Source of the DNA: a virus
Strand: one strand, 5' to 3'
Virus record (IMG/VR): IMGVR_UViG_3300044681_000202
Coordinates: 1-30,102 of that record
Length of the DNA stretch: 30,102 nucleotides
Shown: one piece after another, positions 1 through 30,102 of the stretch
Layout of the letters: each line of letters starts with the position of its first letter
How positions within the stretch are numbered: position 1 is the first letter of the stretch
Notes under the pieces: generated by a model
Databases searched by the model: none
What the model was told of the DNA's origin: nothing
What the model saw: the letters and a program-made list of their open reading frames with translations, nothing else
Program-made: the position numbers and the translations under genes

Positions 1-1
1 G

Positions 2-607
2 AACCTTTCATACTTTCCGTCCAACCAACAGCGTTGGCAGGTACAGATTTATGGTTACTTGCTATCTAAGAATGGCTATGAAGTTAAGACAGTTAACCTG
101 GTAGCAATCGCACGTGATGGTGCTGAGAAGGATGTCAAGGTACATACAGAACCTTACGATGAGACGATGGCGCTGGCTGCTTTATCGTGGCTAGAGAATG
201 TCAAGAACTCTAAAGAGTTGCCACCACCTGAGAAGGATGCTAGTTTCTGCAAAGACTATTGCCAGTACTACGATGCCACTGAGCAGATGGGTTGCGGTGG
301 TCTAAAGAAAGAACGTATCGTCCTTAGTGAAGTCGTGATTGAGGACGAAGAAGTTGACAGGCACGCACTGCACTACTTACAGTTAGACAGCAAGATAAAG
401 GAGCTGGAGAAGGAACGAGATTCCCTGAAGGCAAGCCTTGAAGGTGCTACCGGAACTACTGCAAGTGGAGTAGAAATCAGTTGGACAACAGTTAAAGGTC
501 GTGAGACTGTAGACGCAAAAGAGGTTGAGAAACTTCTAGGGTTTGTTCCCAAGATTGTTGGTAACGAATCAGTAAGACTAAATATCAAACCAAGTGGAGG
601 AAAGTAA
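2..607 (+). CDS. Cas4/RecB-like PD-(D/E)XK nuclease, 5' end cut off
   Basis: The reading frame is open from base 2, so the start and probably the catalytic core lie left of the window. The visible part begins with a tract containing QVQIYGYLL, which resembles the conserved Q-x-x-x-Y helix after the active site of RecB/Cas4-type nucleases. Further on is a Cys cluster (FCKDYCQYY, then GCGG) like the C-terminal iron-sulfur cysteines of Cas4-like exonucleases. The C-terminal third is a charged helix followed by a small domain. Such exonucleases act in recombination and DNA end processing. The next gene starts directly after the stop codon. The family call rests on these two motifs only; the acidic catalytic residues are not in view. 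Confidence 0.6.
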   Translation, partial: NLSYFPSNQQRWQVQIYGYLLSKNGYEVKTVNLVAIARDGAEKDVKVHTEPYDETMALAALSWLENVKNSKELPPPEKDASFCKDYCQYYDATEQMGCGGLKKERIVLSEVVIEDEEVDRHALHYLQLDSKIKELEKERDSLKASLEGATGTTASGVEISWTTVKGRETVDAKEVEKLLGFVPKIVGNESVRLNIKPSGGK

Positions 608-994
608 ATGGCTGCAAACGAAAACACAAAGTTCCAAATCAACTACAAGTTGGTTGATGGAACTCTTATCAATCTTTACGCATCAGATGTGCGCGATCTT
701 GAGACAGGTCTTACTGACCTAGCAATGGTCGCAGCTTTGATTAAGTCAACATCATCTGAACTATCAGGTGGTAACGCTACTGCTACTGCAGTGCAGAACA
801 TTCAGGCACAGTTCAATGCAACACCAGTTGCAGTAACCAGTACTGGACAGGATGCAGCATCTGCTACCAAAATGTGTAAGCACGGAGTGATGGCCTTTAA
901 GACAGGTACTTCAGCCAAGGGTCCTTGGCAAGGTTATATGTGTGCAGCACCTAAGGGTGCGCCAGATAAGTGCGAGACTATCTGGGTTCGCTAG
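608..994 (+). CDS. Conserved phage protein with C-terminal zinc-ribbon-like domain
   Basis: A 128-residue protein whose ATG follows the upstream stop codon directly. The first 90 residues have no motif I recognise. The last 40 contain three cysteines spaced MCKHG, YMCAAP and KCETIW, around a Gly/Trp-containing turn, which looks like a small metal-binding treble-clef or zinc ribbon. A short nucleic-acid-binding role next to a nuclease and a replication ATPase would fit, but function is not shown by the sequence. Translation is probably coupled to the upstream nuclease gene. Confidence 0.6.
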   Translation: MAANENTKFQINYKLVDGTLINLYASDVRDLETGLTDLAMVAALIKSTSSELSGGNATATAVQNIQAQFNATPVAVTSTGQDAASATKMCKHGVMAFKTGTSAKGPWQGYMCAAPKGAPDKCETIWVR

Positions 995-997
995 TGT

Positions 998-1264
998 ATG
1001 CGCGAGCCTTGGTTCTACGAGAACCCAAGCTGCGCTGAAATAGGTGGTGACTTTTGGTTTCCGGAAAAAGCCGATGGTCAGATGAACACCGTAGAGATGG
1101 TTATGGCAAAGTCTATTTGTCATACCTGTCCACACAAAGCTGAATGTGCAGAGTGGGGAATACATAACGAAGTACACGGAATCTGGGGCGGTCTAACACA
1201 ACAAGATCGCATACCAATCCAAAGAAGATTAAAAATTATCGTGAAGGGGGAGAGCGTTGCTTGA
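998..1264 (+). CDS. whiB: WhiB-family transcriptional regulator
   Basis: This 88-residue protein has the WhiB signature: Cys12, then Cys41-x2-Cys44-x5-Cys50, which bind a 4Fe-4S cluster, followed by the GIWGG turn (residues 61-65) and a basic C-terminal tail that would contact DNA. WhiB proteins bind region 4 of the principal sigma factor and redirect host RNA polymerase. Phage copies are known to compete with host WhiB proteins. The family is restricted to Actinobacteria and their phages, so it fixes the host phylum. It lies 3 bases after the preceding gene and overlaps the next by 8. The ATG start has only a weak ribosome binding site. Confidence 0.95.
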   Translation: MREPWFYENPSCAEIGGDFWFPEKADGQMNTVEMVMAKSICHTCPHKAECAEWGIHNEVHGIWGGLTQQDRIPIQRRLKIIVKGESVA

Positions 1265-2132
1265 CCTACAACGGGCGTGGGGTACTGTCCTCACTAAAGC
1301 AACGCCTCTTCCTGATGCCTGGAGTGGGTTAGCAGCCAAGCAGATTAAGTTCCGAAGGGGACAAGTCTGTATGGTTGCTGCCGCACCCAACGCTGGTAAG
1401 TCTATGTTTGCTTTGATATACGCGGTCAAGGCACAAAGACCTACGCTGTTCTTCTCAGCTGATACAGATACAACAACTGTAATGATGAGAGTAGCAGCGC
1501 ATACTAGCGGTCACAATCAAGTAACAGTCGAGCAGAATCTATCTGCAGACTCTCACTACTACGACAAACACTTTGATAAGTTAAGTCATATCAAGTGGGT
1601 CTTTGATTCTAGTCCGTCACTCGATGATATCGAGTTGGAGATTAAGGCATACGTAGAGTTGTACGGGCTGGCCCCTGAGTTGATCATCATAGATAACCTT
1701 ATGAATGTAGCTGCTGAGACAGACAACGAATGGGCTGGGCTTCGTGCAATTATGATGGAGTTACACGATATGGCACGCAAGACTGAAGCCTGCGTACTGG
1801 TACTGCACCACGTATCTGAGCAATCAGAGTACGGCAGTCCTACTGAGCCATCAGCACGACGTGCTATTCACGGTAAGGTTAGTCAATTACCAGCGTTAAT
1901 CCTTACACTGGGATACAACCCTGCTGCTGGTGAGTTAAAGGTAGCAGCGGTGAAGAACCGCTTTGGTCCACACGCAGCAGATGGCAAGGACTATGCCACC
2001 TTGTATGTGAACTATGGTTCTTGTCAGATAACAGATGGAAACTCGTATGGCGCTATGCTCGCAAGAGATGCACGTGCAGGTTATACTGGTGACTATATTG
2101 CTGAAGATGAATACGGAAGAGAGATAGCGTGA
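1257..2132 (+). CDS. RecA/DnaB-fold ATPase, probable replicative helicase or loader
   Basis: A 291-residue P-loop ATPase. Walker A is AAPNAGKS (42-49) and Walker B is LIIIDN (142-147). A conserved strand LVLHHVSE (181-188) matches the histidine-containing motif of DnaB- and RecA-like ATPases. It has only the ATPase domain, with no DnaB N-terminal collar, so it may be a single-domain helicase or a recombination/loader ATPase. The chosen TTG start overlaps whiB by 8 bases and follows a GGGGAG ribosome binding site. It sits upstream of the primase genes, which supports a replisome role. The exact biochemical activity is inferred. Confidence 0.8.
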   Translation: MLDLQRAWGTVLTKATPLPDAWSGLAAKQIKFRRGQVCMVAAAPNAGKSMFALIYAVKAQRPTLFFSADTDTTTVMMRVAAHTSGHNQVTVEQNLSADSHYYDKHFDKLSHIKWVFDSSPSLDDIELEIKAYVELYGLAPELIIIDNLMNVAAETDNEWAGLRAIMMELHDMARKTEACVLVLHHVSEQSEYGSPTEPSARRAIHGKVSQLPALILTLGYNPAAGELKVAAVKNRFGPHAADGKDYATLYVNYGSCQITDGNSYGAMLARDARAGYTGDYIAEDEYGREIA

Positions 2133-2287
2133 TGGCCAATACAGAGATGCAGTATTTAAGAAAAGAGATTAAGCAACTCAAGCAGGATATGACTAACCTG
2201 CTAATGGTATTGATTGATTTGAAGATTCTTAAAGTAAAGCTGGATGAGAACGGCAACGCTGTTTACGATACTGGTAAAGATGACTAG
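2132..2287 (+). CDS. Small coiled-coil peptide (51 aa)
   Basis: The ATG shares its first base with the stop codon of the ATPase gene (TGATG), and the end overlaps the next gene by 8 bases, so the frame is embedded in a translationally coupled string. The peptide has heptad-like spacing of hydrophobic residues between about 8 and 36 (YLRKEIKQLKQDMTNLLMVL), suggesting a short coiled coil, then a polar tail. It could be an oligomerisation partner of a neighbouring replication protein. I do not recognise a family. Confidence 0.65.
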   Translation: MANTEMQYLRKEIKQLKQDMTNLLMVLIDLKILKVKLDENGNAVYDTGKDD

Positions 2288-2744
2288 CGCATACGACAGA
2301 GCAAAAGGATCCATCTTTGAGACTGGTATCTTGAAGCTGTTTCGTACAATTAAAGGTGTCTTTGCTGAACGCCTCACCAGAGCGGGCAGTAAAGATGAGG
2401 GTGATATGGTTGTAATAATCGCGGGGCAGACATACATCCTCGAACTCAAGAACCGCAAGAAGCTAGACCTTCCGCAGTTCTGGAGAGAAGCCCAAGTTGA
2501 GGCGCTTAACTACGCAAAAGCACGTGGTATTGGGGAAGTGCCATTGCATTATGTTGTGGTTAAGCGTCGCAACGCGGGTCTTGAAAAGTCTTGGGTGGTC
2601 CAGGACTTAGAACAATGGTTAAAGGAGAAGACAATGCCAACACCACAAGGTGAAATTACTAGCACTGAAACTTGGAGCGAAGCTCCAGTAGAAGAAGTAG
2701 TAGAGGAGACAGCAGATGAGTCTGACGATACTGAACAGAATTGA
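2280..2744 (+). CDS. PD-(D/E)XK nuclease, Holliday-junction-resolvase-like
   Basis: A 154-residue protein using the ATG at 2280; an earlier in-frame start at 2244 would lengthen it but lies within the previous gene. It has the nuclease layout of an N-terminal Glu14, Asp42 in GSKDEGDM, and the Glu55-x-Lys57 pair in YILELKNRKK. This is the order seen in archaeal-type Hjc resolvases and VRR-NUC-like phage nucleases. It probably cleaves branched or flap DNA during replication and recombination. The C-terminal 35 residues are acidic and look unstructured. Which nuclease subfamily it belongs to cannot be decided by eye. Confidence 0.75.
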   Translation: MTSAYDRAKGSIFETGILKLFRTIKGVFAERLTRAGSKDEGDMVVIIAGQTYILELKNRKKLDLPQFWREAQVEALNYAKARGIGEVPLHYVVVKRRNAGLEKSWVVQDLEQWLKEKTMPTPQGEITSTETWSEAPVEEVVEETADESDDTEQN

Positions 2745-2919
2745 TATTGATATTGACTGGTACTTCTCAGCAGTATCAGTAGGCTTTACCATCCATAAAC
2801 GCGGCTTCCAGTTGTCGCTTATCTTCTTTGATATTAGCGTCTATTACTTCAGCCCTAAGTGGCGCGAGGCCACCAAAGCTCGCTATAAGAAGTTCCAAGA
2901 GGAAGTTGCGCAACTGTGA
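2716..2919 (+). CDS. Small hypothetical protein (67 aa)
   Basis: It starts inside the acidic tail of the preceding nuclease gene, overlapping by 29 bases, and its stop overlaps the next small gene by 4 bases. The protein has alternating hydrophobic and polar residues through the first 45 positions, as in a small beta domain (YFSAVSVGFTIHKRGFQLSL), then a basic helix. No family is recognised. The overlaps on both sides support a real coding frame. Confidence 0.55.
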   Translation: MSLTILNRIDIDIDWYFSAVSVGFTIHKRGFQLSLIFFDISVYYFSPKWREATKARYKKFQEEVAQL

Positions 2920-3074
2920 TTTGTTCGTACTGCATTAGGGCAGGAGAAGAGAATAGTGTGGGACACCTAAAACGTGCTGCACACTGGCACGATAAGTGCG
3001 ACATAAAGGGGTGTGTATGCCAGCACAAGACTGGTCCAGGGTACGTAAGAAGTCTAAGTTCAAAGGAAAAGTAG
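2916..3074 (+). CDS. Small zinc-finger protein (52 aa), actinophage type
   Basis: A GTG-initiated frame that overlaps the preceding stop codon (GTGA). It encodes a Cys/His-rich protein: Cys3-x2-Cys6 near the start, then HWHDKC (23-28) and CVCQH (33-37) followed by KTGPG. The regular spacing of eight possible ligands strongly suggests zinc binding, and similar short proteins are common in actinophages next to primase. Its end overlaps the primase zinc-domain gene by 58 bases in a different frame. Function unknown; DNA binding is plausible. Confidence 0.75.
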   Translation: MICSYCIRAGEENSVGHLKRAAHWHDKCDIKGCVCQHKTGPGYVRSLSSKEK

Positions 3075-3394
3075 ACGCCAACGACATCCCAATAGAACCA
3101 ATCATCCGATACTTCGGAGGAGAAGTACGAGAAGGTAAGTCAGCATCAGTGCGGTGCTGTCTACATTCTGATAGTAGAAGGTCAGCTGTCATCAATACCT
3201 ATGACAACCTGTACTTCTGCCATACCTGCGGTAAGGGAGGCAATGCCGCAAACATTGTTTGCCTCATAGAGAATTTGGAGTTTAACGATGGCCTCAAACG
3301 TGCAATCGAAATTGCTGCTGGAAGCGGCGCACAGATACGCTCAGCAAATAAGTCCGGAGGCTCTCGTCGCGCTCTCAGAACGTGGGATATCTGA
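3017..3394 (+). CDS. DNA primase, N-terminal CHC2-type zinc-binding part
   Basis: A 125-residue protein with the DnaG-type zinc module: Cys47-x2-His50 and Cys68-x2-Cys71 followed by GKGGNA, the usual sequence after the last cysteine pair. This domain recognises the single-stranded template for primer synthesis. The ATG at 3017 has an AAAGGGG ribosome binding site 5 bases upstream; an in-frame GTG at 2996 is less likely. The frame ends shortly after the zinc domain, and the catalytic part is encoded by the next, overlapping gene in the +1 frame. The two may act as separate subunits or be joined by frameshifting. Confidence 0.85.
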   Translation: MPAQDWSRVRKKSKFKGKVDANDIPIEPIIRYFGGEVREGKSASVRCCLHSDSRRSAVINTYDNLYFCHTCGKGGNAANIVCLIENLEFNDGLKRAIEIAAGSGAQIRSANKSGGSRRALRTWDI

Positions 3395-3938
3395 AGAGGT
3401 AGCTGCTCTTTATATGCTCGGTACTGTTACCGATCCTATGAATGGCCACGAACTCCACGATGGGTGGATATCTATTCCATACATCACTGCCCTTGGTCAC
3501 TGCGTAGGCTTTAAGTTTCGTAGGTTAGATGATGGCAAGCCTAAGTATGGCTCACCTACTGGGCAGAAGGCGCATCTATATAACGTCACTGACACTACAA
3601 TCTTAAGTAAACATATCGTTGTCTGCGAAGGTGAGTTGGATACAGTCATAGTCTCAGGTGTGCTTGGTATCCCAGCAGTAGGTGTACCTGGAGTACAGGC
3701 TTGGAAGCCACACTTTGCTAAGTTACTTAATGGTTATGACACTGTATACATTGTTGGAGACAATGACGTGAAGGAAGATGGCACCAACCCTGGAGCTGAG
3801 TTCTCTAAGCGTGTCCAACAAGAGGTATTAAACGGAACTATTATATCATTACCACCTAATATGGACATCAATGACTACTACTTAGCCTTCGGTGCGGAAG
3901 CAACAAAGACTCTGCTAGTAGGTGAGCAGATTGGATAA
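3288..3938 (+). CDS. DNA primase, TOPRIM catalytic part
   Basis: A 216-residue protein with a TOPRIM fold: Glu114 and Asp118 in CEGELD, and the metal-binding GDND (157-160). The segment before it (SERGISEEVAALYMLG, 30-45) matches the linker region of DnaG-type primases and starts within the 107-base overlap with the upstream frame. Together the two genes equal a short phage primase lacking a helicase-binding C-terminus. The ATG at 3288 has no strong ribosome binding site, so expression may depend on coupling or frameshifting from the zinc-domain gene. Confidence 0.85.
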   Translation: MASNVQSKLLLEAAHRYAQQISPEALVALSERGISEEVAALYMLGTVTDPMNGHELHDGWISIPYITALGHCVGFKFRRLDDGKPKYGSPTGQKAHLYNVTDTTILSKHIVVCEGELDTVIVSGVLGIPAVGVPGVQAWKPHFAKLLNGYDTVYIVGDNDVKEDGTNPGAEFSKRVQQEVLNGTIISLPPNMDINDYYLAFGAEATKTLLVGEQIG

Positions 3939-3944
3939 GAGCGA

Positions 3945-4346
3945 ATGGCAACAGATGATACAGATTTTGCATACTATGGGCTTTCAAATCCTAGAGATCA
4001 ATATGGAGACAGAGACTTTAGTAGTGCGCCCTATACCGACAAGGTAGATGAGGCATTTGTTGCAGACGTCTGGCGTATTATGGATACAGCTGGCAACTTG
4101 CTTATCCGTAAGCATCACGACTACGGCCCGAAGAATATAGCGCACTCACCAGGTGGACCACTCAATGGTCTACGTGTGCGTATGTGGGACAAGATTGCTC
4201 GCATCAATAACCTATTAGACTCAGGCGTTAAGCCTAGTAATGAGTCGTTGCGTGATTCATATTTAGACCTACTTAACTACTCGGCTATTGCAATGATGGT
4301 ACTCGATGGAGTATGGCCAGAAGTTCCGGAAAGTAACTGTGACTGA
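3945..4346 (+). CDS. Nmad1/DUF1599-type nucleotide-modification-associated protein
   Basis: A 133-residue protein with the conserved pattern LLIRKHHDYGPKN (52-64), then RVRMWDKIARINNLL (77-91) and ESLRDSYLDLLNY (100-112). These charged motifs characterise the DUF1599 (nucleotide modification associated domain 1) family, an all-helical fold related to MazG/dUTPase-like pyrophosphatases. Members often occur in phages; their activity on nucleotides is suspected rather than proven. It begins 6 bases after the primase stop and overlaps the following sigma-like gene by 8 bases. Confidence 0.75.
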   Translation: MATDDTDFAYYGLSNPRDQYGDRDFSSAPYTDKVDEAFVADVWRIMDTAGNLLIRKHHDYGPKNIAHSPGGPLNGLRVRMWDKIARINNLLDSGVKPSNESLRDSYLDLLNYSAIAMMVLDGVWPEVPESNCD

Positions 4347-4971
4347 ACTACACCCATCTGTTTATGACATAGTGCCTAGCGTTGCTAGCAATGTGTATAA
4401 GAATTACAGGAAGTTTGTTGAGCGTGATGACGTCAAGCAAGAGTGTTTGCACTGGGCTATGACTCGTGCTGTCTATATCAACGAGCAGTTAGGTGAAGAG
4501 GATACAGACAAGCGCAGACATAACGAGCAGAAGATAGCGTGGCAGATGAAGCGTGCAGCTGAACGCTACTGTCGCAAGGAGAAGGCTCACAAGTCTGGCT
4601 ACCAGTTGGGGGACGAGGCATACTACGAGAGCGCAACGCTGGCGCAGTTGCTTCCCTTTGTTATTGCATCAGTACTAGATGGCACAGTGCTAGAGCAAGC
4701 ACAAGAGATGATTCAAGATGGTATGCCTAAGGGTTCATCAAGCCCAGCAGAAGGTGGCAACCTGCTTGCTACACTGATTGATATTAAGAAGGCCTACGTT
4801 GAACTAGAAGAAGAGGATCAGCGCATACTTACGTTGCGCTACCACGAGAACCTTACCCTTGCACAGATAGGCGTAGCCTTGGGTTGTCACTTCACTACTG
4901 CAGACCGCAGATGTAACAGTGCAATGCGACACCTAAATAATCTACTCGGTGGAACCAGTCCGTACAAGTGA
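4339..4971 (+). CDS. Sigma-70 region 4-like transcription factor
   Basis: A 210-residue protein from a GTG with GGAAAG just upstream; an ATG at 4306 in the same frame would add 11 residues but lies deeper in the previous gene. The C-terminal 50 residues (EEEDQRILTLRYHENLTLAQ, then IGVALGC and RRCNSAMRHL) have the layout of a sigma region 4 helix-turn-helix, which contacts the -35 element. The N-terminal half is helical and charged, without a clear region 2. It may be a phage sigma-like factor or a regulator that borrows the region 4 fold. Together with WhiB it suggests redirection of host RNA polymerase. Confidence 0.65.
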   Translation: MTELHPSVYDIVPSVASNVYKNYRKFVERDDVKQECLHWAMTRAVYINEQLGEEDTDKRRHNEQKIAWQMKRAAERYCRKEKAHKSGYQLGDEAYYESATLAQLLPFVIASVLDGTVLEQAQEMIQDGMPKGSSSPAEGGNLLATLIDIKKAYVELEEEDQRILTLRYHENLTLAQIGVALGCHFTTADRRCNSAMRHLNNLLGGTSPYK

Positions 4972-5351
4972 ACGAGTTAATACTCTTTGACTTTCTTAAG
5001 CTCAATCTCTACCCAGATTTAGAGCGTGCGCCTGGTATCTATGATGCCTTCGATTGTACTAGCGCAAAGGCCGGTCACTTCATCGAGTTGAAGTGTCGCC
5101 AAACCCATTATTCTACGCTACTTATAGAGCAGATGAAGTATCGCAAGCTCATCACGCAGGCATACCACCGCGACCTTCTGCCCTTCTATATCAATAGCAC
5201 ACCGCTTGGCATCTACTCCTTTGATCTTACAGAGATAGACGAGCCTGAATGGTTTGTCCACCCAATGCCAGCGACTACAGAGTTTGAGAACACCACCAAG
5301 GTTGATAAGATAGTAGGGTATTTAGATGTGGAAGATGCGGTGAAGTTATGA
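4968..5351 (+). CDS. Putative PD-(D/E)XK-like phage protein
   Basis: A 127-residue protein from a GTG that overlaps the preceding stop (GTGA). Residues 28-41 contain DAFDCTSAKAGHFIELKCRQ-like spacing, with an acidic residue about 10 before the Glu-x-Lys pair, as in small PD-(D/E)XK nucleases; a helix with QMKYRKL follows. This arrangement is suggestive but minimal. It overlaps the next zinc-ribbon gene by 4 bases. Alternative: a structural or inhibitory protein without nuclease activity. Confidence 0.5.
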   Translation: MNELILFDFLKLNLYPDLERAPGIYDAFDCTSAKAGHFIELKCRQTHYSTLLIEQMKYRKLITQAYHRDLLPFYINSTPLGIYSFDLTEIDEPEWFVHPMPATTEFENTTKVDKIVGYLDVEDAVKL

Positions 5352-5521
5352 CCTATGACTATGAGTGTACTAAGTGCAAGAACAGTTACACTGTTGAACG
5401 CAGTATGTATGACACAGAGGTACTACCAGTATGCGTTGACTGCCACGAGTCTATGACTCGCGTGTGGGCAGTAGGCGGTATCACATTCAAGGGTGACGGG
5501 TTCTATGTCAACGGCGGATAA
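5348..5521 (+). CDS. FmdB-type zinc ribbon protein (57 aa)
   Basis: ATGA overlap with the preceding gene gives a clear start. The protein opens YDYECTKC and has a second pair CVDC about 20 residues later, followed by a Gly-rich tail (VGGITFKGDGFYVNGG). This is the layout of the FmdB putative regulatory zinc ribbons, including the typical FKGxGFY ending. The biochemical role of the family is not established. It overlaps the methyltransferase gene by 17 bases. Confidence 0.8.
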   Translation: MTYDYECTKCKNSYTVERSMYDTEVLPVCVDCHESMTRVWAVGGITFKGDGFYVNGG

Positions 5522-6086
5522 GTACCCGAACTGGTTTGCTCAAGCGGCGCAGTATAACTTTGATGCACTACTGCAAGAGTTTGTAGGTAAAAATGATTTG
5601 TGCTTCTTGCAATTAGGTGCATACACTGGCGATGCTAGCGTGTGGATTATAGAGAACATATTCACTGGTAGTAACTGTATCTTGATGGATGTTGATACTT
5701 GGAAAGGTAGCAAGGAACTTGCTCACGAAGAGATGGACTTTGATGACGTCTTTGCTACATATAGAAATAAAGTAAAGCCATATAATAAAATTCTTTGGAA
5801 GCAGATAGATACCTTCACATTCCTAACTTCATATAATTATATTAAAGAGTATGACTTCATCTACATAGACGCAGACCATACAACTGCTGGTGTACTCATA
5901 GATGCTGAGCTGTCTTGGCCACTGCTAAAGTCTGGTGGCATACTAGCCTTTGATGATTACGAGTGGGGCAGTAATCTTCCTATGCACTTACGCGCTAAGC
6001 CTGGCATTGATCTCTTCCTCCTTCGCCACGAAGGGCAGTACGAATTGCTTGTTAAGAATCAACAAGTTTGGATTAGAAAGCTGTAA
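5505..6086 (+). CDS. Class I SAM-dependent methyltransferase
   Basis: A 193-residue protein with the Rossmann-type methyltransferase layout. Motif I is LQLGAYTGDA (35-44), an acidic residue ends the next strand (ILMDVDTW, 59-66), and the later strand carries IDADH (121-125) and GGILAFDDYEW (144-154), as in the Methyltransf_24 group. Substrate is unknown; small molecules, glycans or nucleic acid are all possible. The ATG at 5505 is preferred over a GTG at 5493. It is the last rightward gene of this operon and its end overlaps the convergent gene at 6073 by 14 bases, with no terminator between. Confidence 0.8.
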   Translation: MSTADKYPNWFAQAAQYNFDALLQEFVGKNDLCFLQLGAYTGDASVWIIENIFTGSNCILMDVDTWKGSKELAHEEMDFDDVFATYRNKVKPYNKILWKQIDTFTFLTSYNYIKEYDFIYIDADHTTAGVLIDAELSWPLLKSGGILAFDDYEWGSNLPMHLRAKPGIDLFLLRHEGQYELLVKNQQVWIRKL

Positions 6087-6363
6087 CAGCGTCCAATCTT
6101 TTGAGCGTGGATTTGGCACTGGCTTCAAGGTCTACCATCATCTGTTCATCTTCAGTTCTACGACTGTTATTAAAGTAGGTGGCATAGAATTCTGCATCGC
6201 TGTATATATCAGACCAAGCCTCTTCATCAAGCTGAACAGTGACGTAGATTTTATTGCGCTTCAATTCAATAGATGATGGTGAGCAATCACGATTCTTATG
6301 GTCTAACCAGAACTTAAGTGGTAGCTCTACTGTTACTGGGTATTGCTTTGCCTCTTTGATCAT
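6073..6363 (-). CDS. Hypothetical protein, convergent to the methyltransferase
   Basis: A 96-residue protein using the ATG at 6363. An upstream GTG at 6420 in the same frame would place the start before the likely transcription start, because an extended -10 box lies at 6413-6405. The protein begins MIKEAKQYPVTVELPLKFWL and later has KIYVTVQLDEEAWSDIY, so probably a small beta/alpha fold with an acidic C-terminal helix. No family recognised. It has its own promoter and lies beyond the double hairpin that ends the leftward small-gene module, so it is probably a separate transcript. Confidence 0.65.
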   Translation of the reverse strand: MIKEAKQYPVTVELPLKFWLDHKNRDCSPSSIELKRNKIYVTVQLDEEAWSDIYSDAEFYATYFNNSRRTEDEQMMVDLEASAKSTLKRLDAVTAF

Positions 6364-6404
6364 TTCAATATCCAATCTGCTACATATTTTGTAGCTCTGG
6401 GAGT

Positions 6405-6413
6405 AGTATATCA
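6405..6413 (-). promoter_or_regulatory. Extended -10 promoter for the 6073-6363 gene
   Basis: Read leftward the bases are TGATATACT, an extended -10 element (TGn followed by TATACT, five of six matches to consensus). No good -35 box is present at the normal distance, which is typical of extended -10 promoters. Initiation would fall near 6398, giving a leader of about 35 bases before the ATG at 6363. The same TGnTATACT form occurs before the gene at 29188. Confidence 0.5.
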
Positions 6414-6483
6414 AATGCACTTTTCAACCACTACCACATTTGGTGTAAGCCTGAACGGCGACACTCCCGAAAAACAATTAGAC

Positions 6484-6512
6484 TTGACAGTATAAATCAA
6501 TTACTTTAGAAA
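6484..6512 (+). promoter_or_regulatory. Possible rightward promoter running into the double hairpin
   Basis: A perfect TTGACA (6484-6489) is followed after 17 bases by TAGAAA (6507-6512), a moderate -10. Initiation would be near 6519, at the 5' edge of a strong hairpin, and would give an RNA antisense to the leftward small genes. It could be chance; no gene on this strand starts nearby. Confidence 0.35.
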
Positions 6513-6515
6513 GCA

Positions 6516-6563
6516 CTAACCCCCACCGGAAAGAGTAACGGTGAGGGTTAGCTCCGTTAGGAG
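6516..6563. terminator. Double hairpin at the end of the leftward small-gene module
   Basis: Arms CTAACCCCCACCG (6516-6528) and CGGTGAGGGTTAG (6539-6551) pair over 13 positions with one mismatch around a 10-base loop. Directly next to it CTCC (6552-6555) pairs with GGAG (6560-6563) across a GTTA loop. It lies 8 bases past the stop codon of the last leftward small gene, the place for a terminator, but has no T-run on either strand. Actinobacterial terminators often lack one. It could also stabilise RNA ends. Confidence 0.55.
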
Positions 6564-6570
6564 GGCTTGC

Positions 6571-6732
6571 TTATTGTAACACAGATATTGCAACGTGGCA
6601 GGGGTCGCCACCATCATCCCATTCTTCGCGTTCTTCCTCCGTCATATACTCATAGTTGCCTTCGTGGGTAGCGCAGTAAGGCTTGCTTACCCAACCCATT
6701 CTGATCCCCAGTCTTAACCAGTATCTAAACAT
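6571..6732 (-). CDS. Small actinophage-type protein (53 aa)
   Basis: The protein contains WVSKPYCATHEG (residues 14-25), an acidic helix EEEREEWDDGGDPCHVAI, and ends at VLQ. The pair Cys20/His23 and Cys45/His46 could bind a metal. The combination YCxxHEG ... GGDPC is typical of short conserved actinophage proteins of unknown function. It overlaps the preceding 29-residue frame by 8 bases and is the last gene before the double hairpin. Confidence 0.75.
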   Translation of the reverse strand: MFRYWLRLGIRMGWVSKPYCATHEGNYEYMTEEEREEWDDGGDPCHVAISVLQ

Positions 6733-6814
6733 CAGTACCACCCTTTTCTGTCGCTGTGTCCGAGAGCGCTACACGAATCGCCTCGATAGCGGTGTTCTTT
6801 AATTTTAAGGCCAT
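6725..6814 (-). CDS. Very small peptide (29 aa) between two coupled genes
   Basis: The ATG lies inside the last codons of the endonuclease VII gene, and the stop overlaps the following 53-residue gene by 8 bases. The sequence starts MALKLKNTAIEAIRVALSD, an amphipathic helix. It may be a genuine micropeptide or a coupling frame that hands ribosomes to the next gene. Overlap on both sides is the only support. Confidence 0.45.
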   Translation of the reverse strand: MALKLKNTAIEAIRVALSDTATEKGGTDV

Positions 6815-7215
6815 CTCTTCGTTACGCTCCACTTCCCTAGATATTTCTCTGCCTTTTCTTTCCAAAGGTTATTCTCTAGCACTCCCAATTTGATATTACA
6901 GGGTGAGCATAGTAAACCTCGTATACATTTACCGCAGGTCTTTTCGGTAGGGCAACACGAGTGGTCGTGGTCTACGTGGAATCTTCCCCTACCCTCAGGT
7001 TGAGGTGAACTACACACAGCGCAACCACCGCCTTGCTCTTCGAGCATACGATCATAGTCTTCAAGCGTAATCTTATACTTGTATTTAAGGGTTGCGCTCT
7101 TCTGCTTCTTAGGATTAGAAGCATACTTAGCACGAGCAGCTTCCCTATCCTTCGCCCTGTATCTTTGCTTCTGCTCCTCGGTGCGAGGGTGGTCTTTGGG
7201 ATTCTTATATGGCAT
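6805..7215 (-). CDS. Recombination endonuclease VII (HNH/His-Me finger)
   Basis: A 136-residue protein with a basic, helical N-terminus (1-45) followed by the T4 endonuclease VII-like module: ITLEDYDRMLEEQGGGCAVC (49-68), VDHDH (81-85), and RGLLCSPCN (99-107). Cys65/68 and Cys103/106 would hold structural zinc; His83 and Asn107 belong to the active site. These enzymes resolve branched DNA or, in phages, nick near packaging sites. The ATG shares its A with the stop of the lysozyme gene upstream (TGATG). An extra Cys pair (CCPTEKTCGKC, 87-97) is inserted between the two halves. Confidence 0.9.
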   Translation of the reverse strand: MPYKNPKDHPRTEEQKQRYRAKDREAARAKYASNPKKQKSATLKYKYKITLEDYDRMLEEQGGGCAVCSSPQPEGRGRFHVDHDHSCCPTEKTCGKCIRGLLCSPCNIKLGVLENNLWKEKAEKYLGKWSVTKRWP

Positions 7216-7634
7216 CAGTACCAGCCTCGTTGGTCGCTATGGGCTTTGGCTCTGCAAGCATCGCCTTTGTAGCGGTGGTTAATGTACTTAATACCTCGAA
7301 GGATTTGTAATTCAGGTCGTGAACTACGCTCTCCAAGGAGTTGAGCAATTCCATAAGCTGAGCTTCCGCGCTGGTTCTTGGCAAGGTGGTCAAACCTGCT
7401 CTCACGGGTCCATAGGGAGACAAGGCATTCTGTCTGCTTTTTCGTATATCCGAGAGCGCGACTATATTCCCTTGCGATTGTCTTGTTCTCACGCTTCTCC
7501 TCCCCTGTCGCCTTCGTCCTCGCCGTTATTATCGGCTTGTGGTCTAGCTGTGGTAGTACTGGCTCGTGTATCCATAGTGCTAGCAATAGTGTTACCAGCG
7601 ATATCAAGCCACCTTTTACCCATACGCTCATCAT
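7215..7634 (-). CDS. Membrane-anchored lysozyme/transglycosylase-like lysis protein
   Basis: A 139-residue protein with one N-terminal hydrophobic segment (about 8-21, GGLISLVTLLLALW) that acts as signal anchor or signal peptide, a charged linker, then a short SLT/lysozyme-like domain from about residue 58. Key features are the catalytic-type Glu78 in LWTRESRF, SSAYGIAQLL (91-100), and the late KYINHRY and HSDQRGWY. This pattern matches the small actinobacterial transglycosylase/resuscitation-like family. It would cleave peptidoglycan from outside the membrane. Its first 146 bases overlap the upstream gene in another frame. A phage lysin role is inferred from fold and anchor. Confidence 0.8.
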   Translation of the reverse strand: MMSVWVKGGLISLVTLLLALWIHEPVLPQLDHKPIITARTKATGEEKRENKTIAREYSRALGYTKKQTECLVSLWTRESRFDHLAKNQRGSSAYGIAQLLGERSSRPELQILRGIKYINHRYKGDACRAKAHSDQRGWY

Positions 7635-7785
7635 TTGCCCTCTCCTGCTCTAGTAATTCCTTATAGTCATCAGGGTGGGCATTAGCCAACCTTGCTAGAG
7701 CGCGATCCCGCGCTCGTCTGTAGTTACGCTGACGCACCGCCATATTGTTGGCGGTGGCTATCCTTCTTGCTACGTCATCAGTCAT
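7489..7785 (-). CDS. Conserved actinophage hypothetical protein (98 aa)
   Basis: The first 60 residues form a strongly basic helix-rich region (ARRIATANNMAVRQRNYRRA, then RDRALARLANAHPDDYKELL) of a type widespread in actinophages; the remaining 38 are Thr/Ala-rich, then acidic and probably disordered. That disordered tail is encoded across the membrane anchor of the lysozyme gene in a second frame, a 146-base overlap. It starts 8 bases inside the preceding 27-residue membrane peptide. Function unknown; nucleic acid or ribosome binding is possible from its charge. Confidence 0.75.
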   Translation of the reverse strand: MTDDVARRIATANNMAVRQRNYRRARDRALARLANAHPDDYKELLEQERANDERMGKRWLDIAGNTIASTMDTRASTTTARPQADNNGEDEGDRGGEA

Positions 7786-7861
7786 TAAGTTTCTCCTCCA
7801 AACGTATAAGAGCGTAGCCTAGCAGTAGCACTAGCCCTAGCCCTATCCAGTACAGCATCAT
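7778..7861 (-). CDS. Tiny membrane peptide (27 aa), possible lysis accessory
   Basis: The frame starts ATG-ATG after an AAGGGGGAG ribosome binding site. It encodes MMLYWIGLGLVLLLGYALIR followed by LEEKLND: one transmembrane helix with a short charged cytoplasmic end. It overlaps the upstream zinc protein by 4 bases and the downstream gene by 8. Position two genes before the lysozyme makes a holin-like or regulatory role conceivable, though 27 residues is shorter than known holins. Confidence 0.55.
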   Translation of the reverse strand: MMLYWIGLGLVLLLGYALIRLEEKLND

Positions 7862-8010
7862 CTCCCCCTTGAATCTACTAGGCTTAGGTATTTATATTCG
7901 CGCTCGCACTCCGAGCAATATCCACACTCCCCACAGGCCGTTCCTGTAAAGGTGATGCACTCCGGGCAGTAAAGGCTCTCACCCTCTTTCTCACACTCTT
8001 CGCAGATCAT
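7858..8010 (-). CDS. Cys-rich zinc protein (50 aa)
   Basis: A GGGAGG ribosome binding site lies 7 bases before the ATG, which overlaps the previous stop (ATGA). The protein has eight cysteines in four CxxC pairs: CEEC, CPEC, CGEC and CSEC, so two zinc sites in a rubredoxin- or treble-clef-like micro-domain are likely. No family can be named. It is one of several Cys-rich microproteins in this leftward module. Confidence 0.75.
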   Translation of the reverse strand: MICEECEKEGESLYCPECITFTGTACGECGYCSECEREYKYLSLVDSRGR

Positions 8011-8249
8011 CTACTAGCCTCCCTTACTAGCTCGGTTACGTCTAGCGGTTGGCCTACTAGGTGAGCATCTTCCTCGTCACTATCCCACCCCGATACAAGG
8101 ATACGAGCTGCGGTTGGTGAATTAGCTATCCACTTCAGCGCCTCCTCCGGGCGTTCTCCTCCCCATTCAGCGTTGCCGTCCTCGTCCACCACCTCATATA
8201 GCAGAATTAACGGTGACTTGCGTGGGTGGAAACTGATTACGTTACTCAT
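8007..8249 (-). CDS. Conserved small phage protein (80 aa)
   Basis: The protein begins MSNVISFHPRKSPLILLYEV, then has WGGERPEEALKWIANSP (29-45) and ARILVSGWDSDEEDAHLVG (48-66). It looks like a compact alpha/beta domain with an acidic surface. ATGA overlaps join it to both neighbours. I recognise the style of a conserved actinophage hypothetical but no function. Confidence 0.7.
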   Translation of the reverse strand: MSNVISFHPRKSPLILLYEVVDEDGNAEWGGERPEEALKWIANSPTAARILVSGWDSDEEDAHLVGQPLDVTELVREASR

Positions 8250-8371
8250 TCACCTTGCTCCCATTCCCCGCAGGCTTGGCAATGCCAGTCACCTATGGCT
8301 TGATTGTAGACCAGTTCATCTATCCCACAATGTACGCAGGGGTGTTCCGTATATCCGTCAGTCATACTCAT
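8246..8371 (-). CDS. Zinc-ribbon microprotein (41 aa)
   Basis: A 41-residue protein with two cysteine pairs, CVHC (12-15) and CQAC (31-34), separated by a short beta hairpin with DWH; this is a minimal zinc ribbon. Its ATG directly follows the stop codon of the upstream gene (TAAATG) and its end overlaps the next gene by 4 bases. Function unknown. Confidence 0.7.
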   Translation of the reverse strand: MSMTDGYTEHPCVHCGIDELVYNQAIGDWHCQACGEWEQGE

Positions 8372-8539
8372 TTACTCTCCCTCACTCTCATCTAGGTTAA
8401 AGATCCGTGCCATAGCTCGGTTCGCTCTCTTCATATTCCGGAGCGCTTCCGCTATTTCCTGCTTCTCTAGCTGCTTGCGTGCTAGGTCGCTGCATAGAGC
8501 AGCTTTAGCGAATAGATATTCTTTCGTTGGCTCGCTCAT
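8372..8539 (-). CDS. Small helical protein (55 aa)
   Basis: The ATG at 8539 has an AGAGGAG ribosome binding site 8 bases upstream and overlaps the preceding stop (ATGA); a longer in-frame start at 8581 lacks these supports. The protein is almost entirely helical and charged (EYLFAKAALCSDLARKQLEK, then ALRNMKRANRAMARIFNLDE), resembling a small dimerisation or regulatory peptide. No family recognised. Confidence 0.65.
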   Translation of the reverse strand: MSEPTKEYLFAKAALCSDLARKQLEKQEIAEALRNMKRANRAMARIFNLDESEGE

Positions 8540-8763
8540 AGGTGATGCTCCTCTCCGTCTAGTACTAGCGTGACTAGGCAAGAATGTGCAAAATTAAGTG
8601 GATCTATTCCTAGCTCACCGGTGATAGATTCCCTTGCTAGCTCTTCTGCTTTATCCCTAGCCTCTTCGCTCATATTGCCTACGGTATCGTCTAGCTCTAC
8701 CGATACTTTCGTGGTGAGTACCCAGTAGTTGCCTACGAATTCCACGTTATAGTCGTACTCCAT
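8536..8763 (-). CDS. Small hypothetical protein (75 aa)
   Basis: The ATG at 8763 follows a GGGAGGGAAA ribosome binding site; a start at 8811 would run through the 22-residue Cys peptide gene. The protein starts MEYDYNVEFVGNYWVLTTKV (beta strands), has an acidic helix in the middle (SEEARDKAEELARESI), and ends with a beta strand CLVTLVLDGEEHHL. It looks like a small folded domain of unknown function. Confidence 0.65.
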   Translation of the reverse strand: MEYDYNVEFVGNYWVLTTKVSVELDDTVGNMSEEARDKAEELARESITGELGIDPLNFAHSCLVTLVLDGEEHHL

Positions 8764-8831
8764 TACTTTCCCTCCCTCTCGCATATACATAACCACTCTA
8801 CTTGCCCGCAATCATCGCAATAATCTTTCAC
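8763..8831 (-). CDS. Cys-rich micropeptide (22 aa)
   Basis: A GTG frame behind an AAGAGGGC ribosome binding site encodes a peptide with CDDC and CIC separated by a short strand, ending EREGK; four cysteines could hold a single zinc. Its stop shares a base with the ATG of the next gene (TAATG). It is very short, but the spacing, the ribosome binding site and the many similar neighbours make it credible. Confidence 0.5.
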   Translation of the reverse strand: MKDYCDDCGQVEWLCICEREGK

Positions 8832-8869
8832 TACTTGCCCTCTTTCTCTCTCCCTCACCCGCGTCTACG

Positions 8870-8904
8870 GGTAGGTCTGCCCTAACAGTTAGGTGCAGAC
8901 TACC
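8870..8904. other. Intergenic hairpin in the leftward module
   Basis: GGTA and GTCTGC (8870-8873, 8875-8880) plus CCTAA (8881-8885) pair with TTAGG (8889-8893), GCAGAC (8895-8900) and TACC (8901-8904), leaving a CAG loop and two single-base bulges. It lies in the 113-base gap after the 60-residue gene. The 3' arm GCAGACTACC recurs at 9856-9865 downstream of the clamp-like gene's promoter side. It may be a processing or termination signal; there is no T-run. Confidence 0.5.
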
Positions 8905-8944
8905 ACACTCTCCCCTATATGTGAGAGAGCGCGATAGTACGCGC

Positions 8945-9127
8945 CTAAAGATAGTTGGCTAGGCTCTCGCTCACTCTCTCATAGGTAGCGTTACCGTTGC
9001 CATAGCTCTTAACCGTAGCCCATAGGCCCGCGTTATCCTTAATCGTCTCTACGATTAAAGCCGGGGTTACTAGGTGCTCTCCCGATAGCGTAAGCACTAA
9101 ATCTTCTGCGCTCATAACTGTATCCAT
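8945..9127 (-). CDS. Small hypothetical protein (60 aa)
   Basis: The ATG at 9127 follows a GAGGAAGAGG tract. The protein begins MDTVMSAEDLVLTLSGEHLV and includes LIVETIKDNAGLWATVKSYG, so a helical fold with a mild resemblance to small regulatory domains, but no family is recognised. Both sides carry intergenic hairpins (8870-8904 and 9167-9190), so it may be an independently processed unit. Confidence 0.6.
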   Translation of the reverse strand: MDTVMSAEDLVLTLSGEHLVTPALIVETIKDNAGLWATVKSYGNGNATYERVSESLANYL

Positions 9128-9166
9128 ATCCTCTTCCTCTCTCTTATCCGGCTAGGTACCGGCCAC

Positions 9167-9190
9167 CGCTCACCGCCTAACCGGTGAGCG
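9167..9190. terminator. Hairpin after the clamp-like gene
   Basis: A perfect 9-base-pair stem, CGCTCACCG (9167-9175) with CGGTGAGCG (9182-9190), and a 6-base loop. On the leftward transcript it starts 12 bases past the stop codon of the clamp-like gene and precedes the next gene by 40 bases. It suits a partial terminator or a processing hairpin; there is no T-run. Confidence 0.5.
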
Positions 9191-9202
9191 ATAGTCTCGC
9201 AC

Positions 9203-9820
9203 CTAGTCTCTAAATTTCATAGGCATAAGCAGCGCCCGCCACGTTACTTTATGGCCGGTTATTCTCACGCGCATAGGCTTAATCTCGCCGTGAAAGTAGA
9301 CCTTGATCCCTGCACCCTTGCCCGCTATCTTCCCGTAATCGGCCATAAAGGCGGGGTTAAAGGCCATACCGTCTACCGCTACCGGCTCTTTTTCGCTATC
9401 GCTAAGTAGCTGCTCTACGGGTGGATAGTTACCGCCTAATAGTGTTACCGTTAAAGAGTCGCCTAATGAGCTAGCGGTGAGAGTGTCACCGATACGCGAT
9501 AGCTGCACGCGGTTAGCCTTATGCGCCTTGCATAGAGTAATAATTCTCTTAATATCGTCTAGCGATATTAGAGACACGTCTAAACGCCCGTCTAGCGCGT
9601 GTAGCGTGCCCTCTATTAGACGGTATCTATCCGTAGCGCGTGCGGTGAGCGCCCCGCCTTCACTCTCAAGCTGCACCGCGTTAAGGGTAGGTAGGCTCTT
9701 ATCCTTAGACGCGTGCGTGCTAACGCCCTCTAGTAGAGTGAGCAAGCTCTCGCCCTCACTCTCCACATAATTTACCGCGTTAGCGCTCTCTTTCACTGTC
9801 TCTCTTTCGATCGTGTTCAC
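9203..9820 (-). CDS. Sliding-clamp-like protein (DnaN-related), short form
   Basis: A 205-residue protein with beta-clamp features: LPTLNAVQLESEGGALTARA (43-62) leading into ATDRYRL (62-68), the conserved strand-turn of DnaN, and the C-terminal ALLMPMKFRD, like the YLLMPVRL end of bacterial clamps. A bacterial clamp has three domains and about 370 residues; this has roughly half, so it may form a trimer-like ring of two-domain subunits or be a clamp modulator. It probably tethers a polymerase or repair proteins to DNA. The GTG start follows GAGGGAGA. It lies on the opposite strand from the other replication genes. Confidence 0.75.
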   Translation of the reverse strand: MNTIERETVKESANAVNYVESEGESLLTLLEGVSTHASKDKSLPTLNAVQLESEGGALTARATDRYRLIEGTLHALDGRLDVSLISLDDIKRIITLCKAHKANRVQLSRIGDTLTASSLGDSLTVTLLGGNYPPVEQLLSDSEKEPVAVDGMAFNPAFMADYGKIAGKGAGIKVYFHGEIKPMRVRITGHKVTWRALLMPMKFRD

Positions 9821-9844
9821 ATTCTCCCTCTTTCATAGGTTAAA

Positions 9845-9887
9845 TCTGCCTAGTGGCAGACTACCGGCCACCGCGTAAGCGGTGACC
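9845..9887. other. Two tandem hairpins upstream of the clamp-like gene
   Basis: TCTGCC (9845-9850) pairs with GGCAGA (9855-9860) around TAGT; next CACCGC (9869-9874) pairs with GCGGTG (9879-9884) around GTAA, with CGG/CCG extending it past one mismatch. They occupy the 79-base gap between the 43-residue membrane protein gene and the clamp-like gene on the leftward transcript. The segment GCAGACTACC links this element to the hairpin at 8870-8904. Confidence 0.5.
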
Positions 9888-9899
9888 GATAGACCGCAG

Positions 9900-10031
9900 C
9901 TAGTACTCTTTCCCGGTGAGCTTAGCGATTAGCCACCATATAGCCTCCACCGCTACCCATAAGAGCACGCCGGCCACCGCGTAAGCTGCTATCGCTAGCA
10001 GCACGCTCACTAAATAGAGCAGCTCACTCAT
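9900..10031 (-). CDS. Small two-helix membrane protein (43 aa)
   Basis: The frame encodes MSELLYLVSVLLAIAAYAVA followed by GVLLWVAVEAIWWLIAKLTG and KEY: either one long or two short transmembrane segments with a basic C-terminus. This resembles small phage holins or superinfection-exclusion proteins. It overlaps the preceding small gene by 8 bases. A lysis role would be consistent with the membrane-anchored lysozyme further along the same transcript but is not shown. Confidence 0.65.
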   Translation of the reverse strand: MSELLYLVSVLLAIAAYAVAGVLLWVAVEAIWWLIAKLTGKEY

Positions 10032-10137
10032 TATCTTCACTCTCTTCTTTTGGCGCGGGTATATATTCAATAGAGCCACGGCCTAGAGCGTTTAGGCGCA
10101 CCGTGTAGGCGTGGCGTAGGTCTACGTTCTCGCTCAT
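10024..10137 (-). CDS. Small hypothetical protein (37 aa)
   Basis: The ATG shares its A with the preceding stop codon (TAATG) and the end overlaps the membrane protein gene by 8 bases. The peptide begins MSENVDLRHAYTVRLNALGR and ends with an acidic tail (KEESEDNE). No family or function recognised. Confidence 0.55.
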   Translation of the reverse strand: MSENVDLRHAYTVRLNALGRGSIEYIPAPKEESEDNE

Positions 10138-10499
10138 TAGAGCCACCGGTGCGAGAGCTTATAGCCGGCTCTCTCTTCGCCGTGAAAGAGCACGCTAGAA
10201 AGGTTATAGACAAGGTGAAAGCCCATATCCATTCCGCACCCGTGCACACGTATCGCGTCGCTACCGTTGCGAGAGACTAGCCTATCTCCCGTCGCTTTCG
10301 CTGCGCTGTAATTAATGTGGTAAGGCTCTCCATTCTTAATATAAACTAGAGAGATATCCCGCGACATACCGGAAGAGCTAACGTAGCGCAATACTGTATA
10401 AATAACCGGCTTATCATCTCCGGCGAAAAGGTTACGTAATCTTTCTATGCTCTCGCTGCGCTCTAATTCTGCTGCAGCTTTCTTAGTTAGTGTAGTCAT
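10137..10499 (-). CDS. Conserved actinophage protein with GCGMDMGF motif
   Basis: A 120-residue protein with several highly conserved-looking blocks: VIYTVLRYVSSSGMSRDISL (32-51), IRVHGCGMDMGFHLVYNLS (83-101) and GYKLSHRWL at the C-terminus. Proteins with this set of motifs are common in actinophages, and also occur in other phages, as hypothetical proteins. The Cys-containing GCGMDMG loop might be an active or metal site. It is linked to its neighbours by one-base overlaps. Confidence 0.8.
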   Translation of the reverse strand: MTTLTKKAAAELERSESIERLRNLFAGDDKPVIYTVLRYVSSSGMSRDISLVYIKNGEPYHINYSAAKATGDRLVSRNGSDAIRVHGCGMDMGFHLVYNLSSVLFHGEERAGYKLSHRWL

Positions 10500-10768
10500 T
10501 AGTTAGTCTCCTTAGTAGTGCCGTAATAGCAAGCGTTACAGTAGCCGTATAGTGCGTTATCTGCATTCTTATAGCAGATAACACATAGACTTTCTAGTAG
10601 TCGCTGCACCATAGCTAAAGCCTCACTATAACCTTGCTCGTATAAACGGTTAACAGTATCGTCAAAATTTTCTTTATAGTCGCTATCAAAAGTAGCGCGC
10701 TCTAGCTTTTCGTAAGCCCAATAGCTGCGCTGATATTCTGCATTTATTTTTTCAACTATCTCTTTCAC
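10499..10768 (-). CDS. Hypothetical protein with C-terminal zinc ribbon (89 aa)
   Basis: The first 55 residues are helical (EIVEKINAEYQRSYWAYEKL and onward), and the last 30 contain CVIC and CNAC, a zinc ribbon. The GTG at 10768 has only a weak ribosome binding site (AGATAGAAAA). It appears to be the first well-supported gene of the leftward module after the control region. Function unknown. Confidence 0.65.
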   Translation of the reverse strand: MKEIVEKINAEYQRSYWAYEKLERATFDSDYKENFDDTVNRLYEQGYSEALAMVQRLLESLCVICYKNADNALYGYCNACYYGTTKETN

Positions 10769-11037
10769 TTTTCTATCTCTTTTCTGTAGCCGTGTTAGGT
10801 GGTGGCCACAGGATAACGATAGCAGAATTTATAGGTGCGTCTACCCCATTTAGAGGGTAATTTTTCGATCGTGGAATTGTGACCTATCGGCTATCGGGTA
10901 GCCGGTGGCCGGTAGCTGCAGCGGTTAGCCGGTGGCCTATGGCTATCTCTTAGCAGCTGCACCGGTGGAGAGCTGCACCGGTTAGGCGATTACTTAACGG
11001 GCTAGGGCTTAGCGGATAGCGGTTACTTAATGAAGAG
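10769..11037. other. Non-coding stretch with iteron-like repeats
   Basis: No credible gene is seen here. It contains an 8-base palindrome GTGGCCAC near 10813, a possible leftward -10 (TATAAA, near 10831-10836 read on the minus strand), direct repeats between 10899 and 10982, and a further pair, GATTACTTAACGG near 10987 and GGTTACTTAATGA near 11023. It separates the leftward genes from the remaining control region. Confidence 0.6.
10899..10982. repeat. Iteron-like direct repeats, candidate origin or operator
   Basis: TAGCCGGTGGCC occurs exactly at 10899-10910 and 10926-10937. AGCTGCACCGGT occurs exactly at 10955-10966 and 10971-10982, with a one-mismatch copy (AGCTGCAGCGGT) at 10914-10925. 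The core CGGTGGCC also recurs as its complement in gaps at 9161-9168 and 9866-9873 and inside the membrane gene at 9972-9979. Clustered short direct repeats near a divergent junction suit protein binding, for an origin or a regulator. Confidence 0.6.
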
Positions 11038-11280
11038 TTAGGAAGAGATAGGGGTGCCGTGGGGATAGTCCGCCCCTGCATACTTTTCAACAAGGTAGAC
11101 ATAACCGCCCCAACTGTCTAACCACCCCCGCCCCCTTGCCGTCTCACCAACTGAGACTGACCCCAGATGTTTAATTTTCGGGCGGGCGGTCCCTGTACTC
11201 CCCAACAAAAAATATTTGCTAAAGTGAAAGCCGTGATCTAGCCTCTGACCTGCGCTTTTAGTAACAGTGATGAACGTCAC
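11038..11280 (-). CDS. Doubtful hypothetical protein (80 aa)
   Basis: An open frame with a GTG start and no ribosome binding site in the right place; a GGAGG tract lies about 20 bases further upstream. The translation has a protein-like second half (GWLDSWGGYVYLVEKYAGAD) but no recognisable family. It would be the first gene of the leftward module, behind a possible -10 in the TATATA stretch near 11318-11324. If it is not a gene, the whole of 10769-11599 is control sequence. Confidence 0.4.
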   Translation of the reverse strand: MTFITVTKSAGQRLDHGFHFSKYFLLGSTGTARPKIKHLGSVSVGETARGRGWLDSWGGYVYLVEKYAGADYPHGTPISS

Positions 11281-11316
11281 ATTCTAAAACCGCTAAATGG
11301 ACCTCCGTTAGCGCCT

Positions 11317-11324
11317 TATATATA
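11317..11324 (+). promoter_or_regulatory. Possible -10 box for the structured leader
   Basis: TATATATA sits 2 to 9 bases before the first stem of the cloverleaf-like RNA, which would place initiation at about 11328-11331, within the first stem. No good -35 box is seen at 16-18 bases upstream, so it may need a phage factor, or serve the minus strand instead. Confidence 0.35.
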
Positions 11325-11325
11325 G

Positions 11326-11399
11326 TAGGGGAGCAAAGCGGGGAAGATTGGCTTTGCGACCCGTTACGCTACGGGTGGAACCCTTCGCGTAGGCCCCTA
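11326..11399 (+). ncRNA. Candidate structured RNA, cloverleaf-like
   Basis: Closing stem TAGGGG (11326-11331) with CCCCTA (11394-11399) encloses three hairpins: GCAAAGC/GCTTTGC (11333-11339 with 11351-11357, 7 pairs), ACCCGT/ACGGGT (11359-11364 with 11371-11376, 6 pairs) and a weak CCT/AGG (11382-11384 with 11391-11393). Linkers are 1, 1, 5 and 0 bases. The size and topology resemble a tRNA, but anticodon-loop length, T-loop consensus and CCA end are missing. An alternative hairpin, GGCC-CCTA-GGCC (11392-11403) flanked by CTTC/GAAG, would break the closing stem, so two exclusive folds are possible. Strand and function are inferred. Confidence 0.5.
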
Positions 11400-11560
11400 G
11401 GCCGAAGCGAGACTTACCCCTCACTGCGCTGTGGCTTGTTCGGGAGCTTGCTCCCGCTGCGGTGCTTAAATATGGGATAGGTCTATCCAGTATTGAATCT
11501 CATATTTTAAGATTTTGTAAGGTACCAGTATTAGGACACTTCCCAACCTAGTATAAAAAT

Positions 11561-11583
11561 AAAAAGGCCTCACGGCGCTTTTT
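11561..11583 (+). terminator. Intrinsic terminator or attenuator before the late operon
   Basis: AAAAAG plus GCC (11561-11569) pair with GGC and CTTTTT (11574-11576, 11578-11583) around a TCAC loop with one bulged G. A GC core with a T-run on the plus strand is the standard intrinsic form; the A-run followed by further A-rich sequence upstream gives an even longer T-tract for leftward RNA. It ends only two bases before the GGGAAGGA ribosome binding site of the gene at 11600, so readthrough from upstream would be controlled here. Confidence 0.7.
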
Positions 11584-11599
11584 AGGGAAGGACTCCAGT

Positions 11600-11752
11600 A
11601 TGTTTGTTTACCAGGTAGACCGTAAGTACAAGAAGCACTACACGGCGTCCCGCCGCAAGGCAGACCAGGAATTTCTGAAAGAAGCACGGCGCAAGATCGC
11701 AGCAGCGATTCTCGTGGAAGAAATGAGACGAGAAGCAGATGGCAGAAAATAG
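11600..11752 (+). CDS. Small basic protein before terminase (50 aa)
   Basis: ATG with a GGGAAGGA ribosome binding site 7 bases upstream. The peptide has a short strand-like start (MFVYQVDRKYKKHYTASRRK) and an amphipathic basic helix (EARRKIAAAILVEEMRREAD). Its 3' end overlaps the terminase gene by 14 bases, which couples their translation. It is too short for a normal terminase small subunit but could be a DNA-binding partner in packaging. No family recognised. Confidence 0.65.
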   Translation: MFVYQVDRKYKKHYTASRRKADQEFLKEARRKIAAAILVEEMRREADGRK

Positions 11753-13598
11753 CGCCGATATAGCCAAGAGGATTATCCTCGGCTGCGTCGCAGAAGGTAT
11801 GACCATTGAGGCCGCTTGCGGCTCAGCTGGTAAGAGTCTTAAGACGTACGAGTATTATCGTCGCACCGATAAGGTTTTTGCAGATAAGGTAGATCGTACC
11901 CGTCTCGGCCTGAAGGATAAAGCCTTTGCCTCAGGGGATGTCCACGATATAGATTTCGCCGAGTTCCGTCAGCGCTTCCTACACAGCCGGACCTTTCCGC
12001 ACCAGCAGAATCTAGTAGATGTGATTGAAGGCCGTGAACCTTCTTGGCTACATCCTAGTATGAAGTTCGAGCCGGGCCTTGCCTCTAACCGCGTACTGAT
12101 TAACATTCCGCCAAACCACGCCAAGTCCATCACAATCACGGTGGACTACGTAACGTGGAAGGTCGCCCAGAATCCGAACTTTAGAGTTCTGATAGTTTCC
12201 CAGACACAGCAATTAGCTGCTGACTTTCTCTACGCCATCAAGCAAAGACTGACTCACCCGATGTATCAAGACCTTCAAGCGGCATACGCTGCTGGCGTAG
12301 GGTTTAACTCTAAGTCTGCATCTTGGCAGGCAACCCGTGTGACCTTTGGTGATGAACTCCGTGAGTCATCTGAAAAGGATCCAAATATCGAAGCCGTCGG
12401 TATCGGCGGTCAGATTTACGGTAAGCGTGCCGATATGATTATTGTCGATGACGCGGTCACCTTAAAGAACGCTAATGAGTTTGAGAAGCAGATTCGCTGG
12501 CTAACCCAGGACGTGCGTTCTCGTTTGAACCCTACTGGTAAACTGGTAGTTATTGGAACGCGTGTTGCCTCAGTAGATTTATACCGCGAGTTACGTCAAG
12601 AAGATAGATACCCAGGTGGCCTAGTACCTTGGAAGTATCTAGCGATGCCAGCCCTTTTAGAAGCGCACGAGGATCCCGATAAGTGGGTTACCCTCTGGCC
12701 GTACTCGGATGCACCATTTGACGGGCAAGAAGAATCCGATAAGAACGAAGAGGGTCTATATCCTCGCTGGTCTGGTCGTAACCTCTACAACGAACGTCAG
12801 GCTATGGATGCCTCAACGTGGGCGCTGGTCTACCAGCAACAAGATGTCTCTGAGAACGCAGCCTTTGACCCAGTATGTGTCAAGGGTTCGATTGATGGAA
12901 TGCGTAAGTCTGGCCGACTTGAGCCAGGACATCCGGGCCATCCAAAAGATTTAAGTGGCTTTTCTATTATCTGCGGTATGGACCCGGCCATCGTTGGAGA
13001 TACTGCAGCTATCTGTTATGCCGTAGACCGTTCCACCTCTAAGCGCTACATTGTAGATGCGCTTAAGGTCACACGCCCCTCACCGCAACAGATCCGCGAC
13101 ATTATCTTGAACTGGACTTCGCTCTACTCGCCCAGTGAGTGGATTATTGAGAAGAACGCTTTTCAGGCTTTTTTAACTCAGGATGAAGGCATTAAACAAT
13201 TTTTAGCATCTCGCGGCGTTCTCCTCAAGGAACACCATACTGGTTCTAATAAGTGGGACTCAGGATTCGGTGTTGCATCTATGGCTACCCTCTTCGGTAC
13301 CAAGCAACACGACGGTAAGCACCACCGAGATAACTTAATACATCTACCTAGTGACCAGACTGAAAACGTCAAGGCTCTTATCGAGCAGTTGATTACGTGG
13401 ACACCTACCACTAAGGGTAAGACAGATATGGTGATGGCACTCTGGTTCTGTGAGATTAGAGCAAGAGAGATGCTCAACTACGGCCAGTACGCCACCCACC
13501 ATTTGAAGAATCCATTTTTAACTAGCGCAGAAAAGCGCAAACGAGTAGTCGTCAATATAGACGAGATGCTTGCTAACCAGAACAAACTGTTCGTCTAA
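11739..13598 (+). CDS. terL: Terminase large subunit with N-terminal helix-turn-helix
   Basis: A 619-residue packaging motor. Residues about 8-55 (GMTIEAACGSAGKSLKTYEY is the core) resemble the helix-turn-helix of small terminase subunits. The ATPase follows: deviant Walker A PPNHAKS (124-130), Walker B MIIVDD (233-238), coupling motif VIGTR (271-275). The RNase H-like nuclease domain has acidic residues Asp415 in CGMDPA, Glu471 in IIEKNAFQ and Asp563 in KTDMVMALW. It would pump DNA into the prohead at the portal and cut concatemers. No separate small terminase gene is seen nearby, so the N-terminal domain may supply DNA recognition. Confidence 0.95.
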   Translation: MAENSADIAKRIILGCVAEGMTIEAACGSAGKSLKTYEYYRRTDKVFADKVDRTRLGLKDKAFASGDVHDIDFAEFRQRFLHSRTFPHQQNLVDVIEGREPSWLHPSMKFEPGLASNRVLINIPPNHAKSITITVDYVTWKVAQNPNFRVLIVSQTQQLAADFLYAIKQRLTHPMYQDLQAAYAAGVGFNSKSASWQATRVTFGDELRESSEKDPNIEAVGIGGQIYGKRADMIIVDDAVTLKNANEFEKQIRWLTQDVRSRLNPTGKLVVIGTRVASVDLYRELRQEDRYPGGLVPWKYLAMPALLEAHEDPDKWVTLWPYSDAPFDGQEESDKNEEGLYPRWSGRNLYNERQAMDASTWALVYQQQDVSENAAFDPVCVKGSIDGMRKSGRLEPGHPGHPKDLSGFSIICGMDPAIVGDTAAICYAVDRSTSKRYIVDALKVTRPSPQQIRDIILNWTSLYSPSEWIIEKNAFQAFLTQDEGIKQFLASRGVLLKEHHTGSNKWDSGFGVASMATLFGTKQHDGKHHRDNLIHLPSDQTENVKALIEQLITWTPTTKGKTDMVMALWFCEIRAREMLNYGQYATHHLKNPFLTSAEKRKRVVVNIDEMLANQNKLFV

Positions 13599-13607
13599 GG
13601 AGATATG

Positions 13608-13982
13608 ATGGCGATTTCAAATCGTGGTGAAATGGGAGTCGGTGGCGGCTCACGCGGCGGTTCAGGTGGAGGCTCACGTGGACGCGTTAGCGTTTCTACA
13701 CGTAGTAGCGAACTTGACAAAGATACTAAGCGCTCTGTAAAGAAGCAAAACAAAGCAGCAGACTCTTACAAGATTAAAGATATGGATGCGCTAGAAAAAG
13801 GCCAGAAGTATCGTGCTGCAAAGAAAGCAGCTGATGCTGCAGCAAGAGCAAAAGAAATTAAAAAGGCAGAGAAAAAGGGAATGATTAAAGGCGCTGCAGC
13901 AACTGCAGGCCTTGGCTCGGCAATCAAGCTCACCACATTTACTGGTGATAAGAAAAAAGATAAAAAGAAATCAGGTAAATAA
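13608..13982 (+). CDS. Gly-rich and Lys-rich low-complexity protein (124 aa)
   Basis: AGGAG lies 5 bases before the ATG at 13608; the ATG at 13605 would be too close. The N-terminus is Gly/Ser/Arg-rich (GEMGVGGGSRGGSGGGSRGR), the middle is a Lys/Ala-rich helix (AAKKAADAAARAKEIKKAEK), then a small hydrophobic stretch and a Lys-rich end. The composition suggests a disordered, DNA-binding or internal head protein. It lies between terminase and portal in the late operon. No family recognised. Confidence 0.6.
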   Translation: MAISNRGEMGVGGGSRGGSGGGSRGRVSVSTRSSELDKDTKRSVKKQNKAADSYKIKDMDALEKGQKYRAAKKAADAAARAKEIKKAEKKGMIKGAAATAGLGSAIKLTTFTGDKKKDKKKSGK

Positions 13983-14125
13983 TGCCAGCAATGAATACAC
14001 CTAAGCCTAAGCCAAAGACGACTAAGAAGCCATTGACTGCTTCTGAAAAGGCATTTATCAAGAACCAAAAAGAAAAAGCGAAAGCCACAAAAAGAACCGG
14101 CGTTTATCCAAACACAGCAAATTAA
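13982..14125 (+). CDS. Small Lys/Pro-rich protein (47 aa)
   Basis: The ATG overlaps the preceding stop (TAATG). The peptide starts MPAMNTPKPKPKTTKKPLTA and has a central basic helix (SEKAFIKNQKEKAKATKR), ending TGVYPNTAN. Its charge resembles the preceding gene, so both could be DNA- or capsid-associated. Stop is 9 bases before the portal start. Confidence 0.6.
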   Translation: MPAMNTPKPKPKTTKKPLTASEKAFIKNQKEKAKATKRTGVYPNTAN

Positions 14126-14134
14126 GGAACCCCA

Positions 14135-15865
14135 GTGCTAACACCAAAAGAAGTTAACGCGAAGTTAGGTCGCTTGCAGACCAAGTTTGCAGCACGCGAC
14201 CAACGTATGCGTGACGTCCTTTCGGTGCGTCAAGGAGATCTATCAAAGGTCTATCCTTCGATGTTCTCCGATGATTACCCAAAGCCACTCGTTGCTAACT
14301 TCATTGACGTTGCAGCCCGTGACTTGGCAGAAGCAATGGCACCACTGCCATCCTTTAACTGCTCTGCATCTAATATGGTTTCCGATTCAGCGCGTAAGGC
14401 TGCTGATACTAGAACTCGTATCGCTAACTTCTATGTTGGCGTATCAGAGTTACAGCTTCAGATGTATGAAGGTGCCGACTGGTACAACACATACGGAATG
14501 ATGATTGGTATGGTCGAGATGGACTACGACTCTAACAATCCACGTATGCGCCTGCTCAACCCTTGGGGTTGCTACCCAGAGATAGACCGCTTTGGTCGCG
14601 TAGTTTCTTTAACTCAGGTTCTCAATACCGATACAGAAACTCTTGCCGCTAAGTACCCAGAGTTCGCAGAACAGATCTACAAAAAGAATAACTATCAGCC
14701 TGGTAACCCATATATCACTATGGTCCGTTACCACGACGACGAGCAAGACCTTATCTACTTACCAGAGCGTCAGAACTTAACTCTTGTACGCACACCAAAC
14801 CCAGTAGGTAAGTGCCTTGTACGCGTATCAATGCGTCCATCTCTTGATGGTCAAGCACGTGGTCAGTTTGATGATGTTTTGGCAGTACAGCTCGCACGCG
14901 CTCGCTTTGCAATCTTGCAGATTCAAGCAGCAGAAAAATCTATCCAAGCACCTATTGCTATCCCACAGGATGTGCAGGAACTTGCTCTTGGTCCAGATTC
15001 AATTATGCGTTCTGCTCAGCCACAGAACATCCGTCGCGTAGGCCTAGAACTTCCACCAGGAGTATTTACAGAATCAGGAGTACTCGAACGTGAACTACGG
15101 CTTGGCGCTCGTTACCCTGAGTCACGATCCGGAAACCTCAACGCGAGTGTTATTACTGGTCGTGGGGTCCAAGAGCTGCAGGCTGGCTTTGATACTCAAA
15201 TTAAATCCGCACAAGCCCAGTTCGCTAGAATGTTCGGCGATCTTATTGGGTTATGCTTTGAAGTAGACGAAAAGCTATTTACTAACGTACAGAAGACAAT
15301 CAAGGGTTCAGAAGATGGAACGCCTTACGTATTGAAGTACACACCAGGACGCGACATTCGTGGCGAGTACGGTGTAGAAGTACGTTACGGAATTATGTCT
15401 GGTATGGACCCATCACGTGCAATCATTGCACTCTTGCAGATGCGTTCCGACAAGTTGGTTTCCCGCGACTATGTACGCCGTGAGATTCCAATGGACCTCA
15501 ACGTCACACAGGAGGAACAGCGTGTTGATATTGAAGAAATGCGCGATGCTCTTCGTGTTTCTGTTGCCCAGTATGCACAGGCGATACCTGCTCTTGCAGC
15601 GCAGGGGCAAGACCCTTCACAGATTGTCTCTCGTATCGCAGAGGTTATCAAGGGTCGTCAAAAAGGATTAGCACTCGAATCAATCGTGGAGAAGGTATTT
15701 ACACCTGAACCACAGCCAGAGATGGCACCCGAACTTCCAGTAGCAGGTGTGGCCCCCGCTCCTGCCTCGCAGCAACCTCCACAAGTACAAAGTGGTTCGG
15801 CCCCTGCTACTGGTCAAACTCCAGATATAGCCACACTACTAGCCGGAATTACCGGCGCAGCGTAA
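14135..15865 (+). CDS. Portal protein
   Basis: A 576-residue protein directly after the terminase block, starting at GTG with AAGGAA upstream. It has typical portal features: an N-terminal helical region (PKPLVANFIDVAARDLAEAM), the wing-like stretch NPWGCYPEIDRFGRVVSL and the stem/crown helices after residue 300, ending in a Pro/Gln/Ala-rich tail of about 45 residues. The portal forms the dodecameric vertex through which DNA enters and leaves. Assignment is by size, position between terminase and scaffold/capsid genes, and general resemblance. Confidence 0.8.
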   Translation: MLTPKEVNAKLGRLQTKFAARDQRMRDVLSVRQGDLSKVYPSMFSDDYPKPLVANFIDVAARDLAEAMAPLPSFNCSASNMVSDSARKAADTRTRIANFYVGVSELQLQMYEGADWYNTYGMMIGMVEMDYDSNNPRMRLLNPWGCYPEIDRFGRVVSLTQVLNTDTETLAAKYPEFAEQIYKKNNYQPGNPYITMVRYHDDEQDLIYLPERQNLTLVRTPNPVGKCLVRVSMRPSLDGQARGQFDDVLAVQLARARFAILQIQAAEKSIQAPIAIPQDVQELALGPDSIMRSAQPQNIRRVGLELPPGVFTESGVLERELRLGARYPESRSGNLNASVITGRGVQELQAGFDTQIKSAQAQFARMFGDLIGLCFEVDEKLFTNVQKTIKGSEDGTPYVLKYTPGRDIRGEYGVEVRYGIMSGMDPSRAIIALLQMRSDKLVSRDYVRREIPMDLNVTQEEQRVDIEEMRDALRVSVAQYAQAIPALAAQGQDPSQIVSRIAEVIKGRQKGLALESIVEKVFTPEPQPEMAPELPVAGVAPAPASQQPPQVQSGSAPATGQTPDIATLLAGITGAA

Positions 15866-15882
15866 CCGAAGGAGGTGCAAAT

Positions 15883-16011
15883 ATGAACAAGGGATCACAC
15901 GCTCCAGCCCCAGTACAACCAATCAAGGTTGACACTAAGGCAGGATCAGTTAAGGGCGGTAAAGTTGACTTCGGTTATGCCGGAACAGCTCGCAAAGGCA
16001 AGAAGGCTTAA
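15883..16011 (+). CDS. Small basic protein (42 aa)
   Basis: A strong GAAGGAGG ribosome binding site precedes the ATG. The peptide (MNKGSHAPAPVQPIKVDTKA and then Gly/Lys-rich) is probably unstructured and positively charged. Similar tiny basic genes flank portal genes in many phages. No function known. Confidence 0.65.
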   Translation: MNKGSHAPAPVQPIKVDTKAGSVKGGKVDFGYAGTARKGKKA

Positions 16012-16031
16012 TAAGTAGAAAGGCGTACGGG

Positions 16032-16244
16032 ATGATAGAAGACAACAGAGTACGTCCTCCCGTGCGCCGTTCTCACTTCGTAGTTGTATTTGCAGAATTT
16101 GCATTTAACTTAATGCAGGCAATCACAGGATTTTTTGAAGCGTTATATGAATTAAGTATTTACCACGCTAATCGCAAGACAGAAGAGAACTTCGCGTGGG
16201 AGAAAATGACACAAGACCTAGAGACTTTAGAGGAGGACAAATGA
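16032..16244 (+). CDS. Small protein with hydrophobic helix (70 aa)
   Basis: Residues 15-43 (FVVVFAEFAFNLMQAITGFF and on to ALYELSIY) form a long hydrophobic or amphipathic helix flanked by basic N-terminal and acidic C-terminal ends. It may be membrane-associated or a helical virion component. GAAAGG lies upstream of the ATG. Its stop overlaps the next gene start by 4 bases (ATGA). Confidence 0.6.
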   Translation: MIEDNRVRPPVRRSHFVVVFAEFAFNLMQAITGFFEALYELSIYHANRKTEENFAWEKMTQDLETLEEDK

Positions 16245-16648
16245 CAACTGCGCCAATGAACCCATTAGCAGGTCCTTCAGGTCCAGGGCAGTATTCAACT
16301 CGTACAGATAAACTCGATATGGGTTCAACATCATACGGAGAAGGCAAAGAGACAAAGGCTATTAAGTCTGCAATTCCTCTTGCTACTACTCCAGATACAC
16401 GACCTACTCCAGCAGCAGAGGTACGTGAAGCAGCAGTTTCCAGACCAGTTGGATTGTTCGCAGAAAGTATGCGCCCAACAGAAGATGTTATGGTCGGCAC
16501 AGATGCAGGACCAGGAGAAGGTTCATCTATCCTTGGTATGAAAAAAGCAGTAATGAAGACTTCTGATACTCTAGCAAAACTTCTACCTTTTGATACAGAC
16601 GGCTCTATTGCTATCTTGTATTCAGAAGCAGTAGCGCGAGGTGACTAG
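16241..16648 (+). CDS. Hypothetical virion-associated protein (135 aa)
   Basis: The ATG at 16241 has a GAGGAGG ribosome binding site; an earlier in-frame start at 16196 would overlap the upstream gene and lacks one. The first 90 residues are Pro/Thr/Gly-rich and probably disordered (MTTAPMNPLAGPSGPGQYST), and the last 40 form helices (SILGMKKAVMKTSDTLAKLL). The following 1556-residue gene starts at the next base after the stop. No family recognised. Confidence 0.6.
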   Translation: MTTAPMNPLAGPSGPGQYSTRTDKLDMGSTSYGEGKETKAIKSAIPLATTPDTRPTPAAEVREAAVSRPVGLFAESMRPTEDVMVGTDAGPGEGSSILGMKKAVMKTSDTLAKLLPFDTDGSIAILYSEAVARGD

Positions 16649-19600
16649 GTGGCTGATAATCTAAAAGCAGCCGCAGCTGCTGCAGGTTTAAGTCCAGATG
16701 AAAGAAAAGCAATGGAAGCATTGCAAAAAACTCTTTCTGTACACAGAGAATTATCAAACCTTCCGACACGAACTGCTCAACAAGCGTACGCTTCTAAGAC
16801 ACCTGAACAGCAGGCAGCGCTTAAGCGCGTAGCCGGAGAAGAAGATCCTGCTACTAAGCCACAGCGTGGTTGGTGGGGTAGCGCTTGGCACTATACAGGC
16901 GGTGCTTTGCTTCAGGGTTTACAGGAAGTTTCAGACCTAACAACTCGTGCTTATCGTGCTGCAGTTATTCCTATTGCAGAACGCGGTGAACTTGGATTTG
17001 CTTGGACAGAAGCCAATGACAAAGGCGACAAGGTATTCAATACAGGTCGTATCGAAAGAGCCAAGTCTAAGTTTGGTGTAGATCGCGTAAATGTAGCAAT
17101 GCGTGTTGCAGCTGGTGAAAAGTTATCAGATATTGCATCTTCAGGTACTATTGAAGAACGCAACATTGCAGCACTTGCTGCACAGAATAAAGATGATTTA
17201 TTCCAAGATGCGCTTGATGCTACTCAGGCTGCTAAGTACTCACCTGGTCGTCAGATTGCTAACCTTATTACTCCAGAAGAGGTAGAGGGTTCAGGCTTCT
17301 TTTATCGTGCGGTATCAGGTGCATTCGATGCAGCATACCGAGTATTAGCAGATCCACTACTTATTGCTGGTAAAGCAAAGCGTGCAGTTGATATCTCAAA
17401 TTACGCACTTGATGTGGTAATTGGTGGCGGTAAAGTAGACGAAGTATTTGCACGTCCACAAGTTCAAGACTTTTGGAATCAGTACGGCGCAGAGCTTGCT
17501 AACTACAAGAAGGCTATTAACGAAGGTGCTACACAAGAAGCAGTCAATATTAAGAGACGTCTTAATGTACTAGCACCAGAGTTTGGTGACCCAGTTATCA
17601 AGTCATTCATTGATATTGATGTACCAGTTACGGATGCTCTTACGGCAAAGGCTTTCTTCCAAAACGCTGACCAAGTAGCAGAAATGATGAAGGGCCAAAT
17701 TGGTCGCAAGCGCGTAATGATTCCACGTATGGACGCACTTCGCCAAGCACGCGTAAACGTAGTCACTACTGCTAACCGTATATTTAATATGGACAAAATT
17801 GCTCCACGCTTTATTGACGACCTTTATTTTGCTGGTGCTGCAACCGATGATGGCATAGCGCAAGCAATTATTGACGGCAAAGAAACTATCGTCACAAATG
17901 TTAAGGCAAAAGCAAATGCCAAGAAAACAGCACGTTTTTCTATGGAGCAAATTCAGTATAGAATTGATAGATTCAAGGCTAAGTTTAGTTTAGTTCCTTT
18001 CTTTGAAGATAGCCTCTTTGATGTAACTTCTGCAGACGGTGCTGAAAAGGTATATCGTTATGCACGTTTAATCTTGCCAAAGAACGATTCTAAACTTATT
18101 GCTCAGGCTTTTGATAATGCAGAAGTTGGCCGTAAGAAAGAAATCTTCTATGGCCTGCAGTCAACTATTGCAGACATTCGTGGTCTTAACGTAACAAAAG
18201 AAGGCAAGGTCATTTCAGACCCAATGCGTCTTGGTCCTAATAAAGTTTTTGCAGCTACAGATCCAAAAACCGGATACAACCCTGCTGCACTACCAGACGG
18301 CGAGCAGGTTGGTCTTATTCTATCTGACCTTTCTGATTATGTAACAACACTCAGTGTTCGTGATATTGACCGAGCAGCTGCGCGTTCTGGCCTTATACAA
18401 AGATTATTTGGTCTTGCACATTCTGGTTGGGTAGAAAAGATGACCACAGCCTGGTCATTCTTGACTCTTGCTGGTCCACGTTATGCCATCCGTAACGCAA
18501 CAGAAGACCTAATGGTCCACCTTGCAATCGGTGAATCTCCATTTGGTCTTGTTAAAGGACGTATGCTTTCTACCCGTTTGCGTACAGCACGTCAAATGGA
18601 AAAGGGCCTAACTGGTTTTGATGAAATATCTGCTAACCCACTTGGTGGAGTTATGCGCTTTGTCAATCGTAAAGAAGCAAAACGATACGGAGCAGAGATT
18701 GAAGCAGCTGACGGAGATGTTAAGAAAATCCGTGAGATTACTGCACGTGCTTTGAATGAAGGTAAGTTAACTCGCTTCTATGAGAAGGCTGGACTCGGTA
18801 AGTTTACAGACGATGATCGCGCTGCTTTAGCAGAGCAGATTCTATACGGTGACCTAGACAATGCCCTTATGGATGTCGTTGAAGGTGGTAAGAACGCATT
18901 TACCGGGCTTGATTCCTATACCCGTACTATTAACTTTACCCGTAAAAACAAAGTTCGTACAGCAGAATTATCGTACGATATAGAAAAAGGTCGCGTTGCA
19001 CTTGGTAGAGGTGCAGGTGGCTATAAGCCAATGGCTCCTATTGCAGATGAAGCATCACAAATTGCTTGGATTATGCGTATTGGTTATTACTCTAACGATA
19101 AGTTAGGTCGTATTGCGGTAGCAAACCTTTCAGATGATGCTGAAGAAGCAAAAGAAGCGGTAGCAAAGATTTCTGCGTGGTTGCAAGATCCAAAAAATGC
19201 TAAGTTAGTAGCAGCTTTCCGTATGGAAGAGCGCGGTATTAGCGTTGATGAACACGCACAGCGCGTCTATAATGCAGCAAAGCAGTTGTTTGTTAAGCAA
19301 GATGGCAAGATTAACCAAGATTTGTTGAGCAAAGTGCGTGCATTTGATGAGACTGCAGGCGAATGGCGTATTACAGGTAAACTTGGCTTAGACGATTTAC
19401 CAAAAGATATAGCAGATGTACCAACATACATTGTTGGACCACAGTTAGTACCTATCTCTGATAGCGAAAACTACGCTAGTTCCTTTATGGAGTGGGGATG
19501 GGACTGGTTAGGTAACGCTAACGCACGCCTATCACGCGAACCTATGGTTCTTGCTGAAATGATTAAGCTACGTAAGCAGTTTAAGAAGAGTGGCTTTGAA

Positions 19601-21319
19601 GATGCCTTTATTGCAGCGCATACAAAAGGTATTACTGAACCTAAAGCGCTAGAACGTGCTACTGAAAACGCACGTTACAAGTTAGCGGAGATTGTAGAAG
19701 ACCGAGCACGTCTGCAGATTCTTGCTTATGTAGATAATCCTGCAGTGCAAACGCAGTTAGCATTTGGTGTTCGTAACTTTGCACGCTTTTATCGTGCTAC
19801 TGAAGACTTCTATCGTCGCGTTTACCGCGTTGTACGCTACAACCCAGAATCAATCGTCAAGGCAAGCCTTACATACGAAGGTATTACCCACTCAGGTTGG
19901 GTCCAATACGACGATCAAGGTGAGCCATACTTCTTATACCCAGGAACACAGTATGTTTACCGAGCAGTACAGACTGCAATGGCAGCGCTAGGTGTACCTG
20001 CAGAGTTTAAGGTGCCATTCCCTGTAGAGTTTGGCGCTAAGTTGAAGATGATTACACCTTCTCTCAACCCAGAGTCTGCAATACCTACACTTGCTGGTCC
20101 ATTATCAGGGTTTTCGGTAAAGGTTGCAGCAAACCTAGTTAATATCTTTAATCCAGGTGTAGCAGACCGTATTACAACTACACTTTTGGGTAAGTATGCA
20201 GAAGACCAACCAATGGTTTCAGCTTTCTTGCCAGCACACATTAACCGTATCTACGCTGCTATGAATAAAGATGAGCGTGATGGCCAGTACGCGTCAGCAA
20301 TGCGTAAGGCTATGACTTATCTTGAAGCATCAGGTAACGGGCTAGAACAGAAGTTTGATAAGCAAGGTAATCCTGTACCATTCAGCGCAGCTGAACTAGA
20401 GGCATATCGCTTAAAGTTGAAGAATACAACAATGAGCATCTTGGGACTACGTGTCGTATATGGATTTACAGCACCTGCCTCACCACAGGTAATGCTCAAG
20501 TCAGAGATGGCAGACTGGGTACGCGATAACGGACAAGCTTCATTTAAGCAGGTTTGGTACGGACTACTTGATAAGTATGGTGATTACGATACAGCAATGG
20601 CTGAGTGGGCTAAGCGCTACCCGGACCAAATTCCATTTACTATCTCAGAATCAGACCGTTCAACTGTTGCGTATTTCCGGTATGCACAGGAATCTGGTGA
20701 TTTCGTAGATACAAACGAGAAACTATTTAAGGATTACCCACAGGCTGCAGCATTCCTAATCCCTCACAAGGGCGGCTATTCTTGGGATGCCTACAAGACT
20801 ATGACCGATATGGGTCTACGTCAGAACAAGCGTGTGGATGACTTCTTGCGTGAGGTACAAACTGCAGCAGATATGCAGGTTTACTACGAGAAGAAGAACG
20901 AATACGAGACAAACCTTGAGGCTGTTGGCACTGACTTTGAGCGTTCACGGCTACGTAAAGAGTTTAACGATTGGGCTACTATTTTTAAGGCAGGTCGTCC
21001 ACTAGTTCAAGAAGAACTAGCACAGGGTGGCAAGAAGGCTATTGAGCGTATGAAGGCCCTTAATGACCTTGAGAAGATGTTATCTGAGAAGTCTGCTTTT
21101 GCTGCTTCCCCAAAGGTTGCTGGCAAACTTAAGGAGATGTTATCTCTATACAAAGCTTACAAGGAAACCAAGGATCAGTTTGATACATTTGGTGGTAGTA
21201 GATTCCTTTCAAATATGAATAAGGAAGAAACAATTATAAAGATGCGAGAACTTGCAGCATATAACGAGAACACACAGAGTGCTTACAACGTGCTCTTTGG
21301 TAGATTGCTAGGAGACTAA
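16649..21319 (+). CDS. Very large (1556 aa) putative internal virion/ejection protein
   Basis: The largest gene of the window, starting at GTG with GAGGTG 5 bases upstream. The protein is mainly helical and Ala/Lys/Glu-rich, with aromatic-rich patches (residues about 70-110, WWGSAWHYTGGALLQGLQEV; about 590-620, WVEKMTTAWSFLTLAGPRYA; about 1020-1090, NFARFYRATEDFYRRVYRVV). No enzymatic motif is visible. Its place between portal and scaffold, with three further large helical proteins, suggests internal head or DNA-ejection proteins rather than a tape measure. Alternative: a large tail or adhesion component. Function is inferred from context. Confidence 0.6.
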   Translation: MADNLKAAAAAAGLSPDERKAMEALQKTLSVHRELSNLPTRTAQQAYASKTPEQQAALKRVAGEEDPATKPQRGWWGSAWHYTGGALLQGLQEVSDLTTRAYRAAVIPIAERGELGFAWTEANDKGDKVFNTGRIERAKSKFGVDRVNVAMRVAAGEKLSDIASSGTIEERNIAALAAQNKDDLFQDALDATQAAKYSPGRQIANLITPEEVEGSGFFYRAVSGAFDAAYRVLADPLLIAGKAKRAVDISNYALDVVIGGGKVDEVFARPQVQDFWNQYGAELANYKKAINEGATQEAVNIKRRLNVLAPEFGDPVIKSFIDIDVPVTDALTAKAFFQNADQVAEMMKGQIGRKRVMIPRMDALRQARVNVVTTANRIFNMDKIAPRFIDDLYFAGAATDDGIAQAIIDGKETIVTNVKAKANAKKTARFSMEQIQYRIDRFKAKFSLVPFFEDSLFDVTSADGAEKVYRYARLILPKNDSKLIAQAFDNAEVGRKKEIFYGLQSTIADIRGLNVTKEGKVISDPMRLGPNKVFAATDPKTGYNPAALPDGEQVGLILSDLSDYVTTLSVRDIDRAAARSGLIQRLFGLAHSGWVEKMTTAWSFLTLAGPRYAIRNATEDLMVHLAIGESPFGLVKGRMLSTRLRTARQMEKGLTGFDEISANPLGGVMRFVNRKEAKRYGAEIEAADGDVKKIREITARALNEGKLTRFYEKAGLGKFTDDDRAALAEQILYGDLDNALMDVVEGGKNAFTGLDSYTRTINFTRKNKVRTAELSYDIEKGRVALGRGAGGYKPMAPIADEASQIAWIMRIGYYSNDKLGRIAVANLSDDAEEAKEAVAKISAWLQDPKNAKLVAAFRMEERGISVDEHAQRVYNAAKQLFVKQDGKINQDLLSKVRAFDETAGEWRITGKLGLDDLPKDIADVPTYIVGPQLVPISDSENYASSFMEWGWDWLGNANARLSREPMVLAEMIKLRKQFKKSGFEDAFIAAHTKGITEPKALERATENARYKLAEIVEDRARLQILAYVDNPAVQTQLAFGVRNFARFYRATEDFYRRVYRVVRYNPESIVKASLTYEGITHSGWVQYDDQGEPYFLYPGTQYVYRAVQTAMAALGVPAEFKVPFPVEFGAKLKMITPSLNPESAIPTLAGPLSGFSVKVAANLVNIFNPGVADRITTTLLGKYAEDQPMVSAFLPAHINRIYAAMNKDERDGQYASAMRKAMTYLEASGNGLEQKFDKQGNPVPFSAAELEAYRLKLKNTTMSILGLRVVYGFTAPASPQVMLKSEMADWVRDNGQASFKQVWYGLLDKYGDYDTAMAEWAKRYPDQIPFTISESDRSTVAYFRYAQESGDFVDTNEKLFKDYPQAAAFLIPHKGGYSWDAYKTMTDMGLRQNKRVDDFLREVQTAADMQVYYEKKNEYETNLEAVGTDFERSRLRKEFNDWATIFKAGRPLVQEELAQGGKKAIERMKALNDLEKMLSEKSAFAASPKVAGKLKEMLSLYKAYKETKDQFDTFGGSRFLSNMNKEETIIKMRELAAYNENTQSAYNVLFGRLLGD

Positions 21320-21964
21320 ATGGCTGGAACTATTAGAGGTAGGGGTAAGGAAACTAAAGCCTCCGAAGTAACAGACCAAGGTACTCCTACAGCAACTTCT
21401 CTCACCGAATATACAGAGTTTAAGAAGGCTCTTGCAAAGAGTCCTGCACTTATCACCGGTTATGCAAAACTTCTCAAAGCTGCTGGATACTACAAGGGTG
21501 CAATTACAGACAAGTACACACCTAAGTTCCAGAAGGCCTTAGATGCTGCCGAAGATGCACGCCTTTCTATATCTGCTATCCGTCCTGTAGGACGCGACGA
21601 GTTCCTTTCAGAACAAATTGACTTAGGTGGAGTCGGTGGAGAAGGTAAAGCAGGGACTAGAACTCAAACCTATATTGCTAATGATAGTGATATTGAAGCG
21701 CTTATTAACAGAATATATCAAGCTAAAACAGGGTATAAGGCAACCGCAAAAGAAATGGCGGAAGAAAAGAAGTACCTGCGCCGTCAAGAGCAACTTAATC
21801 CAATCGTGCAAAAGTACGATGCTTCTGGAAACCTTATTCAAACAGGTGGGGTTAACGAAGAACAACTACTTACAAAACGTGTTGAACAGACCGGTGCCGC
21901 AGAAAAAACTCGCGCAGAAGTTGCCAACCAGTTAATGCTTAAAGAACTTGGAGGACTACAGTAA
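21320..21964 (+). CDS. Putative virion protein (214 aa)
   Basis: The ATG follows the stop of the 1556-residue gene directly, with AGGAG upstream. Residues 45-75 (ITGYAKLLKAAGYYKGAITD onward) resemble the small helical motif L-x3-GYYxGxI found in peptidoglycan-binding-like domains of phage structural proteins, followed by a long Gln/Glu/Lys-rich helix. It overlaps the next gene by one base. Probably part of the internal or tail-tip complex, but this is context-based. Confidence 0.55.
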   Translation: MAGTIRGRGKETKASEVTDQGTPTATSLTEYTEFKKALAKSPALITGYAKLLKAAGYYKGAITDKYTPKFQKALDAAEDARLSISAIRPVGRDEFLSEQIDLGGVGGEGKAGTRTQTYIANDSDIEALINRIYQAKTGYKATAKEMAEEKKYLRRQEQLNPIVQKYDASGNLIQTGGVNEEQLLTKRVEQTGAAEKTRAEVANQLMLKELGGLQ

Positions 21965-23748
21965 TGGCAGAGCGTCCAAGTAATACGTACATATCTCAAG
22001 TCTTTAACTTTGGTGCCGATAAAAACATACCTTTAGGTTTTGTTGACGTAGTATTTAACAAGAATGGTACAGTTGCTGGCTTTGTTAAAGGTGGTAAATT
22101 CTACCTACCTGGCGAAAAAGTGCAAGGAACTAAAGGAGCCGTATCAGAGCGTAAACAATATGCTCAGTCTCTTGAGGATCGCATCTCCGAAGCTGAGAAG
22201 CAGGAACAAGAGGCTTCTAAGGCCAAAAAGTTTTTTGATGAAAAGCGTAGAAATGAAATGTCTCAGGCAGAAGCAACTGCTATGGGTGACATATATGACA
22301 ATTACGCCACATCCCTTAAGCCACAAATTGACGAGTACGAATTTAAGTTAGATTTTTATGCACGCAAAATTGCTAAGGGCGATAAGTTAAGCGTTATTGA
22401 AGAAAATGAAATTAAAGATATTTCAAAAAAGTACGCTAGCCTAAAAAAGACATACAACGAAGCACGTATGGATGCCATTGATTTATACTACGGTAAGAAG
22501 TCAGAACCTGAAACTAAAACTGGAAAAAAGATTCTTGCTCAAGAGATTAAATCACCTACAACTACAGCAGAAACTCCTGCAGAAACTCCAGTAAAAACTA
22601 CTGCAAAAGTTACTAAAGATGTTAAGCCTGGTGAAATTGTAAAACCTCCCAAAACCACTGGTGCCACTGGGGGTCAGGTTAGCACAGGCGCTGAAAACAA
22701 AGGTAAGACAGTGACACCTCCACCATTGGATACTACTGTTTTTGAGTCTACATTTACCACTGGTGGCGTACCTGCTGGCTACGTAACAGAAGAAGAACTT
22801 GGTTCTAAAAAAGCAGCTGGTGCAACCAGTGTTGCGGAAAAGTACGGCATATCAGAAACTCTATTTAAGAACGTACCAAGCCTTAAGGCTATCTTTGAGG
22901 AGTATGTAAACCCTAAAAGTGGTATGACAGATGAAGAGTTTATTCGTCGTATCCGTAACGATAACTGGTATAAGAAGAACTCTGCAGGAATCAAAGAACG
23001 CTTTGTCCAGTATTACAACTATCGTGATTTACAGGATGCAGGTCAGGCAACCGGCACTACCCAGTACGAGCAGGATATTGAAAAGATTGTACGCTCCCTT
23101 AAGAAGCGTGCTGTAGAGATTGGTTCTGCTGCAGCAAATGACCCAACTGCGCTACGTCAAGCAGCTGAGAATCTTTACATAACCAATAAGGAATCTGATA
23201 CAACCTACATTGATGACTTCTTAGCATCATCTATTAAGTCTGTAGCAGGAATGATTGGCGGTAAAGTAACAGAAGGCTACTCTGGAGAAGCACTTACTAA
23301 CTACAATACTCTTGTTAAAGCAGCCCGTGATAACGGATTCCAAATAGCAGACATCCTTCCGGGTGGTGCTAACGTAGATCAGGTACTCGCTGGTATTGCC
23401 TCTGGCAACATTGACATTAACCGAGTAGCAGCAGATGCACGTAAGTTGGCAGCACAAGGTCAGCCACAGTATGTGCGTGACTTACTCGCACAGGGGTATA
23501 ACTTGTCTCAAGTATTCCAGCCATACCGTACAGCAATGGCTAATGTACTAGAGATTGGTGACCCAGACCAGATTGACCTTAATGACCCATTACTTCGTAG
23601 CGCTATTACAGACAAGGGCGATATGAACTTGTATGACTTTAAAAAGGCTCTGCGTCAGGACAATCGCTGGCAGTACACAGAGCAGGCTAGAAATGATGTT
23701 TCAAATGCAGCGCTACAAGTGTTGCGTGACTTTGGATTCCAGGGGTAA
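21964..23748 (+). CDS. Putative internal virion protein (594 aa)
   Basis: GGAGG lies upstream of the ATG, which overlaps the preceding stop by one base. Residues 1-45 form a beta-like start; 50-180 are strongly coiled-coil and charged; 190-260 are Thr/Pro/Lys-rich linker; the C-terminal 330 residues are a helical domain. It contains DEEFIRRIRNDNWYKK (about 322-338) and, near the end, DFKKALRQDNRWQYT (about 558-572). The 402-residue protein downstream has a related segment, so the two may share a repeated fold. No enzyme motif seen. Confidence 0.6.
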   Translation: MAERPSNTYISQVFNFGADKNIPLGFVDVVFNKNGTVAGFVKGGKFYLPGEKVQGTKGAVSERKQYAQSLEDRISEAEKQEQEASKAKKFFDEKRRNEMSQAEATAMGDIYDNYATSLKPQIDEYEFKLDFYARKIAKGDKLSVIEENEIKDISKKYASLKKTYNEARMDAIDLYYGKKSEPETKTGKKILAQEIKSPTTTAETPAETPVKTTAKVTKDVKPGEIVKPPKTTGATGGQVSTGAENKGKTVTPPPLDTTVFESTFTTGGVPAGYVTEEELGSKKAAGATSVAEKYGISETLFKNVPSLKAIFEEYVNPKSGMTDEEFIRRIRNDNWYKKNSAGIKERFVQYYNYRDLQDAGQATGTTQYEQDIEKIVRSLKKRAVEIGSAAANDPTALRQAAENLYITNKESDTTYIDDFLASSIKSVAGMIGGKVTEGYSGEALTNYNTLVKAARDNGFQIADILPGGANVDQVLAGIASGNIDINRVAADARKLAAQGQPQYVRDLLAQGYNLSQVFQPYRTAMANVLEIGDPDQIDLNDPLLRSAITDKGDMNLYDFKKALRQDNRWQYTEQARNDVSNAALQVLRDFGFQG

Positions 23749-23750
23749 CA

Positions 23751-24959
23751 ATGGCCGACAATTTTGTAACTAACTTATCGCAGTTATCTTCTGGTACTCA
23801 AAGGGTCATTACTGCAAATGCAGCATCGCAGGGCATAACACCAGAGGCTTATCTTGCAGCACGTGGTGGAGTTAACCCAGTAACTGGTAAATACGGTGAT
23901 TCATACGATCCAACTAGAGACTTAACAGATGCTGAATACAAGGCTGCCATTGCAGGTAAGACAGGCGCTGCTATTGGAGCTGCTATCAATGCAGCAACTG
24001 CTGCAAAGAATCAAGCATCTGGATCTTTAACCAGCAATATACCGCCCTCAGGATTAAAAACTGAAGCACAAATTGCATCCGAAACTCTTGCAAGAGAAAA
24101 GCAAGCAGAGCGTCAATCTGCTTATGACTTGCTTTATTCACAGTTCAAGCAGTATGGCCTAGAAAGTCTAGTAGAACCTCTCAAGGGTCTTATTGTTACT
24201 GGAATATCTCCTTCAGAATTTACTATTAAACTACGTGAAACAGATGCATATAAGAAGCGCTTTGCTGGGAATGCAGCACGCGTTGCTAAAGGATATCGCG
24301 CTCTTGATGAAGATGAGTACATTGCACTAGAAGACCAGTATCAGAACATTATGCGTAACTACGGTCTTCCTTCTTCTTACTACGAAAGAGGAGAGGCTGG
24401 AGTACAGCCAGGGTTTACTAACCTCATCGCTGGTAATGTCTCTGCATCCGAACTAGAGAGCCGTATACAACAAGCTAGCGACTTTATGGACAAGGGACCA
24501 AAGGCATACGTAGATGCTATCAAGCAGTTCTACCCAGAGATTGAACGTGGTGATTTGCTTGCCTATGTACTCGATCCTGATAAGGCTCTTACTAAGATTC
24601 AGGCCAAGATTGGTGCAGCCAAGATTGGTGGAGAATACCTACGCGCAGGACTTAGTGCAGATGTAAACCGTGCAGAGTTCTTACAGCGTGAAGGTGTAAC
24701 TGCAGAAGCAGCACGTCAAGGCGCACAGGCAGTTCTTAACCTTGCACCACGCGGTTCAATGCTTGCTGATATCTACAAGACTGGTCCATACGGACAGGCT
24801 GAAGTTGAAGAGGAAGTTTACGGACTTGCAGGAGCTGCAGAAGCAAAGAAGTTGCGTGAGAAAATAACCAAGATGGAACAAGCATCATTTTCTGGAGGAG
24901 CAGGAGCCGCGCAAGGTGCACTCGGCAGAGAACGAGCAATGGGCCAAGGCCAAATATAA
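23751..24959 (+). CDS. Putative internal virion protein (402 aa), related to its neighbour
   Basis: AGGGG precedes the ATG two bases after the upstream stop. The N-terminal 100 residues are Ala/Thr-rich; the central domain contains SPSEFTIKLRETDAYKKRFA (about 152-171) and LDEDEYIALEDQYQNIMRNY (about 184-203) followed by GLPSSYY. These resemble segments of the 594-residue protein and of virion proteins seen in other aquatic phages. The last 50 residues are helical and then Gly/Ala-rich. Likely part of the same internal or ejection assembly. Confidence 0.6.
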   Translation: MADNFVTNLSQLSSGTQRVITANAASQGITPEAYLAARGGVNPVTGKYGDSYDPTRDLTDAEYKAAIAGKTGAAIGAAINAATAAKNQASGSLTSNIPPSGLKTEAQIASETLAREKQAERQSAYDLLYSQFKQYGLESLVEPLKGLIVTGISPSEFTIKLRETDAYKKRFAGNAARVAKGYRALDEDEYIALEDQYQNIMRNYGLPSSYYERGEAGVQPGFTNLIAGNVSASELESRIQQASDFMDKGPKAYVDAIKQFYPEIERGDLLAYVLDPDKALTKIQAKIGAAKIGGEYLRAGLSADVNRAEFLQREGVTAEAARQGAQAVLNLAPRGSMLADIYKTGPYGQAEVEEEVYGLAGAAEAKKLREKITKMEQASFSGGAGAAQGALGRERAMGQGQI

Positions 24960-24968
24960 ATAGACCTG

Positions 24969-24992
24969 CCAACGGGACGACTGGACCGTTGG
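24969..24992 (+). terminator. Hairpin between the internal-protein genes and scaffold/capsid genes
   Basis: CCAACGG (24969-24975) pairs perfectly with CCGTTGG (24986-24992) around a 10-base loop. It begins 10 bases past the stop of the 402-residue gene and stands in a 128-base gap, the longest inside the late operon. There is no T-run, so it may attenuate or stabilise the message for the highly expressed capsid genes. Confidence 0.45.
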
Positions 24993-24993
24993 A

Positions 24994-25113
24994 GTGATAT
25001 CAAATCCAGTAGTAGGAGCCATATCAGATTCCCCAGTTTGGTATGAGGCCTACGCAATTCAACTAACGAATAGGGAGAAGGACCACTATGTCCAATTACG
25101 ACTACGAGGATGA
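24994..25113 (+). CDS. Possible small peptide (39 aa) before the scaffold gene
   Basis: A GTG frame that covers most of the gap and runs 26 bases into the scaffold gene in a different frame. The translation (MISNPVVGAISDSPVWYEAY, then AIQLTNREKDHYVQLRLRG) is protein-like, but GGA sits directly against the GTG and no good ribosome binding site is seen. It could be chance. Confidence 0.3.
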   Translation: MISNPVVGAISDSPVWYEAYAIQLTNREKDHYVQLRLRG

Positions 25114-25555
25114 TGACGATTTCGATACGAATGACTCAGGAAACGACCTTGTTAAACAACTACGCAAAGCAGCCAAGCAGAAGGACAAAGAACTTGCGGA
25201 ACTCCGCGAGAAGTTCGATGGACTAAGCAAGGCTCAGCGCGAGAGATCCATCAAGGATGCCCTCGAACGTCGCGGGGTAAATCAGAAGATAGCTTCGTTT
25301 ATCCCCCAGGACATTGACCCAACTGAGGAGTCTGTGTCTAAGTGGCTTGAGGACTATGCCGATGTATTCGGTATTGACCTTGGCCAAAACCAAACTACGA
25401 ATGTAGACCCAGCTGATATTGCTGCATACAAGAAGATGACTGGTACTGCTGATGCAGGACTGTCACCAGAACGAGGCGCAGACGTGATGTCTCGTCTTAT
25501 GAATGCAAATAGCAAAGAAGAGCTGGACGAAATCATTCGTCAGTCTGGACTTTAA
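25088..25555 (+). CDS. Capsid scaffolding protein
   Basis: A 155-residue protein directly upstream of the major capsid gene, with GAAGGA 5 bases before the ATG. It has the usual composition of scaffolds: a very acidic N-terminus (YDYEDDDDFDTNDSGND), a long charged coiled coil (LVKQLRKAAKQKDKELAELR onward), an intermediate IDPTEESVSKWLEDYAD segment and a short helical C-terminus (NSKEELDEIIRQSGL) that could bind the coat protein. It guides assembly of the prohead and leaves before or during packaging. Confidence 0.8.
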   Translation: MSNYDYEDDDDFDTNDSGNDLVKQLRKAAKQKDKELAELREKFDGLSKAQRERSIKDALERRGVNQKIASFIPQDIDPTEESVSKWLEDYADVFGIDLGQNQTTNVDPADIAAYKKMTGTADAGLSPERGADVMSRLMNANSKEELDEIIRQSGL

Positions 25556-25584
25556 CCAAACCCAACAACGAAAGGTAAAGCCTA

Positions 25585-26514
25585 ATGGCAATTCCATCCG
25601 GTTCCTTAACAGGTACATCGGACATTAGCAACCTCGTCAAAACCGCATACGACCAATATGTTCGTATGGCTCTTCGTAGCATCCCGGTAATGCGTGCGAT
25701 TGCAGATGTCAAGCCAGTACAACAGGCAATGCCAGGTTCATCAGTTGTATTCTCAATCTATTCAGATCTTGCTCAGGCAACATCTACATTGACAGAAACA
25801 TCAGATGTATCAAGCATTGCACTAGGTAACCCAAACCAGGTTACAGTAACACTGAACGAATACGGCTCAGCAGTTACAACAACAAAGAAGCTCAACTTGA
25901 CTTCTTTCAACGATGTAGACTCAGCACTTGCTGACATCATCGCTTACAACTCAGCAGACTCTATTGACGCTGTAGTTGCTGGAGTTCTTACAGGTGGCTC
26001 AAACGTCATCTACGCAGGAACTGCAACCACAACCAACACCATCACATCTTCAATGACAATGGCTGTTGCTGATATCCGTGAGGCTGTAACACAGCTTCGC
26101 ACAAACAAGGCTGTGCCACGTATCAATGACTTGTACGCTGCATACCTCCACCCACGTCAGGCAGCTGACCTCCGTGCTGAATCAGGCACAGGCGGCTTCC
26201 AGGCACTTACCCAGTACGTAGACCGCACACCATTCGTGGCTGGTGCAGTCGGCGTAATCGAAGGTGCATTCGTAGTAGAGACACCACGTGTGCCATTCGC
26301 TGCGAACTCAGGATCAGTTAACGTCTACAAGGCTGTTATCGCTGGTCGTGAAGCACTTGCTGAAGCACAAGGACAGGACATCTCAACCGTTATCGGTCCA
26401 GAGATTGACGCACTTCGTCGCTTCCGTACCATCGGTTGGTACTATATGGGTGGCTTTGCACGCCTCCGTGAAGCAGCACTGTATCGTATCGAAACAGCAG
26501 CTTCAATCAACTAA
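25585..26514 (+). CDS. Major capsid protein, HK97-fold (N4 gp56-like)
   Basis: A 309-residue protein with the expected arrangement of an HK97-type coat: N-terminal helix (SNLVKTAYDQYVRMALRSIP), a beta segment with TLTETSDVSSIALGNPNQVT and VTLNEYGSAVTTTKKL, the spine helix (SADSIDAVVAGVLTGGSN), and a C-terminal domain with YYMGGFARLREAALYRIETA. The EYGxAV and late GFARL motifs recall the N4 gp56-like coat family. Codon choice here is more uniform than in neighbours, as expected for a highly expressed gene. GAAAGG lies upstream. Confidence 0.85.
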   Translation: MAIPSGSLTGTSDISNLVKTAYDQYVRMALRSIPVMRAIADVKPVQQAMPGSSVVFSIYSDLAQATSTLTETSDVSSIALGNPNQVTVTLNEYGSAVTTTKKLNLTSFNDVDSALADIIAYNSADSIDAVVAGVLTGGSNVIYAGTATTTNTITSSMTMAVADIREAVTQLRTNKAVPRINDLYAAYLHPRQAADLRAESGTGGFQALTQYVDRTPFVAGAVGVIEGAFVVETPRVPFAANSGSVNVYKAVIAGREALAEAQGQDISTVIGPEIDALRRFRTIGWYYMGGFARLREAALYRIETAASIN

Positions 26515-26521
26515 GTGCAAC

Positions 26522-26551
26522 GGTGGGGGCAGGGTCAAACCTGCCTCCATC
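26522..26551 (+). terminator. Hairpin after the major capsid gene
   Basis: GGTGGGGGCAGG (26522-26533) pairs over all 12 positions with CCTGCCTCCATC (26540-26551), two of them G-U, around GTCAAA. It starts 7 bases past the capsid stop codon and ends 19 bases before the next gene. Without a T-run it is more likely a partial terminator or a 3' stabiliser that raises capsid message over the genes that follow. Confidence 0.55.
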
Positions 26552-26570
26552 ACTTAAGAAAGGAAGATGA

Positions 26571-26894
26571 ATGCCGTATACCCTGGTAACTCCTTGGGAG
26601 AATGAAACCTGGTGCGATAGCACATACTTCAATATGTATGCACGCTTGGCAGGACGACCACTTGCTGGTGGTTCTTATACTGGAGCAGTTCCATCTTTCC
26701 TTACAGATGTCCCACGTGGAGTAACACTAATAGTAAACGGCACAACTGTTACTGCTACTAGAACTCCTTACCAAAATGACTTAGCAGATGCTGACACCTA
26801 TTACCTTGGTGGTCACGCCTACACGCTATCAGATGCTGAAGCACAAATCCTGATAGATGCAGGCTACAGCGAATATCTAACACCGGTGGCCTAA
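26571..26894 (+). CDS. Small head-associated protein (107 aa)
   Basis: AGGAAG lies 4 bases before the ATG. The protein has a beta-rich body (SYTGAVPSFLTDVPRGVTLI and TVTATRTPYQNDLADADTYY) and ends YTLSDAEAQILIDAGYSEYL. Its position right after the coat gene suggests a head decoration or head-tail joining protein, but no family is recognised. Its stop overlaps the next ATG by one base. Confidence 0.6.
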   Translation: MPYTLVTPWENETWCDSTYFNMYARLAGRPLAGGSYTGAVPSFLTDVPRGVTLIVNGTTVTATRTPYQNDLADADTYYLGGHAYTLSDAEAQILIDAGYSEYLTPVA

Positions 26895-27163
26895 TGGCTA
26901 AGCATTTAGAAGTACATCCAGAAGAAGTAGAAGGTTGCTTCGGATGCAAGATTATCGGATTACAGATGAGTGCAGGTGCTGCTAGTACTCGCGGTATACC
27001 TACCGCAAAACAGCACGATAAAGAGTTGGGTGCGTATTACGACGCAGTTCGACAAGGCATTGAACCTCGTTCAACGAGACAGCCTGATATTGATGCAGCA
27101 GTAAGAATCAGTAATGAAGGCGGCAAGGCCTTTGACGGAATCAACCTAACATACAAGGAGTAA
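26894..27163 (+). CDS. Conserved actinophage hypothetical protein (89 aa)
   Basis: The N-terminus has HPEEVEGCFGCKIIGLQ with a Cys-x2-Cys pair (15-18), then TRGIPTAKQHDKELGAYYDA and VRQGIEPRSTRQPDIDAAVR. The order of a small CxxC, an RGIPxxK segment and a YxxARxxGIxP-like helix is seen in hypothetical proteins of many actinophages after the capsid gene. It might bind zinc or nucleic acid; function unknown. Confidence 0.7.
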   Translation: MAKHLEVHPEEVEGCFGCKIIGLQMSAGAASTRGIPTAKQHDKELGAYYDAVRQGIEPRSTRQPDIDAAVRISNEGGKAFDGINLTYKE

Positions 27164-27166
27164 GAA

Positions 27167-27301
27167 ATGGACAAAAAAGTAGTTATTGTCAAGAACGTTG
27201 AAGAAGCAGAATGCTATCCTGCAGAAGACAAGCAGTACGAAAACAACCGTAAGTATATGACATACGAGTCAATCTCTACTGGTGTCGGCGGTAAGAAGTA
27301 A
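27167..27301 (+). CDS. Small acidic/basic peptide (44 aa)
   Basis: ATG with AAGGAG upstream, 3 bases after the previous stop. The peptide starts MDKKVVIVKNVEEAECYPAE and ends STGVGGKK. No family recognised. Its stop codon shares a base with the next ATG (TAATG). Confidence 0.6.
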   Translation: MDKKVVIVKNVEEAECYPAEDKQYENNRKYMTYESISTGVGGKK

Positions 27302-27468
27302 TGAAAAAGAAGCCAGCAAAAGTCAAGAAGGTAATGTCAGAGTTCAAGGCTGGCACTCTTCGCTCTGGATCCAAGAAAGGCCCAGTCGTGAAGAGCAAGA
27401 AGCAGGCTGTCGCTATTGCATTGAGCGAAGCTGGTATGGCGAAGAAGAAGCCAGTAAAGAAGAAGTGA
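27301..27468 (+). CDS. DUF6496-like small basic protein (55 aa)
   Basis: A Lys-rich peptide with the core VMSEFKAGTLRSGSKKGPVV (11-30) followed by KQAVAIALSEAGMAKKK (34-50). The pattern M-x-EFKxGxLxSGS...VKxxKQAxAIALSEAG matches small proteins of the DUF6496 type found in phages and bacteria; function unknown. DNA binding is likely from its charge. One-base overlap with the preceding gene. Confidence 0.7.
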   Translation: MKKKPAKVKKVMSEFKAGTLRSGSKKGPVVKSKKQAVAIALSEAGMAKKKPVKKK

Positions 27469-27476
27469 GGTAGAAG

Positions 27477-27769
27477 GTGCCAACAGGTAATCCAGGTACA
27501 ACTCTGGTAGCAGAACTCAACAGACTCGCCAATGGTGGCACCTATCCCTCTATTGAAAGCTATCTTGACGAAGCAGCCGCAGCCCGTGCTTGGGCTGCAG
27601 CACGATCTGTGACGCTTACAGTGACAGATACAGTAGGAGTACTTAATGAAATTGCTGGCCTCTCTGATAAAGAAACTTGGCTTGACTACACTGGCGTATG
27701 TAATTACATCGCTGGTACTACTGGCCTTACTGCAAACGCAGCACTCCAAAGTATTGATGAAGGTGCCTG

Positions 27770-27770
<1 letters not shown>
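27477..27770 (+). CDS. Conserved virion-region hypothetical protein (97 aa)
   Basis: GTG start with GAGGTAGAAG upstream. The protein begins MPTGNPGTTLVAELNRLANG and includes VGVLNEIAGLSDKETWLDYT and GVCNYIAGTTGLTANAAL. The block LNxIAG ... W-x-D-x-x-GVCNxIAGT looks strongly conserved and recurs in actinophage genes near fibre genes. Probably a small helical virion or fibre-related protein. Its stop overlaps the next ATG by one base. Confidence 0.65.
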
Positions 27771-29169
<1,399 letters not shown>

Positions 29170-29172
29170 GTT

Positions 29173-29181
29173 TGGTATACT
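29173..29181 (+). promoter_or_regulatory. Extended -10 promoter giving a leaderless message
   Basis: TGGTATACT is an extended -10 (TGn plus TATACT). Only six bases separate the hexamer from the ATG at 29188, so initiation should fall on or next to the A of that ATG. No ribosome binding site is present in the gap, which is consistent with a leaderless mRNA, common in Actinobacteria. Confidence 0.6.
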
Positions 29182-29187
29182 GTCAAT

Positions 29188-30102
29188 ATGAAAGTAGCCG
29201 TTTATACGATAAGTAAGAATGAGGAAAAGCACGTTGAGCGTTGGTACAACTCCACCAAAGAAGCTGACTACCACCTCCTCGCAGATACCGGATCAACAGA
29301 TAGAACAGTCGAGATTGCTAGAAGTCTTGGTATCGTTGTTTATGAAATATCTGTCGTACCCTTTAGGTTTGATGACGCAAGGAATGCGTCGCTAGCATTA
29401 CTACCGCCAGACTTTGACTACTGCATCGCACTAGATGTTGATGAGGTACTGACTCCCGGTTGGAAGCAGGCGCTAGAGGCACCCCTTGCTGCAGGTATAG
29501 ATAGACCTTCGTATAGAAGAATCGAAGCATTCAATCCAGACGGAAGCGTTGCTTCAGAGTTTGATGGATTTAAGGTACACCGCAGACAAGGCATCAGGTG
29601 GAAGTACCCAATCCACGAAGTACCAGAATGGTATAAGGAAGAGCCTGAAGTTAAAGGGCGCATTGAAGGTTTTGAAACGCACCACCTGCAGGATAAAACA
29701 AAGTCTAGGGCGCAGTATCTAACGCTACTAGAGAATGCAGTGCGTGAGAATCCAGATGCTAGAAACTTGTACTACCTTGGTAGAGAACAGTCTTACCATA
29801 ACCAGTACAAGGAATCTGCAGAGAATCTGAAGAAGTACTTAGAGTTAAGTATCTTTCCAGAAGAGCGCAGTGCAGCTTGTCGCATCTTATCTAAGTGCGA
29901 ACCTAAGAATGCTGAAGAGTGGCTCATACGTGGTACTGAAGAGTACCCGTGCAGAGAATCCATACTAGCGCTAGCAAACCTGTACTACGTAAACCAAGAG
30001 TGGGATGCGTGCTTACTGGTAGCAAAGAAGGCGTTGGAGTATGACAAGAAGCCAATGTCCTTTTTGTCGGAGTCTTGGGCGTGGGGATCAATGGCCGATG
30101 AC
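29188..30102 (+). CDS. Family 2-type glycosyltransferase, 3' end cut off
   Basis: 305 residues are visible and the frame runs off the window. It shows the GT-A fold signature: N-terminal strand AVYTISKNEEKHVERW (4-19), LADTGSTDRT (31-40) and the metal-binding DVDE (83-86), then IRWKYPIHEVPEW typical of the acceptor side. From about residue 190 the sequence becomes TPR-like (NLYYLGREQSYHNQYKESAE and later repeats). Such fused GT2-TPR proteins add sugars to glycans or proteins. It follows the Thr-rich collagen-like fibre gene, which could be its substrate (inference). It has its own promoter and seems to use leaderless translation. Confidence 0.85.
   Translation, partial: MKVAVYTISKNEEKHVERWYNSTKEADYHLLADTGSTDRTVEIARSLGIVVYEISVVPFRFDDARNASLALLPPDFDYCIALDVDEVLTPGWKQALEAPLAAGIDRPSYRRIEAFNPDGSVASEFDGFKVHRRQGIRWKYPIHEVPEWYKEEPEVKGRIEGFETHHLQDKTKSRAQYLTLLENAVRENPDARNLYYLGREQSYHNQYKESAENLKKYLELSIFPEERSAACRILSKCEPKNAEEWLIRGTEEYPCRESILALANLYYVNQEWDACLLVAKKALEYDKKPMSFLSESWAWGSMADD

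Follow-up and report, generated by a model that had tools for sequence, protein, structure and literature searches.

CTAG density follows nearest-neighbour composition

Why is CTAG so abundant in one block of small leftward genes of this phage? The initial annotation of the window, by which we mean the whole 30,102-nt stretch of viral DNA analysed here, counted 18 CTAG sites by eye in 8001-9210, 4 in 12001-13200 and 1 in 18001-19200, and described a high density from about 7500 to 10800. Exact counts reproduce all three numbers and place the dense region at ~7540 to ~10700. The module at 7481-11030 holds 40 CTAG in 3550 bp (11.3/kb), as against ~3/kb in its flanks (left, 21 sites over 5950 bp; right, 50 over 18364 bp). 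With independent bases only 13.3 sites are expected in the module; the contrast in density is genuine and greatly exceeds what base composition would give. Yet a trinucleotide (Markov-2) model predicts 39.1 sites, leaving no excess, and the contrast is carried by the di- and trinucleotide make-up of the module. For the whole window the same model gives 120 sites and 116 are present; hence, CTAG as such is neither preferred nor avoided in this phage. A pooled count gives 586 CTAG against a trinucleotide expectation of 650.

The annotation held that the excess would fall away if amino acids and codon use sufficed to explain it, and they do not. The genes of the module contain 33 CTAG, and 23.2±3.2 are expected when protein and codon use are kept. 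Codon use alone therefore accounts for 23 of the 33, and the rest needs nearest-neighbour composition: with dinucleotides also kept, the expectation is 32.1±2.6. For 134 homologous genes, this stricter null predicts 359±7 CTAG, and 354 are observed.

The annotation had also suggested that CTAG is used in a recognition or modification system. Selection on CTAG itself, whether as a recognition, modification or operator site, would fit the fourfold density contrast, and four CTAGs in the window do have a specific role, as helix strands in two copies of an RNA pseudoknot (elements 1 and 2, below). This explanation is nonetheless extremely improbable. It is contradicted by the trinucleotide expectations, both for the module and for the pooled count, and the dinucleotide-preserving coding null, over which there is no excess, leads us to reject CTAG as a functional site. 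We looked for a departure of CTAG counts from composition-matched expectation in the module and its relatives and found none. Since the counts fit a null in which protein, codons and dinucleotides are all preserved, and CTAG in sampled hosts is at 0.84-1.13 of expectation, a role in recognition or modification is unsupported. Before recognition sites are proposed from a tetranucleotide excess, that excess should be compared with the dinucleotide expectation.

A compositional island around a sliding clamp gene

The module is a compositional island of ~3.5 kb. The island, its genes and their leftward neighbours are as follows, all on the minus strand:

7481..11030, minus: compositional island, leftward small-gene block; CA/TG-poor, TA/CG/GAG/CTA-rich, 40 CTAG
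10499..10768, minus: island gene, 89 aa, without family match in PHROGs
10137..10499, minus: island gene, 120 aa, PHROG 12365 (function unassigned in PHROG)
9900..10031, minus: island gene with a hydrophobic 43-aa product, probably a small membrane protein; its TAG stop falls within element 1
9203..9820, minus: DnaN-like sliding clamp, 205 aa; the island is centred on it in relatives
8945..9127, minus: island gene, 60 aa, no assigned function; TAG stop within element 3
8536..8763, minus: island gene, 75 aa, no assigned function; 7 CTAG
8372..8539, minus: island gene, 55 aa, no assigned function
7215-7634, minus: transglycosylase-like gene, ordinary composition; internal control against a pure strand effect
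6805-7215, minus: endonuclease VII-like gene, ordinary composition; internal control, likewise
6571-6741, minus: leftward gene, ordinary composition; internal control, likewise

The island avoids the steps CA, AC, TG and GT, in which C is next to A or G next to T, and favours TA, AT, CG and GC; AG and CT are favoured throughout. CTAG profits most because it chains the favoured steps CT, TA and AG. At codon boundaries the values are CA.67, TG.70, AC.76, GT.73, TA 1.57 and GC 1.43 in the island, and 1.05, 1.15, 1.16, 1.13, 1.17 and 1.09, respectively, elsewhere. The signature is also present between genes, is near-symmetric between strands, and is inverted relative to both the rest of the phage and sampled host DNA. 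It recurs at the same place in relatives, around the clamp gene. We explain the excess of CTAG as a by-product of this island, which is conserved round a DnaN-like clamp among freshwater actinobacterial phages of one family. What appeared to be a restriction-type motif count thus marks a maintained island and, as described below, a structured RNA family without an Rfam match.

The assignment of the clamp is based on profile and predicted-fold matches. The protein matches PHROG 947 (processivity factor; E 6.8e-15) and Pfam DNA_pol3_beta_2 (E 9.6e-6, just short of its cut-off), it has two-domain length, and its predicted fold resembles DnaN/PCNA clamps in Foldseek (E to 3.6e-8), with the C-terminal third of the model being poor. 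Together, these matches identify it as a predicted sliding clamp of the DnaN/PCNA fold.

Comparison of gene families across loci indicates that the composition is regional and not family-bound; for example, the family of the gene at 8372..8539 has island composition only where its flanks have it. The island is weak or absent in some close relatives with a different leftward block (G010/L037, L080, L089, L093). Three simple causes were considered and rejected. A strand effect does not fit the ordinary composition of the leftward genes at 6571-7634. Presence of the clamp is not the sole determinant, given that clamp-less loci (L042, L048, L075, L101) have strong islands. RNA structure in coding sequences, with dinucleotides kept, is alike in the island (z -0.54) and elsewhere (z -0.48).

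These phages are related to cultured phages of abundant freshwater actinobacteria of the order Nanopelagicales. The host link of the window rests on distant relatives, the Ca. Planktophila phages E7 and F5 (OX376640, OX376641; PMC10202952), which fall broadly into one group with our phage (terminase 46%, portal ~50%); searching 85,000 genomes for the terminase yielded no relative. E7 and F5 have in common with our phage WhiB, a sigma factor and a complete lack of CATG, but their composition dips only weakly upstream of terL, and they have no match to the clamp or the element. CATG is wholly absent from the window and from nearly all relatives. A host nuclease of the NlaIII/IceA type was considered as the reason for its loss and rejected, as it occurs in 1 of 201 genomes from this order. 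The window also encodes a conserved 127-aa protein (4968-5351), a candidate for cleaving DNA that contains CATG.

Origin of the island

Either a separate origin or a different mutational or selection history had been put forward for the module. The second proposal is supported by the inverted dinucleotide signature, its recurrence in relatives, and its weakness or absence where another block is present. As the cause of the composition, a recent foreign source is unsupported. If the block had recently been acquired from a donor of other composition and were still unameliorated, it might be expected to show a history of its own, and it does: the clamp is 69% identical to that of phage G005, with just 26% identity between the two terminases, and close relatives carry island-free blocks. 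However, among clamps at 30-45% protein identity, the codons of conserved residues are 0.46 identical against 0.38 expected. Synonymous positions are thus nearly randomised, with the bias retained and no decay of composition with time since transfer, which argues that the composition is maintained. Moreover, all the host DNA sampled has a contrasting signature. Recent acquisition is therefore improbable.

We consider it equally improbable that the island reflects translational selection on genes expressed at another time. Codon-usage differences between early and late genes have been reported in some phages (PMC5683454), where, as here, a gene block has its own codon use, and the codon shift in island genes is strong (GAG.90 vs.48, CTA.42 vs.19). 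Here, however, the signature lies at the level of nucleotide steps: it persists across codon boundaries when codon use is fixed, and it extends between genes. In addition, the sampled host seldom uses the favoured codons (host-CAI.56, vs.68 for structural genes), and there are no tRNA genes in the window or in the loci of 20 relatives. We favour a maintained regional pressure on the transcription unit over recent foreign origin.

A predicted pseudoknotted RNA element between island genes

Three gene junctions in the island carry an RNA element with a common architecture: a strand (a) that spans the stop codon of the preceding gene, a long hairpin (P3, 12-29 bp) and a small hairpin (strands b and b'), the loop of which (a') pairs back to strand a (pairing P1). 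The topology is that of an H-type pseudoknot with an inserted hairpin, and the element ends ~23 nt before the next start codon. The copies in the window are:

9841..9905, minus: element 1, between gene 9900-10031 and the clamp; 57 bits, E 2.5e-12; seed. a = CTAG 9903-9900 (stop TAG 9902-9900), P3 9892-9861, b = TCTGC 9860-9856, a' = CTAG 9853-9850, b' = GCAGA 9849-9845
9146..9208, minus: element 2, after the clamp; 72 bits, E 1.7e-16; seed. a = CTAGGTG 9206-9200 (stop TAG 9205-9203), P3 9194-9163, b = CCGG 9162-9159, a' = TACCTAG 9158-9152, b' = CCGG 9151-9148
8876..8950, minus: element 3, after gene 8945-9127; 39 bits, E 2.9e-7; non-seed. a = TTAGG 8948-8944 (stop TAG 8947-8945), P3 8937-8900, b = TCTGC 8899-8895, a' = CCTAA 8893-8889, b' = GCAGA 8880-8876

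Elements 1 and 2 served as seeds of the covariance model and element 3 did not; the H2 loop of element 3 holds a competing inner hairpin. The window and its relatives, which are non-independent samples, contain 84 matches, 82 of them on the coding strand. A start codon lies downstream of 83 of the 84 copies, at a median of 23 nt. In 54% of copies, a stop codon, preferably UAG, occurs at offset +1 to +4, as compared to 2.3%.

Recurrence, strand, position, compensatory changes and pairing beyond a shuffled control are all shown computationally. A topology search gave 59 matches, and none in randomised sequence. Compensatory changes are strong, with 11 of 12 aligned P3 pairs changed on both sides; alignment A3 carries some bias towards P1 pairing, for which its copies were selected. 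A first permutation of the pseudoknot pairing gave 7.79 vs 7.21±0.39, the loops being alike among copies. When only the 5ʹ strand was shuffled, the pseudoknot strand was found in 36 of 64 non-redundant copies vs 10.1±2.6; about 44% of copies fail this strict test. Reversed sequence is not a clean control: most of its 35 matches are complements of, or overlap, real elements. Some island loci (L048, L054) have no covariance-model match. The Rfam covariance models gave no match to the element, which is a conserved RNA that appears to be previously undescribed. The number of elements rises as CA+TG falls (rho -0.64). This link is a correlation only, since island coding sequences are not extra structured once dinucleotides are kept.

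Possible functions of the element

What is the element for? Two adjacent hairpins that are strand-specific and intergenic, with a competing outer pairing in several copies, are features that transcription terminators, attenuators or put-like antitermination signals could share. We regard such a function as unlikely. No U-tract follows the elements, no terminator-like site is called there, and a search downstream of the elements for a hairpin followed by a T run found no intrinsic terminator. The ~23 nt to the start codon are too short for an ordinary promoter of the next gene, and promoter-like sites by the elements occur at chance level only.

The presence of a stop codon within P1 in most copies, the preference for UAG, and the short distance to the next start are all consistent with control of translation. 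A ribosome at the P1 stop might melt the pseudoknot and couple translation of the two genes, or the fold might insulate initiation at the next gene. The downstream ribosome-binding region, however, is not visibly within the fold, and we think this a rather doubtful, if serious, possibility.

We favour, and infer, a role in mRNA processing or protection. The element would act at the RNA level by cutting or protecting the polycistronic message, as an RNase III site and/or a block to 5ʹ-3ʹ RNase J, which would leave the clamp and adjacent genes on discrete, stable mRNAs; a terminating ribosome could open the structure. Both RNase III and RNase J are present in all three hosts searched. The predicted 12-29-pair stems are of the long double-stranded kind seen in RNase III sites in mRNA, and they may be cleaved there. 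The computed pseudoknotted fold is a feature of exonuclease-resistant RNAs, and the elements may halt 5ʹ-3ʹ exonucleases. As a single explanation, a CTAG excess that is a by-product of the island, together with an intercistronic pseudoknot for RNA processing or protection, is somewhat probable. If true, the element would be a phage pseudoknot that draws on one gene's stop codon to govern the fate of the next message. A broader proposal is no more than tentative: the elements may belong to a widespread class of phage intercistronic RNAs in which a stop-codon-anchored pseudoknot makes separately protected messages, the ribosome sets its state, and the avoidance of CA/TG arises from the same RNA-level regime.

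Parts of this arrangement have precedents. The RNase III sites of the T7 early region are long hairpins between the cistrons of a polycistronic message, adjacent to start sites, and the phage elements resemble them in this respect; we know of no stop-codon pseudoknot at those sites. The pseudoknotted xrRNA of flaviviruses likewise lies 5ʹ of the RNA that it protects and can block bacterial RNase J1 (PMC5760640), but the predicted phage element differs from it in topology and origin. Repeated stem-loops between small genes in a variable block are also found in T4-like phages as PeSLs (Arbiol 2010 and Comeau 2014, as presented in PMC4503421), which, according to that account, may aid gene shuffling. 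As described there, a PeSL joins an early promoter to a stem-loop; here, with the start codon at a median of 23 nt, no promoter fits, and the structure is a pseudoknot that holds the upstream stop codon. The leader of T4 gene 32 provides a phage pseudoknot upstream of a replication gene (PMC3014915). That pseudoknot is a single autoregulatory leader, whereas the elements described here are repeated, intercistronic and overlap stop codons.

CTAG density and short-word composition

The initial annotation had singled out CTAG as strikingly abundant in the module of small leftward genes (7200–10800), and its counts of 18 sites in 8001–9210, 4 in 12001–13200 and 1 in 18001–19200 were reproduced exactly. 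The density is real, but nothing about it is specific to CTAG beyond the local short-word composition. The 3550-bp module (7481–11030, minus strand) holds 40 CTAG sites, against 13 expected from independent bases, 36 from a dinucleotide chain and 39 from a trinucleotide (Markov-2) model, and the whole window holds 116 against 120 expected. Hence, CTAG itself is unremarkable beyond short-word make-up. Island DNA pooled from 21 loci contains 586 sites against 650 expected (Markov-2). For the module genes, the 33 observed sites compare with 23.2±3.2 under a null that keeps protein and codon use, and with 32.1±2.6 when dinucleotides are kept in addition; in a wider set of 134 genes that belong to these families, drawn from the window and its relatives, 354 sites compare with 268±10 and 359±7, respectively. 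CTAG stood out because it is a chain of favoured overlapping steps, CT-TA-AG.

Kinship of the virus

The window is a complete virus record of 30,102 bases, and is probably a genome fragment. It encodes a terminase, a portal, a major head protein, a WhiB-like protein, a sigma factor, a DnaB-like helicase and a primase; its relatives in IMG/VR are numerous. The terminase is 44–46% identical to those of Streptomyces phages and of phages E7 and F5, whose isolation host is Ca. Planktophila, order Nanopelagicales (PMC10202952). We infer a putative host for the window solely through such relatives. The structural region also includes a collagen-like repeat protein with G-x-T/P repeats (28108–29169, plus strand).

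A regional compositional island

The island surrounds the following gene:

9203–9820, minus strand: clamp-like gene, also matched by PHROG families 12598 and 3007, both named RusA-like resolvase

That name is probably wrong for both families, since the matched protein looks like a sliding clamp. With 22 loci aligned on the clamp gene, CTA rises from ~5 to 18 and GAG from ~5 to 17 per 500 bp within ~2 kb on each side, and CA+TG falls from 70 to 36. Across a whole genome such a dip occurs once, adjoining the terminase. The window and genomes G001, G002, G004 and G005 show it strongly, G006 has a weaker form, and G010 has almost none.

Once the order of amino acids and the codon usage are controlled for, all eight purine-pyrimidine and pyrimidine-purine steps across codon boundaries set island genes apart from other genes. 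CA, TG, AC and GT are down by about one third, and TA, AT, CG and GC are up by one third to one half, in both cases nearly equally on the two strands; most other steps change little. In the intergenic gaps of the window, the (TA+CG) share of YR steps is 0.66 within the island (only 529 bp) and 0.52 elsewhere. Gene families of the island carry the signature only where their flanks show it, and in the clamp gene the bias persists even between proteins of low identity, where codons have come close to saturation. In sampled DNA of LanE-43, the host strain of E7 and F5, no 1-kb segment exceeds 0.49 on the (TA+CG)/YR measure, none in other sampled hosts exceeds 0.59, and the codons favoured in the island are rare in LanE-43. 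Together, the codon-boundary, intergenic and flank-bound signature, the saturated clamp codons and the contrast to host DNA lead us to conclude that the island is under a maintained, regional, nucleotide-level pressure.

A recurrent RNA element between the leftward genes

Hairpins of at least 14 pairs occur at 0.63 per kb on the island coding strand, 0.07 per kb on the opposite strand and 0.06–0.09 per kb outside the island. Three intergenic gaps of the island fold with z scores of −4.3 to −5.3 relative to dinucleotide shuffles. The recurring element comprises, in order, strand a, a short linker, the long hairpin P3, and strands b, aʹ and bʹ, where a:aʹ forms a pseudoknot (P1) and b:bʹ a small hairpin. 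A search for the topology alone, free of any sequence requirement, recovered 59 copies from the window and its relatives (1.27 Mb) and none from randomised strand (1.05 Mb); these copies use 35 different a:aʹ and 31 b:bʹ combinations. When P3 and the b hairpin alone were used for detection, 81 of 93 copies fell on the coding strand of the island, and shuffled loci gave none; the pseudoknot strand was also present in 36 of 64 non-redundant copies, against 10.1±2.6 when the 5ʹ strand alone was shuffled. An alignment of 26 exact copies, partly biased for P1 because the copies were chosen for it, has changes on both sides at 14 of 18 pairs, and this signal is lost when the structure is slid by 1–3 columns. 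P3 contains conserved U-G pairs, which would be A-C mismatches on the opposite strand; this argues for an RNA of the coding strand.

A covariance model detected 84 copies once antisense duplicates were removed (26 are seeds of the model), with 82 on the coding strand, 80 in DNA of island composition and 83 no more than 60 nt from a start codon (median 23 nt). Across 29 loci, element number is inversely related to CA+TG (rho −0.64). The model found no element in E7 or F5 and no match in three host pieces, and a search of Rfam with the element also gave none. In related loci L009, L013, L019–L021, L082, L083 and L100, a variant before the clamp gene adds a small upstream hairpin (TCAC/GTGA) as its third, so that the two loops TAGGTA and TACCTA could kiss.

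What is the function of the element? We consider an mRNA processing or protection device most likely. Long double-stranded stems would fit a role of RNase III, and a pseudoknot directly ahead of the ribosome-binding region would fit a block to 5ʹ-3ʹ decay by RNase J. RNase J1 is blocked in vitro by one viral pseudoknot RNA (PMC5760640). RNase III and RNase J are both present in all three hosts searched. The nearest rival is translational coupling through the upstream stop codon, which P1 covers in most copies: this codon begins 1–4 nt downstream of the match's first base in 54% of cases, against 2.3% at random positions, and is TAG in 55 of 81 copies. The leftward genes read in the window have three TAG stops, each followed by an element, and the CTAGs at 9203 and 9152 are the two strands of one P1 helix, as those at 9900 and 9850 are of another. 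A terminator function for the element is less likely. Past the last leftward genes lies a separate 17-pair hairpin (6512–6555, minus strand), which is likely to terminate the leftward unit and has a similar counterpart in related locus L003.

CATG and other missing words

Independently of CTAG, CATG is absent from the window (0 against 82 expected). It is also absent from the relatives’ loci L001–L102 save L018 (37 sites), L092 (1) and the distant, GC-rich L022 (71), and 15 of 16 whole records contain no CCATGG. The cultured phages E7 and F5 (L103 and L104) completely lack the five palindromic tetranucleotides CATG, AGCT, GATC, CCGG and GGCC, words that stand at 0.81–1.03 of expectation in sampled DNA of LanE-43. 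A search of this host for three DNA methyltransferase families (PF00145, PF02086 and PF01555) gave no matches. Hence, classical restriction by LanE-43 is not the obvious reason for the loss of these words from E7 and F5. AGCT (100 against 173) and GATC (53 against 124) are depleted in the window too, mostly outside the island.

One further gene may bear on CATG:

4968–5351, plus strand: conserved phage protein of 127 aa with an invariant D..D..ExK signature

Its predicted model is confident (pLDDT 89), and the fold weakly resembles DpnI and Hjc-type resolvases, with E values between about 2e-3 and 2e-2. The modelled protein is thus a candidate PD-(D/E)xK nuclease, and might possibly be linked to the absence of CATG. 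Separately, an acI single-cell genome (G019:C11:148450-149736; loci L144 and L166) encodes, next to a C5 DNA methyltransferase, an NlaIII/IceA-like domain; among 201 Nanopelagicales genomes, only 1 has this NlaIII/IceA-like family.

Follow-up and report, generated by a model that had tools for sequence, protein, structure and literature searches.

A conserved structured RNA upstream of the late operon in phages whose probable hosts are freshwater actinobacteria

What the DNA between two divergent blocks of phage genes does is the question raised by a 30,102-base linear IMG/VR virus record (IMGVR_UViG_3300044681_000202), the whole of which was analysed and is called the window below. Its leftward-transcribed genes lie at 6805-10768, and the late genes, on the plus strand, extend over at least 18 kb within the window. 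These include the terminase large subunit TerL (11739-13598; phrog_38, E 2.4e-62), with a portal and a capsid protein encoded 3' of it. The first late gene, in the window as in some relatives (among them L003), is a 50-aa ORF on the plus strand (11600-11752), for which a family search gave no match. Two further genes code for a WhiB protein (998-1264), which points to an actinobacterial host, and for a sigma-70 region 4 protein (4306-4971); a whiB-like factor encoded by Nanopelagicales phages is described in PMC10202952. The closest named TerL proteins, 46% identical, are those of the isolated Planktophila phages LanE43AprE7/F5, and it is from this kinship, rather than from the habitats of the contigs, that freshwater actinobacteria are taken to be the probable hosts of the window's phage group. 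At the nucleotide level, no relatives of 10769-11750 were found in INPHARED.

To judge from its relatives, this region holds a structured RNA that keeps one position. A TerL search of IMG/VR returned related phage contigs, at least 80 in number, of which the best 80 loci were retained, and a profile search of these loci seeded with window positions 11306-11500 matched in 76, a few of the matches being partial and that of L048 being an inverted copy at a contig end. In the four unmatched loci (L017, L052, L055, and L058), the DNA upstream of TerL measures 60 nt at most; L044, whose contig begins 232 nt upstream, was also missed by a later profile. A sequence pattern built from the RNA returned at least 120 IMG/VR stretches, with 117 new loci. 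In 188 of the 193 profile-matched loci, TerL is encoded downstream of the RNA and on the same strand, at a distance of 10-644 nt (median 103); of the remaining five, four show no TerL in the 136 nt or less of DNA that follows the RNA, and the fifth is the inverted end of L048. The loci fetched by the RNA pattern behave likewise, with TerL downstream in 113 of 117 and too little DNA in the other four. As 20 contigs occur twice, having been found both via TerL and via the RNA pattern, the 188 loci correspond to about 168 contigs, and the RNA is thus carried by well over a hundred IMG/VR contigs, a lower bound from the matches listed. What follows the RNA varies both in distance and in identity, the first gene being the 50-aa ORF, tRNA genes or TerL directly, which fits control at the level of the operon rather than of a gene.

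Searches elsewhere gave little. The RNA pattern had no matches in bacterial genomes, and the 15 matches of the TerL pattern there included no TerL relatives. No second copy was evident in the whole phage contigs, 19 records being searched with the window sequence; the single match in the record behind L048 is the inverted piece, and the weak extras are neighbouring pieces or matches of 11-19 bases. That inverted piece (L048, 1-69) comprises part of the 5' portion of the RNA and is probably an assembly fold-back. The window has no match in Rfam 15 at the gathering threshold; admitting hits up to E 10 added two, both at chance level, and the matches in 17 other loci were three tRNAs only. Some tRNA genes are lodged between the RNA and TerL (L051:2115-2187, L065:477-549, L076:537-609); in the window itself, ARAGORN found no tRNA.

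Compensating changes were sought in 86 sequences, dereplicated from 177 usable records (similarity ratio 0.96 over 175 nt; length at least 190 nt) and realigned with a covariance model made from 25 of them. Standard pairs make up 94.3% of the 1466 cells counted over 20 pairs and six helices, versus 80.9% after shuffling (sd 0.5, 0 of 500 as high), and 15 of the 20 tested pairs show changes on both sides; sliding the partner columns by 1-3 positions leaves at most 50.1% paired. These counts, like the scan that follows, use an alignment fitted to the tested structure, which favours that structure. The null of the tree-aware scan scatters the substitutions anew at random over the sequence positions, following a FastTree tree that was itself built from the RNA (100 simulations). 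Of the 10,878 column pairs, three reach E<0.05; these are Watson-Crick pairs in the hairpins P1, P3, and P5, and those ranked next have E above 2. At the top stands 11393-11402 in P3 (GC 51, CG 21, UA 13), accompanied by 11334-11356 in P1 (CG 29, UA 24, GC 5, AU 5, with one mismatch) and 11424-11438 in P5 (CG 41, GC 33, AU 2, with one mismatch). When the scan is run by subtype, one pair passes in each, 11334-11356 in type A and 11424-11438 in type B. Taken together, the evolutionary evidence is strong and makes it highly probable that this is a structured RNA.

The covarying hairpins P1, P3, P5, and P6 span about 130 nt of the plus strand. P1, the 5' hairpin (11328-11362), has GGG/CCC outer pairs, a GA/GA internal loop and a GCAAAGC/GCUUUGC stem; it covaries, and its arms occur as 32 distinct arm pairs in the 86 phages, a count from a best-stem search that misassigned some of them. 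P2 (UACGC/GCGUA, with an inner P2a, GGGU/ACCC; 11365-11391) is predicted from the minimum-energy fold and read from the sequences as an alternative to the lower part of P3. It was kept outside the covariation counts because P2 and P6 are put in the wrong place from one type to another in the first alignment (A2). P3 (11385-11410), a covarying GGCC-CCUA-GGCC hairpin, is extended by UCGC/GCGA through a GUA/GAA loop, which is GA/GA in many relatives. Two pairs of this extension, picked after seeing the scan, are 83.7% paired versus 60.2% when shuffled, with covariation reached in 0 of 500; one of them covaries (GC 26, GU 23, CG 15, AU 14, UA 2), and in 22 of 86 sequences the other does not pair. 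There follows GACUUACCCC (11411-11420), whose UUACCCC part is invariant in the 25-sequence alignment and which can pair with 11474-11483 to form a predicted helix P9. P5 (11423-11439) consists of AC/GU pairs around a near-invariant loop, NCGCUGURGCU, its pair 11423-11439 being unpaired in 23 of 77, and P6 (11441-11456) is a CGGGAG-CUUG-CUCCCG hairpin that covaries and accounts for helices 5 and 6 of the six. The possible 3' strand of P9, GGGAUAGGUC (11474-11483), comes from the predicted fold; a similar sequence is present in the short RNAs that have no P5 and P6, a type found in 10 of 86 (L006, L011-L015, L019, L020, L025, and L043). Neither of the long-range helices P8 and P9 is supported by covariation (P9 scores 12.1 versus 12.05 shuffled), and P9 is a fold prediction only.

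How this structure relates to the original prediction can now be stated. That region 11281-11600 is a foldable leader holds well, as it is conserved and its fold (-111.7 kcal/mol, z -2.81) beats all 100 shuffles. The hairpin predicted at 11441-11456 is P6. The predicted four-stem cloverleaf at 11326-11399 survives in one stem, 11333-11339/11351-11357, which is real and covaries, but two others find no support. The closing stem (11326-11331/11394-11399) is conserved in sequence and has no compensated pairs (89.6 versus 89.9% shuffled, with one pair broken in up to 29 of 86), and 11359-11364/11371-11376 is paired in 40.5% of cells versus 38.2% shuffled, 50 of 500 shuffles being as high; the alignment behind the two counts had been fitted to a different structure and disfavours both stems. 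The comparison with related phage contigs that had been proposed as a check thus found compensation in P1, P3, P5, and P6 but none in the closing stem. A tRNA or tRNA-like cloverleaf was rejected, the acceptor-type closing stem being without compensation and ARAGORN finding none. When 11327-11476 is folded to minimum energy, a cloverleaf-like junction does appear, with 11417-11421 closing it, but the other cut tried (11327-11490) folds differently. By energy, the RNA part is less striking than the whole region, with z -2.23 for 11327-11490 (3 of 200 shuffles as good) and z -1.57 for 11327-11476 (14 of 200), so that energy by itself would not prove structure; seven single sequences of the window's group have modest z-scores, from -0.14 to -2.89.

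Directly upstream of the RNA lies the AT-rich box that had been noticed at the position of a promoter, and this too is borne out. The -10-like box TATAGT (11321-11326, plus strand) is part of a TA[TC]AGTA motif found in 79 of 86 sequences, with TATATATA in 50 of 86. A consensus promoter scan gave a single match, TGGACC-17-TATAGT ending at 11326, which is at chance level by itself (0.9 expected), and the case for a promoter rests for this reason on the conservation of the box. Further upstream is a conserved dyad (11266-11281, with a GTGA-N6-TCAC core at 11267-11280), present with at most one mismatch in each of the 81 sequences that extend far enough upstream, against a mean of 2.4 and a maximum of 6 after shuffling. 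It stands 50-51 nt before the AGTA of the RNA in 54 of the 81 and 63-66 nt before it in 20, and we take it to resemble a site of the CRP/GlxR protein family. A second inverted repeat, CGCTAA/TTAGCG (11291-11313), overlaps the -35 region; its arm complementarity is 14.42, versus 12.72 (sd 0.25, max 13.4) for arms swapped between 82 phages.

The same stretch probably contains the packaged left end of the genome. Of 88 whole-contig loci, 26 have a contig end in the 600 nt before the RNA, where random placement predicts 7.4, and four have one in the 600 nt after it; in 13 of those 26, the contig ends 234-276 nt upstream. When compared by eye with sister contigs, 14 of the 16 distinct contig starts in this zone lie no more than about 14 nt from a conserved motif, GCCG...GGNTAG-CCGCCC, the two out of line being L143 and L092. 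Judged from these assembly ends, 11054-11076 (GTGCCGTGGGGATAGTCCGCCCC) is probably a cos site; its overhang would measure about 12 nt and the left end would lie near 11055-11068, with the RNA starting about 260 nt inside it. Short degenerate repeats (GTTAGCCGGTGGCC, AGCTGCACCGGT) occupy 10790-11030, on the side of this probable site away from the RNA. Direct repeats are seen between the RNA and TerL, as in the window, where CCAGTATT/CCTAGTAT start at 11487, 11525, 11547, and 11595 (11487-11602 overall) and an 8-mer is repeated at a spacing of 38 nt. Pairs about 16-47 nt apart are present in the window as well as in L040, L056, L059, L018, and L054, and the unit is constant within a phage and differs among phages (CCTAGTA, CCAGGTA, CAGCTAA, CCGCTAA, CCCACCATT). 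The longest direct repeat averages 7.4 versus 5.7 nt when shuffled and reaches at least 8 nt in 39 of 86; such repeats are perhaps binding sites for a co-evolving protein such as the small terminase.

Hairpin-rich leaders are also found at comparable places in other actinophages. The Planktophila phages LanE43AprE7/F5 (PMC10202952) and their IMG/VR relatives resemble the window's group in having, upstream of TerL, a promoter-like box and hairpins with varying arms, but their leader is a different one, AT-rich and with other later hairpins. Its anchor was found in 57 of 82 loci, 19 after dereplication, and in all 19 the best hairpin of the opening 36 nt scanned is better than the mean for shuffled sequences. 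In 15 this hairpin starts at or very near the first base, and in L215, L218, L240, and L253 it starts later. Some hairpin loops of this clade (L199-L281) look able to pair downstream, e.g., in L213, L215, and L246. Homology between the two leaders was rejected: the covariance model of the window's RNA had no convincing relative in 25 loci (24 of the Planktophila-phage clade and one Streptomyces phage), the best hits (E 0.12 and 0.52) being on the other strand and elsewhere, and nhmmer did not find the RNA in L199-L201, the last of which is the Streptomyces phage.

In the mycobacteriophages L5 and D29, the late transcript starts about 230 bp from the left genome end, as determined by RNA-seq (PMC5712189). 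The 171 nt of D29 (L284) from position 225 fold with z -5.57, the hairpins forming an array over 225-370, which the mapped start would place in the late mRNA; the relevant passages of PMC5712189 do not mention this array as an RNA element. Nine mycobacteriophages (D29 and L285-L292) have 150-nt leaders near the left end with z -5.40 to -8.98, and in each of them five or six hairpins rich in GC precede the first late gene. The eight besides D29 were picked from a spread of 30 among the 241 records that match, and are therefore related to D29 in this very stretch. L5/D29-type phages belong to cluster A. Their leaders resemble the window's in being a hairpin array near the left end, which in D29 begins close to the mapped late start, and are unlike it in the hairpins themselves, such as a varying stem around an AACC-like loop. 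The covariance model found nothing in D29, the one mycobacteriophage searched with it, and the array belongs to no Rfam family. These analogues thus have only place and hairpins in common with the window's RNA.

What, then, might the RNA do? It has the properties of a cis-acting leader, namely a conserved structure, the same direction as the late operon and a position upstream of that same operon. In the explanation that we prefer, with middling confidence, it is the 5' leader of the late operon and protects or licenses the long late transcript in cis. The promoter, with its -10 box at 11321-11326 some 260 nt inside the packaged left end, would give rise to a rightward transcript, whose first 150-odd nt would fold while emerging into a chain of hairpins, P1, P2/P3, P5, and P6, beginning at or beside the first transcribed base and ending 10-644 nt before terL. 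This RNA would then guard polymerase and late mRNA against early termination, either in the manner of put RNA or by denying Rho a loading site. The conserved RNA structure, its single place and strand, its promoter-like context and the hairpin-rich leaders of other actinophages are direct observations; that the window's phage transcribes the RNA, the position of the start and the protective or licensing step are what we infer. An operon-level role in cis is favoured by the cis arrangement together with the changing first gene and the comparable hairpin chains elsewhere. On the other side, intrinsic terminators are not in excess in 11290-30102 (18 on both strands, four of them on the plus strand, versus 16.5 expected), which leaves no obvious target for antitermination and counts against it, and the near-invariant loops, which look more like the mark of a specific partner than of a generic shield, also count against this explanation.

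The 3' end of the RNA bears on whether the leader might instead be an attenuator, i.e., end in a regulated intrinsic terminator at which a phage or host factor decides whether transcription reads on into terL. The terminator that had been predicted at 11561-11583 (plus strand) does not hold up, since it is weak, bulged in the minimum-energy fold, missing from the terminator scan and not conserved, and a stricter scan found terminator-like sites between the RNA and TerL in only 5 of 84 loci, with none in the window, one of the 84. About 100 nt upstream of that position, at the 3' end of the RNA, most relatives have a terminator-like U-run (67 of 86 by a pattern of our own, the run found in L007 being a later one). 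At 11457-11470, where relatives have UUUUAG, some of them after a terminator-like hairpin, the window has no U-run, nor do 18 others. By reading, 20 of the 67 have a hairpin at least as stable as -8 kcal/mol that stops no more than 4 nt from the U-run, and several others form none; one example is L071, with GTCGTGC-CAA-GCACGAC-TTTT about 45 nt before the TerL start. These strong hairpins fit attenuation or a discrete small RNA as well as the preferred explanation. Against attenuation stand the 19 dereplicated sequences without a U-run, window included, the ten short-type RNAs that have no 3' half at all and the lack of a clear mutually exclusive antiterminator pairing, the candidate helix, a long-range partner of the arm before the U-run, scoring 11.0 versus 10.46 shuffled (sd 0.29, max 11.39). 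We therefore regard attenuation as unlikely. The original proposal of a leader before the late operon is accordingly retained for its position, promoter-like context and compensating changes, but not for the cloverleaf fold or the attenuating terminator.

A leader that merely stabilizes the late mRNA, its 5'-terminal hairpin and hairpin chain slowing decay and leaving transcription untouched, is a rather improbable alternative. It would agree with P1 lying at or beside the likely start site, with the hairpin at the same position in 15 of 19 Planktophila-clade leaders and with the D29 array starting close to the late start mapped in PMC5712189, but the near-invariant UUACCCC and P5 loop exceed the needs of a 5' hairpin. 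It is more doubtful still that the RNA acts in trans, as a regulator or as a packaging RNA like the pRNA of phi29, after being processed from the leader or terminated within it: the terminator-like ends of some relatives, the strong conservation and the location between the probable cos site and the terminase speak for this, whereas the RNA was not seen away from terL (188 of 193 loci have it just upstream on the same strand), has no Rfam match and precedes an ordinary TerL, unlike the gp16 of phi29. Very improbable indeed is a role at the DNA level, in which the inverted repeats would serve cos and packaging or be operators for proteins. Its proponents could point to the probable cos site within 260 nt, to the CRP-like dyad, second dyad and direct repeats that flank the RNA and to mismatch types that are ambiguous as a strand test (27 G-U versus 33 A-C cells). 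It is contradicted by the tandem G-A internal loops in P3 and P1, which are flanked by covarying pairs, by the asymmetry of the loops and of the UUACCCC strand and by the conserved promoter-like box directly upstream.

The leader RNA thus constitutes a well-supported and so far unnamed family that is absent from Rfam, and no description of it was found in the titles and abstract openings of the papers listed from the open-licence PMC literature. Its place is at the switch to virion production. Among the named classes, the put RNA of phage HK022 (PMC9378689) is a structured leader of about 70 nt with two stem-loops, found near a phage promoter in early operons, that causes read-through of terminators in cis via contact with the zinc-binding domain of beta'. 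The likeness lies in the structured leader near a promoter and in the similar working proposed here by analogy; the window's RNA is unlike it in being about 150 nt long, in having at least four hairpins and in standing before late genes, and membership in the put class was rejected, since P1, P3, P5, and P6 covary over about 130 nt. The gp16 of phi29 is another kind of ATPase than ordinary TerL. The window's TerL belongs to phrog_38, the large terminase, so a partner of the gp16 kind was not found and assignment to the phi29-type prohead RNA (PMC6765105) was likewise rejected. Both are structured RNAs adjoining packaging genes, but the prohead RNA works with gp16, while the window's RNA lies in cis before the gene for TerL.

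A tentative wider reading, for which the odds seem to us rather poor, is that actinophages share a class of late-leader RNAs, acting in cis through RNA alone or with the assistance of a host factor, by antitermination or by shielding from Rho. In the window's group, the Planktophila phages and the mycobacteriophages, a hairpin chain would run from a late start located 225-270 nt inside the cos left end, the sequence having diverged until it can no longer be recognized and the place and architecture having been kept. If late leaders are general in actinophages, D29 in M. smegmatis, where late transcripts have been mapped, allows a clear test of whether a non-coding chain of hairpins decides if the late operon is transcribed to its end.
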